From Symploca sp. SIO1C2 (GTDB taxonomy: Bacteria; Cyanobacteriota; Cyanobacteriia; Cyanobacteriales; Coleofasciculaceae): 56,736 bases of DNA. Position 1 is the stretch's first letter. Each line of letters begins with the position of its first letter. The stretch is from the NCBI GenBank assembly GCA_010672925.1, contig JAAHFP010000041.1, positions 1 to 56,736 of the forward strand, given 5' to 3'. The notes under the pieces are model-generated. The model searched no databases. It saw only the letters and a program-made list of their open reading frames with translations, and was not told the DNA's origin. This document shows positions 1 to 56,736 of this stretch, one piece after another. The position numbers and the translations under genes were made by a program.

Positions 1-127
1 ACGAAGGATTCCCCATACTAGTACAAGGATTTTAAGCCCACAGATGCAACTTCCTTGCACTTTTGAAGAAAAAAATTGCTTGAAAGCATCGTCTGGCATG
101 GCTTATACACTTATACAGCAAGCCCTA
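1..127 (-). repeat. Partial copy of a ~300-bp dispersed element (inverted)
   Basis: Read on the minus strand this segment matches the first ~130 bp of the copy at 55955-56262 almost base for base, including the end AGGGCTTGCTGTATAAGTG and the stretch with a run of T before CTTCAAAAGTGCAAGG. It is cut by the window edge. The element has no coding potential that I can see and looks like a non-autonomous mobile repeat. Confidence 0.85.
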
Positions 128-130
128 CTT

Positions 131-264
131 AGATCTTGCACCAAGTCGAAAATTGACTTGTGAAGGTAGGCAATAGGCAATAGTGATAAGATTGGACGTT
201 TTCAGTACTGAAATTGATTGTTTCAGTTTCCGTTGTTCAGTATTTTTGTACTGGTGCAAGATCT
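131..264. repeat. MITE-like inverted repeat element (134 bp)
   Basis: Perfect 13-bp inverted ends, AGATCTTGCACCA at 131-143 and TGGTGCAAGATCT at 252-264. The interior is non-coding and holds a short heptamer repeat (AGGCAAT). It is flanked on both sides by the same 22-bp direct sequence, TTATACAGCAAGCCCTA followed by (C/A)TTAG, starting at about 110 and 272. No other copy was seen in the window. Confidence 0.6.
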
Positions 265-297
265 GAGTTATACAGCAAGCCCTAATTAGAAGCAATT

Positions 298-594
298 CTA
301 CACTCTAATTAATGGATACTTGCTCTTGGCAATGTAGTGTTCATCAAGAGCACGTCTGAGCATCATCTTGATCACAGCCTGACGGCTGATACCCAATTCA
401 TCTGCCATTTTGTCAAGTTCAGCAAGCATCGGCTGTGGGATGTCAAGATTAGTCTTGTTGATATTCTCTCTAGAGCGTGAGCTCATTGTACGAGGTCTTC
501 CTACCCGTGTTGTAGTAGGATCGAAATATTGATCCACAACTTCTTCACCAGCCTCAATTTTTTTTTCCAGTTCATCAGTGGAGATATTGCTCAT
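298..594 (-). CDS. BrnA/CopG-like ribbon-helix-helix antitoxin
   Basis: 98 aa. The C-terminal half (about residues 45-90: NINKTNLDIPQPMLAELD, then a helix ending ISRQAVIKMMLRRALDEH) fits a ribbon-helix-helix DNA-binding and dimerisation unit. The N-terminal 40 residues are acidic and probably disordered, as expected for an antitoxin arm. The start lies inside the 3' end of the upstream toxin gene (20-nt overlap), which implies translational coupling. In BrnTA-type modules the antitoxin both neutralises the toxin and represses the operon. Family assignment rests on partner and fold pattern; the toxin-first order matches BrnTA. Confidence 0.75.
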   Translation of the reverse strand: MSNISTDELEKKIEAGEEVVDQYFDPTTTRVGRPRTMSSRSRENINKTNLDIPQPMLAELDKMADELGISRQAVIKMMLRRALDEHYIAKSKYPLIRV

Positions 595-850
595 AGATGT
601 CTCTTTCTCTACGTGTACTTTTCCAATAGGTAACTAGCCAGATATATTCCCTTTCCTCATCGTAGCGTTCCTCATAAATCACGGAGATCAAAGTATTTCT
701 AAGATATCCAATGGCAATGAACTGCTGTGGATCATCTCTTTTCATTCGCTCGACATAATGACTAGCAAAAAGATCGGTGACTTCTTCGAGGAAGTAACCT
801 CTCTGTGTTTTAAGACCTTGGCTTTTACTGTCATCCCAGTCAAATCGCAT
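575..850 (-). CDS. BrnT-like toxin (RelE-fold ribonuclease)
   Basis: 91 aa. It opens with FDWDDSK, followed by a GYFLEEV segment and the C-terminal WKSTRRERDIYEQ, which is the usual BrnT pattern (F-x-W-D at the start, A/S-T-R-R-E-R-x-x-Y-E near the end). BrnT proteins are small RelE-fold mRNA endonucleases that arrest translation. The usual HG after the first helix is replaced by RGY, so activity is not certain. The antitoxin gene follows directly with a 20-nt overlap. The ATG at 850 is preceded by GGAAAAAAG as ribosome binding site. Confidence 0.78.
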   Translation of the reverse strand: MRFDWDDSKSQGLKTQRGYFLEEVTDLFASHYVERMKRDDPQQFIAIGYLRNTLISVIYEERYDEEREYIWLVTYWKSTRRERDIYEQYLH

Positions 851-961
851 CTTTTTTCCTATTATCTAGGAAATCATAACAAATTTGATTTTTGCTAGAC
901 AAGGGATGGAGTAGAACTCTTTGATACCAAATCACAGTTTGCTACCCCCCTCTAAAGATTC

Positions 962-2041
962 TCAAGCAGCAACAGAAGCTTGAGGACGAGCAAAAATCAT
1001 CCTTCCGGCAGAAGTTTGTAAAGCCGAGGTAACAATGACTTCTACTTCTCCACCGATGTAAGTAATTCCATCTTCTACAACTACCATCGTGCCATCATTG
1101 AGATAACCAACTCCCTGAGAAGCTTCTTTACCTTGCTTCAGAATTTTCAGTTCAAGGGTATCACCAGCTAGATAAATTGGGCGTACTGCTTGGGCAAGGT
1201 CATTAATATTGAGTACCGGAATCCCCTGTAAACTGGCAACTTTATTTAAGTTGTAGTCGTTGGTCATTAGAGTACCATTGATTTCCAGGGCAAAACGGAC
1301 TAATTTGGTATCTACTGTGGCATTATCTTCGTAATCAGCGGGGTGAATTACAACCCTGTCTGGAAAAGCTTCTTGCATTCGGTTGAGGATATCCAAACCT
1401 CGTCGTCCCCGAATACGCTTTTGATCATTGGCAGCATCCGCCAGTAACTGTAACTCTTGTAAGACGAACTGGGATACCAATATTTGTCCTTCAACAAAAC
1501 CAGTATTGAGCAATTCTTCAATGCGACCATCAATGATCGAGCTAGTATCCAAAATTTTACTCGAAGCTTGCTTGAGAGTACCTTCCCCTACCAACATAGT
1601 TTCCACACTGTTGGGGTTAATCAGCCGTAAGAAAGTTCCACCGTGGGTATCTGCCAAACTAACCCCAAGAAAGGCAAACATCACACTGCCCAAAATGGCT
1701 GTCAAAGGTTTGATAAAGGCAAACTCTCCAGGAATCGGCAGCAAGAAAATCGGTGCCAGCATTAAGTTAGCCAAAAGCAATCCAATGATCAAGCCAACTG
1801 CCCTGGTCAAAGTCACCTCAATAGGGGTTTTGCGAACTTGAGCTTCTACACGACGATAGGTAGTCTGTACGGTTAAACCTATCGCTAAGCCAATAATGGC
1901 AGCAAAACTTGCAGTGATCCAGCGCACAGCTTCCAAATTAGTGATCTGAGCTTGCACATTGATGGGCAGTAATTCAACACTGCTAAAACCAACTCCTGCC
2001 GCTGCTATGATGAAAATGAAAATGATGATGAAGTCCAGCAT
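962..2041 (-). CDS. PIN/TRAM domain membrane protein (YacL-type)
   Basis: 359 aa, complete. About four hydrophobic segments occupy residues 1-130. They are followed by a PIN nuclease domain (about 160-285) with the first acidic motif ILDTSSIIDGRI near residue 164, a conserved glutamate in FVLQELQ and the late acidic motif TNDYNLN. A TRAM RNA-binding domain forms the C-terminus (about 290-350). This is the conserved cyanobacterial and Gram-positive YacL architecture: a membrane-tethered putative RNase whose substrate is not established. It is divergent from hemW, with a shared short intergenic region made mostly of TTTTAGAT repeats. Confidence 0.9.
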   Translation of the reverse strand: MLDFIIIFIFIIAAAGVGFSSVELLPINVQAQITNLEAVRWITASFAAIIGLAIGLTVQTTYRRVEAQVRKTPIEVTLTRAVGLIIGLLLANLMLAPIFLLPIPGEFAFIKPLTAILGSVMFAFLGVSLADTHGGTFLRLINPNSVETMLVGEGTLKQASSKILDTSSIIDGRIEELLNTGFVEGQILVSQFVLQELQLLADAANDQKRIRGRRGLDILNRMQEAFPDRVVIHPADYEDNATVDTKLVRFALEINGTLMTNDYNLNKVASLQGIPVLNINDLAQAVRPIYLAGDTLELKILKQGKEASQGVGYLNDGTMVVVEDGITYIGGEVEVIVTSALQTSAGRMIFARPQASVAA

Positions 2042-2101
2042 TGTTAGATTTTAGATTTTAGATTTTAGGTTTTAGATTTTAGGTTTTAGATTACAGGTTA
2101 C
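2042..2101. repeat. Short tandem repeat (GATTTTAG/GGTTTTAG)
   Basis: Five to six imperfect copies of an 8-mer of the type TTAGATTT/TTAGGTTT fill the space between two divergent genes. No convincing promoter boxes are left in it. Confidence 0.7.
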
Positions 2102-2127
2102 AGTATTTACATTAAAGTAGAAACAAA

Positions 2128-3393
2128 GTGTTAAATTTACTAAAGAATTCTGAAAAATTTAATAGTTTTATAACTCCTCGTTCTGCTTATATTCATATTC
2201 CCTTCTGCCGACGCCGCTGCTTCTACTGCGATTTTCCCATTTCCGTAGTAGGAGACCAAGCAACTGGCAGTACCTCCGGCATGATTAAGCAATATGTCGA
2301 AGTATTGTCTCAAGAAATTACTACTACACCAGCATTAGGAAGTCCTTTAGAAACAATTTTTTTTGGAGGTGGCACACCTTCTCTACTGGCGGTCGAACAA
2401 TTAGAACAGATCTTAAAACAACTGGAGCAACAGTTTGGTATTGCTGCTGATGCAGAAATTTCTATGGAAATGGATCCAGGAACCTTCAGCCGGGAGCAAT
2501 TAAAGGGATACCAGAATGCTGGAGTAACCCGAGTCAGCTTAGGGGTTCAAGCATTTCAAGATGAACTGCTAAGGGTTTGTGGGCGATCGCATAACCTTAA
2601 TGATATCTTTGCAGCAGTTGACTTACTACGCCAAGTAGAGTTTCCCGACTTTAGCCTAGATCTGATTTCTGGATTACCTCATCAAACTCTAAAACAGTGG
2701 GAGGAATCCTTAGAAGCAGCTATTGACATAAGTCCTAACCATATTTCCAGCTATGACTTGATTGTGGAATCTGTAACGGCTTTTGGACGTCGGTACTCTC
2801 CAGGGACAAAACCCTTACCAACGGATGAAACTGCTGCCCAAATGTACCGCAGAGCTCAACAAATTCTCACCAGCGCTGGTTATGATCATTATGAGATTTC
2901 CAACTATGCCTTGCCTTCCCATCAATGCCGTCATAATCGAGTTTATTGGGAAAACCGTCCCTTTTACGGCTTTGGGATGGGGGCAGCTAGTTATGTTCAA
3001 GGGTATAGGTTCACTAGACCCCGCACTAGGAAAGAGTATTATCTTTGGGTCAAAAAGCTGATGGAGGCAGATGGTATCTTAGATTGTCCACATACTCCAG
3101 CAGAGGATATTTTATTAGAAACCCTGATGTTAGGACTGCGGTTAGCAGAGGGTCTGAATCTATCCATCCTCACTCGGCAGTTTGGAGAAGCAACCCTAGA
3201 AAAAATTTGGGCTTGTTTACAGCCTCACTACCGTCATGGCTGGGTAGAAGTTTTAGATACAGAAGGACAACCGGTTAAGCTGCAAGAGGCTTCCCGGCTA
3301 CCGATAACTGGTAAGTTAAAGCTAACGGATCCCGAAGGGTTTTTGTTTTCCAACACAGTGTTGGCTGATTTGTTTGCAGAGCAAATTGTTTAG
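2128..3393 (+). CDS. hemW: HemW-type radical SAM heme chaperone
   Basis: 421 aa from a GTG start. Near the N-terminus is IHIPFCRRRCFYCDF: three cysteines (27, 31, 34) in C-x3-C-x2-C binding the 4Fe-4S cluster and SAM. The fourth cysteine that marks true oxygen-independent coproporphyrinogen oxidase HemN is an aspartate here, so HemW (heme-binding, heme-delivery protein) is the better call. FFGGGTPSLL is the SAM-binding glycine motif, and the C-terminal HemN-like domain (about 310-400) is present. Databases often label this protein as coproporphyrinogen oxidase. It stands alone; the next gene is on the opposite strand. Confidence 0.92.
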   Translation: MLNLLKNSEKFNSFITPRSAYIHIPFCRRRCFYCDFPISVVGDQATGSTSGMIKQYVEVLSQEITTTPALGSPLETIFFGGGTPSLLAVEQLEQILKQLEQQFGIAADAEISMEMDPGTFSREQLKGYQNAGVTRVSLGVQAFQDELLRVCGRSHNLNDIFAAVDLLRQVEFPDFSLDLISGLPHQTLKQWEESLEAAIDISPNHISSYDLIVESVTAFGRRYSPGTKPLPTDETAAQMYRRAQQILTSAGYDHYEISNYALPSHQCRHNRVYWENRPFYGFGMGAASYVQGYRFTRPRTRKEYYLWVKKLMEADGILDCPHTPAEDILLETLMLGLRLAEGLNLSILTRQFGEATLEKIWACLQPHYRHGWVEVLDTEGQPVKLQEASRLPITGKLKLTDPEGFLFSNTVLADLFAEQIV

Positions 3394-3582
3394 AATTGGG
3401 AATTGGGAATTGGGAAAAAATTCAGTATATTTGTAGGGGCGGGTTTAGGGTCACCGTTAATACATTTGGCGATAGCTTTTGTACAAAACCCGCCCAATCG
3501 ATAACCTAGGGATTAGGTGATTCCCTCCTACTCTTGTTTCTGGCTTCTTTTTGGACTGAAGTCCTACTACAAACTCTACCAC
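3394..3582. repeat. Inter-gene repeats with 10-bp inverted pair
   Basis: Between two convergent genes. It contains a GAATTGG heptamer array (3394-3416) and an element with GGGCGGGTTT at 3437-3446 pairing with AAACCCGCCC at 3486-3495. It also holds one copy (3544-3570) of a 27-bp repeat, CTTCTTTTTGGACTGAAGTCC plus CTACTAC, that recurs at 38323-38349 and 47921-47947. The hairpins could serve as a bidirectional terminator. Confidence 0.7.
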
Positions 3583-5790
3583 CTACTTCAAAGCATCTTT
3601 CGAGTTTAAGTCTAAAGGCAAGCTGATTTCAATAGTAGTCCCCTTACCTTTCCCTTCACTAGATAAGGTAATGTTACCCCCCATCATTTCTATCAAACTT
3701 CGGGAAATAGCTAAACCAAGACCTGTCCCACCTCGCTTGCGGGTGCTTGAACCATCTACCATAACAAAGGGACGGAATAATTTTTTTTGCTGCTCTAAAT
3801 CAATACCAATTCCTGTATCTTTAACTGTGACAATAACGAATTCATTAGTTAATAAGCTCTTGGTTTGAATCTTTAGATCAGTTACTTTTTCAGCAGCAAC
3901 TTCTTTTGGTAAATTCCCTTTTGCTGGTTCGATCCTAGTTTTTATCGTTATACTCCCAGAATCAGTAAACTTGACGGCATTGCCGACCACATTCAGCAAT
4001 ACCTGCTTGAATTTAGCGGGATCTGCGCGTACAGGAATCTCTTCGTATAGATCAGAGGTATTAAACTCTAAGCCTTGTTGTTGAATAGCCAAAGCTTGTA
4101 AATTAATTACTTCATTGAGTAGCTTGCGCAAGTTTACGGGTTCCATTTCCACCGACAGCTTACCCGCTTCAATTTTGGCAAGATCCAAAACGTCATTAAT
4201 AATGCCTAACAGGTGAATTGCTGCATCGTCAGCCCGCTGTAAAAAATCCTGTTCTTCTTCTCGATCATCACAAAATCCATCTTTTACCAGTCGCAGGCAG
4301 CCAATAATACCATTAAGTGGAGTTCTCAGTTCATGGGAGGTATTGGCAAGAAATTCATTTTTGAGCTGATTAGCGGTTTGCGCTTCTTTCCAGGCAGTTT
4401 CTAGCTCTTCTGCCCAATCTCTCATACGCTGAATCATCCCATCTAAAGCTTCAGATAGTTGATTAAATTCCCGAATTTTGAAGTTTTGAGGAATTTTATC
4501 TGTCGGGTGCAGTTGAGATTCATTGAGAGCTTCATTCAGGGCATAGTCTCTCAGCTTCTCTACAGGACGTGCTAAGTCACGAGCAACATAAAGAATAACT
4601 AAAAAGTTAGCTATAATTAAACCACAGGTTAGGTATAAAAGAATTTGCTTAATACCTTTAAGGCCAACCAGAGCCCTATCCAAAGGAGTAACAGCTAAAA
4701 CAATCCACTTTTGCTCCAGTCTCGCAGTCAGTGGATTATCAATGGCAGTATACCCAGCCAGTAACTCCACTTTTCTTGTGTTACCGGAAAATATTTCTTG
4801 GGGATTGAGCCGACCATCTATTACCCTGGTTAGGTCATTTTTAAACCATTGTGAAATTGATTGTACTTTTTTTTCTTGCCAAAAAAACAGATGTTCTGAA
4901 CCTGGTGAACTAGTGATCGCTCTATTGAGCAAATTACTGATTTGTTGCTTTCCGTCTGCTTCTTGCCCAAAAAAGCTTCCTACTTGGGATGAATCAGGAT
5001 GAGAAAGAATAATTCCTTCTTGGTCTATTACCACCGTATAGCCAGAAATATTAGTTCGCCGTGATCGTTCTTGCTGTAGAAGTCTTGTCTGGATAGTTAA
5101 AACAGATTCGAGTTGACCGTTAGAGTTATATACTGGTGCACTCAGTAGTAATTGGAGTTGATTGGTAGGGTTATTTTGCTCGACATTATCACCTTTGGTG
5201 ATTAACCCTCTTTCTTCTTCTGGAGAGTTATACAGAGGAGAACGTCCACCGAATGCTGTTGTTTTTGCTTCTTCAAATATGGGAACCGTTACATAAATCT
5301 TAGAACTATCAAGCAGCAGTTCGGATTGTTGCTTCGGCCAAAAATTTGTTGGAACTCTGTGCTGTAATTGATTGGGGCAGGAACTGATGGGGTCAGCAAG
5401 GCGCGGCGCCGTAGCATTTTTCTCTAACGCTGTGGGCTCATCCTCCTCTGGTTTAGGTAGGAGGTAACGCAACTGTACGCACTGAATCTGAGTTGGTAAT
5501 TGTTGGGCAAGATAGTCAATAAATCGTTGCTCAACTTCTGGTGAATTGGACTGCAAAGCTACACTGTTACTGGCATTCATCAAGTTGGCTTGTAGTAGAG
5601 CAATCTCTTTTTGGAGATCCTTCCCTTTGATGACAGCGCTTTCCGTAATTTTGTGGCGGGCAGTTTCCAAAAGTGCTGAGCGTGTTTTTCTATAGGTCAC
5701 AAACACTCCTGCTAATAACACTGGTACACTTAGCAGCAACAAGCGTGATAGCAGAATGCGACGAAACGAAGATTGACCTGGCTTAGCCAT
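3583..5790 (-). CDS. Membrane sensor histidine kinase
   Basis: 735 aa. A first membrane helix (about 13-30) and a second (about 380-403) flank a ~350-residue extracytoplasmic sensor region that fits a double-Cache-like fold (motif NISGYTVVIDQEGIILSHPD). A HAMP linker follows (about 405-460), then HisKA with the phospho-accepting His486 in TSHELRTPLNG. The HATPase domain carries the N box (NVVGNAVKFT), G1 (DTGIGI) and G2 (GGTGLGLAIS). There is no receiver domain and no response regulator nearby, so it is an orphan kinase whose ligand is unknown. The ATG at 5790 is the only sensible start before the first helix. Confidence 0.93.
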   Translation of the reverse strand: MAKPGQSSFRRILLSRLLLLSVPVLLAGVFVTYRKTRSALLETARHKITESAVIKGKDLQKEIALLQANLMNASNSVALQSNSPEVEQRFIDYLAQQLPTQIQCVQLRYLLPKPEEDEPTALEKNATAPRLADPISSCPNQLQHRVPTNFWPKQQSELLLDSSKIYVTVPIFEEAKTTAFGGRSPLYNSPEEERGLITKGDNVEQNNPTNQLQLLLSAPVYNSNGQLESVLTIQTRLLQQERSRRTNISGYTVVIDQEGIILSHPDSSQVGSFFGQEADGKQQISNLLNRAITSSPGSEHLFFWQEKKVQSISQWFKNDLTRVIDGRLNPQEIFSGNTRKVELLAGYTAIDNPLTARLEQKWIVLAVTPLDRALVGLKGIKQILLYLTCGLIIANFLVILYVARDLARPVEKLRDYALNEALNESQLHPTDKIPQNFKIREFNQLSEALDGMIQRMRDWAEELETAWKEAQTANQLKNEFLANTSHELRTPLNGIIGCLRLVKDGFCDDREEEQDFLQRADDAAIHLLGIINDVLDLAKIEAGKLSVEMEPVNLRKLLNEVINLQALAIQQQGLEFNTSDLYEEIPVRADPAKFKQVLLNVVGNAVKFTDSGSITIKTRIEPAKGNLPKEVAAEKVTDLKIQTKSLLTNEFVIVTVKDTGIGIDLEQQKKLFRPFVMVDGSSTRKRGGTGLGLAISRSLIEMMGGNITLSSEGKGKGTTIEISLPLDLNSKDALK

Positions 5791-6225
5791 AAGAGGTTTC
5801 TCGGATTAAAGTGGAAAACCTAACAGCAACAATTAATACAGTAGACGAATTACTCACCCTAGGATTGAGTTAAGGATAAACTAATTCTGGTTTTGGACTC
5901 ATCAGCCAACTAAAATTATTGGCTCCCTGGTTCTTTCGTTGAGGGGAGATTATCTAGGATGATCTTTATGTTAGGTAGGTTACTCCTCATGATCTATCCT
6001 AAAACGGTTGGTAACTTCCTTGCATCTCATCAGCTCTGCTTGTCTTTAACATAAAACCTACTCAAAGCTACTTACCTATTTACCCTTAATATTGTAGCAA
6101 TAATTGAAAAGTAGGCAGGGTGTGGGGTTTAGGGTGTAGGGAAAAATCGAGGCTCCTCACCTGAGCAACTCAGACGTATTGCCTGGGGGCAGGTTAAGCT
6201 AAGAAAAGTTTTGAGTTTTTCTCCT
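5791..6225. other. Intergenic region between divergent genes
   Basis: No gene seen. It must hold the promoters of the kinase (minus) and the acyltransferase gene (plus). A 6-bp stem, AGCCAA/TTGGCT, lies at about 5911-5931, and a looser inverted pair (TAGGATGATC / GATCTATCC) at about 5954-6000. A GTGTGGGGTTTAGGGTGTAGGG stretch at about 6120 is low-complexity. No promoter box can be named with confidence. Confidence 0.5.
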
Positions 6226-7419
6226 ATGGTTCAACAACCCCAGCTTGGGTACTCTATTACCTGGGTCAACCGAATAGCTGAAATTCCTCAGGCAGCTTGG
6301 GACACCCTTGCTTTGCCACTAAAAACCCCTTTTCTGGAATGGGAGTGGTTGAACAATATTGAAACTTCTGGTAGCGCTACTCCTAGGACTGGTTGGTTGC
6401 CTAATCACTTGACCGTATGGCGAGATAGACAGCTAATTGCGGCTGCTCCTCTCTATGTGAAGGGTCACAGTTACGGAGAATTCGTCTTTGACTACCAGTG
6501 GGCTGATTTATCCTATCAGTTAGGTATTCAATACTATCCCAAGCTGTTGGGGATGACGCCATTTACACCGGCTACGGGCTACCGGTTCTTAATCGCACCA
6601 GGAGAAGATGAGAACGAGTTGACAGAACTCATGGTAAATGCGATTGACCATTTTTGCGATCGCAACCATCTTAGTGGCTGCCACTTCCTATTTGTTGATC
6701 CGGAATGGCAGCCAATTATTGAACGCCAGGGTTTTATCAGCTGGATGCATCACAGTTACATTTGGCAAAACAAAGGCTTTTCTAGTTTTGATGACTACCT
6801 GAGTGCCTTCAATGCTAATCAGCGCCGCAATATCAAACGGGAGCGTAAAGCGGTTTATAATGCTAAGCTGCGCCTCGAAACCCTCACCGGTGATGCCATA
6901 CCTCAATCCTTGTTTCCTTTAATTTACAGCTTTTATAGCAGCACCTGCGATAAATTTTGGGGAGGGAGTAAATATCTCACCCGCCAGTTTTTTGAGCAGT
7001 TGTTCCCCAACTACTGCCATCGGGTGCTGTTGGTTGCTGCCTATCAGGAGGAAGATGACCAGTCTCCAGTGGGAATGTCCTTTTGTCTTTATAAGGGTGA
7101 GCAGCTTTATGGGCGCTATTGGGGTTGTTTTGAGGAGTTCGATTGCCTGCATTTTGATGCTTGCTATTACACACCGATTGAATGGTGCATTGCCCAGGGT
7201 ATTCAGACGTTTGACCCTGGGGCTGGCGGGCGTCATAAAAAACGTCGCGGCTTCCCCGCAACCCCCAATCACAGTCTTCATCGGTTTTATCATCGTCGTC
7301 TTACCCATATTTTTAGTCGCTATATTACTGAGGTAAACGAAATGGAAATAGAAGAAATTGAGGCGATTAACCAGGATTTACCTTTTAACAAACGGAAGAT
7401 AGATATTTGCCTTGAGTAG
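6226..7419 (+). CDS. FemAB/GNAT-like acyltransferase (peptidogalycan biosynthesis family)
   Basis: 397 aa from the ATG at 6226 (a TTG 15 nt upstream would add five residues; neither has a strong ribosome binding site). The sequence fits the FemAB_like family formerly DUF482: an N-terminal half with WEWLNNIE, a central NQRRNIKRERKAV basic motif, and the C-terminal FDPGAGGRHKKRRGF, which is highly typical of the family. These proteins have two GNAT folds and are thought to transfer an acyl or aminoacyl group in envelope metabolism; the substrate is not known. It precedes malQ by 77 nt on the same strand, possibly co-transcribed. Confidence 0.88.
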   Translation: MVQQPQLGYSITWVNRIAEIPQAAWDTLALPLKTPFLEWEWLNNIETSGSATPRTGWLPNHLTVWRDRQLIAAAPLYVKGHSYGEFVFDYQWADLSYQLGIQYYPKLLGMTPFTPATGYRFLIAPGEDENELTELMVNAIDHFCDRNHLSGCHFLFVDPEWQPIIERQGFISWMHHSYIWQNKGFSSFDDYLSAFNANQRRNIKRERKAVYNAKLRLETLTGDAIPQSLFPLIYSFYSSTCDKFWGGSKYLTRQFFEQLFPNYCHRVLLVAAYQEEDDQSPVGMSFCLYKGEQLYGRYWGCFEEFDCLHFDACYYTPIEWCIAQGIQTFDPGAGGRHKKRRGFPATPNHSLHRFYHRRLTHIFSRYITEVNEMEIEEIEAINQDLPFNKRKIDICLE

Positions 7420-7496
7420 TTTTGTGTTCTTCTTTATATTCCAGATAAGATGGTAAACGGCTTGCATTGATCACGTACTTTCTGAGGTTACCAGCC

Positions 7497-9023
7497 ATGC
7501 CTTTTCCCCGTGCCAGTGGCATTCTACTACATCCCACCAGCCTGCCGAGTCGCTATGGAATTGGTGATCTTGGTTTAGAAGCTTACCAATTTGTGGATTT
7601 CCTGGCTCGCAGTGCTCAACAATTGTGGCAAATTTTGCCCCTAGGCCCCACAGGTTTTGGTAACTCCCCTTATATGAGCTTCTCTGCTATGGCAGGTAAT
7701 CCCTTGCTAATTAGCCCAGATTTGCTCAAAGAAAACGGCTTCTTGAGTGAAGCTGACCTTTGTGAAGTACCAGACTTTCCGTTGGATCAGGTAGATTTTG
7801 ATCCGGTGATTGAATGGAAAATGCCTCTATTGCGGCAAGCTTGCTCTAACTTTACTCAGAAAGCTAGTACAATTCAGAAAAAAGAGTTTGAGAGCTTCTG
7901 TAACAGTAAAGGCTGGCTGGATGACTATGCTCTGTTTATGGCTTTGCTGGAGGTTCGGGAAGAACCGGTTTGGACTCAATGGCCCGATGAGCTACGTCAA
8001 CGAAAGCCAGAGGCTCTGGAGAAGTGGCGTTGTGAGTTGAAAGAGGAAATCTTCTTTCAAAAATTTCTTCAATTTGAATTTTTCCGGCAGTGGTCTGAGC
8101 TAAAAAAGTATACTAATGCTAAACATATTCAGATTATCGGCGATATACCTATTTATGTCTCCCACAATAGTGCGGATGTTTGGGCACACCCAGAACAGTT
8201 TAAACTAGTACCTGAAACTGGCGAGCCAATTGATGTAGCAGGAGTACCCCCAGATTATTTTTCTGAAACTGGTCAGCTCTGGGGCAACCCCCTCTATAAT
8301 TGGGAACACTTAGAATCGACGAATTTTGTCTGGTGGGTGGAACGAGTCCGTGGTCTTTTAGCCTATGTAGATTTAATTCGCATTGACCATTTCCGAGGCT
8401 TAGAGTCTTTTTGGTCTGTTCCTGCTGAAGAGGAAACGGCAATTAATGGAGAATGGGTGAAAGCACCAGGTAAGGCTCTGTTTAATACTATTCTGCAGGA
8501 ATTGGGCAATTTACCCATCATGGCAGAGGATCTAGGAGATATCGATCAAGCGGTAATTGATCTCAGAGACCATTTTAGTTTTCCTGGCATGAATATTCTG
8601 CACTTCGCCTTTGGCAGTGATGCCAATAATCCCTACTTACCGTTTAATGTGGTTCCTAACAGCGTTATTTACAGTGGAACTCACGACAATAATACAACAG
8701 TGGGTTGGTATTATGAGGACACTTCTGATTATGAGAGCGATCGCGTGCAACAGTATCTCGGCGGTATAGGGCTTCATGGCATCGCTTGGGATATCATCCG
8801 TCTCACTTTGAGTTCCGTTGCTAATCAAGCAATTATTCCTCTCCAAGATGTTTTCAGTCTCGGCGCTAATGCTCGCATGAATATTCCTGGTACAGCTGAG
8901 AGTAACTGGGATTGGCGCTACCGAGGTGAAGCTTTAACCCAAGAATATAGTGATCGTCTTAAAGAGATGGTCATGATTTATGGTCGTTATCATGTCTCAG
9001 AACCTGACGAAGTGGAAAGCTAG
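7497..9023 (+). CDS. malQ: 4-alpha-glucanotransferase MalQ
   Basis: 508 aa from the ATG at 7497; an in-frame TTG 30 nt upstream is less likely because the family begins MPFPRASGILLHPTSLPS as here. GH77 catalytic motifs are present: the nucleophile Asp in LIRIDHFRG, the acid/base Glu in AEDLGDI and the transition-state Asp in GTHDNNTT. The enzyme transfers alpha-1,4-glucan segments between maltooligosaccharides in glycogen turnover in the cytosol. The length is normal for the short bacterial/plant-type amylomaltase. The gene is followed by a tandem-repeat array and a MITE-like element. Confidence 0.96.
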   Translation: MPFPRASGILLHPTSLPSRYGIGDLGLEAYQFVDFLARSAQQLWQILPLGPTGFGNSPYMSFSAMAGNPLLISPDLLKENGFLSEADLCEVPDFPLDQVDFDPVIEWKMPLLRQACSNFTQKASTIQKKEFESFCNSKGWLDDYALFMALLEVREEPVWTQWPDELRQRKPEALEKWRCELKEEIFFQKFLQFEFFRQWSELKKYTNAKHIQIIGDIPIYVSHNSADVWAHPEQFKLVPETGEPIDVAGVPPDYFSETGQLWGNPLYNWEHLESTNFVWWVERVRGLLAYVDLIRIDHFRGLESFWSVPAEEETAINGEWVKAPGKALFNTILQELGNLPIMAEDLGDIDQAVIDLRDHFSFPGMNILHFAFGSDANNPYLPFNVVPNSVIYSGTHDNNTTVGWYYEDTSDYESDRVQQYLGGIGLHGIAWDIIRLTLSSVANQAIIPLQDVFSLGANARMNIPGTAESNWDWRYRGEALTQEYSDRLKEMVMIYGRYHVSEPDEVES

Positions 9024-9059
9024 GTGTTAGGTGGTAGGTGGTAGGTGTTAGGTGTTAGG
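9024..9059. repeat. Heptanucleotide tandem repeat (TTAGGTG), left part
   Basis: Imperfect copies of the 7-mer TTAGGTG/GTAGGTG directly after malQ. The same array resumes at 9206-9241 after a 146-bp inverted-repeat element. Confidence 0.85.
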
Positions 9060-9205
9060 CATTGGTGACAAGTTAAAAGGTTGTGCGTTTTGTCAAGTAC
9101 TATATGTAGTGTTTGATAACTCAAAAAACACTATATTCCCAATTCGACCTTCTCCATTCTCCATTCCCTTGACAACGGCATTTTTGCCTTAACTTGTCAC
9201 CAATG
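9060..9205. repeat. MITE-like element with 17-bp perfect terminal inverted repeats
   Basis: Ends CATTGGTGACAAGTTAA (9060-9076) and its exact reverse complement (9189-9205). A second internal pairing exists between GTAGTGTT near 9107 and AACACTAT near 9127. It sits inside a TTAGGTG heptamer array that continues on both sides. No open frame of note. It is probably a non-autonomous insertion; no transposase for it is visible in the window. Confidence 0.75.
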
Positions 9206-9243
9206 GGTGTTAGGTGTTAGGTGGTAGGTGGTAGGTGGTAGGA
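9206..9243. repeat. Heptanucleotide tandem repeat (TTAGGTG), right part
   Basis: Continuation of the array at 9024-9059. It is followed by a CTCCCCCAG repeat (about 9272-9300) next to the 3' end of the lipoprotein gene. Confidence 0.8.
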
Positions 9244-9301
9244 AGCCCAAGAATTGTTGACTTGTCTTACTTCCCCAGCTCCCCCAGCTCCCCCAGCTCC
9301 C

Positions 9302-9832
9302 TCAACCACCGCTACTGCCAAAACCTTTACTACCACCGCCAACTTTGGAACCTCTACTTGCTCCCTTCCCGCTGTTCAAGTTACTGCCACCAACACCAGT
9401 ACCTGATGCTTTGGTCGGTGATTTGCCAAAAGTTCCACTAGTATAGGGCTTGCCAATTTTTCCAGTTGTTCGCAGAACACTACCATCGCTGCCAACTTTA
9501 GGTGAGCCGTTACTATTAACAACAACTGGCTTAGATAAAGTTACCGTAGAACCTGGATTAAGACGAGTTGAAGGTTGAGTACTTGGTGATTCAATAATAG
9601 TCCTAGTTCCGCCACCGTAAGCACTATAGTACAGTATGTGAGTCATCGGATGGCGATAGTATCCTCCTCTGTGATAGTTATCACAATCATCTTCCCGAGT
9701 TGGGGTTATCCTGTTATCGTCACACACATAAGCATTATTTACTGTTAGCGGAGTCTGCCTTGAGCCACAAGCAACAATTAAGGTAGATAGGACAGTTATC
9801 AAAGTGAACAGGCGTAAACGAGGTAATAACAT
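9302..9832 (-). CDS. Small predicted lipoprotein, Gly/Ser-rich tail
   Basis: 176 aa from the ATG at 9832, chosen because AGGAA lies 9 nt upstream; an ATG 24 nt further out is possible. A lipoprotein signal is clear: basic n-region (LPRLRLF), hydrophobic stretch, then lipobox IVAC, so the mature protein should be anchored by Cys24. The middle part has DNYHRGGYYRHPMTH and the last ~60 residues are very rich in Gly and Ser and look disordered. Similar small lipoproteins occur in other filamentous cyanobacteria without known function. It is convergent with malQ. Confidence 0.75.
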   Translation of the reverse strand: MLLPRLRLFTLITVLSTLIVACGSRQTPLTVNNAYVCDDNRITPTREDDCDNYHRGGYYRHPMTHILYYSAYGGGTRTIIESPSTQPSTRLNPGSTVTLSKPVVVNSNGSPKVGSDGSVLRTTGKIGKPYTSGTFGKSPTKASGTGVGGSNLNSGKGASRGSKVGGGSKGFGSSGG

Positions 9833-10530
9833 GAATTTTTTTCCTGGAGTAGTCAAACTAAGAGACTGTTGCTCAACTAAATATTAAGCTGAAGATTAGA
9901 TTTGTTTTCTAAGTCAGGTAATATTCATTCTTGTAGTACTTGCAATAAATAACAAATTTTGCTTTAAAAATCTAGCTTGGCTGCGCTAGTGCAGTGCTAC
10001 GGAAATAACCCGAAGTGTAAAGAAAGCTGAAACGGCTTACCCTATACACTTTCTTCCCCCTGACTTGAAAGTAGGCAACAGGCAACAGGCAACAGGGAAG
10101 AAGCTACTTTCATCACCTGGTAGTGAAAAAATTTTTTTCATTGGGACTGTCTCCTGCCTCCTGCTTCCCGGCTTCTCACACTAGTACAGCTCTACAATAC
10201 CTCTCTGATGAAGTTAGGGATTTTATGTTCTGAGTTACAAAAATTTACACAATAAAATTGTATGCAACAAAATTAGCTCCAACTTAATATTGAATGTATA
10301 AAAAAATACTAAGTGAATTGCATGAATTACGTAAATACCGATAATGTTAGCAACGGAACACAACAGCAGTTAACTTAACCGAATACTTTAACCCAGAAGC
10401 TAGAAGGATATTTTTCACCAAATCACCTTGAGGAGAGAATAAATACAGAGCTTTTTTTTATATAATGTTAGTACCTTAGACCCAAGTGCTTCATTATGTA
10501 AGCTTAGCTTTCCTAAAATCTGGGTTTGGC
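9833..10530. other. Long intergenic region, no gene seen
   Basis: About 700 nt without a convincing reading frame. It contains a GGCAACA heptamer repeat (about 10074-10097), a CTCCTGCCTCCTGC stretch, and AT-rich DNA. TATAATG at about 10459-10465 is a good candidate -10 box on the plus strand for a transcript running into the structured segment and the HD-domain gene downstream; the -35 box is not obvious. Confidence 0.5.
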
Positions 10531-10640
10531 ATTAACCATAGGATCGCTGGTGAAAAGTTATACAAGCTATCCACCAGTGTGATCGCTAGGGCAAAAAAGC
10601 CCCAAGGGAAAAAAGCTTTCGGTATAAGCTTTTTAACCTT
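10531..10640 (+). ncRNA. Candidate structured leader RNA upstream of HD-domain gene
   Basis: Three consecutive predicted stems. (1) CTGGTG near 10549 pairs with CACCAG near 10572, extended by GATC on both outer sides. (2) GGGC-A6-GCCC at about 10589-10602. (3) AAAAAGCTT at 10610-10618 pairs with AAGCTTTTT at 10626-10634, followed by a T-rich run. The last looks like an intrinsic terminator or attenuator about 200 nt before the ATG of the next gene. It matches no riboswitch class I can name. Seen only as base-pairing potential. Confidence 0.35.
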
Positions 10641-10834
10641 TTTTAGCTGGTAACTTATTCCCAGCCTGTTGTACTAGTTATCAATAGAAAGGAATGTTAC
10701 AGTTTCTCGACAGGGCTTGTCGATGCCAAACTGCTAAAAGCACATCAGGGTCGCATTTACACCATAAAAAACAAGGCTTAGGAAGAGGGAAAATTCCACT
10801 AGTTAGCTGAGACTTTTGTCAGAGGATAGCTGAG

Positions 10835-11770
10835 ATGTTTAATTCTACTAAGGTAATGATCAGGGCTTGTGTTGAGCAACTACAAAATGGCTACCGCTGT
10901 GTGTACGGTTCCCGCAAGCCGAATAATGCCGAGCTTATCGGCTGGGCAACCAAATTAATTTTAGAAAATCTGGCCAAGGGTGATGCCCCTTACCATAATA
11001 TTGAACACACTATCTTAGTCACCCTCGCGGGACAGAAAATCCTAACAGGAAAGTATATTTTAGAAGGTAGTGTAGGTATCTCCTGTGATGACTGGTTAAA
11101 TTTCATCATTTCTTTGCTATGTCATGATATTGGCTATATTAAAGGAGTTTGTCGTCAAGACCGGGTAGACAAAAACTTCTACAGCACAGGTCTAGATCAG
11201 GAAATGTGCACCCTCCCGGCAAATGCCACGGATGCCAGCCTTACTCCTTACCATGTAGAACGGGGTAAACTATTTGTTGCAGAAACTTTTTCCGGTCACC
11301 CGCTGCTGGATGTAGAAGTAATTCAACACAATATCGAGCTAACTCGCTTCCCTGTACCTTCTGATAAAAAATATCAAGATACTCGCAACTGTCCTGGTTT
11401 AGCTCGTGCTGCCGATTTAATCGGTCAACTGAGTGATCCGCGCTACTTACAAAAAATTCCTGGTTTGTTTGAAGAGTTTAAAGAAATTGGTACTGATAAA
11501 ATCTTAGGCTATCACAATCCAGAAGATTTACTTTCTGGTATACCTACTTTTTATCATAATCAGGTTCATCCTTATATCCTAGAAGCCTTAAAATACTTGG
11601 ACGAGACTTCAGAGGGTAGACAGATGATCAAGAACCTCTACGCTAATATGCAGCCAGTACCCCAGGGACGACATCGTAAATTGGCGAAGTTATACCTGGG
11701 AAAGGATGCAACTCTTAAACGTTTCAAAAAGAATCACAAAACTCAAATTGCCGTTGGTTGTAGTAGTTGA
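10835..11770 (+). CDS. HD-domain metal-dependent phosphohydrolase
   Basis: 311 aa. Metal-binding residues of an HD domain are visible: His54 and His58 in YHNIEHTI, then His97-Asp98 in LLCHDIGY, and a later AADLIGQLSD that supplies the final Asp. The rest is helical. This is a cyanobacterial subgroup of HD proteins without an assigned substrate; nucleotide or phosphate ester hydrolysis is inferred from the motif only. The ATG follows AGAGGA. A structured leader candidate with a terminator-like hairpin lies ~200 nt upstream, so attenuation is possible. bvdR follows after 100 nt. Confidence 0.88.
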   Translation: MFNSTKVMIRACVEQLQNGYRCVYGSRKPNNAELIGWATKLILENLAKGDAPYHNIEHTILVTLAGQKILTGKYILEGSVGISCDDWLNFIISLLCHDIGYIKGVCRQDRVDKNFYSTGLDQEMCTLPANATDASLTPYHVERGKLFVAETFSGHPLLDVEVIQHNIELTRFPVPSDKKYQDTRNCPGLARAADLIGQLSDPRYLQKIPGLFEEFKEIGTDKILGYHNPEDLLSGIPTFYHNQVHPYILEALKYLDETSEGRQMIKNLYANMQPVPQGRHRKLAKLYLGKDATLKRFKKNHKTQIAVGCSS

Positions 11771-11870
11771 AGCAATTGTTGCTTGTTGTTTGTCGTTTGT
11801 CGTTTGTTATTGGAGAATTGGGAATGGGGTGTTGATTAATTATCCATTATCCATTATCCATTATTAATTA
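11771..11870. repeat. Heptanucleotide repeats between HD gene and bvdR
   Basis: TGTTTGTCG-type copies (about 11783-11812) and four copies of ATCCATT (about 11840-11862). The bvdR start codon sits at the very edge of the second array. Confidence 0.75.
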
Positions 11871-12854
11871 ATGAATCTCCCAATCAAAGCTGGTATTATC
11901 GGTACTGGGTATGTGGCTAATCAACGAGCCCAAACATTGCAGGCAGATTCCCGTTCTGAGTTAATTGTTGTTAGTGGTCACACACTAGCAACGACTCAAC
12001 AGTTTGCTCAAACTCACCAAACCCTAGCAGTAGACTCCTGGCAACAAGTGGTGGAGCATCCTCAGGTGGATTTAGTTTTTATTTGTACCATTAATCGAGA
12101 TCATGGTGCGATCGCCCGTGCTACTCTGGAAGCAGAAAAACACCTAGTTATCGAGTATCCCCTCTCTCTAGACCCCAAAGAAGCAGAATCTTTGATTAAC
12201 CTTGCCCATACCAAAGGCAAACTACTTCATGTAGAACATCTTGAACTGCTAGGGGGTTTACACAAAGCACTGCGCGAATCCTTACCAAAGATTGGCAATC
12301 CCTTTTATGCTCGTTACGTTACTATAGTACCCAAGCACCCGGCACCTAAACGATGGAGTTACCATCCAGAATTATTTGGTTTTCCCTTTAATGCTGCTCT
12401 TCCTCACATTCACCGATTGACTAACTTATTCGGTGAAGTTGCTTCTGTCAGCTGTCAGTCTCGGTTTTGGAATTTATCAGACTACTACAGCGCTTGTTTG
12501 TGTACTGCGCAACTGCGTTTTAAGAATAGCCTGATTGCAGAGGTTACTTATGGCAAAGGAGATCGTTTCTGGCAAGCGCTACGGAACTTTGAGGTTCATG
12601 GAGAAGAAGCTACTTTACTATTTGAGGGTCAGCAAGGAACTCTGATTCGAGGGGAAGAAAGAATCTCGATAGAAGTAGGAGGAAAGCGTGGTTTGTTTGT
12701 TCAAGACACTAAGATGGTGTTAGATCATTTAATCAATGGCACACCTCTATATATATCTCCAGCAGAGAGTCTGTATGCTCTCCAGGTAGCAGAAGCAGCA
12801 CGCCAGTCAGCAGCAACGGGTGAGAGTCAGGCTGTACCCAATTGGAGCAAGTAA
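11871..12854 (+). CDS. bvdR: Biliverdin reductase BvdR (Gfo/Idh/MocA fold)
   Basis: 327 aa. The N-terminal Rossmann motif GIIGTGYVANQRAQ binds NAD(P)H. The segments LVIEYPLSLDP, KGKLLHVEHLELLGG and PAPKRWSYHPELFGFPF agree closely with my memory of Synechocystis Slr1784, the characterised cyanobacterial biliverdin reductase. It reduces biliverdin IXalpha to bilirubin in the cytosol and affects phycobilisome function. The second half is the beta-sheet substrate domain of the Gfo/Idh/MocA family, and the length is as expected. No strong ribosome binding site precedes the ATG because repeat DNA abuts it. Confidence 0.9.
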   Translation: MNLPIKAGIIGTGYVANQRAQTLQADSRSELIVVSGHTLATTQQFAQTHQTLAVDSWQQVVEHPQVDLVFICTINRDHGAIARATLEAEKHLVIEYPLSLDPKEAESLINLAHTKGKLLHVEHLELLGGLHKALRESLPKIGNPFYARYVTIVPKHPAPKRWSYHPELFGFPFNAALPHIHRLTNLFGEVASVSCQSRFWNLSDYYSACLCTAQLRFKNSLIAEVTYGKGDRFWQALRNFEVHGEEATLLFEGQQGTLIRGEERISIEVGGKRGLFVQDTKMVLDHLINGTPLYISPAESLYALQVAEAARQSAATGESQAVPNWSK

Positions 12855-12995
12855 AAACAATTCAAAATTCAAAATTATCAATTCAAAATTATCTTTTCTT
12901 ACATTTTGCATTTTGAATTCAAAAAATGGTCAGTTCTGTAAGAACAAAGGTACTATAAAAATCCCATTCCTCAAAAAAGGTTAGGATACAAAGTG

Positions 12996-15500
12996 ATGAA
13001 GCGATCGCTTGCTTGGTTTGCAGGAACTATTGTGGTTACATGGTTACTGGTGCTGGTTCCTGAGTTAACTGTGGGACAAAATGCTCCTAATCTTGCAGAC
13101 TCAGATCAGTTGGTTGAGGTGGAAGAGCTCACCCAACAGGCACAAGAATTGTACAATCAAGGTCAGTTTGCCGCAGCTTTAGAAGCATTTGAGGAAGCTT
13201 TATTGGTTGTTAGAGAATTTCCTGTTTCTGCGATGAAACGCCAACAGGAAGGAGATATTCTCTACAAAATGGGGGAGAGTTACAACCAATTGAGCCAATA
13301 CCGACAAGCAGCAGAGTCCTATGAACAAGCTTTGAGCATTTACCAGGAACTAAACAGCTGGCAAAAACAAGGAAATAGCCTCAATTGGTTGGGTTTGATT
13401 TACGAGCAACTTGGTGAGTATAAACGCTCGTTGGATTCCTATGAGGAAGCTTTGGCGATTAACCAAGAATTGGGCAATCACCATGAAGCAATGCTCATCC
13501 TCAACAACAGAGCCCTCCTTTATAACCAAATCGGTCAGTATGAAGAATCCCTGGCATCCCTCTTGCAAGCCTGGGAAATTTTGCAAGACAATGTCAAGTT
13601 AGCTGTGGAAGCTGTAATATCTCACAATCTGGGAGATGTTTATACCTATCTCAATCAAGAGTCAGAGGCACGGAAGTTTTATGGGCGAGCCTTGGGGATT
13701 AGTCGTGTTACTGGTAATCGCCGACAAGAAGCTATTACCTTAAGTAACATTGGCTTATTGTACTCCCAACAGCAGCAGTATCCCCAGGCACTAGATTTTT
13801 TGCAGGCATCCCGAAAAATTGAACAAGAATTGGGTAATCGTCAAAGTGAAGGCATCAGTATCTACAGTATTGCCGGTATTTACCTAAATCAGGGCAAGTA
13901 TAAGCAGGCACTGGAGTTGTTAGAGCAATCCTTAGCTATTAGCCGTGAGCAAGATGACCCAGTGTGGGTGGCAAGAATTATCGAGCGTATGGGACTGACT
14001 CTGCTGAAATCTGGTAAGTTAAGTGCTGCAACGGAGAAATTGTTGACAGCTATTGAAGTTTGGGAATCCCTAAGCCCTGGACTTAGTGACCAGGAACGAG
14101 TATCACTATTTGATAAACGAGCCCAGACTTATGGCTATTTGCAACAAGCCTTACTTGCCCAAAATGAAATAGAAGCAGCGCTGGAAATTTCTGAGAGGGG
14201 TAGGGCTAGAGCCTTGGCAGAGTTATTAGCTCAAAGGTTATCTAATGTACCTGAAGGCCAAGTAGGGATTAAGCCGACCACTATCGAGGAAATCAAGCAA
14301 ATAGCTTCACAACAGCAAGCCACTTTGGTGGAGTATTCAGTTATTGAGGACACCCTCTTAATTTGGGTAGTCAAACCCAGTGGTGAAGTCTTTGTCGAGA
14401 AGGTTAACCTGCCACCTCTGAAAATCTCCCTAGAAAACCTCGTTACCAGTGCTAGAAAAGCTATCGGCGTTAGGGGGCGCGGCTCCATTGCTGCGGTGGC
14501 AAGAGGGAATTCTGGTTCAACTTCAGACTTAGAACAACTCTATCAAGTTTTAATTTCTCCGATCGCTCAATTCCTACCTACTAATCCGGAGGAACGGGTT
14601 ATCTTTATTCCTCACCAACAATTGTTCCTTGTACCCTTCCCGGCTCTCGTTGACTCCTCCGGTAAATACTTGATAGAAAAACATACTATCCTCACTGCTC
14701 CTGCCATTCAGGTATTACAGCTTATCTCAAGTCCGGTTGAAGACTTACACTCCGGTGAAAACAAGGCAGTCCCGATGAAAAAAATTTTCACCACTATGCA
14801 TGAAAGTCCCTCTCTCCGAGTCTCCGCGTCCCCGCGTCCCCGCGTCTCTTTCCAATCAGAACTCACCCCTAACCCCTCCCAGGAGGGGGATTGGAGGCAA
14901 GAGGTGCTAGTGGTGGGTAATCCCACTATGCCCAGCGTTGGCATTCCGCCGCAGCAATTATCGCCTCTTCCCGGTGCTGAAGTTGAAGCTTATGCTATTG
15001 CCCAATTGCTACAAACCTCAGCTCTTATCGGCAACCAAGCGACGGAAACTGTAGTTAAGCAAAAGATGAATTCCGCCCGAATTATTCACCTAGCAACTCA
15101 TGGGTTACTAGATGACTTTGGCTATGGCATACCAGGAGCGATTGCTCTTACTCCTTCAGCAGAAGATGATGGTTTGCTCTCTGCTGGGGAGATTTTTGAG
15201 ATGCAACTCAATGCGGAATTAGTAGTACTGAGTGCTTGTGACACAGGGCAAGGAACGATTACTGGGGATGGTGTCATTGGACTATCTCGCTCTTTTCTGG
15301 CAGCAGGTGTCCCCAATTTAATTGTCTCCCTCTGGTCAGTTCCCGATGCACCAACAGCCCAACTAATGCAGGAATTTTACCTCAATTGGCAGCTGAGTGG
15401 CGATAAAGCTCAAGCCTTGCGACAAGCAATGTTGACAACTAGGAAGCAATACCCTGATCCCAAAGATTGGGGAGCATTTACACTCATTGGAGTTTTGTAG
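12996..15500 (+). CDS. Exported TPR-CHAT protein (caspase-like peptidase fold)
   Basis: 834 aa from the ATG at 12996 (a GTG lies 3 nt earlier). A signal peptide or N-terminal anchor (residues 1-28) is followed by about eight TPR/Kinesin-light-chain-type repeats (about 40-370) and a C-terminal CHAT domain (about 490-832). The CHAT His-Cys dyad is intact: His702 in HLATHG and Cys748 in LSACDTG. CHAT proteins are caspase-related proteases; many cyanobacterial TPR-CHAT proteins are exported and their substrates are unknown. An insertion of about 30 residues (about 605-635; RVSASPRPRVSF and TPNPSQEGDW) is encoded by two repeat-family sequences within the CHAT domain. Confidence 0.92.
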   Translation: MKRSLAWFAGTIVVTWLLVLVPELTVGQNAPNLADSDQLVEVEELTQQAQELYNQGQFAAALEAFEEALLVVREFPVSAMKRQQEGDILYKMGESYNQLSQYRQAAESYEQALSIYQELNSWQKQGNSLNWLGLIYEQLGEYKRSLDSYEEALAINQELGNHHEAMLILNNRALLYNQIGQYEESLASLLQAWEILQDNVKLAVEAVISHNLGDVYTYLNQESEARKFYGRALGISRVTGNRRQEAITLSNIGLLYSQQQQYPQALDFLQASRKIEQELGNRQSEGISIYSIAGIYLNQGKYKQALELLEQSLAISREQDDPVWVARIIERMGLTLLKSGKLSAATEKLLTAIEVWESLSPGLSDQERVSLFDKRAQTYGYLQQALLAQNEIEAALEISERGRARALAELLAQRLSNVPEGQVGIKPTTIEEIKQIASQQQATLVEYSVIEDTLLIWVVKPSGEVFVEKVNLPPLKISLENLVTSARKAIGVRGRGSIAAVARGNSGSTSDLEQLYQVLISPIAQFLPTNPEERVIFIPHQQLFLVPFPALVDSSGKYLIEKHTILTAPAIQVLQLISSPVEDLHSGENKAVPMKKIFTTMHESPSLRVSASPRPRVSFQSELTPNPSQEGDWRQEVLVVGNPTMPSVGIPPQQLSPLPGAEVEAYAIAQLLQTSALIGNQATETVVKQKMNSARIIHLATHGLLDDFGYGIPGAIALTPSAEDDGLLSAGEIFEMQLNAELVVLSACDTGQGTITGDGVIGLSRSFLAAGVPNLIVSLWSVPDAPTAQLMQEFYLNWQLSGDKAQALRQAMLTTRKQYPDPKDWGAFTLIGVL
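14808..14897 (+). repeat. Repeat DNA translated inside the CHAT gene
   Basis: Four copies of an 8-mer (TCTCCGCG/TCCCCGCG) at about 14813-14845, followed by a second repeat (CACCCCTAACCCCTCCCAGG plus AGGGG, about 14864-14886) that can form a hairpin. Both repeat types recur in the TPR/HEAT gene (21376-21413 and 22020-22108). The reading frame is kept. Confidence 0.85.
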
Positions 15501-15589
15501 GAAAACACTAAGTTACAAAGTTTACCAAGGGGAAGGTAAGATAAGTTGTTGTATATTTAAATTGTGAATTAGTAAAATAAAATAAAACC

Positions 15590-15991
15590 ATGACTGAATT
15601 AACAATTCCTACAGTAAAACAGATTTCTTGGGTTGAACTGGCCAACCAAATCTTGCTAGATATCAAAAAAATTCAATCCTACTATGGCGAACCAATAGCA
15701 GCAATTTATGTGGATAATCTTCTGCGTACTATGCAAACTTTGCGTGATCGTTTACCTTCTGAACCTTATACAGAAGTGTTTATGGCTTTACATGATGCCA
15801 TGGCTGCATCAAACCGCTGGCTTGACTATAAACCCCATCAGTATCAAGGTGTACATGATGTGATGATAACTTTTATCAATTCTCAACTTACCAATGAAGA
15901 TGTGGAAAAAGCAATCTTAGCTTTAGAAGAATTGGGTTTTGATACTCTACCATTTGGAGTGGGATTTATTGATTTAGAAAATGACGATTAG
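15590..15991 (+). CDS. Unrecognised small protein, first gene of a two-gene unit
   Basis: 133 aa, acidic and largely helical by composition, without signal peptide or membrane segment. I do not recognise a family. It contains several Leu/Ile-spaced helices and ends GVGFIDLENDD. It lies 38 nt before the PIN-like gene on the same strand and AT content rises from here on, so the two are probably one transcript. By position it could be the partner (antitoxin or regulator) of the PIN-like protein, but nothing in the sequence proves it. Confidence 0.6.
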   Translation: MTELTIPTVKQISWVELANQILLDIKKIQSYYGEPIAAIYVDNLLRTMQTLRDRLPSEPYTEVFMALHDAMAASNRWLDYKPHQYQGVHDVMITFINSQLTNEDVEKAILALEELGFDTLPFGVGFIDLENDD

Positions 15992-16029
15992 GAGTTGAAT
16001 TAAAAAAAATCAAATATTTTCAAATAAAT

Positions 16030-16899
16030 ATGGAAACTCAAGATAGCGTTAAACATTTTTTAGATACTTCAGTAGCTCGTTCCTTATTGTTGTCTAGTCA
16101 ATTCTATAAACAATATTTACTATCGAAGTTTAATGACAAACCATTATATATCTCAAACTACGTCATCATGGAAATGAAACGCAGTTATCTACTCAATATC
16201 ATTTCTTTTTATTTTGTTTTGCACCTAGATACTATCAATAATATTGGTGATGCTTTGGCTTTGTGGAGTAATAGATTTAAACAATCTGAGCTTAAAGCCA
16301 TTATACAGCTTACCTCACAACTTTTTAGCACTCATAGATTAGATTTTAGTAGTTATCAAGACAAAGAAAAAGCTTTAAAAATATTAGGAATATATATCAA
16401 GAGATTTGAACTTTTATTGAGAAAAAAGTATGACAATACTGGACAGGATAGAACTAATTGTGCTCGTGCAGTTATTCCACTTAAAGTTGAATTAAATAAT
16501 ATAGCAGAAGGATTGAAAAAATTCGCTGACGATTTTAGTGATGTTGATAATTGTCGAGGTCAATGTAATATCGATAAGTTTTTGTTAGAACGCTGTCGTT
16601 CAGAAGTTGAAACCTATATTAAACAAGCATCCCAGCTTCCTAAGAATAACCAGACTAGAGGATTTATTAATATTGCTAATAACTTGAGAGAAATTCTCTC
16701 TCAAGGTGGAACTGCTTGTTCCTGCAAGCGCTGTGGACAGATTGGAGATGCAGTTATTGCTTTGGACACACCTGCCAGTATGCAATTAGAACACATCGAT
16801 AATTCCTTTGATTATTTATGTCCGGCTATTAATCAACCTCACTACAAGCATCCTTCAGAAAATCAGGTAGTAATGGATATGGAAAATGTTACTTCATGA
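16030..16899 (+). CDS. Atypical PIN-like nuclease with large helical/cysteine-rich insert
   Basis: 289 aa. Residues 9-14 read HFLDTS, like the first Asp motif of PIN RNases; a glutamate follows in YVIMEMKRSY. The end has IGDAVIALDTPASMQLEH and DNSFDYLCP, which resembles the last acidic motifs of PIN toxins (GDAxIA and the D-x-F-D-x-L region). About 180 residues lie between the second and third motif instead of the usual 50, with Cys-rich pieces (NCRGQC, CSCKRCG) that could bind zinc. The nuclease role is inferred from motif order only. AT-rich, and its 3' end overlaps the xisI remnant by 14 nt. Confidence 0.6.
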   Translation: METQDSVKHFLDTSVARSLLLSSQFYKQYLLSKFNDKPLYISNYVIMEMKRSYLLNIISFYFVLHLDTINNIGDALALWSNRFKQSELKAIIQLTSQLFSTHRLDFSSYQDKEKALKILGIYIKRFELLLRKKYDNTGQDRTNCARAVIPLKVELNNIAEGLKKFADDFSDVDNCRGQCNIDKFLLERCRSEVETYIKQASQLPKNNQTRGFINIANNLREILSQGGTACSCKRCGQIGDAVIALDTPASMQLEHIDNSFDYLCPAINQPHYKHPSENQVVMDMENVTS

Positions 16900-17038
16900 C
16901 TTACTTCCTTACTCAACAATTGACTCAGAAAATTTAATAGCTCAAGAATTGGCAGATTTAGGGATTCCAAAAACTGATATTGTCCTTGGTTTTCATGCTC
17001 CTTTTGAAAGACAATCTACTGAATATGCTCTTGGCTGA
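16886..17038 (+). pseudogene. Remnant of xisI (element excision factor-like)
   Basis: A 50-codon frame whose last ~38 residues read like the C-terminus of XisI proteins: IAQELADLGIPKTDIVLGF followed by HAPFERQSTEYALG and stop. XisI proteins are about 110 aa, so the N-terminal two thirds are missing. No xisH partner is seen nearby. The frame starts with an ATG inside the end of the upstream gene, so a short chimeric peptide could still be made. XisH/XisI pairs are frequent, often decaying, accessory genes in cyanobacteria. Confidence 0.75.
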
Positions 17039-17126
17039 GGAGCGATCGCGAAGATTTTACAAAGGTTATATAGTATTTCTCGTTATCCCTTGATACATAA
17101 AGATTATGGCTCCTGCACCACTCTGG

Positions 17127-17156
17127 ATTAACCTAAAGATTACCTAAATATTATCA
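17127..17156 (+). promoter_or_regulatory. Pho-box-like triple direct repeat upstream of phoX
   Basis: Three 8-bp units at exact 11-bp spacing: ATTAACCT (17127-17134), GATTACCT (17138-17145) and TATTATCA (17149-17156), each of the first two followed by AAA. The cyanobacterial PhoB/SphR site is two or more copies of (C/T)TTAACCT separated by three bases. It lies about 105 nt upstream of the phoX ATG. The third unit is degenerate. Confidence 0.65.
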
Positions 17157-17260
17157 GTCTCTAAACTGATGGCGATAAGATTACTTTCTTCCTAAAATCT
17201 TACCGATTCGACCTGGTAAGGGAACCGTTATCCTTGATAAGTACTCCTGAACTCCTTACA

Positions 17261-19462
17261 ATGGCTCTCAAACGTCGAAACTTCTTAAAATTCATGGGAG
17301 CTGGTGCTAGTGCTGTTGCTCTCAGTAAATTGACTTCCTGCACCCAAGAACCTTCTAACTCTTTTACTAACTCAGCACCGGTGGACAATGGTCTGAGTTT
17401 TCCCACAGTTAAAGGTCCGATGCCTTTACCTACTGATGGGGTGGAACTAGTTCAACAGAGTCAAGACTACAGCACCTATGAAGTTATAGATGACCTATTG
17501 TTACCAGAAGGCTTTACCTACGATATCATTGCGGCCTGGGGTGATAAAGTTGGTGATTCTCGCTTTGGCTACAACAACGACTATCTTTCTTTGGTTGAGA
17601 CTGGTGAGAATGAGGGTTTACTCACCATTAACTTTGAGTACATCAGCGGTGGTACTTGGATGCAGACTTATTCCCAAGTGATTGGTAAAGAGTTGCCGTT
17701 TGATGAGGTGAAATCAGCAGCGGCTGCTACCAAAGGTGCGATTAATGCCTTTGCTCTACCAGATGATGACCCCCTTAAAGCCAAAATTAAGGCAATTTCC
17801 CTAGAAGGTTTAATCGATCAGGGATTGGGGGTAATCTCAATTCGTAAGACGGCGGATGGTAAATGGGAGCGAACCAATTCCCCAATGGATCGTAGAATTA
17901 CTGGTATTTCTGGCTTAACCGATAATCGCTATCTGAAAGCAACTGGACCGGCAGCAGCGGTTTTTCGCAAGCAGCAAGTTCAGGGGTACACTGATAAACT
18001 AGGCGATCGCATTATCGGTTCTTTTCAAAACTGTGCTGGAGGGACAACTCCTTGGGGTACGGTGTTGAGTGCCGAGGAGAACTTCCAATCTCAAGTGCCG
18101 GAACCAGTCTATGCTGATGGTTCTTCCTTTGGGCTAGAAAACCTTCCTTTTGTCATCAACGATTTTCTAGTAGATGGAAGAGCTAATGTCTTTGGTTTAG
18201 CTGGGAATAAATACGGTTGGATAGTAGAAGTAGACCCAGCTAACCCTGATGACTATGGTACTAAGCATACCCTTCTCGGCAGGTTTCGCCACGAAGCAGT
18301 AGGGTGTCGGGCAATTAAAGGTAAGCCTTTAGTAGTATACTCAGGATGCGATCGCCATGGTGGTCATGTCTACAAATTTGTTAGCAAAGGGATAGTTAGT
18401 AATCCCCAAGATAAGGCCAATTCTAGTCTGTTTGCTGAAGGAACCCTCTATGCTGCTATTTTTACAGCAGATGGTAAAGGCACCTGGATTCCTCTGGAAG
18501 CGCAAACTCCGGTTAATCCTGTTTTACCTAGTACAGTTGAAGGTAATTTAGTCACCCTACCCAAGCGTCCAGAAGGAGGTTTTTTTAGAGTTCAAACTGA
18601 CCAAGAAGTAGTCAGCTTTAAAGAGAAGTTTGCTACTCTAGGAGACCTTTACACTGGCAACCCTGAAGAACAACAGGGAGCAATTTTAATTGATGCTCAC
18701 TATGCTGCCAATGCTGCTGGTGCTACCTGCACTGCCCGTCCAGAAGATACTGATATTGCTCCTGATGGTTCCCTTTATATTGCCTTTACTTCCGGTACTC
18801 CTGGGGGTAATGGTGGACCAGATAAACAGATATTCCAAGGACCGAAGGGAGAAACTCCTTGGGAGTATGGCTGGATTGTGCGCTTAGTAGAAGATAATGA
18901 TGACCCAGCATCAATGAGCTTCAGTTGGGAAGCCTTGGCTTTAGGGGGTGAACCAGCAGCAGCAGGAGCTGGTTTTTCTAACCCCGATAACCTAGAATTT
19001 GACCAGGATGGCAATATTTGGATGGTGACAGATGTGTCTACTTCCAAACACAATAAAGCTGTTCCCAGTCGCGTTGATGCGGAAGGAAAGCCTTTAGGTC
19101 AAACCGATATCCAAGGCATTTTTGGTAATAACTCCCTTTGGTTTATTCCTACTTCTGGCGCTAACGCAGGAAATGCTTATTTGTTCGGTATTGGTCCAAT
19201 GGAATGTGAAACGACTGGACCATATTTTAGCTCCGATCAACAAACTTTATTTCTGGCAATCCAACACCCAGGGGAGAGGCATGGGACTCGTCAGGCAAAT
19301 GCGATGGAAACTCGCCAGTTAGCAATGACAAACAACAATGGTGAGGAATTTCTGCAAACTCGCACAGTTCCCCTAGGTTCCAATTGGCCTGGTAACAAGT
19401 CCAATGAACCACCAAAACCGGCAGTTGTGGCAATTCGGCGACAGGATGCTCAGCGGATTTAG
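17261..19462 (+). CDS. phoX: PhoX-family alkaline phosphatase (DUF839), Tat-exported
   Basis: 733 aa from the ATG at 17261 (an upstream TTG is unlikely because it would push the signal inward). Residues 4-11 (KRRNFLKF) are a twin-arginine motif followed by a short hydrophobic stretch and LTSC, so export by Tat, possibly as a lipoprotein. The body fits PhoX/DUF839: GTVLSAEENFQ, GRFRHEAVG, GCDRHGGHVYKF, NPDNLEFDQDGNIWM. PhoX is a Ca/Fe-dependent monoesterase that releases phosphate from organic esters outside the cytoplasm. The Pho-box-like repeat upstream suggests induction by phosphate starvation. Confidence 0.92.
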   Translation: MALKRRNFLKFMGAGASAVALSKLTSCTQEPSNSFTNSAPVDNGLSFPTVKGPMPLPTDGVELVQQSQDYSTYEVIDDLLLPEGFTYDIIAAWGDKVGDSRFGYNNDYLSLVETGENEGLLTINFEYISGGTWMQTYSQVIGKELPFDEVKSAAAATKGAINAFALPDDDPLKAKIKAISLEGLIDQGLGVISIRKTADGKWERTNSPMDRRITGISGLTDNRYLKATGPAAAVFRKQQVQGYTDKLGDRIIGSFQNCAGGTTPWGTVLSAEENFQSQVPEPVYADGSSFGLENLPFVINDFLVDGRANVFGLAGNKYGWIVEVDPANPDDYGTKHTLLGRFRHEAVGCRAIKGKPLVVYSGCDRHGGHVYKFVSKGIVSNPQDKANSSLFAEGTLYAAIFTADGKGTWIPLEAQTPVNPVLPSTVEGNLVTLPKRPEGGFFRVQTDQEVVSFKEKFATLGDLYTGNPEEQQGAILIDAHYAANAAGATCTARPEDTDIAPDGSLYIAFTSGTPGGNGGPDKQIFQGPKGETPWEYGWIVRLVEDNDDPASMSFSWEALALGGEPAAAGAGFSNPDNLEFDQDGNIWMVTDVSTSKHNKAVPSRVDAEGKPLGQTDIQGIFGNNSLWFIPTSGANAGNAYLFGIGPMECETTGPYFSSDQQTLFLAIQHPGERHGTRQANAMETRQLAMTNNNGEEFLQTRTVPLGSNWPGNKSNEPPKPAVVAIRRQDAQRI

Positions 19463-19511
19463 GTTGTAGGTTGTAGGTTGTAGGTTGTAGATGGTGCTTA
19501 ATAATCTGTAG

Positions 19512-19557
19512 GGGCGTAGCATTTAGTTTAAATCTATTCCATCTAAATGCTACGCCC
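19512..19557. terminator. 15-bp perfect hairpin between convergent genes
   Basis: GGGCGTAGCATTTAG (19512-19526) pairs exactly with CTAAATGCTACGCCC (19543-19557) with a 16-nt loop. It lies between phoX and the Uma2 gene, which converge, and probably ends both transcripts, though no U-tract follows. It belongs to a repeat family type common in cyanobacteria. A TTGTAGG heptamer array (19463-19490) precedes it. Confidence 0.6.
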
Positions 19558-19608
19558 TGATGCTAACCCATTGTGCTAATATCTCATTCCCAAAAAGTAT
19601 AGATTGCA

Positions 19609-20262
19609 TTAGATTTCCGATTTGAGGTTTCGGATTTGTTTACGAAAGGCTCGTAAGGCTGGACTTCTACCAATTGCAATACTTTGGGAGAGAACTTCTG
19701 CTACAAAGTCGAGAATCGGTAATAATGGAAACGTGGGACTTTTGGTAACGGGCTGATAACTACCCTCTTGAAGGATGTAGATATTGAGTTTATTCTTTTC
19801 ATAGCGCCAAAGTTCTAAGACTCCTAATGTGGCATAGGCATCAAGCTGAGTTTTTGAAGTGACATCGACTTCGATAGCAAGATCAGGTGGGGGATCTAGC
19901 TTCAGATCAACACGTCGTTTGCCTCGCATACGAGCGTGATTTTGGATGTAAAAACATTGGTCAGGTTCAATACCACTATCCATATTTTCTTGTCTGAAAG
20001 TAGTAGACCCAAAACACTCGCAGTCAATTTCGAGTTCATCAAGCAAGATTTTGACCAGATCACCAATGAGTTCTTTATCAACTTCATGTTCTGGAGTAGG
20101 CATTCGGATTTCTAATGTACCGTGGCTATAAGCAATGCGAGAGGAACGGCTTTCCCCTAATTCCCTTAAAATAGCTTCAAATTCTGACCAATCGACATCA
20201 CGAACAAGGAGCCTTTGACCAGGGGGTACGTCAAGTTGTCGTAGTTGGAGAGTGATAGGCAT
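19609..20262 (-). CDS. Uma2-family (DUF820) endonuclease-like protein
   Basis: 217 aa. It shows the Uma2 pattern of a restriction-like PD-(D/E)xK fold: SRIAYSHGTLEIRMP, a mid-part GIEPDQCFYI, then PPPDLAIEVDVTSKT where Asp, Glu-Val-Asp and Lys would form the active site, and LGVLELWRYEKNKLNIY. The family is hugely expanded in cyanobacteria and its biological role is unknown. The gene appears complete. A GAATTTA heptamer repeat lies directly upstream (about 20264-20298). Confidence 0.9.
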   Translation of the reverse strand: MPITLQLRQLDVPPGQRLLVRDVDWSEFEAILRELGESRSSRIAYSHGTLEIRMPTPEHEVDKELIGDLVKILLDELEIDCECFGSTTFRQENMDSGIEPDQCFYIQNHARMRGKRRVDLKLDPPPDLAIEVDVTSKTQLDAYATLGVLELWRYEKNKLNIYILQEGSYQPVTKSPTFPLLPILDFVAEVLSQSIAIGRSPALRAFRKQIRNLKSEI

Positions 20263-20480
20263 TTGAGAATTTAGAATTTAGAATTTAGAATTGGGAATTG
20301 AGATAATTATGGCAGTTTGGCAGCCTTGTATGGGATGTTTTTACTAAAGAGAAGACCAGAATAGCAGTTACAGATTTAGATAAATTGTGTGGCGCGATCG
20401 CTTTTCTACTGAAGGAATTGAAATGAGAGCTGCTATATTGTAGCATAGTGCGATCGCTTATTCCTAAATTGATCAAAACT
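20263..20480. other. Intergenic region with decayed coding traces
   Basis: The frame ending at 20426 reads VTDLDKLCGAIAFLLKELK, preceded by WDVFTKEKTRIA and, further up, a stop. It looks like the end of a former small gene, but I cannot name the family. Two HIP1-like GCGATCGC sites are present. No other gene is seen. Confidence 0.35.
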
Positions 20481-20603
20481 ATGATTCAACTTCATCCCAA
20501 TTTTCTTACTCAAAATGGTGAAAAGGTTTTTGCGGTTTTACCTTACTAAGAATATTTACTGATTCAAGAAATACTAGAAGATTTTGAAGAATATTTTGAT
20601 TAA
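20481..20603 (+). pseudogene. Broken Phd/YefM-like antitoxin gene
   Basis: ATG at 20481 gives MIQLHPNFLTQNGEKVFAVLPY, then an in-frame TAA. After it the frame continues EYLLIQEILEDFEEYFD to a second stop. This matches the start of small cyanobacterial antitoxins of the type MIQLHPEFLTKNG...FAVLPYEEY, in which the stop replaces one Glu codon. The gene also ends early compared with usual ~70-80 aa members. No toxin gene follows; the next gene is on the other strand. Confidence 0.65.
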
Positions 20604-20641
20604 TTATCCATTGCTAAGAGTTAATCTAGGCAGAAGAAAAA

Positions 20642-23416
20642 TCAGTTAGGCGGATAACCAGCTCGTTTCAAAGCTCTGTGTGCTATGGGATTCTGAGTTT
20701 TCTGGTATATTGTCCATACAGCACATTTAGCTGTATCTCGCACATCCGCGATCGCATCATTGCGCCAAAGATGGATTAAACTGCCTACTGCTGCTTCTGC
20801 TGCTAGATTACCTAAAGCTTGTGCTACCGCAGCACGAACAAATCGGTCTTTTCTTTGCAGGTTGTTCAACAAAGGTTCGATGGCTTGAGTACAACCGATG
20901 GCGCCAAGAGTATGAGCCGCAGCAACCCGTACTTCGGGATGAGGATCTTCCAAAGCTTCAATCAAAGAGTTGATTATTTCTGGATCTACGTTATCTCCAC
21001 TATCTTCTAGAGCTTTTTTCAAACTCTCTGCTGCTTGGAATCGCTCGTAAGCATCATTTCTGTTGGTTAATTTGAGTAGTAGAGTAGGGATGGTTTTCTC
21101 TACTTCGATGGGGTTGGGTGAGTCTATACGATGAGCAAATTGCCAATAGCAAGCTGCTTTGGCTTTAACCTCACCAGAGTTGCTGTACTGGTAGATATCG
21201 TACAAAGCTGCTTCCGCTGCTTGACGCACATTGCTGATTACTTCCTCCCGATTGACTCGATCAAGAGCCTCAATTGCTTCTTCTACTCTTAATTTACCAA
21301 GAGTCTTTGCCGCTGCTTCCCGGACAAATCGGTCTTTGTCATCGAGAGCTTTAATTAAGGCTTTAATAGAGGAACCCACCCCTAACCCCTCCAAGGAGGG
21401 GAACTGGAGGTAGGAGGGAAGGCAAGCTTTTTCATCTTGTTTAACTGGTGGGTTATTTTCGCCACGCTGCAATAGATTTCCCAATGCTATTGCTGCTGCT
21501 GCTCGTTCATCTGGGTTATTCTTGTAGTCAATTAGTAATTGGGTCAGTTTTTCGGCTACGGTTTTGCTGTCTAACTCTTCTCCTTCCTGAGCATTCAGTA
21601 GTTCTTCTACCTTGACTGACTTGCCTGGTTGGATAGCTTGTCTGGCTTGCCCAATTTCTGGTTCTTCTCCTGCCAAAGCAGCAATTTTGTACAAAACTTG
21701 TTCCGTTGCCTCCCGCACATCCCGGATAGGATCATTGCGCATCAGCCGAATTAAGGGTTTAACTGCTAACTGTAAAACTGTGGTTCTACCGGAGGGTCTC
21801 TGAGCTAAATTTCCCAGTACTACCGCAGCATCTTCACGCACATAACGGTCTTGATGAGTGAGTTGGTTCACTAATTGAGGTGCTATATTGACATCACCAT
21901 AGCTTCCTAAGGATCTAATGGCTACTGCACAAACATCGGCATTCTGATCCTGCAATGCTGTCAGTAAGGCTTGCTGTGCTAAGGTGAACAAATTATTGTG
22001 GGGAATGTCAATTTTCCCCATCTCCCCGTCTCCTCGTCTCCGCGTCTCCGCGTCCCCGCGTCTCCGCGTCCCCGCGTCCCCGCGTCTCCGCGTCCCCACA
22101 TCTCCCAATGCTTCTGCAGCTTCGTAACGGATATCAACATTTGGGTGTGTTTGTAACAGCTGAATCAGCGGTTTAACTGCTTGTAAGTCTCCTAAATTCC
22201 CCAAAGCAATCCAAGCTGGAGGAAAATCTGGTTGAATTTTTAGAGCTTGATGGTAACTTGCTTTAGCTTGTTCGGGTTTACCTAAATCTTTATCTGCATT
22301 ACCTCGATTAAACCAAGCACGGAAGTCATTTGGTTGAATTTTTAGAGCATGATCATAATTAGCGATCGCTTGTTGATAATGACCTAAATTCTTTAAAGCA
22401 ATACCCCGGTGATGCCAAGCATTGTGGTAATCTGGTTGAATCGCTAGGGCTTGGTCGTAGCTAGCCACCGCTTCCTCATAGCGACCTAATTTATTAAGGA
22501 CATCACCTCGGTGACTCCAACAAGAACAGTGGTAAGGATTGAGCCTTTGGGCTTGATTATAACTGGCAATTGCCTCTTCATAAAGACCTAAGTTTTCTAA
22601 GGCAAGACCTCGGTAGTGCCAAGTTTGGTAATTATCAGGTTGAATGGCGAGAGCTTGATCGTAACTGGTAACTGCTGCTGTGTAATTTCTCGCTGCACTC
22701 TGTAAAGTTGCCAACTCTAGAAGTAACTCCTTTCTCCTACTAATAAAAAGATGTGGCTCTTCCAGAATTTCTTGAATTTCCAAGATTTTCTGACTCTGTT
22801 CTTGGGAAGTCAGCTGACGATATTGACGATAGCTTCCGGATTGCAAGATGCGCAATGATTCTTGCTCTACCACTTCCGGCTTGGGTAGAAATTCAAACAC
22901 TCCAGAATTCCAGTCAAAAAAGTCAGGAGCACGGCGAATAAAGTATTTTAGTCCAAATAGAGGCAACAGAAAGACGAAGCAGATGCCAAACTCATCTCGA
23001 AAACGTTCTCGCTGGAGATTTAAATTACCTAAAACCCTGGGTACAGAATCTATTTTGTAGTAATCCCCCTGGCCACCAAATCCTGAGGTAATATATTTCA
23101 GAAAGGAATTTTCTATGCCCTTGATAAACAGAATATCGAGCTGACGTTTTTGGGTGCGCTTGTTTACCAGTCTATGTAAATTATCAATCGGTTGTTCTAA
23201 GCTTTCCACCTCAATCAATTTTTTGGTTAGGTCTTGCTTAACCTTGGTAACTAAACCCTCTCCTTCTGCTGGAGAACAGCGGACAAATAGTAGCCGAAAA
23301 CCATCTGTCCACTCTAAGGAACGTACTAAAGCTTGATATTCAGCTTGGGTTTTAGCTTTGGTATCACTCCACTCCGATGTCAGAGATTGGCTAGGATAGG
23401 AAATGTCATACTTCAT
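20642..23416 (-). CDS. Inactive-STAND / TPR / HEAT repeat protein
   Basis: 924 aa from the ATG at 23416; the frame opens 87 nt further upstream, but that extension is encoded by GGGGAAT repeats and is not trusted. Residues 1-190 look like a STAND-type P-loop domain without Walker A (FRLLFVRCSPAEGEG in its place) and with the family-like FDWNSGVFEF end. Four TPRs follow (about 245-400), then HEAT (PBS-lyase-type) repeats in two blocks (about 410-920). Repeat-derived inserts occur at 22020-22108 (RRRGDA units) and 21376-21413. It lies behind a P-loop ATPase gene in the same direction (194-nt gap), so the two probably act together; an adaptor or sensor role is inferred. Confidence 0.8.
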   Translation of the reverse strand: MKYDISYPSQSLTSEWSDTKAKTQAEYQALVRSLEWTDGFRLLFVRCSPAEGEGLVTKVKQDLTKKLIEVESLEQPIDNLHRLVNKRTQKRQLDILFIKGIENSFLKYITSGFGGQGDYYKIDSVPRVLGNLNLQRERFRDEFGICFVFLLPLFGLKYFIRRAPDFFDWNSGVFEFLPKPEVVEQESLRILQSGSYRQYRQLTSQEQSQKILEIQEILEEPHLFISRRKELLLELATLQSAARNYTAAVTSYDQALAIQPDNYQTWHYRGLALENLGLYEEAIASYNQAQRLNPYHCSCWSHRGDVLNKLGRYEEAVASYDQALAIQPDYHNAWHHRGIALKNLGHYQQAIANYDHALKIQPNDFRAWFNRGNADKDLGKPEQAKASYHQALKIQPDFPPAWIALGNLGDLQAVKPLIQLLQTHPNVDIRYEAAEALGDVGTRRRGDAGTRRRGDAETRRRGDGEMGKIDIPHNNLFTLAQQALLTALQDQNADVCAVAIRSLGSYGDVNIAPQLVNQLTHQDRYVREDAAVVLGNLAQRPSGRTTVLQLAVKPLIRLMRNDPIRDVREATEQVLYKIAALAGEEPEIGQARQAIQPGKSVKVEELLNAQEGEELDSKTVAEKLTQLLIDYKNNPDERAAAAIALGNLLQRGENNPPVKQDEKACLPSYLQFPSLEGLGVGSSIKALIKALDDKDRFVREAAAKTLGKLRVEEAIEALDRVNREEVISNVRQAAEAALYDIYQYSNSGEVKAKAACYWQFAHRIDSPNPIEVEKTIPTLLLKLTNRNDAYERFQAAESLKKALEDSGDNVDPEIINSLIEALEDPHPEVRVAAAHTLGAIGCTQAIEPLLNNLQRKDRFVRAAVAQALGNLAAEAAVGSLIHLWRNDAIADVRDTAKCAVWTIYQKTQNPIAHRALKRAGYPPN
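21376..21413 (-). repeat. Hairpin repeat translated inside the TPR/HEAT gene
   Basis: ACCCCTAACCCCTCCAAGGA plus GGGG is the same repeat family as in the CHAT gene (about 14864-14886). On the coding strand it yields FPSLEGLGVGSS, between two HEAT repeats. Confidence 0.8.
22020..22108 (-). repeat. Octanucleotide array (CGCGTCYC) translated inside the TPR/HEAT gene
   Basis: About eight to ten copies of CGCGTCTC/CGCGTCCC. Three 8-mers make 24 nt, so the coding strand reads an 8-residue repeat, TRRRGDA(G/E). It sits between two HEAT repeats and gives a highly basic-acidic linker. The same array is found in frame in two other genes of this window. Confidence 0.9.
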
Positions 23417-23610
23417 ATAGCGTTTCTTATTAGAATGAGGTACAAAGTTTCTGGTTTTCACCGAATGGGGAATGGGGAATGGGGAATAGGGAATGTATAG
23501 CAACCGCCAAGCGATTAGGATAACGTCATATGCTGAAACCTTTACCTATCAATCTTTTTCCTTCTGCCCTCTGCCCTCTGCCCTCTACCTTTTGCTATAC
23601 CTCACTAGAC
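23417..23610. repeat. Intergenic heptamer arrays
   Basis: GGGGAAT copies (about 23465-23494) and CTGCCCT copies (about 23565-23587) fill much of the gap between the ATPase and TPR/HEAT genes. No promoter is evident; read-through from the ATPase gene is plausible. Confidence 0.7.
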
Positions 23611-24942
23611 TTAGAAATGCTGTAATTCCTTCAATGCTGCTTGAAATTCTTTAGTACTTTTGAGCAAGGGATGTACATCACGCCACAGCTGAATATTTCC
23701 TTGGTCATCGGAGTGGCGGTATTCTAAGATGCAGCGATTAAATAAGAGACTACGATGTAAATCATTATTACGTGTTAGTTTGGAACGGTAGACTTGAGCC
23801 AACTCTATCCACTGGTGGTCATCAACGCTATTGCTGTAGATATTTCTGGCTTTAGTCACCGCCTGTTGTACAGCTTTCGCGGAGATTGGTAGACTATCAG
23901 TAAGAGTAAGGGCTGATTGCATCATTAAGAGCAAATTCCGTACATGTCCCCCGCTCATTAAACATAACTTTTCTAGGGTTTCCTGCCCATCAAAGATATC
24001 CGTTGTGAGGGATAAGTTAGGATTAACTTGACTAACTCGCTTAGCAATCACTTCTTTGACTTTGTTAAGTCCTGGCTCATAAACCTCTTCATCTGGAGTC
24101 CTCACCATAATCATGGGTAAAATCTGAGCATCACCGTAAATATCTAGCAGATCTGTTGCTCGGTTAGAGTAGAGCAGAGAAATGGGAACTGTATAGATCA
24201 AGTGACAATCTAGAGCCTTAAGTTGTTTACTACGATCTAAGAAAATATGCTCATGATTTAGCTTGCCATCTTCCTGGATAACTGGTACAATCCGGTCTAA
24301 GTTATCGGCAATTACTACTAATTTATCGTATCCAGCGGGCAGCTGTTTCGTTGCCTCAGCGATAAACTGATTCAAAGCGTCAATCAAAGTAGTAGTATGA
24401 AGATTCAGTTGCTCCCGAATTTTTTGACGCAGGGTTGGTGTGGCTCTTAAATTAGCTGTAAGTTGACCAAACTCGGAGATTTGTGCTTCCACACTCATAT
24501 TTTCTAGGGATATTTCTGTGAGAGCTAAATCTTTTAAGTTTTGCCACCGTTGCTGTAACCAGTTCAACAACGGTTTAGGGTCAGCATTTTTTAGTTCTTC
24601 CAATAAATGTCTAGTACAAGCTAGAAGAATATCAGTATACTGAGCATCTTGTGGATTGATATCTTCTTCGTCAGCGGCAAAATAGACAACAAAACAATGA
24701 TTGTCTTCCAAATATTTTTTCAGTCGTAGCAATTCCGTTGATTTACCTGCTCCCCGATGACCAGCATAAAGTTGATAAGTATTCTGATGGGAGAACAAAA
24801 TATCTCGCCCTAACCATCTGATAATATCACCAGAGCCCCGCACTTCCTGACAATCAACATAGACAGGATCTCCAGCCAGTAACGGTTGAAATGGGTTAAA
24901 TGTGTTGTAAATTTGTTTGAGGAGTTTTAAATCTTGCACCAT
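23611..24942 (-). CDS. AAA/STAND-like P-loop ATPase partnered with TPR/HEAT protein
   Basis: 443 aa. Walker A is GHRGAGKST (Lys67) and Walker B VVIADNLDRI near residue 215, followed by a sensor-like LIYTVPISLL. MSGGHVRNLLLMMQSAL near residue 335 is the arginine/helical-lid region seen in STAND and ORC-like ATPases. The C-terminal ~80 residues (HQWIELAQVYRS, LHRSLLFNRCILEYR) fit a winged-helix tail. No membrane segment. The ATG follows GGAAAG. First gene of a presumed two-gene unit with the inactive-STAND/TPR/HEAT gene; by analogy with conflict-type systems it may be the ATP-driven switch. Confidence 0.85.
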   Translation of the reverse strand: MVQDLKLLKQIYNTFNPFQPLLAGDPVYVDCQEVRGSGDIIRWLGRDILFSHQNTYQLYAGHRGAGKSTELLRLKKYLEDNHCFVVYFAADEEDINPQDAQYTDILLACTRHLLEELKNADPKPLLNWLQQRWQNLKDLALTEISLENMSVEAQISEFGQLTANLRATPTLRQKIREQLNLHTTTLIDALNQFIAEATKQLPAGYDKLVVIADNLDRIVPVIQEDGKLNHEHIFLDRSKQLKALDCHLIYTVPISLLYSNRATDLLDIYGDAQILPMIMVRTPDEEVYEPGLNKVKEVIAKRVSQVNPNLSLTTDIFDGQETLEKLCLMSGGHVRNLLLMMQSALTLTDSLPISAKAVQQAVTKARNIYSNSVDDHQWIELAQVYRSKLTRNNDLHRSLLFNRCILEYRHSDDQGNIQLWRDVHPLLKSTKEFQAALKELQHF

Positions 24943-25421
24943 AACTTTCCATCTCGCAGTGGATTCTTCTTATACTCAATTGCTTTTTTTTACCTAATTT
25001 GCACCTTACTAAGGGATACAAGGGCATTATGGAGAATTCCGGAAGGCTCCTACTGAGACCAGTTTTTTTGATGTACAATGCAAGATGGGAGTAGACATAG
25101 CTAGCTGCTTGGATGCTATAACCCACCTTGGATTTAAATCCAAGGCTAATAGCTTAAGTCCATTGAAATGGACTAAATTTTTAGGATTTATTTTATAAAA
25201 ATATACCTATTGTAGGGTGTGTTAGCGAAGCGTAACGCACCAAATTGCAGTTACAATCATTTTCAAAAATGACCTTAATTTAATAACGAAGTTTCCCCAT
25301 GTCTGATTACCAATGAAGAAAAACATGAACAGTTTCCTGAATTATAAGCGATCGCTGATCTTGTAGGTTGGGTTGAGGCAACGAAATCCCTAATGAACTA
25401 ATTACTCATTACTGACATGCC
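24943..25421. repeat. Repeat-rich intergenic region
   Basis: Contains a palindromic element at about 25119-25185 (CCTTGGATTTAAATCCAAGG, then CTAATAGC and AGTCCATTGAAATGGACT), related to two units at 55795-55945. It also contains the common cyanobacterial palindrome GTGTGTTAGCGAAGCGTAAC plus GCACC at about 25216-25242. No gene is supported here. A promoter for the ATPase gene at 24942 must lie in it. Confidence 0.75.
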
Positions 25422-28421
25422 CTAGGGTGAATCCGGTTCTTTTTGCTTCTCCTCCACTAGCTTAAATTCACCGTCAACAACCTTAACAAGAATAGGTTCA
25501 CTTAGGCGCTCTCCATCCGAAGTAAACTGGAGTGCTTCTCCTGATGTTTCACTGGATGAAAGATTAACTTCTCGAAGTCTTTGCAGAACTTTTGTTCTAT
25601 CGGGATTTCCCAATAATGTTTGAATAAAAGCCTGAGTTGCGTCATAGCTAGCGGCTGTTCGCCAGCTTACATCTCCTCCCCATTGCCGTCTTGCTGCTTG
25701 TGAAAACTCTTGTGCTTCTGATGTTCCTCTAAACCAAGGAACCGCTAGAATTAAACCTTCAACAGCTTTTCTCTCTTCATTTAAGGTTGTGTTGCTATAG
25801 AGAGTATCTCCGCCTAATAATTTTAGCCCGCGCCCATCTGGATTGGCTGGTCTAGATCTCAGCTCAGCGTTAACTCTAGCAACTTCAATTGCCTGAGACG
25901 TTAGTGCCTTATTGGGGAATAATAAACCTGCCTCAGCTTGGTCCCGAAAAATGCTGCGTGGGACTTCGGATTCCATATTGAGAGTTGTATTGCTCCAATC
26001 TATCTTATCAACTATGCGGCCTCCTAATTGTTCAAAGCTTTTTTGAAATGCTTCTCTTAGACTATTGCTGTAGAAACTATTAGTATTATAGAAAATAACG
26101 GCTTTGTCTAAACCAAGATTATTTTTAGTGTATTGGGCCAGTATTTGACCAGCTGCTTCGTCAGAAGAGACTGCTCGAAAGAAGACTCTTCCTTGTAACA
26201 AGGGACTTGTACTGGTAGGAGAAATCATTGCTAAGTTAGCTTTTTCATATTCAACTAGTGCTGCTTTACTGGCATCACTAGAACTATGGCCAATCACACC
26301 TAGTACAGACGGGTCTTTCTCCAATTCCTGAGCTACTTTTTCAGATTTATCTGGTTCATTACCATCGTTAGCAATTACTAATTCTAATAATCGACCGTTT
26401 AGTCCACCGGAAATGTTGAATTGATTTTGTGCCTGCGCAACACCCCGTAAAATTTCTTGAGCTGAGAGTGTACTCTTGATTGCTGACACAACCACTGCTA
26501 GGGTTAAAGGAGAACCTTGCTCTCGAGCTAAGGCATTGTTGTAGTAAATCAGAACTTCTGGATCATTGGGACTCTCAGCAACAGTTTGTTCAAAAAAATT
26601 AGTTGCTTCAGAGTAATTGCCTTGCTTGAACTCTTTAATGCCACGCTCAAAATTAGGGTTAAACTTAGAAGTAAAAATAGTACGCTCACCACGGCTAAAC
26701 CTTTCTGGCTCCCATTCAGGTACATAAAATGGCTGTGGAGGTAGTATAGATTTACAGATACCATCTATGCGCTGTTGATCTGGTGGGCAAGAATTTACCC
26801 CTAAATAATACCCAATCCCAATAAGCAGAGGAATTGTCACAACTGCTGCGACCACAATTGCACCTACAAAGATTCGCCTATCTTTATCAACCAGAGGTGC
26901 AAGCTCTGAAAGTTTATCTCTTGCAATGGCATTGTTAGGATCAATCTTTAAAACTCTTTCAAAATGCTGCTTTGCCTGTTTGAACTGTTGCTGGTTTCTC
27001 CATAAATCATTTCCGTAGCTGAGTAGCGACTGCACCAACCCTTCTTGATTACTTATTGGGTCAACTTTGTACGCTCGAGTATAAAATTCAACAGCTTTGC
27101 TGAAATCTTCCACAGTCAAAGATATATCTGCAATCGCAAATAGAGCACCAAAGTGGTTGGGATTAAACTCCAAAACTTGCTCACAAGCTTTGCGCATTTT
27201 TTTCAACTTATTCCCGCCATAATTCTCCCATTTTTCAGCTGCCCTAAAAAAGTTATCAAAATCTTTGTCAAGCTTCTCCAGTTGCCATATTTCTTGGCGC
27301 AGTGGGTAGTGGCTAACCAACCAACGACGAACCAATTCCACTTTTACTTTACGCCCTGTCTCGTCCAGAAAAACTTTGTTAATTAATTGTTTGGCTGCTT
27401 GCTTTATTTCCTTTGTTGGGATGACTCCATACTCTTGAAGTAAAATTAACGGATTCTCTGGAAGCATTGCCTGTCTTTGCTTAGCTCTCTCTTGAGCCTT
27501 TGCTACTGCCGAGAAGACTACTTGCTCTGCAATAGGTAGCCCGTCCCAAAACCATGCCAACCCTCCTTCTGCGCTCTCAATGGCTTTGTCTACAACCTTC
27601 TCTACATCTACCTGAGTGACATTCCAGTTACCTTCATTCCTGGCTTGACCAAAAAGAGCGAAGCAGATTACTTGAGTAAAATAAGGATGTCCAGCTGACA
27701 GCTCTAAAATTGCTTTTATTGCATTCTGATCATATGCCAAAATTCCATGAGCTGGATTGAGGATCAATCGTTTAGCACTTGTCTCATCTAGTAAACCAAT
27801 TTCGTGATTAGGAGCTCGTTTAAACAGAGTCAGTAGTTGTTGCATATCATCAAGTTTGCGTCCAACTACCGGAATTATAAATAACTTTTCCTGCTCATCA
27901 ATCAATGACTTTAAATAGGGAAAAAAATACTTATCTGCGAAGTTAGATCGTTGATTGTTATCGCGGTTGTCAGTGCTTAAAACATCAAACTCATCAAGTA
28001 ACAAGACTAAATTTTTATTGTCTAATACCTGATATACACTGGTCAAGAAGACACGAGAGAAGAAAGTTAAATCAGCTTCTAACTCTTGAGCTGTTGGCAG
28101 TGTAACGCTATCTTCTAACTCAAGGTAATCGACAATTTCTGTCGCTAGGTTCTCTAGAACAACACTCAAGGGTAACAAACTTTGGTCTTGTAGATCAAAA
28201 GGAACAAAATGAAACCCATCACATTCAACAGAGTGGGGAATCTGGAAGAGTACAGATGACTTCCCGATGCGACGTTGACCGTGCAATAAAATAACCTGTT
28301 CACCCTGAATCAGGCTATCTTCAAGAAAATGGAACAAACTTTCCCGTCCGAAAAACCTTCCTTTTTCAGTAATAGGACGACCGATAATATAAGGATTTCT
28401 CCTACTAGTTACATGAGCCAT
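25422..28421 (-). CDS. Transmembrane STAND ATPase with periplasmic amino-acid-binding domain
   Basis: 999 aa from the ATG at 28421 (homologous start to the neighbouring gene; an outer ATG adds 14 residues). Order: STAND NTPase (about 8-370; Walker A GQRRIGKSS with Lys54, Walker B LVLLLDEFD), TPR-like helices (about 385-505), one membrane helix (about 514-540), a short Cys-containing stalk and TPR, then a type-I periplasmic binding protein domain of the Leu/Ile/Val-binding family (about 635-985; DPSVLGVIGHSSS, MISPTSTSP). Ligand binding outside would be linked to ATPase state inside. Third gene of a compact operon, 63 nt behind the preceding one. Which ligand and which effector are unknown. 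Confidence 0.88.
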   Translation of the reverse strand: MAHVTSRRNPYIIGRPITEKGRFFGRESLFHFLEDSLIQGEQVILLHGQRRIGKSSVLFQIPHSVECDGFHFVPFDLQDQSLLPLSVVLENLATEIVDYLELEDSVTLPTAQELEADLTFFSRVFLTSVYQVLDNKNLVLLLDEFDVLSTDNRDNNQRSNFADKYFFPYLKSLIDEQEKLFIIPVVGRKLDDMQQLLTLFKRAPNHEIGLLDETSAKRLILNPAHGILAYDQNAIKAILELSAGHPYFTQVICFALFGQARNEGNWNVTQVDVEKVVDKAIESAEGGLAWFWDGLPIAEQVVFSAVAKAQERAKQRQAMLPENPLILLQEYGVIPTKEIKQAAKQLINKVFLDETGRKVKVELVRRWLVSHYPLRQEIWQLEKLDKDFDNFFRAAEKWENYGGNKLKKMRKACEQVLEFNPNHFGALFAIADISLTVEDFSKAVEFYTRAYKVDPISNQEGLVQSLLSYGNDLWRNQQQFKQAKQHFERVLKIDPNNAIARDKLSELAPLVDKDRRIFVGAIVVAAVVTIPLLIGIGYYLGVNSCPPDQQRIDGICKSILPPQPFYVPEWEPERFSRGERTIFTSKFNPNFERGIKEFKQGNYSEATNFFEQTVAESPNDPEVLIYYNNALAREQGSPLTLAVVVSAIKSTLSAQEILRGVAQAQNQFNISGGLNGRLLELVIANDGNEPDKSEKVAQELEKDPSVLGVIGHSSSDASKAALVEYEKANLAMISPTSTSPLLQGRVFFRAVSSDEAAGQILAQYTKNNLGLDKAVIFYNTNSFYSNSLREAFQKSFEQLGGRIVDKIDWSNTTLNMESEVPRSIFRDQAEAGLLFPNKALTSQAIEVARVNAELRSRPANPDGRGLKLLGGDTLYSNTTLNEERKAVEGLILAVPWFRGTSEAQEFSQAARRQWGGDVSWRTAASYDATQAFIQTLLGNPDRTKVLQRLREVNLSSSETSGEALQFTSDGERLSEPILVKVVDGEFKLVEEKQKEPDSP

Positions 28422-28484
28422 ATTCTTTCTACAGTTTTTTGAAACTTTAAATAGTTTCACCAATGACTATGTTTACTAAAAACT

Positions 28485-31367
28485 TCACACCCCAGTAAGG
28501 ATAGGAATTAATTCACGAATTCCTCCAGCAATAGACTGTACATTATCTTTGTTGTCCCACACAAAATTTATTGCTTGCTTAATTTGATGTGCTTGCCCTC
28601 GGTTTAGTATAGAGAAAATTCTTTCTCTTTGGGCAACTTCTGCTTCACTATTGTTGACAATCTCCTGGACTACCCACTGCTGCATAACAGACGAAGTAAA
28701 AACATAGACCAGCTTCTGCTCATTTAATTGACTTTTAATAATGCCACGTCTTTCTATATCTTTAAGTTTTCCAGCCTGCTCTTTGAAAAAATCTTCAACA
28801 CCTCTCAAGTCATAGCGTCTTTTGGCTATTTCTCCTCTCACATAGGCAAGGGCAATAAGCCTCAAAAGCATTCTTTCGATATCATTGAGAGATTGCCAAA
28901 TCCCACGAAGTACAAATTGACTATTGCCTTCAAAGTCAGATGCAAATGTTTCAAAAAAATGATTTTGTTCCTGTTCCAAGGTACGGTATAGGTAAAAACC
29001 AGCCATCTGAAGCAGAACAGGATAACCACCCGTAACTTTTTTGACCCTTTGCTGCAAATCATCTCTCTTGATCGACAAACACCCCTTCTTTCTCAGCTGA
29101 TCACCTATAGGGCTCCACAATTTATCTATTTCTTCATCTTGGAAAGGTTTCAGTGGTTGAGATGGCAAATCACTGTAAATAGATTTTGAACTTAGTTCAC
29201 TAAGAGGTTGAGATGAAGTCATAATAGCAGACATATGTCTACCATAATCCTGCTCTGCCAGATGTCGAAATTCTTTAAAAAACTTTATCATCTCTTCTTC
29301 AGAATAATTGTTTTTTATCTGGAGGGTAGCATCATAATTATCTAGCAATAATACTAAGTATTGTTCCTGAGCCTTAATCTTTTTAAGTATCTTCTTAATA
29401 TGATTTTTTTCTATTTTTTTTGCTTCCTGTACTGTGTAAATTACGGAATTGAGAGAATCAATTTGATTCATTTCAAACTGTAAAATATTGTTATTTTCAG
29501 ATGTATTTTGTACTTCAAATTTCTCTTTCAATGAAATCAATTCATCTCTTAGTTCTTCTATAATCTCTTGCCAAAAAGCTGAAGCTGAGAAATCATAAAT
29601 AGCTTCACAATCTAGATAAATAAGGAAGTATTTATTCTCAATGTTAAGCCCTTTATGATGCCGCCAAGTATTAGGGTCAGCTAGATACTTTAGAAATGAA
29701 GATTTACCTATACCTAAGCTTCCATAAAAAATGATACTACTGGAATTGAAAATTTGGTCAAAGGCAAAATTAACCTCCTGATTTCGACCCACAAATTGAT
29801 CTGGTGGTACGTAAGTCCCAGTAACGAAAGGAGAACGTAAAGCTTTACGATTTAATTCTCCAGCTTGTTGCAATTTCTTCTCAGCTAATCTATTGCTCGG
29901 CTCTAGAGCTAAAATCTCGCCGAACTGTTGCTGTGCCAAGGAAAACTGTTTTTGTTGTATTAAGTAGTCACCGTATTGCATCAGCGATCGCACGAGTCCT
30001 TCTTGATAAAGTAGAAGATCTAGTTTGCAGCCCCTCCGATAACATTCGATCGCTTTTGTGAATTCCTTAACATCTAAATATCTATCTGCTAACTGTAACA
30101 AGGCACTGAAGTGGTTAGGATTGACTGCTAAAACCTGTTGATAAGCCTTAATTGCATCTTGGACATTGCCTTGTTGATATATTTTATCTGCTTCAATATA
30201 AAGCTGTTCAGCATCTGGTTCAAGTTTTTCTAATTCCTTTATTATTGTCTTTAAAGAATATTGTTTTACTATCCACTGTCGAACTAATTCAATTCTCACT
30301 TTGTAAGGCAAATTTTCCGACTCTTGACTCAAAAAGCCCCACTCGACTAGTTTCCTCGCTGCTCCCTTGAGTAGTTCTGTCTCAACTCCATATTTTTTAA
30401 GAAGTGTCAATGGCTCCCTCAAGCCAGACATAGCTCCTGTAGCATCTGGGTTTTGCTCTGAAGCTATTGTTGCAAAGATCACTCGCTCAGTAATAGGCAA
30501 TCCCTGCCAAAACCATACCAATCCTGCTTCACTAATTTCAGTTGCCTTATCTAAGATATTCTCCACATCAGCACAAGTTATCTGCCATTGTTGTTTATCT
30601 CTAGCCATTACGAAAAGAGCAAAGCAGATGACTTGAGTAAAATATGGATGACCAGCCGATAGTTCCAGAATAGCTTGTACTGCTTTTTCTTCATATTCTA
30701 GTGGTACGTCCTTGGTTGGTTGGATAATTAGCTGCTTGGTACTATTCTCATCAAGTAAACCAACATTATAATTAGGTGCTCCCTTAAATAGCTCTAGCAG
30801 TTTTGGCATATCATCTAGTTTGCGACCCACTACCGGAATGACAAATAACTTGTCCTGCTTGGCAATCAACGATTTCAAAAAAGGAAAAAAAAGCTGGCTA
30901 GCTGTGTTGGTTTGACTATCCTCTAAAACATCAAACTCATCAAGTAATAGCACTAGATTTTTACCATCTAATTCTTGATAAATTTGTGCTAGAAAATCAT
31001 GCGAGAATAGCTCAGAATTTTTGTCTAAATCCTCGACAGATGGAATGCTTCCACTATCTATCCCTAAATCAAGATAGTCAATGATTTCTATAGCGAGATC
31101 GTACAGTATATTACTTAATGGCAAATGACTTTTGTCTTGAAGATCGAATAAAACAAATTTAAACTTGTCTTTGTCTATAAAATAAGGAATTTGGGATAGC
31201 AGAGAAGATTTACCAATCCGCCTTTGACCTTGTAACAAAATAATATGTTCACTGTTATTCAGGTTGTCCTCAATCGACTCAAATAAACTTTCACGACCAA
31301 AAAACATTTCCTGTTCAGTGATGGGACGGCCAATAATGTACGGATTTCTCACAACTTTTTCAATCAT
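28485..31367 (-). CDS. Dual STAND ATPase (STAND-TPR-STAND), hybrid of its two neighbours
   Basis: 960 aa from the ATG at 31367, chosen for GGAGAG 9 nt upstream; an ATG 15 nt earlier is also in frame. First STAND domain about 8-370 (GQRRIGKSS, Lys53; LVLLLDEFDVL), TPR helices about 380-500, second STAND domain from about 515 (FVGRNQEVNFAFDQI; GSLGIGKSS, Lys555; YLVLLLDNYD), winged-helix and tail to the end (VYVFTSSVMQQWVVQEI). The N-half is close to the following membrane protein, the C-half to the preceding 435-aa protein. It may bridge them by like-with-like domain pairing. No membrane helix. Lies 26 nt behind the first gene. Confidence 0.88.
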   Translation of the reverse strand: MIEKVVRNPYIIGRPITEQEMFFGRESLFESIEDNLNNSEHIILLQGQRRIGKSSLLSQIPYFIDKDKFKFVLFDLQDKSHLPLSNILYDLAIEIIDYLDLGIDSGSIPSVEDLDKNSELFSHDFLAQIYQELDGKNLVLLLDEFDVLEDSQTNTASQLFFPFLKSLIAKQDKLFVIPVVGRKLDDMPKLLELFKGAPNYNVGLLDENSTKQLIIQPTKDVPLEYEEKAVQAILELSAGHPYFTQVICFALFVMARDKQQWQITCADVENILDKATEISEAGLVWFWQGLPITERVIFATIASEQNPDATGAMSGLREPLTLLKKYGVETELLKGAARKLVEWGFLSQESENLPYKVRIELVRQWIVKQYSLKTIIKELEKLEPDAEQLYIEADKIYQQGNVQDAIKAYQQVLAVNPNHFSALLQLADRYLDVKEFTKAIECYRRGCKLDLLLYQEGLVRSLMQYGDYLIQQKQFSLAQQQFGEILALEPSNRLAEKKLQQAGELNRKALRSPFVTGTYVPPDQFVGRNQEVNFAFDQIFNSSSIIFYGSLGIGKSSFLKYLADPNTWRHHKGLNIENKYFLIYLDCEAIYDFSASAFWQEIIEELRDELISLKEKFEVQNTSENNNILQFEMNQIDSLNSVIYTVQEAKKIEKNHIKKILKKIKAQEQYLVLLLDNYDATLQIKNNYSEEEMIKFFKEFRHLAEQDYGRHMSAIMTSSQPLSELSSKSIYSDLPSQPLKPFQDEEIDKLWSPIGDQLRKKGCLSIKRDDLQQRVKKVTGGYPVLLQMAGFYLYRTLEQEQNHFFETFASDFEGNSQFVLRGIWQSLNDIERMLLRLIALAYVRGEIAKRRYDLRGVEDFFKEQAGKLKDIERRGIIKSQLNEQKLVYVFTSSVMQQWVVQEIVNNSEAEVAQRERIFSILNRGQAHQIKQAINFVWDNKDNVQSIAGGIRELIPILTGV

Positions 31368-31393
31368 ATTTGTTCTCTCCATAGATAGTTGGG

Positions 31394-32701
31394 TTAAACA
31401 GAGAAGACACCTTCGGGAAGTGCATTCACGACTTTACCAATCCAGTTAAGAATAGAAGGTACTTCATCTTCATTATTCCATAGCCACCTAATTGCCGTTG
31501 TGACTTGCTCAGCTTGCTTGCGACTCATCAAGTTTACAAACACCTTCTGTCGTTGTTGCAGCTCTGTTTCATTACTGTTCCCAATCTCTTGAATTACCCA
31601 CCACTCCATCATAGAGGAAGTAAAGGAGTAAACGTTATTTCCTGCCTGGGCAGTGCGGACAATTACCCCCTGATCTTCGAGTTCATTCAGTTCTCGCTGT
31701 CTTTGGCTAAAGACAAGATCTATATTTCCTAAATCATACTGCTTTTTTTTGTGCAATCGACTCTGTAGATTCGAGAGAGCAATTAGCATTAAGAGTACTT
31801 GCTCGACTTCATTGGATAATAGCCAAATGGCTTGAAATAAGTGTTGTGTTGTAGAGAGAAACTCTTTAGCAAATGACTCCTGATCGGTAACTTGTGCAGC
31901 TTTCCTTAGAGTTCTATAGACCAAATGACCAGCATTCTGGAGCAAAGCTGGGTGTCCGTGAGCCAATTCAAAAATCCCCTCTTTCAAGGCTTGAGTCATG
32001 GGTGCGCGATCTAGCAATGAGTTAACTTCAGTGGCTGTGAATGGCTTAAGGGAAAGAAAGAGATAGTGATTGTACCAAGGAGAACTGCCAGGAGTGAGCA
32101 TCGGTCCAAGTTCATTGAGACGCCGGGATGAAGTGACAATCATTGAGAGATGCTTTCGTTCCTGAGAGTGGTAAGCCAGACTGCGACACTCACTTAAAAA
32201 CGTTTGGATTTCGGCTTCTGTGTATTGCTTCTGTGGGTAAAGAGCATGATCATAGTTATCGACTAGTAACAACAAAAATTTGTGTTGTTTTCCTAGCTTC
32301 CGCAGTATTCGGCGTAGGCTATCCTTGGTTGTCTTTCCTTGTTCGAGTAATTTATCGATTTCAGCTTGTAGGGTTGGTGCGCTATCCAACTCATCCCTCA
32401 TAAGGGTCAGAGCTTCTTCCCAAAAACGAGAGGTACTAAAGGGGAGGAGATTTAAGCAATTCAGCAGTACAATTACTGCTTCAGACGGATCTTGTCCCTG
32501 AAGTTGCCAAACTTCCGGCAAAGTCAGTTGTTCTAAAAATGAAGACTTGCCGATTCCTGGACTGCCCCAAACCGCCAAGTTGCTGCGGCTATGTATTTGG
32601 TCAAAGGCGGTGGCAATCTCAGCCATTCGTCCGACAAAAGCTTCTGGAGACGAAACCGGTTGACCGACAACAAAGGGATTTGGTAAAGGATTTTGGGACA
32701 T
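31394..32701 (-). CDS. STAND ATPase, first gene of the three-gene operon
   Basis: 435 aa. NPFVVGQPVSSPEAFVGRMAEI leads into Walker A GSPGIGKSS (about residue 51), Walker B FLLLLVDNYDHAL, a sensor-like LSMIVTSSRRL, a GHPALLQNAG helical-lid motif and a winged-helix end (NVYSFTSSMMEWWVIQEI), then a short helical tail (TAIRWLWNNEDEVPSILNWI). It matches the C-terminal half of the next protein along its whole length. Walker motifs are intact, so ATP binding is expected; the output is not visible in the sequence. It overlaps nothing and is preceded by repeat DNA. Confidence 0.87.
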   Translation of the reverse strand: MSQNPLPNPFVVGQPVSSPEAFVGRMAEIATAFDQIHSRSNLAVWGSPGIGKSSFLEQLTLPEVWQLQGQDPSEAVIVLLNCLNLLPFSTSRFWEEALTLMRDELDSAPTLQAEIDKLLEQGKTTKDSLRRILRKLGKQHKFLLLLVDNYDHALYPQKQYTEAEIQTFLSECRSLAYHSQERKHLSMIVTSSRRLNELGPMLTPGSSPWYNHYLFLSLKPFTATEVNSLLDRAPMTQALKEGIFELAHGHPALLQNAGHLVYRTLRKAAQVTDQESFAKEFLSTTQHLFQAIWLLSNEVEQVLLMLIALSNLQSRLHKKKQYDLGNIDLVFSQRQRELNELEDQGVIVRTAQAGNNVYSFTSSMMEWWVIQEIGNSNETELQQRQKVFVNLMSRKQAEQVTTAIRWLWNNEDEVPSILNWIGKVVNALPEGVFSV

Positions 32702-32960
32702 GGAGACAAATTGAATTTTCCAGTGCGATCAGCTTCTCTACGAAACGCTTTGCGATTGCTGGTGTCGTAGGCGATCGCAAATTTTGTAGGTTGGGTAGAG
32801 CCACGAGCAATCTTGAAAACCTTACCAGCCCCTGTAATCAGCAAACCCTGCTTCAGTGCAGTTACTTAAGCTTTAGACATATCTTTAGGATTAGACATCA
32901 ATAATGTTACTGAATTAATTTTAGTCTTGTTACACTACTAAATCTACATCCTCTACCTGA

Positions 32961-33178
32961 GTTGTGGTGTATATATTGATGTAGAACGCCCTCCCATCGA
33001 ATCGTTGTGTGATCAGGAAATCTTGAAACCCGCTTCCCTGACTTGGATTAAGGTTCCTAATTGGATGGGCAAGACTTCATTGATGGCTTGGATTCGCGAT
33101 CGCGTGTCTAATACTTTGGAGAAAGCTTATCGATTTGATGGGAGAGCGAATGACAGGCAGGATGCCTGTTCCACAGGA
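32961..33178 (+). pseudogene. Decayed partial copy 1 of the HTH-AAA gene
   Basis: Positions 32961-33104 align with 33717-33861 of the intact-looking gene: TATTGATGTAGAACGCCCTC, CAGGAAATCTTGAAACC, ATGGGCAAGACTTCATTGAT, CGCGATCGCG. It retains the Walker A codons (LIRIKAPNFMGKTSLMAWIR counterpart reads LTWIKVPNWMGKTSL). Downstream comes CTTATCGATTTGATGGGAGA and a palindrome, GACAGGCAGGATGCCTGTTC, shared with copy 2. No start and early stops. Confidence 0.7.
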
Positions 33179-33210
33179 AACTGCTGAAGAGAATTTGCTG
33201 CAAGCTGTGT

Positions 33211-33378
33211 GCTCAGGAAATCTTGAAACCTGTTTCCCTGACTCGGATTAAGGCTCTTAATTGGATGGGCAAAACTTCATTGATAGCTTGATTCGCGATC
33301 GCGCGATAATACCTTGTAGAAAACTTATCGATTTGATGGGAGAGTCGATGACAGGCAGGATGCCTGTTCCACAAGAAA
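33211..33378 (+). pseudogene. Decayed partial copy 2 of the HTH-AAA gene
   Basis: CAGGAAATCTTGAAACCTG to CGCGATCGCG (33213-33303) repeats the Walker A region again, with a premature stop (ATAGCTTGATTCGCG). The same tail follows as in copy 1, including the GACAGGCAGGATGCCTGTTC palindrome. Copies 1 and 2 form a tandem duplication with a period of about 200 bp. Confidence 0.7.
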
Positions 33379-33496
33379 AATTGAATTTGGTGCAAACTAA
33401 GATATATCGCTTACCTGATTACCGACTTATAACCGACTTCTACTCTGTGCTCAAAAAAGATGGTTATTATTTCAGTAGTTTTTCCGATAATTAGCT

Positions 33497-34453
33497 ATGC
33501 CACGCTCCTCACGCTCCCTCAAAGTTGACCAAAATTACATCCCACAAGTCAAATCAGCTGTCAAAGAAAAGGGTTATGCTCGCCAGCAGGATTTAGCAGA
33601 TAAGTTAGGTATATGTTTAAGTACTCTCAGTAACTACCTCAACGGCAAACCGGTAGACTATCAGATTTTTGTTGAAATCAGTGAACACTTAGAACTTGAC
33701 TGGAAAGAAATCTCTGGTTGTGGCTTCTCTGTTTATGTAGAACGCTCTGATATCGAATCTTCCTGTTATCAAGAAATATTGAAACCTGGTTCCCTGATTC
33801 GGATTAAGGCTCCTAATTTTATGGGCAAAACTTCCTTGATGGCTTGGATTCGCGATCGCGCAGCAGAGCATAATTATAGAACAGCATATTTAAACCTGAA
33901 TTCGGCGGGTAAAACAGATTTTACTAACCCTGATTATTTTTTGAGGTGGTTCTGCCTTAAAGTTAGCCACAGCATGGAATTGCCCAATAGAGTTACTGAG
34001 TACTGGGATGAGGAAATGTTTACTAGTAAAGTCAATAGTACGGACTATTTTCAGGAATATCTACTGGTGCAAGATGATACTCCCTTGGTTCTCTGCCTAG
34101 ATGAAGTGGAGCGAGTATTTCCCTATCCCGAAGTTGCCACGGAATTTTTAGGACTGCTCAGGTATTGGCATGAACTAGCCAGGATTAATCCTATTTGGGA
34201 ACGACTGCGGTTGGTAATGGCTTATGCCAGAGAAGTTTATATCACCCTGAATATTAACAAATCACCTTTTAATGTAGGACTTCCTATCGAGTTGCCAGAA
34301 TTTACCCCACAACAGGTACAAGAGTTAGCTCAACGTCATGGACTAGATTTAAATTTAGAGCAAGTACAGCGGCTAATAGAGATGGTAGGCAGACGCCCCT
34401 ATCTAGTGGAGCAAGCGATTGTTAAGAATGTAGAATTAAGAATTAAGAATTAA
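33497..34453 (+). CDS. HTH plus AAA_35-like NTPase, C-terminally truncated
   Basis: 318 aa. Residues 8-65 are a Cro/CI-type helix-turn-helix (ARQQDLADKLGICLSTLSNYLNGKPVDY), a usual N-terminus of cyanobacterial STAND proteins. An AAA_35-type P-loop domain follows (LIRIKAPNFMGKTSL, Lys111; LVLCLDEVERVF). The protein ends soon after GRRPYLVEQAI, where relatives continue for 100 or more residues into a winged helix and often an effector region. The last codons (VELRIKN) are made of a GAATTAA heptamer repeat, so the gene was probably cut by repeat DNA. Two decayed partial copies lie upstream. Function is doubtful. Confidence 0.8.
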   Translation: MPRSSRSLKVDQNYIPQVKSAVKEKGYARQQDLADKLGICLSTLSNYLNGKPVDYQIFVEISEHLELDWKEISGCGFSVYVERSDIESSCYQEILKPGSLIRIKAPNFMGKTSLMAWIRDRAAEHNYRTAYLNLNSAGKTDFTNPDYFLRWFCLKVSHSMELPNRVTEYWDEEMFTSKVNSTDYFQEYLLVQDDTPLVLCLDEVERVFPYPEVATEFLGLLRYWHELARINPIWERLRLVMAYAREVYITLNINKSPFNVGLPIELPEFTPQQVQELAQRHGLDLNLEQVQRLIEMVGRRPYLVEQAIVKNVELRIKN

Positions 34454-34545
34454 GAATTGGGAATGGGTAAAAAATAGTTTTCCTAATTCATTACTCATTA
34501 CTTATTACTTATTACTTATTACTTGTTACTTATTACTTAATAAAA
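34454..34545. repeat. Heptanucleotide array (ATTACTT)
   Basis: GAATTAA/GAATTGG copies followed by about seven copies of ATTACTT between the truncated HTH-AAA gene and the WD40 gene. The same heptamer is found in the ~300-bp elements at 47.9-48.6 kb and 56.0-56.3 kb. Confidence 0.85.
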
Positions 34546-37500
34546 ATGGTATATCAAGTCGGAGCAAGCCTCCCTGCTAACGCTCCTAGCTATGTGGTAA
34601 GGCAAGCTGATCAAGAATTATATGATGCTTTGCGGGCAGGGGAGTTATGTTATGTGTTGAACTCGCGACAGATGGGGAAGTCTAGTTTACGAGTGCGAAC
34701 TATGCAAAAGCTGCAAGCTGAGGGAGTTGCTTGTGCTTTTATTGATTTAACTGCTATTGGTACTGAAGAAGTGACTCCAGGGCAATGGTATGGTGGCTTA
34801 CTCAAGACGATAATCAACAACAAGAGTTTTCAGCTGTTGGAGCAGTTTAATTTGCGAACCTGGTGGCGGGAGCGGGAAATGCTCTCTCCGGTGCAGCGCT
34901 TGCGGGAATTTATTGAGGGAGTTCTGCTCAAGGAAATTTCTCAAAATATGGTGATTTTTATCGATGAAGTGGATAGCATCCTTAGCTTGGGTTTCAAAGA
35001 TGATTTTTTTGCTTTTATCCGATCTTGTTATAATCAACGAGCGGATGATGCAAAATACAGACGTCTGACCTTTGCTCTGTTGGGAGTGGCCACACCTTCG
35101 AGTTTAATTCAAGATAAAACGCCGTTTAATGTTGGTCTAGCGGTTAAGTTGCGGGGCTTTCAATTAGATGAAGTCAAGCCTTTAGCCGAGGGATTGTCGG
35201 AACAGGTAAGCAATCCGAAAGCCGTGCTCAAGGAAATTTTATCTTGGACAGGAGGACAACCGTTTCTGACCCAAAAGCTGTGTAAGTTGATTGTTACTTG
35301 TGAGTTATCTATCCCCCCAGGGCAAGAAGCAGCATCAGTAGAAAAATTGGTGCGATCGCGTATTATAAAAGACTGGGAATCTCAGGACGAACCGGAGCAT
35401 TTGCGGACAATACGCGATCGCTTGCTGAGTAATGAGCAACATACTGGACGGTGGTTGGGATTGTATCAGCAGATTTTGCAAGAGGGAGCAATTGTTGCTG
35501 ATGATAGCCTGGAACAAACAGAATTACGATTTAGTGGGTTAGTCGTCAAACAGCAGGGTAAATTAACAGTTTATAACCCCATTTATCGGGTAGTTTTTAA
35601 TCAAACTTGGGTTGACAAACAGTTAGCTTCTATGCGTCCTTATAGTGGAGCGATCGCTGCTTGGTTAGCGTCCAACCGTCAGGATGAATCACGTCTATTG
35701 CGAGGTAAGGCATTGCAGGATGCATTGGAGTGGAAAGCTCACAAAATGTTGGGTGTTGAAGATGATAATTTCTTAGATGCCAGCCAACAATTAGATAGGC
35801 TGGAGATACAAAGAAAGTTAGATGCAGAACGTACTAAGAAGACTGAAGCATTATTAGCAGCACAGCAAAAAACCGCCAGACTGCAAAGATTTGTTCTGGG
35901 GGCAGTTAGTAGCGCCTTGCTAGTTACCAGTATGTTGGGATTAGCAACTTTCTTTCAGTATCGCAAAGCAGTAAATAGCAAACGCCAATCATTAATCAGC
36001 GAGATTCAGGCGCTTACTAACTCGGCGGAAGCACTCTTTACTTCTAATCAAAGGTTGGATGCACTGCTAGAAGCAATCAAGGCGAAGCGACAATGGGAAA
36101 AGTTGGGTACTAGGGTAAGTCCAAAAACCAAGCTGGAGATAGAAAGTGAGTTAGAAAGAGTTCTAGGGCAGGCGGTTTATGGAGTAGTTGAGTACAATCG
36201 CTTACCAGAAAATAAGAGAGTCTTCGATATCGCTTTCAGTCCCCAGAGTAATCTGCTTGCCTCTGCTTCTGAAGACAATACCATTAAACTCTGGAACCAG
36301 GAAGGTAAATCACTCGCAACCCTTAAAGGACATCAAGGTTGGGTTTACGGAGTTGCCATTAGTCCTAATGGTAAGATGATTGCCTCGGTGGGTGAAGACA
36401 AAACCCTCAGACTCTGGAACCTCGACGGTAAGGAGTTGAAGATGATTCAAGGGCATACTGATGAGGTATGGGGAGTTGCTTTCAGTCCTGATGGTCAGAC
36501 TATTGCTTCAGCGAGTGCGGATCAAACCGTTAGACTCTGGAACCTTGACGGCACTCTGAGAAATACTCTCAGAGGACATAGCAAAAAGGTATGGGGAGTT
36601 GCTTTCAGTCCTGATGGTCAGACTATTGCTTCAGCAAGTGCGGATCAAACTGTCAAGCTGTGGAAACTCGACGGTACTCTACTAACTACCCTAGCAGGTC
36701 ATCAAGAAGAGGTGAGAGCAGTTGCTATCAGCCCCAATGGTAAAGTGATTGCCTCGGCGAGTCAGGACAAAACTGTCAAATTATGGAATAGCGACGGCAC
36801 TTTACGCCACACTATCGAGGGACATAGTGCTCCAGTTTACGGAGTTGCTATCAGCTCTGATGGTAAAATTGCTTCAGCAAGTGTGGATAATACTGTCAGA
36901 CTCTGGAACCAAGAGGGTACTTTGCTCCAAACCCTGGAAGGACATCGTGACCGAGTTTCTGAAGTTGTCTTCAGTTCTGATGGTAAGATGATAGCTTCCG
37001 CGAGTTGGGACAAGACTGTCAGACTCTGGAAGCTAGAGAATGATTTGTTTACTACTCTCAGTGGACACAGTGATGTGGTTATCGGAGTAAATTTCAGTCC
37101 TGATGGTCAGACTATTGCCTCAGCTTCTGATGACAAAACTGTTAGACTGTGGAACCAGGAAGGTACTTTACTCCAAACCCTACCAGGGCATAATGCTGAA
37201 GTTTACGGAGTTACTTTTAGTCCTGACGGTAAGACCATTGCCTCATCAAGTAAGAACAAAATCATCAAACTCTGGAACCTGGAAGGTGAGGAGCAGAAAA
37301 CTCTCAAAGGGCATGATGATGAAGTGTGGGGAGTTGCTTTCAGTCCTGACGGTAAAACTATTATCTCCGGAAGTGGAGACAAAACTATCAAACTTTGGAA
37401 CATTGATGGTACTCTGCAAACTACCCTAACAGGACATAAAGAAAAAGTGTGGGGAATTGCTATTAGTCCTAAGCAGCAAATGATTGCTTCCGGTAGTGAG

Positions 37501-38007
37501 GACAGGACTGTCAAACTCTGGAGCTTGGAAGGTACTTTATTCAAGACTATTATAGGGCATCAGGATGCAGTTAATGATGTTTTCATCGGTTCTGCTGGTA
37601 ATTTAATTGCCTCAGCTAGTTCTGATCAAACTGCTAAACTCTGGACTAGTGAAGGTAAGTTGTTACATACCCTCAAAGATCATCAAGAGACAGTTAGGGG
37701 AGTCTCCATCAGTCCCGATAGTAAGATGATTGCCACTGGTAGTGGGGACAAAACTGTCAAAATTTGGGGAAGAGAAGGCAAATTGCAGAAAACTTTATAT
37801 GGTCATAGTGGCGGAGTCTGGGGATTGTCTTTTAGTCCAGATGGTAAGATGGTTGCTTCTGCCAGTGAGGATCAAACGGTGATTCTCTGGGAATTAGAGC
37901 AAATTCTTAGTCTGAATGAGCTAGAGTATGGTTGCCAATGGGTGCGGGATTATTTGAAGTACAATCGCAATTTGAAGGAAGAGGATCGTAGTTTGTGTGA
38001 CTACTAG
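34546..38007 (+). CDS. Transmembrane STAND NTPase with 14 WD40 repeats
   Basis: 1153 aa. N-terminal AAA_35-type NTPase (Walker [11 protein letters not shown], Lys45; [11 protein letters not shown]), with [13 protein letters not shown] as lid motif near 230. A coiled stretch and one membrane helix (about 449-472) follow, then 14 WD40 blades (about 560-1125), i.e. two seven-bladed propellers. Blades 3 and 4 are nearly identical ([17 protein letters not shown]), which points to recent duplication. The usual GH and WD positions are conserved. The propeller should act as ligand- or partner-binding sensor and the NTPase as switch; no effector domain is present. Placement of the propeller relative to the membrane is not clear. 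Confidence 0.92.
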
Positions 38008-38017
38008 GTGGTAGGTG

Positions 38018-38320
38018 TTAGGTGTTAGGTTTTAGGGAATTTTCCCCTTGAAAGGGAGATACTATTTCTTTAACTAGCTCATTCGCATTCCTTTCCTCTA
38101 ATTGTGTTAAGACTTTTAAGGCAATTTTCACTGTATGATTGTAGTCTCTAACAGTGTTAGAAGTTGGTACTGTTATTGATAGGTTGGAAATCTCAGGATA
38201 GTCATATCGAGCAGAGTTACTTCTTTCGTACTCATGTACTTTCCTCCATCCTCTTTGGCAAAGGTAGTTCATCAGCTGGTTGGGTTTGATAGAGCTTAAT
38301 TTATCGAGTGTAATTTGCAT
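38018..38320 (-). CDS. Small hypothetical protein
   Basis: 100 aa, no membrane segment. It begins MQITLDKLSSIKPNQLMNYL and contains ARYDYPEISNLSITVPTS and a C-terminal helix with TVKIALKVLTQLEERNANELV. I do not recognise the family. Codon use is ordinary and the start is a clear ATG. It converges with the WD40 gene (only 10 nt apart, with TTAGGTG repeats in its 3' end). A copy of the 27-bp CTTCTTTTTGGACTG repeat sits immediately upstream of its start. Confidence 0.65.
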   Translation of the reverse strand: MQITLDKLSSIKPNQLMNYLCQRGWRKVHEYERSNSARYDYPEISNLSITVPTSNTVRDYNHTVKIALKVLTQLEERNANELVKEIVSPFQGENSLKPNT

Positions 38321-38322
38321 TG

Positions 38323-38349
38323 CTTCTTTTTGGACTGAAGTCCTACTAC
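38323..38349. repeat. 27-bp dispersed repeat, copy 2
   Basis: CTTCTTTTTGGACTGAAGTC plus CTACTAC, identical to 3544-3570 and 47921-47947. It contains the small stem GGACT-GA-AGTCC. Confidence 0.85.
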
Positions 38350-38372
38350 TGTTTATTACAAGAAATAGTTAT

Positions 38373-39413
38373 TCAACCGGATTGGATATGATTCGTAGAC
38401 GATGTCGTAAGTACCCGTAATATTTTATCAAAATTGTTAAAATCACCGACAATTCTTCGGGCAGGTTGAGGCCAAACTCTCAGAAGTGTTGGCGTCGCTG
38501 AAATCTGATTTTCTTCTGCTTGTTCGGGATGCTTGAAAATATCAACAATTTTTAAGGTATAAGGATGACGTAGAGAATTTTCTAACAACTGGTGTAGGTT
38601 TTTGAGAATCTCCTCAGTTGTCTCACTATGCCCAGAAATAAATAAACGCAGTACATAACCTACAGTGTTTGGTGATTCAGGGTTAGGTGAAATATCCCTA
38701 GCATCAGCTGATGATGTTTGGAGCAATTGCGAATCGTTAGTTTGCTCCTTTATCTTTATAGCCCTCGATGGGTTTAATATTTGATGAGATTTTTCCCATA
38801 CTTCCCCTGTAATCTTTCGAGCATCTACCGGTCCCTCAGGGGTCGGGAATTCCTGGGTTGAAGAGAGGGTTTTATCTTGGTGAGGAATGTTTACTTTAGT
38901 TCTAGATTCTATGGTAGAAGTAGTAGGGTAAACTTCAACCTGTTTCTTAGGTTTTCTAACAGAGGAGTAGGGATAAAATAACCTTTCAGTTTGTCCCAAG
39001 CGTACAATTAAGTCGTGATCTTCCCAAAGTTGGGGAAACTGATGACGATAGGTTTCTAATACCATCGGCTCCCACAACTCCTGCTGCCAGGAAGCCACCT
39101 GCCAATGTAGATTACTACTACCAAACACGACATTGAGTAGTGCTTGATGATGTTGTACAGGTCGATAAAGTTCAGCAGCGGTTCGCAGTTGCTGGGTTCT
39201 AGGGTCGATCCACTTATCGATAGTAGCAGTATATCCTGGTATCAAGAAATGAGGTGGCTCTGGCAAGCCCAGCATGTCTTGGAGAGCAGCACAAAGATGC
39301 AGGTGCCAGCGACCCTGCTTGCTTGAATCAATACAATAAATTAAATCCCCCCCAGGTGTAAATAGGGCAATGCCCTTAAACAGCTGGGGTAAGGAAGGTT
39401 GGTTTTTTCTCAA
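38373..39413 (-). CDS. Fusion protein with C-terminal KaiB-like domain
   Basis: 346 aa from a TTG at 39413 (no upstream ATG in frame; the TTG lies 18 nt after pilT). The N-terminal ~140 residues (FKGIALFTPGGDLIYCIDSS, PPHFLIPGYTATIDKWIDP) form a conserved-looking domain I cannot name. About 100 low-complexity residues follow, then a thioredoxin-like KaiB domain (about 250-335): YVLRLFISGHSETTEEILKN, YTLKIVDIFKHPEQAEE, ISATPTLLRVWPQPARRIVG. KaiB and the SasA sensor domain share this signature. Position right behind pilT suggests a link with pilus motility rather than being the clock KaiB itself; that link is inference. Confidence 0.8.
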   Translation of the reverse strand: MRKNQPSLPQLFKGIALFTPGGDLIYCIDSSKQGRWHLHLCAALQDMLGLPEPPHFLIPGYTATIDKWIDPRTQQLRTAAELYRPVQHHQALLNVVFGSSNLHWQVASWQQELWEPMVLETYRHQFPQLWEDHDLIVRLGQTERLFYPYSSVRKPKKQVEVYPTTSTIESRTKVNIPHQDKTLSSTQEFPTPEGPVDARKITGEVWEKSHQILNPSRAIKIKEQTNDSQLLQTSSADARDISPNPESPNTVGYVLRLFISGHSETTEEILKNLHQLLENSLRHPYTLKIVDIFKHPEQAEENQISATPTLLRVWPQPARRIVGDFNNFDKILRVLTTSSTNHIQSG

Positions 39414-39431
39414 GGTAAACAGCTCAAATTC

Positions 39432-40841
39432 TTAAACTCTACCTCGCAACATTTGGGCCATTTCATTCTGGGTGGGAGACATTTCTAAGGCCGTTTCCTC
39501 AGTAATGCGTCCTTCTTGATAGAGATTAAAGAGGGACTTATTCATAGTGATCATGCCATCAAATTCCCCATCCTCCATCAAAGGTGTAATTTCGTCGTAC
39601 TTGGCATCCCGGATGTAATCCTTAATAGCTTCAGTATTAATCAGGATGTCATGGAAAGCAGCACGTTTACCATCGGTGGTACGGCATAACCCCTGAGAAA
39701 TAATCGTCACTAGAGATTCAGCAAGTGCTACCCGCATTGCATGTTGCTCTTCAGCGGAGTAAAGATTGAGAAGTCGCTCAATGGATTTAACCGCACTGTT
39801 GGTGTGCAATGTCCCCATTACTAGGTGACCCGTCTGAGCAGCTTTCAAAGCGGTGTTGACCGTTTCTTTATCCCGCATTTCCCCAATTAAGATAATATCG
39901 GGGTCTTCCCTTAAAGAAGCTTTGAGGGCGTTATCAAACTTTAAAGTATTGATTCCCACTTCTCGTTGCTTGACTAGGGATTTGCGGCTGGGATGTACAA
40001 ATTCAATCGGGTCTTCGATGGTGATAATGTGCTTGGGCATCTCTTTATTGATGTAATCTACCATCGCCGCCATAGTGGTAGATTTACCGGAACCAGTAGG
40101 TCCAGTAACCAAAATCAGACCTTTATGAACATGACAAACATCCCTGAATACTGATGGTAGACGCAGTTGCTCCATCGTCAAGATCTTCAGGGGAATTAAG
40201 CGCATGACCATTGCCGGTCCGTCGAGGGTATCAAAGATATTGATCCGCACCCGGGCAAACTCATACTGAGTTGCTCCATCAAATTCCAGGGTATCTTGAA
40301 AACGCCGGACTTCCTCATCACTGAGCACTTCGTGCAGCCAGTACATAAAAGTTGTCTGATCCGTGTCCGGGTAGTCAGTGATCTCCATTTCCCCACGGTT
40401 GCGAATACGGGGTTTTTCACCAACGCCCAAGTGGATATCGGAATATCCATTGTCAAAAGCATAACGGACAATCGTCGCTAAAGTTGGCTGACCAGCTGGG
40501 AGACTAATACGAGGCGCTCGCTTTTGGCGACGGTCTGATGCTTTCGGGGAAGCCATAGTTTGACCGGGTGGTGCCGCTGGACGAGGGGGAGGTGCTACTG
40601 CTCCCGGTTTACCACCTCTTGGTGTCATGGGCATCGTTTGTGCCGCCATCGCCTGGGTTGCTTCAGAAGATGGTGCCCTACTCCCCTGCTGGTTACTTTT
40701 GGCTGATCTGGGCATCGTTTGCGAAGGCATTACTTCCGTTGCTTCCGAAGCCATCTTTTTCGCAGCATTATTCCTCGGCGGTGGTGGTGGTGGAACACGG
40801 GGTGGTGGTGGTGGGCTTGGCGGGCGCTGTGAGTCTGTCAT
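39432..40841 (-). CDS. pilT: Type IV pilus retraction ATPase PilT
   Basis: 469 aa. All PilT signatures are visible: YSDIHLGVG near the start of the core, Walker A GPTGSGKST, Asp box ITIEDPIEF, Walker B DPDIILIGEMRD and His box TGHLVMGTLHT. The hexameric ATPase at the cytoplasmic face depolymerises pilin for twitching motility and DNA uptake. An N-terminal extension of about 110 residues is rich in Pro, Ala and Met (PPPPPRVPPPPPPR) and is longer than in most PilT proteins, as is typical for cyanobacteria. It leads a two-gene unit with the KaiB-domain gene. Confidence 0.96.
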   Translation of the reverse strand: MTDSQRPPSPPPPPRVPPPPPPRNNAAKKMASEATEVMPSQTMPRSAKSNQQGSRAPSSEATQAMAAQTMPMTPRGGKPGAVAPPPRPAAPPGQTMASPKASDRRQKRAPRISLPAGQPTLATIVRYAFDNGYSDIHLGVGEKPRIRNRGEMEITDYPDTDQTTFMYWLHEVLSDEEVRRFQDTLEFDGATQYEFARVRINIFDTLDGPAMVMRLIPLKILTMEQLRLPSVFRDVCHVHKGLILVTGPTGSGKSTTMAAMVDYINKEMPKHIITIEDPIEFVHPSRKSLVKQREVGINTLKFDNALKASLREDPDIILIGEMRDKETVNTALKAAQTGHLVMGTLHTNSAVKSIERLLNLYSAEEQHAMRVALAESLVTIISQGLCRTTDGKRAAFHDILINTEAIKDYIRDAKYDEITPLMEDGEFDGMITMNKSLFNLYQEGRITEETALEMSPTQNEMAQMLRGRV

Positions 40842-41312
40842 ATTTCCCCTGGGGTTTGGTTACTAGCAGTGATTTCACTAACTATTGTTAGTAACATTCC
40901 TCAACTTTAAGATTCAATATTATCGATTGACCACAAGATTAATCAATCTGCTAATCATGATTTTAGGTGTTCAGGATGAAACTCCCTGCCAAATACTCGG
41001 TCGCAACTGATTTTTCCTGGGCAGCTCACCGGTCAAAATTATGAGAATGCTATACATAAGTTATAAGAAATATTAAGCGAATTCCCTATAGCATTGCTTA
41101 CCAAACTCAGAACACTGAATCGGTGTTCTAGGAATAATTATGAGGCGTTTTAAGCCATAAATATTTGCTAGCGAATGTAAATTTTTTTGAATATCAGCTC
41201 ATTTTACCTAAAACTATCTTCTATACTGTTCATCAATCCCCTTTAGATTAAAGGGCCTAATTCAAGGATTTTTTTGTTGAAAATTTCATTAAAAAAAATA
41301 AGGGAGAAACTA
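40842..41312. other. Intergenic region between divergent genes
   Basis: No gene seen in about 470 nt. It holds a 7-bp stem AGAACAC (41109-41115) / GTGTTCT (41123-41129) and AT-rich DNA with TATACAT at about 41051. Promoters for pilT (minus) and for the small membrane protein (plus) should lie here. No binding site can be named safely. Confidence 0.5.
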
Positions 41313-41702
41313 ATGATGGAATTGAGCTCCAGAGAAAGCTTGGTGAATACTAATTCCTTAGCAATGGTCAAAAGCTTTTTAATTTGGACTTTTACCTTGG
41401 AAGTTTGTCTGTTGGTTGTTGGTTTTCCACTGCTGGTATTAATTGCCTCTATCGGCATTATGCTGGCAATTACTCTGCAAGCGGTTTTACCAGTCAGTGC
41501 GGTTTTATTAGTTGCAGGTCTGTTGGTTGGCTCCAATGTGTTAGTGGTGGTATTGGGTGCTGGAATTCTTACCTTCAAAGGTATTCATCCTCATGAAGTT
41601 AGCTGGTTGAGCTGGTTGCACGGTGAATCGAAAGTTAGGCATACTCCTGTCTTTGCCGCTTGCCCACTCACTTGTGATATCAGAGGGTTAGAAATTGGTT
41701 AG
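41313..41702 (+). CDS. Small two-helix membrane protein
   Basis: 129 aa from the ATG at 41313, preceded by AGGGAGAA; the frame opens with a TTG further up that lacks such a site. Two long hydrophobic segments (about 20-55 and 60-85: FLIWTFTLEVCLLVVGFPLL; LVAGLLVGSNVLVVVLGAGI) and a C-terminal cytosolic or lumenal tail with HPHEVSWLSWLHGESK. I do not recognise a named family. A strong terminator follows directly, so it is a single-gene transcript. Confidence 0.75.
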   Translation: MMELSSRESLVNTNSLAMVKSFLIWTFTLEVCLLVVGFPLLVLIASIGIMLAITLQAVLPVSAVLLVAGLLVGSNVLVVVLGAGILTFKGIHPHEVSWLSWLHGESKVRHTPVFAACPLTCDIRGLEIG

Positions 41703-41744
41703 GGTTTGGTGAATAGTTCAGATAAAGGAGATAAAGATAAGAAA

Positions 41745-41782
41745 AAGAAAGGGTCAACATGACGTTGACCCTTTCTTGTTTT
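41745..41782 (+). terminator. Strong intrinsic terminator
   Basis: AAGAAAGGGTCAAC (41745-41758) pairs perfectly with GTTGACCCTTTCTT (41764-41777), loop ATGAC, then GTTTT. It ends the small membrane-protein gene and, in the other direction, faces the 3' end of ndhH, so it may be bidirectional. Confidence 0.9.
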
Positions 41783-41840
41783 GATGGGGAGTCGGTTGCA
41801 AATGACAAATGACAAATGACAAATGACAAACAACAATCCC

Positions 41841-43025
41841 TTACCTATCTACCGAACCCATAATGATATCAATGCTGCCGAGGATGACCACAATATCAGC
41901 AACCTTCATACCCCGTAGGAGATGGGGCAGAATTTGCAGGTTGTTAAAGTCTGCAGCACGAATCTTCCAGCGCCAAGGAAAGACATTATCATCCCCAATA
42001 ATGAAAATACCTATTTCACCCTTGCCGGATTCCAAACGAACATAATGCTCACCAGCAGGAATCTTAAAGGTAGGAGCAATTTTCTTACCTTGGAACTGAT
42101 AGTCAAAATCATTCCACTGAGATTTTTTACCTTCTGCCATGCGCTTGGCTTCTAGGTTTTCGTAAGGGCCACCGGGTAGTGCTTTCAAAGCTTGACGGAG
42201 AATTTTGACTGATTCCCGCATCTCCCGAATACGCACCAGGTAACGGGCAAAACAATCACCACCAGTTTCCCAATGTACATCCCAGTCGAAGTCATCGTAA
42301 CATTCGTAGTGGTCAACTTTCCGCAAGTCCCATTTTACGCCAGAAGCTCGCAGCATTGGACCAGAAAGGCCCCAGTTAATTGCTTCTTCCCTACTGATAG
42401 TGCCAATTCCTTCAACCCGGCGGCGGAAAATAGGATTGTTGGTAATTAAGCGCTCATACTCATCTACCTTGGGTTCAAAATAGTCACAGAAGTCTTCGCA
42501 CTTATCTACCCAACCATAGGGTAAGTCAACAGCAACACCACCAATGCGGAAGTAATTATTATTAATTAACCGTTGTCCTGAGGCAGCTTCCCACAGGTCA
42601 TAAATTAGCTCCCGCTCCCGGAAGATGTAAAAGAAAGGCGTCTGACCACCAACATCCGCCACAAATGGTCCGAACCAAAGCAGGTGATTGGCAATCCGAT
42701 TCAACTCCAACATAATCACCCGGATATAGCTGGCGCGTTTGGGTACCGGAATATCTGCCAATTGTTCTGGGGCATTAACGGTAATTGCTTCATTGAACAT
42801 TCCCGCTGCATAGTCCCACCGACTAACGTAGGGGACGTACATAATATTGGTGCGGTTCTCAGCAATTTTCTCCATACCCCGGTGCAAATAACCCAGCACC
42901 GGCTCACAATCAACTACATCCTCTCCGTCGAGGGTAACGATTAAGCGCAAAACGCCGTGCATGGAGGGGTGATGGGGACCCATGTTCAACACCATGGGCT
43001 CGGTTCTAGTCTCAAGTTTTGGCAT
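41841..43025 (-). CDS. ndhH: NAD(P)H-quinone oxidoreductase subunit H
   Basis: 394 aa, the standard length of cyanobacterial NdhH. Starts [52 protein letters not shown] and [11 protein letters not shown] are diagnostic for the 49-kDa-type subunit of complex I. It sits in the peripheral arm of thylakoid NDH-1 next to the quinone site, serving respiration and cyclic electron flow. As usual it is not in the ndhAIGE cluster. The promoter region (43026-43283) is full of TTAGGTG and TCATTGG heptamer arrays. Confidence 0.97.
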
Positions 43026-43283
43026 ATATTGATTCGGTTCCCCTAACTCTTTGCCTTTAGCTTATTGTCTATAGTTATTGGCCATTTGTCATTGGTCATT
43101 GGTCATTTATAGCGCTTCGCGCAGGTGTTAGGTGTTAGGTGTTAGGTGTTAGGGAGGTGGAAAGTACTGTTAAATAAAGGTTTTGTGATTATTCACCATG
43201 GTCAATCTGTAAACACACGAGCGCTCGTTGCTATATGTCCAAATTTGGATGTACTTGGATGCAAGAACTAGGATAAATAACAA
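43026..43283. repeat. Intergenic heptamer arrays upstream of ndhH
   Basis: ATTGGTC/ATTTGTC copies (about 43077-43106) and about five copies of GTGTTAG (43125-43153). Between ndhH and the GT4 gene, which diverge. TAGCGCTTCGCG at 43110 resembles the tip of the element found inside the dynamin gene but is too short to be sure. Confidence 0.7.
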
Positions 43284-44486
43284 ATGAGAAACGAAAAACC
43301 TCTAAAAGTTCTACAAATAGTTCCCTCAATTTCCCTAGTCTATGGTGGCCCTAGCCAAATGGTGCGGGGACTTTCTGCTGCACTAGCATCCCAAGGAGTT
43401 GAAGTGACGGTACTGACTACAGACTCCAATGGAGATAGCGGTCAACCGCCGTTAGATGTCCCTCTGGAACAACCAGTGGAGCAAGATGGTTATCAGGTGC
43501 GGTACTTCCGTTGTTCTCCCTTTCGTCGTTACAAATTTTCTTGGGCTTTGTTGCGTTGGCTAAGGCAGCATGGGCATAAATTTGACCTGGCTCATATTCA
43601 TGCCTTATTTTCCCCAGTGAGTACAACGGCAGCAACGGTGGCTCGTAACCAAAAGCTACCCTACATCTTACGTCCCTTGGGCACTCTTGATCCCGCTGAC
43701 TTACAGAAAAAGCGATCGCTCAAGCAAATCTACGGTTTACTACTAGAGAGGCCAAACTTAGCAGAAGCAGCAGGAATTCACTTTACTAGTGTTCAGGAAG
43801 CCAAGGTTTCCGAGCGATTTGGGACTCAATCACCGGATTGGGTGATTCCTCTAGGAGTAAATTTGCCAGTTTTGCCCCCCAAAGGTGAGGCCAGGACTGA
43901 ATTGAACATTCCTGATGATCAGCCTTTGGTGCTGTTTATGTCTCGTATTGAGCCCAAGAAAGGACTCAATTTATTGCTCCCTGCCCTAGAAAAATTACTA
44001 GTAGAGGGTATCAATTTTCACTTTGTCTTAGCCGGAACCAATCCTCAAGACCCAGATTATGAGTGCCAAATTGCTCAACAGATTCAGACTTCACCACTCT
44101 CGTCTTGTACCAAGGTGACTGGTTTTGTAACTGGTAAGTTAAAGGCAGGATTATTACAAGACGCTGATTTATTTGTCCTACCCTCTTACTACGAAAACTT
44201 TGGTATTGCTGTTGCGGAAGCGATGGTTACCGGGACGCCGGTGGTGATTTCTGACCAAGTTCATATCTGGCAAGACATTAGTGAAGCTGAGGCAGGGTGG
44301 GTTAGTCCTTGTGAAGTCGATGCTTTAACTCAGCTACTAAAAGAAGCAATTTTGGCTCCCAAGGAACGGCAGCGACGGGGAAAAAATGCTCATAAATGCG
44401 CTGTGGCTAACTACAGTTGGGAAGCGATCGCACAACAAATGATTCAGGCTTACAAAAATATTCTTTTTACCATAAATAATAAATAA
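43284..44486 (+). CDS. GT4-family glycosyltransferase
   Basis: 400 aa. N-terminal acceptor domain with VYGGPSQMVRGLSAALASQG, then the donor-binding half with LFMSRIEPKKGLNLLLPAL and the E-x7-E-type motif in YENFGIAVAEAMVTGTPVVI. This is a GT-B fold retaining transferase using a nucleotide sugar, acting at the cytoplasmic face in polysaccharide or lipid glycan synthesis. The acceptor is unknown. No other polysaccharide genes are adjacent. Start ATG at 43284 at the end of AATAACAAATGAG repeat-like DNA. Confidence 0.92.
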   Translation: MRNEKPLKVLQIVPSISLVYGGPSQMVRGLSAALASQGVEVTVLTTDSNGDSGQPPLDVPLEQPVEQDGYQVRYFRCSPFRRYKFSWALLRWLRQHGHKFDLAHIHALFSPVSTTAATVARNQKLPYILRPLGTLDPADLQKKRSLKQIYGLLLERPNLAEAAGIHFTSVQEAKVSERFGTQSPDWVIPLGVNLPVLPPKGEARTELNIPDDQPLVLFMSRIEPKKGLNLLLPALEKLLVEGINFHFVLAGTNPQDPDYECQIAQQIQTSPLSSCTKVTGFVTGKLKAGLLQDADLFVLPSYYENFGIAVAEAMVTGTPVVISDQVHIWQDISEAEAGWVSPCEVDALTQLLKEAILAPKERQRRGKNAHKCAVANYSWEAIAQQMIQAYKNILFTINNK

Positions 44487-44737
44487 TGACAATACTCTAG
44501 CGTAGGATTTACAACAAGCGAATAGAGGGATTATGGTGACGATTACCGTACAAATCCTGAAATCTACATAAATTAAAGCTTTCAAGGATCCATATCAAGC
44601 AAGTAGACTTTAGAATAATGCAGTGAAACTTCGAGCCTGCGGGTGTTTCCGAGATTTTGATGTGAAAGCCCAACTCTTAAGGAGCACTCATCACTGTTGA
44701 TCTTGACCTGTAGCCTAGAAAAACAAGGAGATAATTA

Positions 44738-45022
44738 ATGAATAAAGGCGAATTAGTTGATGCAGTGGCAAATAAAGCAACTGTGACCAAAAAACAGGCA
44801 GATGCAGTGTTATCTGCGGCGCTGGAAACGATTATGGAAACTGTTGCCGAAGGTGACAAAGTCACTTTGGTAGGATTTGGCTCTTTCGAGTCACGGGAGC
44901 GCAAAGCCCGTGAAGGTCGCAATCCGAAAACTGGTGACAAAATGGAAATTCCAGCAACCAAAGTTCCTGCCTTTTCTGCTGGTAAGTTGTTTAAGGAGAG
45001 AGTAGCACCACCTAAAGAATAA
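44738..45022 (+). CDS. hup: HU-family nucleoid protein
   Basis: 94 aa. Typical HU: MNKGELVDAVANKATVTKKQ, GFGSFESRERKAREGRNPKT and the C-terminal IPATKVPAFSAGKLFKERV. It dimerises, binds DNA in the minor groove and bends it; in cyanobacteria it is essential for nucleoid structure. AAGGAG lies 7 nt upstream of the ATG. The 250-nt leader has no repeats, unusual here, and should hold a strong promoter. cobD starts 18 nt downstream. Confidence 0.97.
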   Translation: MNKGELVDAVANKATVTKKQADAVLSAALETIMETVAEGDKVTLVGFGSFESRERKAREGRNPKTGDKMEIPATKVPAFSAGKLFKERVAPPKE

Positions 45023-45040
45023 TTTTCCAAGCACCTATCC

Positions 45041-46111
45041 TTGAAGCGACCAACTCACGGGGGAAATTTAGCCTGGGCAGCATCACTAGCAAGCTGTTCC
45101 CCTTCCCTCATTCTTGATTTTTCGGCTAGTATCAATCCCCTAGGTCCACCAAAAACAGCGATCGCGGCTATTGAGTCTGGGCGGCAAGACTTGGTAGCCT
45201 ATCCTGACCCCAATTATTACCAGCTACGGGTTAGTTTGAGTCAGCTGCACCCGACTCTAGACCCCGACTGGATTTTACCAGGTAACGGCTGTGCAGAGTT
45301 GTTAACCTGGGCTTGTAGGGAACTGGCACAACTGGAGGAGACTTACCTGATTACCCCAGCCTTTAGTGATTACCGAAGGGCACTCAAGGCATTTTCTGGC
45401 ACAATCAGGGAGTATCTTCTGGAATTGGATATTGCGGGATGCCCAATTCCTAATCTGTCATCCCCAACCCCCAATTTCTTAGGTTTGTTGCTGAACAACC
45501 CTCATAATCCTACTGGTTGCTTATGGGACAAAGAGGAGATTTTGCCCTATTTGGAGCAATTTGCCCTGGTGGTAGTAGACGAAGCCTTTATGGACTTTCT
45601 ACCTCCCCCTCAGCAGCAAAGCTTGATACCAATGGTGCAAGAGTATCCCAACTTGGTAATTTTGCGATCGCTTACTAAGTTTTACAGCCTTCCTGGATTG
45701 CGTATTGGTTATGCCATTGCTCACCCAGACCGGCTACAAAGGTGGCAGCAGTGGCGGGATCCCTGGTCAGTCAATGCTTTGGCAGCAGCAGCAGCTAAAG
45801 CTGTAGTCCAAGATACAGAATTTCAAAAAACAACTTGGACATGGTTAGAGTCAGCGAGATCGCAGCTATTTCAAGATCTGATGCAGTTACCCGGTCTGCA
45901 ACCTTACCCTGGTGCTGCTAACTTTTTACTAGTAAAGTCTGAACAATCCAGTTCACAGTTACAGGAAACACTACTTAAGCAAAGCCAAATCCTAATCCGT
46001 GACTGTCTCAGCTTTCCGGAATTAGGCGACTGCTACTTCCGAGTAGCAGTACGCACACCAGCAGAAAACCAACGGTTATTAGAAGCTTTATCTGTTGTTT
46101 GTTGTTTGTGA
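45041..46111 (+). CDS. cobD: L-threonine-O-3-phosphate decarboxylase CobD
   Basis: 356 aa from a TTG start; the sequence then runs KRPTHGGNLAWAA, the typical beginning of this family, and no ATG fits better. PLP-enzyme fold type I: ILDFSASINPLGPP, NNPHNPTGC, VVVDEAFMDF and the PLP lysine in LRSLTKFYSLPGLRIGY. CobD makes the aminopropanol-phosphate linker of the cobalamin or pseudocobalamin nucleotide loop. Close relatives are histidinol-phosphate aminotransferases; HGGN favours CobD. The last six codons (SVVCCL) are made of a TGTTTGT repeat array. Probably co-transcribed with the HU gene. Confidence 0.88.
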   Translation: MKRPTHGGNLAWAASLASCSPSLILDFSASINPLGPPKTAIAAIESGRQDLVAYPDPNYYQLRVSLSQLHPTLDPDWILPGNGCAELLTWACRELAQLEETYLITPAFSDYRRALKAFSGTIREYLLELDIAGCPIPNLSSPTPNFLGLLLNNPHNPTGCLWDKEEILPYLEQFALVVVDEAFMDFLPPPQQQSLIPMVQEYPNLVILRSLTKFYSLPGLRIGYAIAHPDRLQRWQQWRDPWSVNALAAAAAKAVVQDTEFQKTTWTWLESARSQLFQDLMQLPGLQPYPGAANFLLVKSEQSSSQLQETLLKQSQILIRDCLSFPELGDCYFRVAVRTPAENQRLLEALSVVCCL

Positions 46112-46288
46112 TTTGTTGTTTGTTGTTTGTTGTTTGTTATTGGTCATTGGTCATTTGTCATTTGTACTCATAGCTCTCTTGCACAAATAAAAAGGAAACC
46201 AATTTGACTCAAAATAAATCCAATTTCCAATTTCCAATTCCCAATTCCCAATGCCCAATTCCCAATTTTCCATTCGACCTTCCAATCA
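46093..46288. repeat. Heptanucleotide arrays
   Basis: TGTTTGT copies run from inside the end of cobD to about 46137, then TCATTGG/TCATTTG copies, and CCAATTT/CCAATTC copies at about 46220-46272 before the next start codon. No promoter is recognisable. Confidence 0.8.
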
Positions 46289-47881
46289 ATGGCTGTTGAT
46301 TATGATTTAATTGTCATTGGGGGCAGTACTGCCGGTACTTATGCTGCTATGGCTGCCGCCCATCTGAATGCTCGTGTTGCCTTGGTAGAACCAGAAGACA
46401 TCCAAAGCAACTGGTTGGGCTATGGTACTGTCTACAACCTGGCATTAACTCAGATTGGGCATCTTATCCAGCAGGTATACAAGGCTTCTCAATTGGGTAT
46501 CCAATCCCCAAGCTATGGGTTGACTGAACAGGAAAAAGTTCCATCGATTAACCTAACAGAGGTAAGGGAATGGATTCAGACAGTTGTGAACAATTGTTCA
46601 GAGCGCTATTCTCCTGCTATCTTGGCTTCTTTGGGTGTCGATGTGATTACTGGTAAGGGTGAGTTTTGCCGCCGTCCTTACCTAGGCTTTGTGGTCAACA
46701 ACCGACGTTTGCGGGCTCGCGGTTATTTGATTGCCACTGGCTCTCGCCCCACTCTTCCTGATATACCGGGACTGCAAACTATTGGCTATCTTACTCCACC
46801 TGATATTTGGCGGGAAGAAAGAGTGGCAACGAAAGAGAGTGGGAGTGAGGAAGAGTGGGAAAACGCGAAAACAGACGCGGAGACACGGGGACGCGGGGAC
46901 GCGGGGACGGAAAATTCTAACCAAAGTTTCGTTCACCCCCCAGAAATCCGCCTCCAATTACAGGGTAACTGGGTAGTCATTGGAGGTAGTTCAATAAGTA
47001 TCCAACTAGCTCAGACTTTAAGAAGGTTTAATTGTCAGGTTACCTTAGTCACTGAAGCTCCTCAAATCTTAATTAAAGAAGACTTGGAGGCATCTCTCTT
47101 AGTACAAGCCCAATTAGAGTCTGAGGGAATTGAAGTTCTCACTCAAAGCCCAGTTACCCAAGTCAGACAGATTGATAATAAAAAGTGGGTTCAGGCAGGA
47201 AATCGAGCAATTGAAGCCGATAAAATTTTGTTGGCTACTGCTCAACAACTGAATTTAGAATCTTTAAATCTAGAAGGGGTTGGGGTTAAATTTAATCAAC
47301 AGGGGTTGCAACTGAATAATAAACTACAAACCACTAATCCCCGCATTTACGCTTGTGGAGATGTTACTAACGGCTATCAATTTGCCCATATTGCTGAGTA
47401 TGAGGCTAGTATCGCCTTGAAAAATGCTCTATTTGCCCCAGTTTTTAAGGTCAATTATCAATGTATTCCCTGGGCAATTTACTGTCAACCGCAACTAGCA
47501 GGGGTAGGTTTGACAGAGGAGCAAGCAAAAGGGCGTTATGGCAAGGATGTTTTGGTAGTAAAGCAATATTTCAAAACTTTGGACAAAGCTCAGCTGTTAG
47601 GAGAAACTACCGGGTTTTGCAAATTACTGGTGCGTCGTAATGGGGAAATTGTCGGAGCATCCCTAGTGGGAGCAGAGGCTAGTGAATTGATGGGAGCGAT
47701 CGCACTAGCAATGCAGCAGAAAATTAAGCTGGCTGCGATCGCTAAATTACCCCACGCTTCCCCTACTTTATCAGAAATTGTTCACAAAACTGCGATCGAG
47801 TGGCAGAGGCAATGTTTTCGTGACAACCAGGCTTTACAAAACTTCCTGGAAGGTTTCTTCAATCTACGACGTAAATTGTAG
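46289..47881 (+). CDS. Flavoprotein of the disulfide-reductase family lacking redox cysteines
   Basis: 530 aa. FAD-binding YDLIVIGGSTAGTYAAMAAAH at the N-terminus, NAD(P)-binding WVVIGGSSISIQLAQTLRRF, the second FAD motif RIYACGDVTNGYQFAH and the dimerisation domain with LPHASPTLSEIV match mercuric/lipoamide/glutathione reductases. The CxxxxC active-site helix is absent: the segment reads EDIQSNWLGYGTVYNLAL. So thiol chemistry by that mechanism is not expected and the electron acceptor is unknown. An insert at about residues 195-207 (AETRGRGDAGTE) comes from an octanucleotide array. A palindrome spans the stop codon. Confidence 0.88.
   Translation: MAVDYDLIVIGGSTAGTYAAMAAAHLNARVALVEPEDIQSNWLGYGTVYNLALTQIGHLIQQVYKASQLGIQSPSYGLTEQEKVPSINLTEVREWIQTVVNNCSERYSPAILASLGVDVITGKGEFCRRPYLGFVVNNRRLRARGYLIATGSRPTLPDIPGLQTIGYLTPPDIWREERVATKESGSEEEWENAKTDAETRGRGDAGTENSNQSFVHPPEIRLQLQGNWVVIGGSSISIQLAQTLRRFNCQVTLVTEAPQILIKEDLEASLLVQAQLESEGIEVLTQSPVTQVRQIDNKKWVQAGNRAIEADKILLATAQQLNLESLNLEGVGVKFNQQGLQLNNKLQTTNPRIYACGDVTNGYQFAHIAEYEASIALKNALFAPVFKVNYQCIPWAIYCQPQLAGVGLTEEQAKGRYGKDVLVVKQYFKTLDKAQLLGETTGFCKLLVRRNGEIVGASLVGAEASELMGAIALAMQQKIKLAAIAKLPHASPTLSEIVHKTAIEWQRQCFRDNQALQNFLEGFFNLRRKL
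46872..46909 (+). repeat. Octanucleotide array translated in the flavoprotein gene
   Basis: About five copies of GACGCGGG/GACGCGGA/GACACGGG, the reverse complement of the CGCGTCYC array in the TPR/HEAT gene. It gives ETRGRGDAGT in the loop between the FAD and NAD domains. Confidence 0.88.
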
Positions 47882-47906
47882 AGACGCGCCATGGCACGTC
47901 TCTACA
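47877..47906. terminator. 30-bp palindrome over the stop codon
   Basis: TGTAGAGACGCGCCATGGCA continuing CGTCTCTACA is an almost perfect palindrome with GCCATGGC at its centre, followed by GGGTTTTGGTTTT. The TAG stop of the flavoprotein gene lies inside it. It is a well-known type of cyanobacterial palindromic repeat and could terminate transcription. Confidence 0.7.
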
Positions 47907-47920
47907 GGGTTTTGGTTTTG

Positions 47921-47947
47921 CTTCTTTTTGGACTGAAGTCCTACTAC
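47921..47947. repeat. 27-bp dispersed repeat, copy 3
   Basis: Identical to 3544-3570 and 38323-38349 (CTTCTTTTTGGACTGAAGTC plus CTACTAC). It is followed here by the tail of a ~300-bp element. Confidence 0.85.
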
Positions 47948-47950
47948 TGC

Positions 47951-48598
47951 TTATTACTTCAAAACCAGAATCAATCGACTCGATGAAGCAAGCCCTATTT
48001 AGGGCTTGGGAGAATAAGTGGGTCAGCCATGCGGTGACAGTGATTTCCAGCATTTATTTTCGGAAAAAGTGCAAGGTTTTTATATCAAGAGGCTCAAAAA
48101 CCTTGTACTCTCGTAGGAGAACACCTGGTTAAATTAATAATTTTAGGGGTTTTATTCACCGGTAGTAAAAACAGTCAAACTTGCCTAAAATCCTTATGCA
48201 GCAAATGATAATGAACTCTTAACTTATTACTTATTACTTATTACTTATTACTTATTACTTCAAAACCTGAGTCAATGGACTTATTCAGCAAACCCTATTT
48301 AGGGTCTGCTGAATAAGTGTGTAAGCCATGCCAGACGATGCTTTCAAGCAATTTTTTTCTTCAAAAGTGCCAGGAAGTTGCATCTGTGGGCTTAAAATCC
48401 TTGTACTAGTATGGGGAATCCTTCGTTAAATTCCGAATATTCAAGAAAAATAAGCATGTTTTCATCGAAGTAGTTTCACCTCCTAAACTTGTCTCTAAGA
48501 CTTATTTCACAAGCAAAACATGACTCTTCACTTATTACTTATTACTTATTACTTATTACTTCAAAACCCGCATCAATCGACTTATTCAGCAAGCCCTA
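47951..48598. repeat. Head-to-tail array of ~300-bp elements
   Basis: Three units in the same orientation. The first is only a tail (47951-47996: TTATTACTTCAAAACCAGAA to AGCAAGCCCTA). The second is a diverged complete copy (about 48000-48296) and the third (about 48299-48598) is near-identical to 55955-56262. Each full unit starts AGGGTCTGCTGAATAAGTG or similar, has an ATTACTT heptamer array near the end, and closes with ACTTATTCAGCAAGCCCTA, the inverse of its beginning. Units are joined by CCCTATTTAGGG. Confidence 0.88.
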
Positions 48599-48599
48599 T

Positions 48600-49421
48600 T
48601 TATTTTCCCTGTTGCCTAATTTCCCAAACCTTAAGTAAAATCATATATTCATAAAATGCTTGCAAAATGCACCAAGTAAACCCTGCTTGCCCATCAAGGA
48701 TACCTCCAAGCAAGAAGTACATATAGATAAAACGAACTAAAGGACGTCCAGGTAAGCGCAGTGAGAGATTTTTGAGAGCACGGCGTCTTACTATTTCTGA
48801 AGAGCCGAAAAAAAGCTGCTCCCAATTAATTGTACCTGTTTCTAGCTGATGTATGGTTTCGAGGGCTTCATCACTGGAGTAGCGGTTGTGTTTGTCAAAC
48901 CAGCGGCTAAAGCCTTTACCAGAGGTGTAGTGGGGATAAGTTTCTTTGAGAAAGCCAGTTGAGCCATTACAAACTTCCCGCTCCGCATGACCATAATCAT
49001 CAAAGTAAACTTTTTCTTTATGAAGTAGCCGTAGTTGATAACGAGGATACTGAGTAGAGTAACGAATCCACTGGTTCATGAAAATGACACGCTCAGCAAC
49101 ATAATAACCCACATGAGCAGAGTTCTTTATAGCTTCGAGGCATTCACTGAATAATTGGGGCGTCATCCGTTCATCAGCTTCCAGGATATATACCCAATCA
49201 TGTTTAGTGGCAACTTCCTTGAGCATCCAAGTGCGCTGAAGTCCGTGACTTTCAAAAGCGTGTTGCACAATTTGGACTGGGTAACGTCTGGCAATTTCTA
49301 TAGTGCGATCGCTACTGAAAGAATCCACTACGATGATATCGTCACAGAGCTGCTGTGCCGATTCAATACAATCAGCAATATCGATCTCTTCGTTATAAGT
49401 TAATATATAGATCGAGAACAT
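48600..49421 (-). CDS. GT2-family glycosyltransferase (WaaE/KdtX-like)
   Basis: 273 aa. GT-A start MFSIYILTYNEEIDIADCI, IIVVDSFSSDRTIEIA and the metal-binding-type YILEADERMT, then KVYFDDYGHAEREVC and a C-terminal hydrophobic region (FIYMYFLLGGILDGQAGF). It resembles the inverting WaaE/KdtX-like group that adds glucose or related sugars to lipopolysaccharide core; here the acceptor is unknown. The stop codon lies directly at the edge of a ~300-bp element, so the C-terminal end might have been altered by its insertion, though the length is near normal. Confidence 0.9.
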   Translation of the reverse strand: MFSIYILTYNEEIDIADCIESAQQLCDDIIVVDSFSSDRTIEIARRYPVQIVQHAFESHGLQRTWMLKEVATKHDWVYILEADERMTPQLFSECLEAIKNSAHVGYYVAERVIFMNQWIRYSTQYPRYQLRLLHKEKVYFDDYGHAEREVCNGSTGFLKETYPHYTSGKGFSRWFDKHNRYSSDEALETIHQLETGTINWEQLFFGSSEIVRRRALKNLSLRLPGRPLVRFIYMYFLLGGILDGQAGFTWCILQAFYEYMILLKVWEIRQQGK

Positions 49422-49532
49422 ATTTGTTATTTGTTATTTATTATTTATTATTTGTCATTTGTTATTTTTCTTTAGTACAAATAACAAATGACTTTTTTCC
49501 CAGGTAATGTAGTTGTGGGATTGGCTGATTAG

Positions 49533-50327
49533 TTAACTTTTCACGCTCCGCCATCCCATCAAGCTAATGGCACTGTAGCCAATTGCTAACAGAAAACTGT
49601 TGATAATTGTCTTGATACCAGGCTTCCAAACCTGATTTATGATTTGAGCCTCTGCTTCTTTTTTTTCGCTCAGAATTTTGTTAAGATTTTTCTCCTTGAA
49701 TTCATTAGGAGCAGCGTCAGGATTTTGCTGACTGACTTCCAATAGGTTCTTAATTATCTGAACTTGAGCCTGAGCCTGAGCTAGCTGATTGGCAGGAATT
49801 TTCCCTTGCTGAATCGCTTCTTCTAATCGCTGGAGCTCTTGTTCTGTCTGTGTTCTCTTTTCTGGATCTTTGAGTTGTTGGATCACAGTATCAATTTGCT
49901 GAGATTGCTGTTCAAGCTGGCTCTCAAGTTGAGTAGCTTGTTCTTTAATCCTTTCATTAGCTTTAGCTGCACGGTCAAATGTATTGCTAGTGTGCAGCAG
50001 TGCCAATATCAAAAAGACTACACCCAATACTATAGATATTACAAATGTCCAAGATATATGAGACTTTGGCTCTCTCGACGAAGTACCGATACTGTTAGCT
50101 ATCCAATACCCCACTACCATAAAAGCAATACCTACTAAGGGAACAATACCTTGGTTGACTACTTGGGTAGTAGTAACCCACATCCACTCCCTCAATGCAT
50201 TGCTAGAGTCTATTTTCGGGGGGATTGCTAAACTAATGTAATCTAACAGGGAAGACACAATCATAATTACCCCAACAAACTTGAGAGCTAGAGCAGTAAA
50301 GGGGGTATATACAGGGTTAATTTTCAT
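49533..50327 (-). CDS. HpsJ-like membrane protein
   Basis: 264 aa. Three N-terminal membrane helices (about 15-35, 58-78, 95-115), a long coiled coil (about 118-225: ERIKEQATQLESQLEQQSQQI, NQLAQAQAQVQII) and a last helix near 240-258. MKINPVYTPFTALALKFVG and TTQVVNQGIVPLVGIAFMVVGYWI are typical of HpsJ-family proteins, which belong to the hormogonium polysaccharide system of filamentous cyanobacteria. Function within that system is not settled. The rest of the hps locus is not adjacent. Convergence with nothing; its start follows the 5' side of a divergent gene. Confidence 0.8.
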   Translation of the reverse strand: MKINPVYTPFTALALKFVGVIMIVSSLLDYISLAIPPKIDSSNALREWMWVTTTQVVNQGIVPLVGIAFMVVGYWIANSIGTSSREPKSHISWTFVISIVLGVVFLILALLHTSNTFDRAAKANERIKEQATQLESQLEQQSQQIDTVIQQLKDPEKRTQTEQELQRLEEAIQQGKIPANQLAQAQAQVQIIKNLLEVSQQNPDAAPNEFKEKNLNKILSEKKEAEAQIINQVWKPGIKTIINSFLLAIGYSAISLMGWRSVKS

Positions 50328-50656
50328 AAATGTGACGATTCAATTTTTTTACTTTACTAGGGTATATTCCTACAGGTGTTGTTTACCTTTGTCAAAGCCA
50401 TGGACTTAGTTGTAGTTTGTTGAACAACCAAGGGTACTTGCCCATACTAACTTAGAGGAGAATAGGGAATTGGGAATAGGGAATTGGGAATTAGGCATCA
50501 GTGGGTGTAAATGTCTCCCGTGTCTCCCACCTAACACCTACCCTAGAGTCCATGAAAAGCTTTACAATGGGTTTTTATTGGTCAAAGCAGTGTAAGGGCG
50601 CGACACTTCCTATTTAACCTCTGGTTGGTAATAAGGTCTTGGTCGTGATAAATTCG
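50328..50656. other. Intergenic region with repeats
   Basis: Between the divergent HpsJ-like and pgl genes. It holds a GAATTGG/GAATAGG heptamer array (about 50460-50494) and a short TGTCTCCC octamer pair (about 50513-50529). No gene and no clear promoter box. Confidence 0.6.
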
Positions 50657-51379
50657 ATGAATAAGATTGTTGAAGTTCTACCAGATAAAGCCGCTCTGAT
50701 AGCGCGATCGCTTGAAGTCGTTCTTGCCCAAGTCAAAAGGGCAATCCAAAAACGCAGCCGGTGTACTATTGCTCTGGCAGGAGGCAGTACCCCCAAGCCT
50801 TTGTATGAAGCTATAGCTTCTCAAGACCTTCCTTGGGAGCAAATTCATGTCTTTTGGGGTGACGAACGCTACGTAAGTCCTGAACACCCTGATAGCAATC
50901 AAGGCATGGCTCGCAAGGCTTGGTTAGACCAAGTTGCCCTCCCTGCTGATAATATTCATCCCATGCCTACCGATGGGGCAACCCCAGCAGCAGATGCCCA
51001 AAAGCATGAAGCCCAACTGCAGGAGTTTTTTGGTACGACAGCAGGAGAGTTTCCCTCCTTTGATATAATTTTATTGGGTATAGGTGATGATGCCCACACT
51101 GCGTCTCTCTTTCCTCATACAGAGGCTCTGCAAGTAGAAGACCAGTTAGTTACTGTGGGCAACAAAGATGGTCAACCTCGCATCACCTTTACTGCTCCCT
51201 TAATTAACCATGCCCGCTGTGTTATTTTTCTCGTGGCTGGTGTTAACAAACAACCAGCTTTAGCTCAGATATTTGCTTCTGAGGCTGATCCTCTGACTTA
51301 CCCAGCTCGATTAATTCAACCCCAAGGGGAACTTTGGTGGCTTCTAGATGAATCCGCTGGTCAACAATTAAAAAGTTAA
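50657..51379 (+). CDS. pgl: 6-phosphogluconolactonase
   Basis: 240 aa from the ATG at 50657 (a TTG six codons upstream is less likely). Family motifs: IALAGGSTPKPLYEAI, VFWGDERYV, SNQGMARKAW, ILLGIGDDAHTASLFPHT and RITFTAPLI. The enzyme hydrolyses 6-phosphogluconolactone in the oxidative pentose phosphate pathway, the main dark NADPH source in cyanobacteria. Length and residues are as expected. It stands 87 nt before the zinc-ribbon/FHA gene on the same strand. Confidence 0.96.
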   Translation: MNKIVEVLPDKAALIARSLEVVLAQVKRAIQKRSRCTIALAGGSTPKPLYEAIASQDLPWEQIHVFWGDERYVSPEHPDSNQGMARKAWLDQVALPADNIHPMPTDGATPAADAQKHEAQLQEFFGTTAGEFPSFDIILLGIGDDAHTASLFPHTEALQVEDQLVTVGNKDGQPRITFTAPLINHARCVIFLVAGVNKQPALAQIFASEADPLTYPARLIQPQGELWWLLDESAGQQLKS

Positions 51380-51465
51380 TATAATTCGTTATTAATCAAA
51401 TTTTAAAATCTGACCAGCAACTGTGCTTTCATAGGGAGTATAACTACTGGCAGTAAGGAGGTTTT

Positions 51466-52323
51466 ATGATTGTTTGTCCGAATTGCAATCACCAAAATCC
51501 GGACGGGGCTACTCAATGTGAAGCCTGCTATACCCCTTTACCCGAAACCACCGTTTGTCCTAACTGTGGTGCAAGTGTTCAAGCAGATGCAGCTTTCTGC
51601 GGTCAGTGTGGCTTTAACTTAAAGGCAAACGCTTCAATGGCACAAGGTCAAACATCCTCTGCTAACTCTCTCCCCGATGTGCCAGACTTAGTAACACCTG
51701 AACCGCTTATTGAACCTGAACCTATGTCTATGACCTCTCAAATGCCTGATTCGGAAGAAAATTCTCCAAGTACAGGTGCTCCTAACTCTGGATCTGGACT
51801 TCCTCCTACCATCGTCGGTACAGCTTCCCCATCAGAGGCAGAAAGTGCCGCAAGTAATCCTGACTTAGCCACTATTCCCCCGGCTCCTCCCACTATTGCT
51901 AGTGTTCCAGCCACACCACCAGCAGTAACCAGTAATCCAGCACCTTCACCGTTACCGGTAGCTCCCAGCGGCGCTGCTGCCACTCAGCTGCAAGTTCAAT
52001 CAGCAAAGCTATTGCATCTCCAAACTGATACTACCATTGAATTACCACAAGATCTTTCAGTGATTCATATCGGTAAACCCAATGACAAAGTCCCTCCGGA
52101 CATTGATGTTTCCGGTTTTCCCGACTCAGACATTGTCTCCCGCATTCATGCTGATATCCGAGTCGAGGGAGATGCATTTTACATTGAAGATATTGGTAGT
52201 TCCAATGGCACTTATGTCAATCATACTCCTCTAACTCCAGGCAATCGGCACAAATTACGAGCAGGTGATCGCATTAGCTTGGGTAAAGGCGATCAGGTAA
52301 CATTCTTGTTCCAAAGCTCTTAA
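51466..52323 (+). CDS. Zinc-ribbon/FHA protein, FraH-like architecture
   Basis: 285 aa. Two CxxC-CxxC zinc ribbons at the N-terminus (CPNCNHQNPDGATQCEAC; CPNCGASVQADAAFCGQCG), a ~110-residue linker rich in Pro, Ala and Ser, then an FHA domain (about 195-283) with SDIVSRIHADIRV and SSNGTYVN, so phosphothreonine binding is plausible (the usual GR is GK here). This layout matches FraH, a filament-integrity protein of Anabaena; I cannot tell orthology from architecture alone. GGAGG lies 5 nt before the ATG. Confidence 0.88.
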   Translation: MIVCPNCNHQNPDGATQCEACYTPLPETTVCPNCGASVQADAAFCGQCGFNLKANASMAQGQTSSANSLPDVPDLVTPEPLIEPEPMSMTSQMPDSEENSPSTGAPNSGSGLPPTIVGTASPSEAESAASNPDLATIPPAPPTIASVPATPPAVTSNPAPSPLPVAPSGAAATQLQVQSAKLLHLQTDTTIELPQDLSVIHIGKPNDKVPPDIDVSGFPDSDIVSRIHADIRVEGDAFYIEDIGSSNGTYVNHTPLTPGNRHKLRAGDRISLGKGDQVTFLFQSS

Positions 52324-52381
52324 CAGGATAAATATCCCAATTCTCAATTCTCAATTCTCAATTCTCAATTCCCTAACGCCA

Positions 52382-52789
52382 GTGATTACTCTGATTCTGC
52401 TGAATCCTATTCAGTCTTTACCTTCTCAAAGGTGGACTTTTGAACCCAAATCAGTGATTCGGATTGGGCGGTCAACAGATAATGATGTTGTGCTCTATAG
52501 TGCTGTGGTTTCTCGCCATCATGTAGAACTCAGGCTCAATAATTCTTCAAGGTGGGACATTATCAGTTTAGGAGCTAATGGCACCTACATTGATGGGAGG
52601 CTGATTACCAAAGTACCAGTCAAAGATGGTATGATCATTCGTCTAGCTAGTTCTGGGCCGAAAATTCAAATTCATGTTGGCGGAGATATTACTAAAACTC
52701 AGAAAAATGCTGGTGGAAGGTCTTACCTAGATCAGTCAAGAGATACGCTGATTAATATTCAAGAATCTGCCTCGGAAGACGACAACTGA
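52382..52789 (+). CDS. Single FHA-domain protein
   Basis: 135 aa from a GTG at 52382. FHA core about 20-100: IRIGRSTDNDVVL, SRHHVEL, GANGTYIDGR, with all phosphothreonine-pocket residues (Arg, Ser-Arg-x-His, Asn). The C-terminal ~35 residues are polar. It follows the first FHA gene by 58 nt filled with AATTCTC heptamers (52337-52372), so co-expression is likely. Partner kinase not seen in the window. Confidence 0.88.
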   Translation: MITLILLNPIQSLPSQRWTFEPKSVIRIGRSTDNDVVLYSAVVSRHHVELRLNNSSRWDIISLGANGTYIDGRLITKVPVKDGMIIRLASSGPKIQIHVGGDITKTQKNAGGRSYLDQSRDTLINIQESASEDDN

Positions 52790-52933
52790 CTTACCCTGGA
52801 GAGTTAATATTTTGATCTTAAATTAATTGCTACATTTGCTTTCCTCAAGGTTAGCAGAGGGAACCTCTTAACCATTTGGGTTATAACAGTTGGGATATAT
52901 AGCGCTAGGCAAAAGGCAACAGAAAGTAATAAC

Positions 52934-53044
52934 ATCAAGTTCGGATAAACAGTTATAATTCCCTTCTACCTTACAACCTTTTTTCTTCCCTCGGAGCCTC
53001 CTGCCTTATTAACACCAAAGTGTCATTATTCAACCGAACTTGAT
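52934..53044. repeat. MITE-like inverted-repeat element (111 bp)
   Basis: ATCAAGTTCGG (52934-52944) pairs perfectly with CCGAACTTGAT (53034-53044); both ends are bordered by ATAAC-like sequence (AATAAC before, ATAACT after). It lies in the 370-nt gap between the FHA gene and the next small gene, which otherwise contains no gene. Confidence 0.55.
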
Positions 53045-53161
53045 ATAACTGGGGAGTGGATGGTTTAGAAATGTCCTAACTATAGGCCATAGCACTATAA
53101 CTGAATTAACGTTCTGAAAATCAGTAACCTCATCACCCTCGACGGAAAAACAGCAACACCC

Positions 53162-53482
53162 ATGAATTCTCAAGATAATCAAGATCAAGACTTGCAGCGT
53201 CGAGAACAAGAGTTAAAGGCGCGAGAAGAAGCATTGCGACTCCGGGAACTAGAGTCGGAAATTAACCAACCTCCCCCTCCCTTGTACCAAACCCAAAAGC
53301 AACCACCCCCCAAGGCTTCCAAGAAACGATGGGTTGGTAAACTGCTCAAAGCTGGGCAGTTTTTAGGCATAGTTGTCGCAGTTATCATCGCTGTTAAAGT
53401 AGCAGCACAGCTTGCCTATGTAGTGATGATTGGAGCAATTGCTTGGATTGTCTACAAAATCGCTGTTGATAAAAAAAGTTAG
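53162..53482 (+). CDS. Small membrane protein with N-terminal coiled coil
   Basis: 106 aa. Residues 5-38 form a charged coiled coil (LQRREQELKAREEALRLREL), followed by a Pro-rich stretch (PPPPLYQTQKQPPPK), a basic patch and two close hydrophobic helices (about 66-85 and 85-101). No family recognised. It lies 101 nt upstream of the dynamin gene on the same strand, and small coiled-coil membrane partners of bacterial dynamins are known in other systems, but a partnership here is only suggested by position. Confidence 0.7.
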   Translation: MNSQDNQDQDLQRREQELKAREEALRLRELESEINQPPPPLYQTQKQPPPKASKKRWVGKLLKAGQFLGIVVAVIIAVKVAAQLAYVVMIGAIAWIVYKIAVDKKS

Positions 53483-53583
53483 GGAATGGGGAATGGGGAA
53501 GGTCGAAGGTCGAATTTGGAATAGGTAATAGGCAAGAAGTAATGACAAATAACAAATAACAAACAACCAACAACCAATAACAA
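53483..53583. repeat. Heptamer arrays leading into the dynamin gene
   Basis: GGGAATG copies, GGTCGAA pair, and ACAAATA/ACAAATG/ACCAACA copies (about 53543-53600). The dynamin ATG at 53584 lies within the last array, so the repeat provides the start codon and first residues (MTNNN). Confidence 0.75.
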
Positions 53584-55746
53584 ATGACAAATAACAACTT
53601 CCTTCAGGATTTAGAGCGAGTTGCTCAAGTGCGTTCTCAGGTGGCTGCTTGTCTAGGACAGATGGCTGACACAGTCGCAGAAGCAGAAGCAGCAGGGAAG
53701 GATAGTTCCGGAAAACTTGGTTTAGCTACAGAAATAGAAGATTTGAGTTTAGCTAGTCAAAACTTACGTCAGGGAGTATTTCGACTGCTGGTTTTAGGGG
53801 ATACAGCACTTCCCGCAGTAATGCGGTACACCTTAATAAGTGGTCAAGATTTGATAGATTCTTTTCTTGTTGATTTTACTGTACCTCGTAGCAGCGGGAA
53901 GCGCTGTATGAAGCGAGGCAAGAGTACTTTCCTCAATGCTTTAATTGGTGAGAATTTATTGCCTAGTGATGTTAATCCCTGTACTGCTTTGCTCACAGTT
54001 TTACGCTATGGCACCCAAAAGCAAGTCACTGTTTACTTTAAAGAGGGGAAAAGTCCTCAAAAACTGGATTTTTTGAGCTTTAAGCAAAACTATACCATTG
54101 ACCCCACCGAAGCTAAGCAACTAGAACAAGAGCAACAGCAAGCATTTCCTGATGTTGACTATGCGGTAGTAGAATATCCTTTACCTTTACTAGAAAAAGG
54201 AATTGAAATTGTCGATAGTCCTGGATTAAACGATACCGAAGCCCGAAATGAACTTTCTCTGAGCTATATTAATAACTCTCACGCCATCCTCTTTGTTCTG
54301 AGAGCAGACCAGCCTTGTACTCTGGCAGAACGTCGTTACTTAGATAATTATATCAAAGGTCGTGGGTTAAGTGTGTTCTTTTTGCTCAACGCTTGGGATG
54401 AAATTCGTAAGGGACTAATTGACCCTGATGACACGGAGGAACTAGCAGTAGCAGAAGAAAAATTGCGTAGAGTATTTCAATCCAACTTAGCTCAATATTG
54501 TTGGGTGAATGGACAGGATATTTACGAAGAACGAGCCTTTGAAATTTCCTCCCTTAATGCTTTGCGTTTACGGGTGAAAAACCCAGAAGCTTCCTTAACA
54601 GGGACTGGTTTCTCAGAATTTATGGGAGCCCTAAATACCTTTTTAACTAAAGAACGAGCTGTTGCCCAAATGCGACAAGCAAGAACCATTGCCAGACTAA
54701 CTTACAATCGTGTTCACGAAGCAGTAGAGCGGCGCATTCCCCTATTAGAAGAAGATATCCAGGAGTTGCAACAAAGGATTAGTTCTGTTGAACCAGAGTT
54801 TGCCCAACTTAATGAGATCTGTGATCAATTTACCCAAGAGATTATCACCACTCGCGATCGCCAAGCAAAAGTCATTGCCGATTCTTTCCGAGAGTATATT
54901 TTACATTTAGGGGATACTTTTGAATCAGATTTTCTCCGTTATCAGCCGGATATAGGATTTTGGGATTCTTTGCAACAGGGGAAGCGGGAAGAGTTTAATA
55001 CAGCTTTCCAGAGAGCGTTTGAACAGTACCTCAATGATAAAGTTGCTGCTTGGGAACTAACAGCTGAGGGAAAAATTACGGAAGCCTTTGCCCAGTTAGC
55101 CAAGAGTGCCGCTAATTATGGTGCAACCTATAGTCAGGTAGCAGCTTCCATGACAGAGAAGTTGATTGGACAAAGACTATATCCTAGGACAAATACAGAT
55201 CAAGAAGAAAACTCCCCAACTTGGGCTAGTTGGGCTATGGGCTTTTTCTCCTTAGCTTCCGGTAATGTAGCTGGTGTGGTGCTAGCTGGTGCAGGCTTCG
55301 ATTGGAAAAATATCTTAGTTAATTGGTTTGCTGTAGTTGGTATTAGTAGTTTTGTATTAATTTTTACCGGTACATTTTTTGGACCAGTGGGTTTAGCGTT
55401 GATGGGATTAGGTATTGGAGCGTTGCAAGTAGATCAAGCTCGTAAAGAATTGGCTAAAGTTACTAAAAAGGAATTTGTCAAATACCTACCTCAGTTAGCC
55501 AATGAGCAATGGGAGACAATTTATCAAGGGGTCAAAGATTGTTTTCAGGCTTATGAGCAAGAAGTAAGCAAGCGGATGAATAGTGATATTCAGTCCCGGA
55601 AAGGGGAGTTAGATAATTTGCTCAAGCAGAAGGAGGCCCAGGGAATTAATCAAGAAACTGAATTAAAGCGTCTGAGGAGTTTAGATGCTGAGGTGGCTGA
55701 AGAGTTACGTACTATTGAATCTGTGTATGGGGATTTATTATTATAG
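53584..55746 (+). CDS. Bacterial dynamin-like GTPase with P-loop split by an inserted element
   Basis: 720 aa. GTPase domain: LLVLGD at about 68-73, then 35 foreign residues, then MKRGKSTFLNALIGENLLPSDVNPCTA; G3 is VDSPGLNDTE and G4 LLNAWDE. A helical stalk follows (about 360-560) with two hydrophobic segments (about 548-615: VAGVVLAGAG, WFAVVGISSFVLIFTGTFFG) and a C-terminal coiled coil. Bacterial dynamins remodel or protect membranes. The insert (TALPAVM to SSGKRC) comes from a 103-bp TA-flanked element; removing it restores GDMKRGKST. In the present protein the first Gly of the G1 motif is replaced by Arg, so GTP binding is probably lost or impaired. Confidence 0.9.
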   Translation: MTNNNFLQDLERVAQVRSQVAACLGQMADTVAEAEAAGKDSSGKLGLATEIEDLSLASQNLRQGVFRLLVLGDTALPAVMRYTLISGQDLIDSFLVDFTVPRSSGKRCMKRGKSTFLNALIGENLLPSDVNPCTALLTVLRYGTQKQVTVYFKEGKSPQKLDFLSFKQNYTIDPTEAKQLEQEQQQAFPDVDYAVVEYPLPLLEKGIEIVDSPGLNDTEARNELSLSYINNSHAILFVLRADQPCTLAERRYLDNYIKGRGLSVFFLLNAWDEIRKGLIDPDDTEELAVAEEKLRRVFQSNLAQYCWVNGQDIYEERAFEISSLNALRLRVKNPEASLTGTGFSEFMGALNTFLTKERAVAQMRQARTIARLTYNRVHEAVERRIPLLEEDIQELQQRISSVEPEFAQLNEICDQFTQEIITTRDRQAKVIADSFREYILHLGDTFESDFLRYQPDIGFWDSLQQGKREEFNTAFQRAFEQYLNDKVAAWELTAEGKITEAFAQLAKSAANYGATYSQVAASMTEKLIGQRLYPRTNTDQEENSPTWASWAMGFFSLASGNVAGVVLAGAGFDWKNILVNWFAVVGISSFVLIFTGTFFGPVGLALMGLGIGALQVDQARKELAKVTKKEFVKYLPQLANEQWETIYQGVKDCFQAYEQEVSKRMNSDIQSRKGELDNLLKQKEAQGINQETELKRLRSLDAEVAEELRTIESVYGDLLL
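53804..53906 (+). mobile_element. 103-bp MITE in the dynamin G1 motif, TA target duplication
   Basis: Ends CAGCACTTCCCGC at the left and GCGGGAAGCGCTG at the right are inverted repeats that extend over ~26 bp with a few mismatches (inner parts TGCGGTAC and GTACCTCG). TA lies on both sides (53802-53803, 53907-53908), as in IS630/Tc1-type insertions. Element plus one TA equals 105 bp, i.e. 35 codons, and has no stop in this frame. No cognate transposase is seen in the window. Confidence 0.88.
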
Positions 55747-55794
55747 GGCGCACGTTATAGTGCAGGGCGCACGTCGGTCATTGGTGTCAACTTA

Positions 55795-55950
55795 AGTGAA
55801 ACCCTTATCTCGCCTGGGGTTCAAACCCCAGGCTAATAGCTCAAGTCATCTAAAGATGACTAAATTTAAGGTGAAGCAGAAGAATTTAGTCCATTAAAAT
55901 GGACTTTTGCTATTAGCCTTGGATTTGAATCCAAGGTGAGGCAAGGAAAT
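55795..55950. repeat. Two palindromic units, head to head
   Basis: GCCTGGGGTTCAAACCCCAG with CTAATAGC and AGTCATCTAAAGATGACT, then AGTCCATTAAAATGGACT with GCTATTAG and CCTTGGATTTGAATCCAAGG in the opposite order. The second is related to the unit at 25119-25185. Each unit can fold into two stems. The GGTTCAAACCCC part is palindromic and is not a tRNA arm. Confidence 0.75.
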
Positions 55951-55954
55951 CTAG

Positions 55955-56262
55955 CTAGGGCTTGCTGTATAAGTGTATAAGCCATGCCAGACGATGCTTT
56001 CAAGCAATTTTTTTCTTCAAAAGTGCAAGGAAGTTGCATCTGTGGGCTTAAAATCCTTGTACTAGTATGGGGAATCCTTCGTTAAATTCCGAATATTCAA
56101 GAAAAATAAGCATGTTTTCATCGAAGTAGTTTCACCTCCTAAACTTGTCTCCAAGACTTATGTCACAAGCAAAACATGACTCTTCACTTATTACTTATTA
56201 CTTATTACTTATTACTTATTACTTCAAAACCCGCATCAATCGACTTATTCAGCAAACCCTAG
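55955..56262 (+). repeat. ~300-bp element, complete copy
   Basis: Begins CTAGGGCTTGCTGTATAAGT, contains the CTTATTACTTATTACTT heptamer array, and ends ACTTATTCAGCAAACCCTAG. Nearly identical to 48299-48598 and, inverted, to 1-127. It abuts the end of the IS at 56263 through CTAGCTAG. Confidence 0.88.
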
Positions 56263-56736
56263 CTAGGGTCTGCTGAATAAGTCAGCCAAAAACAACTGAT
56301 GGGTTACTTAGTTATTTAGTTGGGAAATAATAATGAGCTATTCTTGTTAAAAATTGTCCATTTATAATCATAATTAATATTTGCCGCCAAAAAAGTGTGA
56401 TTTTCTAAAAAGCACAACAAAAAAGCACAAAAAATCTGCCGTAGCAGAGTTTCTAGATTCATTACTAGAAATGTAATTGCAATGACTGTTTCTGAAGTAT
56501 GAGGCAGTTTAGCCATCACTCTATTTAAACTATATCTTCGCTTACTTGTGCCAAACTTTCCTTCAACACGATTACGAATTCTTTCGTCCTCCGAAGCTTG
56601 CCTTTTCTCTGATTGACTGACATTTTTTGGTGGTCTTCCTAAACGTGGACCACTCATTCTTATTCCTCTTTCTTTGCAATATGCTCTGTTCTGTCGAGTT
56701 CTATAAATTTTATCTACATGCACTGATTCTGGATAA
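56263..56736 (-). mobile_element. End of an IS5-like insertion sequence (runs off the window)
   Basis: Terminal sequence CTAGGGTCTGCTGAATAAGT (56263-56282) followed by the 3' part of a transposase gene. The end is the same as the end of the adjacent ~300-bp element, so both may be moved by the same enzyme. The other end is outside the window. Confidence 0.75.
56316..56736 (-). CDS. IS5-type DDE transposase, C-terminal part
   Basis: At least 140 codons; the frame is open to the window edge (reading YPES before the VHVDKIYRTR part), so the start lies outside. GIRMSGPRLGRPPK, RNRVEGKFGTSKRRYSLNRV with the catalytic Glu in VEGKFG, and SETVIAITFLVMNLETLLRQI are typical for the C-terminal third of this transposase group. 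The preceding DDE aspartates are outside the window. The last 30 residues are less conserved. It probably belongs to a complete IS. Confidence 0.88.
   Translation of the reverse strand, partial: YPESVHVDKIYRTRQNRAYCKERGIRMSGPRLGRPPKNVSQSEKRQASEDERIRNRVEGKFGTSKRRYSLNRVMAKLPHTSETVIAITFLVMNLETLLRQIFCAFLLCFLENHTFLAANINYDYKWTIFNKNSSLLFPN

Follow-up and report, generated by a model that had tools for sequence, protein, structure and literature searches.

A three-gene STAND locus

The minus strand of the window, by which we mean the whole 56,736-nucleotide stretch of DNA analysed here, carries three adjacent open reading frames (ORFs) in the order C, B and A (Table 1). STAND NTPases oligomerize in an ATP-dependent manner when triggered by ligand, and the Walker A and Walker B sequence motifs are intact in A, in C and in both halves of B. 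Pfam recognizes TPR superstructure repeats in A and B and no repeats in C. A first-pass annotation had described a STAND gene followed by a STAND–TPR–STAND gene and a STAND–TPR–transmembrane–binding-domain gene, an order that the ORFs and Pfam confirm. Its short gaps (26 nt between C and B, 63 nt between B and A) are reproduced when B starts at an alternative in-frame ATG at 31367 and A, annotated with a TTG start, at its first ATG at 28421; both are possible starts.

Table 1. Positions of genes and domains of the locus in the window
Feature	Positions	Strand	Basis
C: standalone STAND-type ATPase	31394..32701	-	435 aa; Pfam AAA_16/AAA_22/nSTAND1
B: N-STAND–TPR–C-STAND fusion	28485..31382	-	965 aa; blastp, HMM architecture, AF2
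B, N module (NTPase and putative winged-helix-like region)	30210..31382	-	54.6% to A N module; secondary structure
B, C-type STAND half	28509..29840	-	intact P-loop and Walker B; blastp to C, 34% over 458 aa
A: N-STAND–TPR–one TM–TPR–type I periplasmic binding domain	25422..28463	-	1013 aa; Pfam, AF2, Foldseek
A, N module	27237..28415	-	HMM N 17–409
A, single hydrophobic (transmembrane) segment	26814..26870	-	from residue 532; hydropathy scan
A, type I binding domain, predicted outside membrane	25434..26510	-	Peripla_BP_6; nearest solved: leucine/branched-chain amino-acid-binding proteins
D: KAP/AAA_16-like ATPase, associated, possibly separate transcript	23611..24942	-	same family as N–TPR–D module
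E: N-terminal domain, TPR and HEAT, associated, after D	20642..23503	-	Pfam

The layout of A, with an N-STAND–TPR region, one membrane helix and a C-terminal Peripla_BP_6 domain (residues 667–991, Pfam E = 6.6e-28), supports the earlier suggestion that it is a membrane receptor, and A looks like one that carries its ATPase and TPR inside the cell and its binding domain outside. Pfam, the AF2 model (pLDDT 85.2) and Foldseek (TM-score 0.86 to 4q6b, normalized by target) all support a type I periplasmic binding protein (PBP) fold. The binding domain matches 4mlc/4q6b in phmmer (E = 1.7e-20), and the structure of 4q6b, its nearest relative, was solved with Leu. Ser729, Thr750 and Asp886, conserved in 30, 29 and 23 of 32 cases, respectively, occupy positions that we take to be related to the amino-acid pocket. 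The domain is nearest to leucine/LIV-binding proteins, and the ligand of A would most likely be an amino acid. Every one of the 65 N–PBP proteins, a set selected for having both an N module and a binding domain, has exactly one hydrophobic segment between the two; around this segment the mean net charge is +2.4 before and +0.6 after (n = 65).

The HMM architecture of B runs N (8–398), TPR (392–516) and C (515–958). By blastp, the N modules of A and B match at 54.6% over 381 aa (E = 8e-141), their TPR regions at 47% over 100 aa (E = 6e-28), and the second half of B matches C at 34% over its full length (E = 5e-78), bearing out the earlier observation that B resembles first A and then C; the two halves of B match each other only at E = 0.02. 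On these similarities, which lie far beyond chance, B is an A-like N–TPR module fused to a full-length C-type STAND. Both P-loops are intact (GQRRIGKS in the N half, GSLGIGKS in the C half), and the best folds among the solved-structure neighbours of the AF2 model (pLDDT 87.8) include 2qen, CED-4 and ORC2. Past the NTPase core, a two-strand hairpin with helices is visible by eye in the DSSP strings of the AF2 models of A and of the C half of B, and more weakly in the N half of B.

The first-pass annotation called B a fusion of its two neighbours. This is correct for the types of module, which match A and C, but not in the sense that the halves were recently copied from the adjacent genes. Each half clusters instead with the corresponding half of the B proteins of other genera, at the loci L056 and L064 (SH-aLRT 100 on the C tree and 97 on the N tree), and we therefore reject a recent fusion of the window's own A and C.

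A two-gene core in cyanobacteria

Across 78 complete C genes, drawn from 77 named cyanobacterial loci plus the window and own-genome loci, 75 are directly followed by an N gene, with a median gap of 34 nt. In 388 genomes, C was found in 32 and N in 31, with both in 31, C without N in one and N without C in none, as plain counts that ignore kinship and that use strict thresholds with the best four candidates per genome scored. The two genes are adjacent by coordinates in 29 of the 31 genomes with both. Distant N-like ATPases (about 25–29% identity) are common in genomes that lack the system. Walker motifs are present in most of the 114 N and 92 C rows of our comparison; the strict Walker A pattern misses 10 of 78 standalone C rows and 3 of 66 PBP-type N rows, and the strict Walker B pattern 12 of each.

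Judged by gene order, the basic unit is a two-gene core of C followed by N–TPR–X, in which C is the near-invariant first gene and X is whatever is fused to the N–TPR module. The three-gene operon of the first-pass annotation is thus ruled out as the unit, given that 75 of the 78 complete C genes pair with N and that B is mostly absent. Because most loci lack B, a link between A and C does not depend on it, and a bridging role for it cannot be general. The order C, B, receptor does recur at L056, L064 and L087, the first of which has a receptor with a doubled N module, and in these loci and the window there is a single C for B and the receptor together. N and C occur in one ORF in 10 of the 78 loci (the window and 9 of the 77 named loci), and the first-pass proposal stands in so far as its gene order recurs at three loci and blastp, HMMs and the C and N trees place the two halves of B in the N and C families. 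That the ATPase pair is nearly always encoded side by side, and also exists in the joined form B, suggests that the two ATPases work together.

Exchange of the third module

X comes in seven or more kinds, of which A and B represent two: a transmembrane segment with binding domain, a C-type STAND (giving B), a KAP-like STAND (D), a kinase, nSTAND1–WD40, SH3 and short helical tails. PBP is the commonest, and a tandem pair of receptor genes follows 27 of the 78 C genes. The kind of X changes 18 times on the N tree, with Nostoc-type and Leptolyngbya-type tails lumped under one label. These tails (7 and 8 rows) are not one family: hhalign gives a probability of 1% and phmmer lists no match between them. 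Relatives of the Nostoc-type tail have CHAT or pentapeptide repeats as fusion partners, and the tail itself has no Pfam match above cut-off that would mark it as TRADD-N; one Leptolyngbya-type tail scanned alone gave just a sub-cut-off Pfam match to a ketoacyl-synthase model. In keeping its core while varying widely in the modules fused to it, the system shows the pattern of the constant/variable conflict systems described by Kaur et al.

N–C fusions do not form one clade

On the C tree, the N–C fusions separate into three or more groups. With groups named after the tree was seen, and with 'quick' trees, a single clade of all fusions, and thereby one origin, is rejected (AU test, p = 0.0029), as are pairs of groups (p = 3e-5, 3e-6 and 2e-50). 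On this tree the group of the window is one where long branches come together, and the fusions of L099 and L110 may or may not be part of it (support 33). On the N tree the starred branches force only two changes for the B-type label, and a smaller number of fusions, some of them split later, may explain the three changes seen on the C tree. The loci with the window's gene order draw their B proteins from two of the groups, that of L087 belonging to another group than those of the window, L056 and L064.

The spread of the fusions over more than one clade points to a real functional link between N and C, as the relay or mixed oligomer of the first-pass annotation needs, and this support for a partnership makes an N:C mixed oligomer plausible. 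Co-occurrence and fusion speak for a functional link rather than for contact, and co-regulation alone may account for them.

A possible modular signalling system and its alternatives

We see the case as evenly poised that this operon represents one form of a signalling system built from modules in (presumably mostly filamentous) cyanobacteria, which combines a two-STAND core with an exchangeable X. The constant core would consist of the soluble C and the N–TPR module, STAND-like ATPases that belong to two different families. When a small extracellular ligand, most probably an amino acid, binds A, the inner N modules would be released or reoriented and, with ATP and C, would form a mixed oligomer. 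B, as a covalent N–C unit, would connect the N layer of the receptor with C, and once assembled the complex would attract a downstream partner: here perhaps D/E, in other versions a kinase, nSTAND1–WD40 or a tail. More tentatively, and with the balance tilting somewhat against it, we envisage a membrane-spanning NLR-like receptor, in which one or paired type I binding domains couple an outside amino-acid-like ligand to a mixed two-STAND oligomer; the ATPases would have been repeatedly welded together as B, exposing a normally non-covalent contact, and the third module swapped to change input or output.

To our knowledge, the STAND switches APAF1, NLRs, Avs and MalT sense ligands inside the cell. 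If the signalling reading is true, cyanobacteria have a family in which a STAND switch is tied to an outside amino-acid-type sensor and its gene nearly always lies beside that of another STAND, and bacterial receptors would gain a further class. Because nature supplies a covalent N–C pair, hetero-oligomerization of STAND proteins would become directly testable, and the exchangeable X would provide a natural adapter kit.

A rather unlikely competitor is a conflict system for defence or programmed death, in which X, attached to the C and N–TPR core, would serve as effector or invader sensor and activation would kill or arrest the cell. Hosts of the system belong mostly to filamentous genera, which would suit this explanation. 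Kaur et al. (2020, PMC7159879; 2021, PMC8195603) describe constant/variable conflict systems as enriched in multicellular bacteria, and the 2020 paper lists TM + PBP and STAND among the variable parts, with TM + PBP at C-termini, of the caspase/EACC1 System 4. Like those systems, the present one has a constant core with swapped modules that vary between relatives, here including a kinase, nSTAND1–WD40 and a tail with CHAT- or pentapeptide-fused relatives, and a C fusion at L042 lies near Uma2, vWA (CoxE-like) and AAA_5/MoxR-like genes, partner kinds of ternary systems. Unlike them, its core is a STAND ATPase pair and, as far as Pfam shows, none of their constant components (caspase, EACC1, MoxR–vWA or VMAP), and PBP is its commonest X, often as two tandem receptors. 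Pfam found no catalytic toxin domain, caspase, MoxR or vWA in A–E. TRADD-N systems, for which PMC8195603 gives caspase and pentapeptide partners, resemble ours in the fusions of the Nostoc-type tail relatives; the window's A, B and C have no such tail.

Matches in PADLOC also weigh against a conflict system, being weak for A (PDC-S01, E = 0.0047) and B (PDC-S01, E = 8e-5; mad8, E = 0.0047; each over about 60 residues) and absent for C; D matches PDC-S20 (E = 6e-5) and E matches HEAT/TPR repeat models (best E = 1.5e-12). C of the window has no match among 72,556 plasmid records at E 1e-10 and none among 50,697 phage records at E 1e-5, viral contigs contain no match to A1, and with these results we reject an anti-phage island. 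Moreover, genes for MTHFR (metF) and a Trp/Tyr-type tRNA synthetase, identified by Pfam on two members and one member, respectively, are found upstream, read in the same direction, in 18 of 80 loci each (17 with both), which implies stable chromosomal sites; where X is visible these loci are all of the tail or D type, apart from L074, in which the N gene is cut off.

Comparably doubtful is the idea that separate two-gene units merely lie side by side, C serving A while B is independent and the operon reflects co-regulation. It would agree with Moorena bouillonii, in which C with N–TPR–C and C with two receptor genes form two clusters, divergently oriented and separated by about 8 kb, that do not share a C, and with the lack of recent copying between the window's B and its neighbours. 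The sharing of one C by B and receptor at four loci, with the B of L087 placed in a different fusion group from the rest, is against it. A role in amino-acid uptake or nutrient regulation, the binding domain feeding a transporter and the ATPases being ordinary regulators, is very improbable, because the domain, although of amino-acid/amide type, is tethered to an N module in all 65 proteins of the selected N–PBP set and the 17 window ORFs run through Pfam include no transporter permease or ABC ATPase.

Relation to other STAND and binding proteins

STAND NTPases, reportedly treated by Leipe and colleagues in 2004, include MalT, APAF1/CED-4 and NLRs. The signalling system that we favour shares with them a P-loop NTPase, a following region that may resemble a winged helix, TPR repeats and, in the model of B, predicted folds close to CED-4 and 2qen; it differs in its near-constant pair of two STAND families, fused in some loci and with one often bearing a predicted outside sensor. 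Antiviral STAND systems in PADLOC likewise combine a STAND ATPase with repeats, whereas here the PADLOC matches are weak and the sensor is predicted outside the membrane. The binding domain has the fold of type I PBP receptors (LivJ/LivK-like proteins and mGlu receptor ligand domains), with amino-acid-binding proteins as its nearest solved relatives, but it leads through one helix to a TPR–STAND region rather than to a transporter or GPCR. No title or abstract opening in our literature search, which mostly excluded subscription papers, names a C/N/PBP system.

Associated genes

Among the 40 largest neighbour families in 80 loci, no recurring downstream effector gene stood out; frequent neighbours were MTHFR, the Trp/Tyr-type tRNA synthetase and WD40 proteins, along with synteny among close relatives. 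In the window, A is followed by D and E, and between A and D (24943–25421) stops occur in all three frames and no remnant of a second receptor was seen by eye. D matches the C-terminal half of the N–TPR–D protein of L035 (33% over 440 aa, E = 1e-67). It is not exclusive to the system, because its own genome holds 16 match rows (itself included) and contig C203 carries a second D–E pair without a C among the best four candidates per genome. The N-terminus of E shows no direct similarity to that of L049 by blastp, phmmer or hhalign. At L114, a standalone D beside N–TPR–D is followed by a weakly E-like gene, and it is only through L114 that E is linked to L049 (E = 7e-19 on the L049 side and 0.0013 on the E side).

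Two STAND families in one operon

We re-found ORFs C, B and A on the minus strand, in that order, at the positions that the first-pass annotation gave to a three-gene STAND operon; its gaps of 26 and 63 nt are reproduced if B starts at its second ATG and A at its first. BLAST of excised domains bears out its description of B as two joined halves. The first resembles A, in both the STAND ATPase part that A and B share (N module; 54.6% identity, 381 aa, E 8e-141) and the TPR region (47%, 100 aa, E 6e-28), and the second resembles C (34%, 458 aa, E 5e-78). Because the second half of B matches the N module of B at just E 0.02, sequence comparison separates N and C into two families, which are only distant kin (C versus the N module of B: 24%, E 2e-8). 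The operon observation is confirmed, and it proves more general than first described.

Features of the window
Feature	Positions	Strand	Description
C	31394-32701	-	ORF
B	28485-31382	-	ORF, second ATG at 31367
A	25422-28463	-	ORF, first ATG at 28421
KaiB-domain protein and neighbouring gene	38373-40841	-	346-aa protein with C-terminal KaiB domain, beside type II/IV secretion ATPase-like gene
AAA_35 genes	33497-38007	+	HTH + AAA_35 ATPase, then AAA_35 + WD40 protein
TPR-CHAT protein	12993-15500	+	TPR + CHAT (caspase-like)

Domain architecture and predicted structure

Pfam models for AAA_16, nSTAND1 and TPR match A and B, AAA_16/AAA_22/nSTAND1 match C, and Peripla_BP_6 matches A (E 6.6e-28). AF2 models of A (alignment of 32 rows; mean pLDDT 85.2, pTM 0.52) and B (34 rows; 87.8, 0.63) leave relative domain placement uncertain, given these pTM values; their DSSP strings, read by eye, give an NTPase core, a helical section and a final region that resembles a winged helix. 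Foldseek matched the last domain of A to leucine/LIV-binding proteins (4q6b, TM-score 0.86 by target), and phmmer concurred (4mlc/4q6b, E 1.7e-20). The top Foldseek matches of B include the archaeal ATPase 2qen, CED-4 and ORC2, although numerous general AAA+ ATPases score about as well by E-value. By sequence profile, 2qen is the sole solved relative of the N module (E 0.0095), and none was found for C (best E 0.087). A single hydrophobic segment separates the N module from the type I binding domain (PBP) in 65 of 65 N-PBP proteins, with more positive charge before it than after it, so these receptors (N-TPR-TM-PBP) should hold the ATPase inside and the binding domain outside.

C genes are nearly always followed by N genes

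Searches with B in 37 related genomes, and in stretches drawn from them, yielded recurrent clusters. A contig scan with 14 C proteins matched 196 stretches, 95 of which encode relatives; the best 80 of these were retained and correspond to 77 loci, each from a record titled as cyanobacterial. The host genera are mostly filamentous, one exception being Microcystis viridis (L102). A complete C-only ORF is present in 72 of the 77; in L101, L107, L112, L117 and L126 it is split, broken, cut off or present only as a fusion. With HMMs built for N, TPR, C, D (the gene downstream of A) and PBP, we counted neighbours in the window, L047-L049 and L051-L127: 75 of 78 complete C genes have an N gene after them that shares their strand and lies no more than 1 kb away, the gap having a median of 34 nt and ranging from -82 to 565. 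The others are C genes fused behind other N-terminal parts (L049, L051) or at a contig end (L052).

Across 388 genomes of the class, scored on the best four candidates per genome, 32 carry C (E 1e-30) and 31 carry N (E 1e-45), counts that leave out the more distant N-like ATPases common in the 37 related genomes. At these thresholds N without C occurs in 0 of 388, and C without N only in G092, as a piece of about 100 residues (Fisher p 5e-45, kinship ignored). By their coordinates the two are neighbours, with C first, in 29 of 31 genomes; in G346 they lie on different contigs, and in G108 N precedes a partial C.

Probable recurrent fusion of N and C

On a C tree of 92 rows, the fused state of 11 C halves requires three changes, each forced by starred branches. 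A single clade of all N-C fusions was rejected (AU p 0.0029). Joining the window group (including L099 and L110) to the Moorena group gave p 3e-5, Trichodesmium/Okeania to Moorena p 3e-6, and window/L056/L064 to Trichodesmium/Okeania p 2e-50; these are quick trees, long branches meet in the window's group, and groups were named after the tree was seen. Instead of three fusion events, fewer fusions with later splits could account for the pattern. When the label is mapped on the N tree it requires five changes, of which starred branches force just two.

In the C tree and the N tree alike, the halves of the window's B cluster with L056 (Iningainema) and L064 (Nostocaceae). The first-pass annotation had proposed looking for the same three-gene order elsewhere, and C, N-TPR-C, receptor does recur in L056, L064 and L087 (Okeania). 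Since the Okeania B belongs to another fusion group, this layout was probably arrived at twice. No other argument speaks as strongly for N and C as a working pair. A general role for B is weakened, because N is joined to C in only 10 ORFs of the window and the 77 loci, and because in Moorena C plus B and C plus receptors form separate, divergent clusters. Several Moorena B copies (L055, L117, L075) are stop-broken or truncated; the copy in G016 (L033) is open, at 928 aa.

The C-terminal part is exchanged

The exchangeable C-terminal part of N-TPR proteins (X) may be TM plus binding domain, a C-type STAND (as in B), the KAP-like ATPase D, a Ser/Thr kinase (L054, L126), nSTAND1-WD40 (L123; L105, cut off) or SH3 (L102); others have a TM and no known domain. 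X can also be a short helical tail, of Nostoc type (7 rows) or Leptolyngbya type (8 rows), which are candidate separate families. Relatives of the Nostoc-type tail occur in 21 of 57 genomes; from a set of 12 proteins with such a relative seven were scanned by Pfam, of which five have pentapeptide repeats, one CHAT and one nothing. TRADD-N is reported with such partners in the examined text of Kaur 2021 (PMC8195603), a likeness of fusion partners that makes the tail no more than a candidate TRADD-N.

Tandem receptor genes follow 27 of 78 C genes, and first and second members mostly lie apart on the N tree, which suggests heteromeric receptors. One receptor (L056:14333-18859, 1508 aa) has the N-TPR module doubled in a single chain, N-TPR-N-TPR-PBP.

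A co-oriented MTHFR (metF product) gene is found upstream in 18 of 80 loci (L052, L053, L059, L061, L065, L067, L076, L083-L086, L090-L092, L103, L118, L125, L127), a Trp/Tyr-type tRNA synthetase gene likewise in 18, and both in 17. At the MTHFR loci X is a tail in 13 (Nostoc 6, Leptolyngbya 7) and D in three; the N gene is cut off in L091, and L052 ends without N at the contig end. This neighbourhood upstream of C is conserved across families in tail- and D-type systems. Given these common surroundings, and Calothrix D proteins sister to Nostoc-type tail proteins on the N tree (support 96), X was exchanged at what seems a single inherited locus. In L074:9317-11293, C and an MTHFR-like N terminus share an open frame, which may be a true fusion or an assembly artefact.

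By sequence, D is a member of the same fusion network as N and C: the window's D resembles the last part of an N-TPR-D protein in L035 (33%, 440 aa, E 1e-67), L114 (Goleter) has the order C, N-TPR-D, D and then a gene that weakly resembles E and contains an nSTAND1 domain (E being the other gene downstream of A), and in L049, which comes from the window's own genome, a gene resembling D (24%, E 2e-17) precedes a protein with a C domain at its end. Because the D family is large in that genome (16 match rows) and a D-E pair is also present elsewhere, D and E are associated with the operon as candidate parts.

Known systems and other observations

TM plus PBP is a variable part both here and in the caspase/EACC1 System 4 of Kaur 2020 (PMC7159879, examined text), and DGR-diversified STAND sensors are treated in examined text of PMC10907252. 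A two-STAND core of such layout is absent from the examined text of PMC7159879, PMC8195603, PMC10907252 and PMC1592074, and a literature search, part of which had no returns, gave no account of one.

In the window, the AAA_35 genes form a further pair of ATPases and run divergently from the operon. In L042:4353-9204, on a contig shared with L051, C is fused behind a 240-aa region beside genes for Uma2, vWA (CoxE-like) and AAA_5 (MoxR-like) proteins, neighbours that may tie C to a ternary system.
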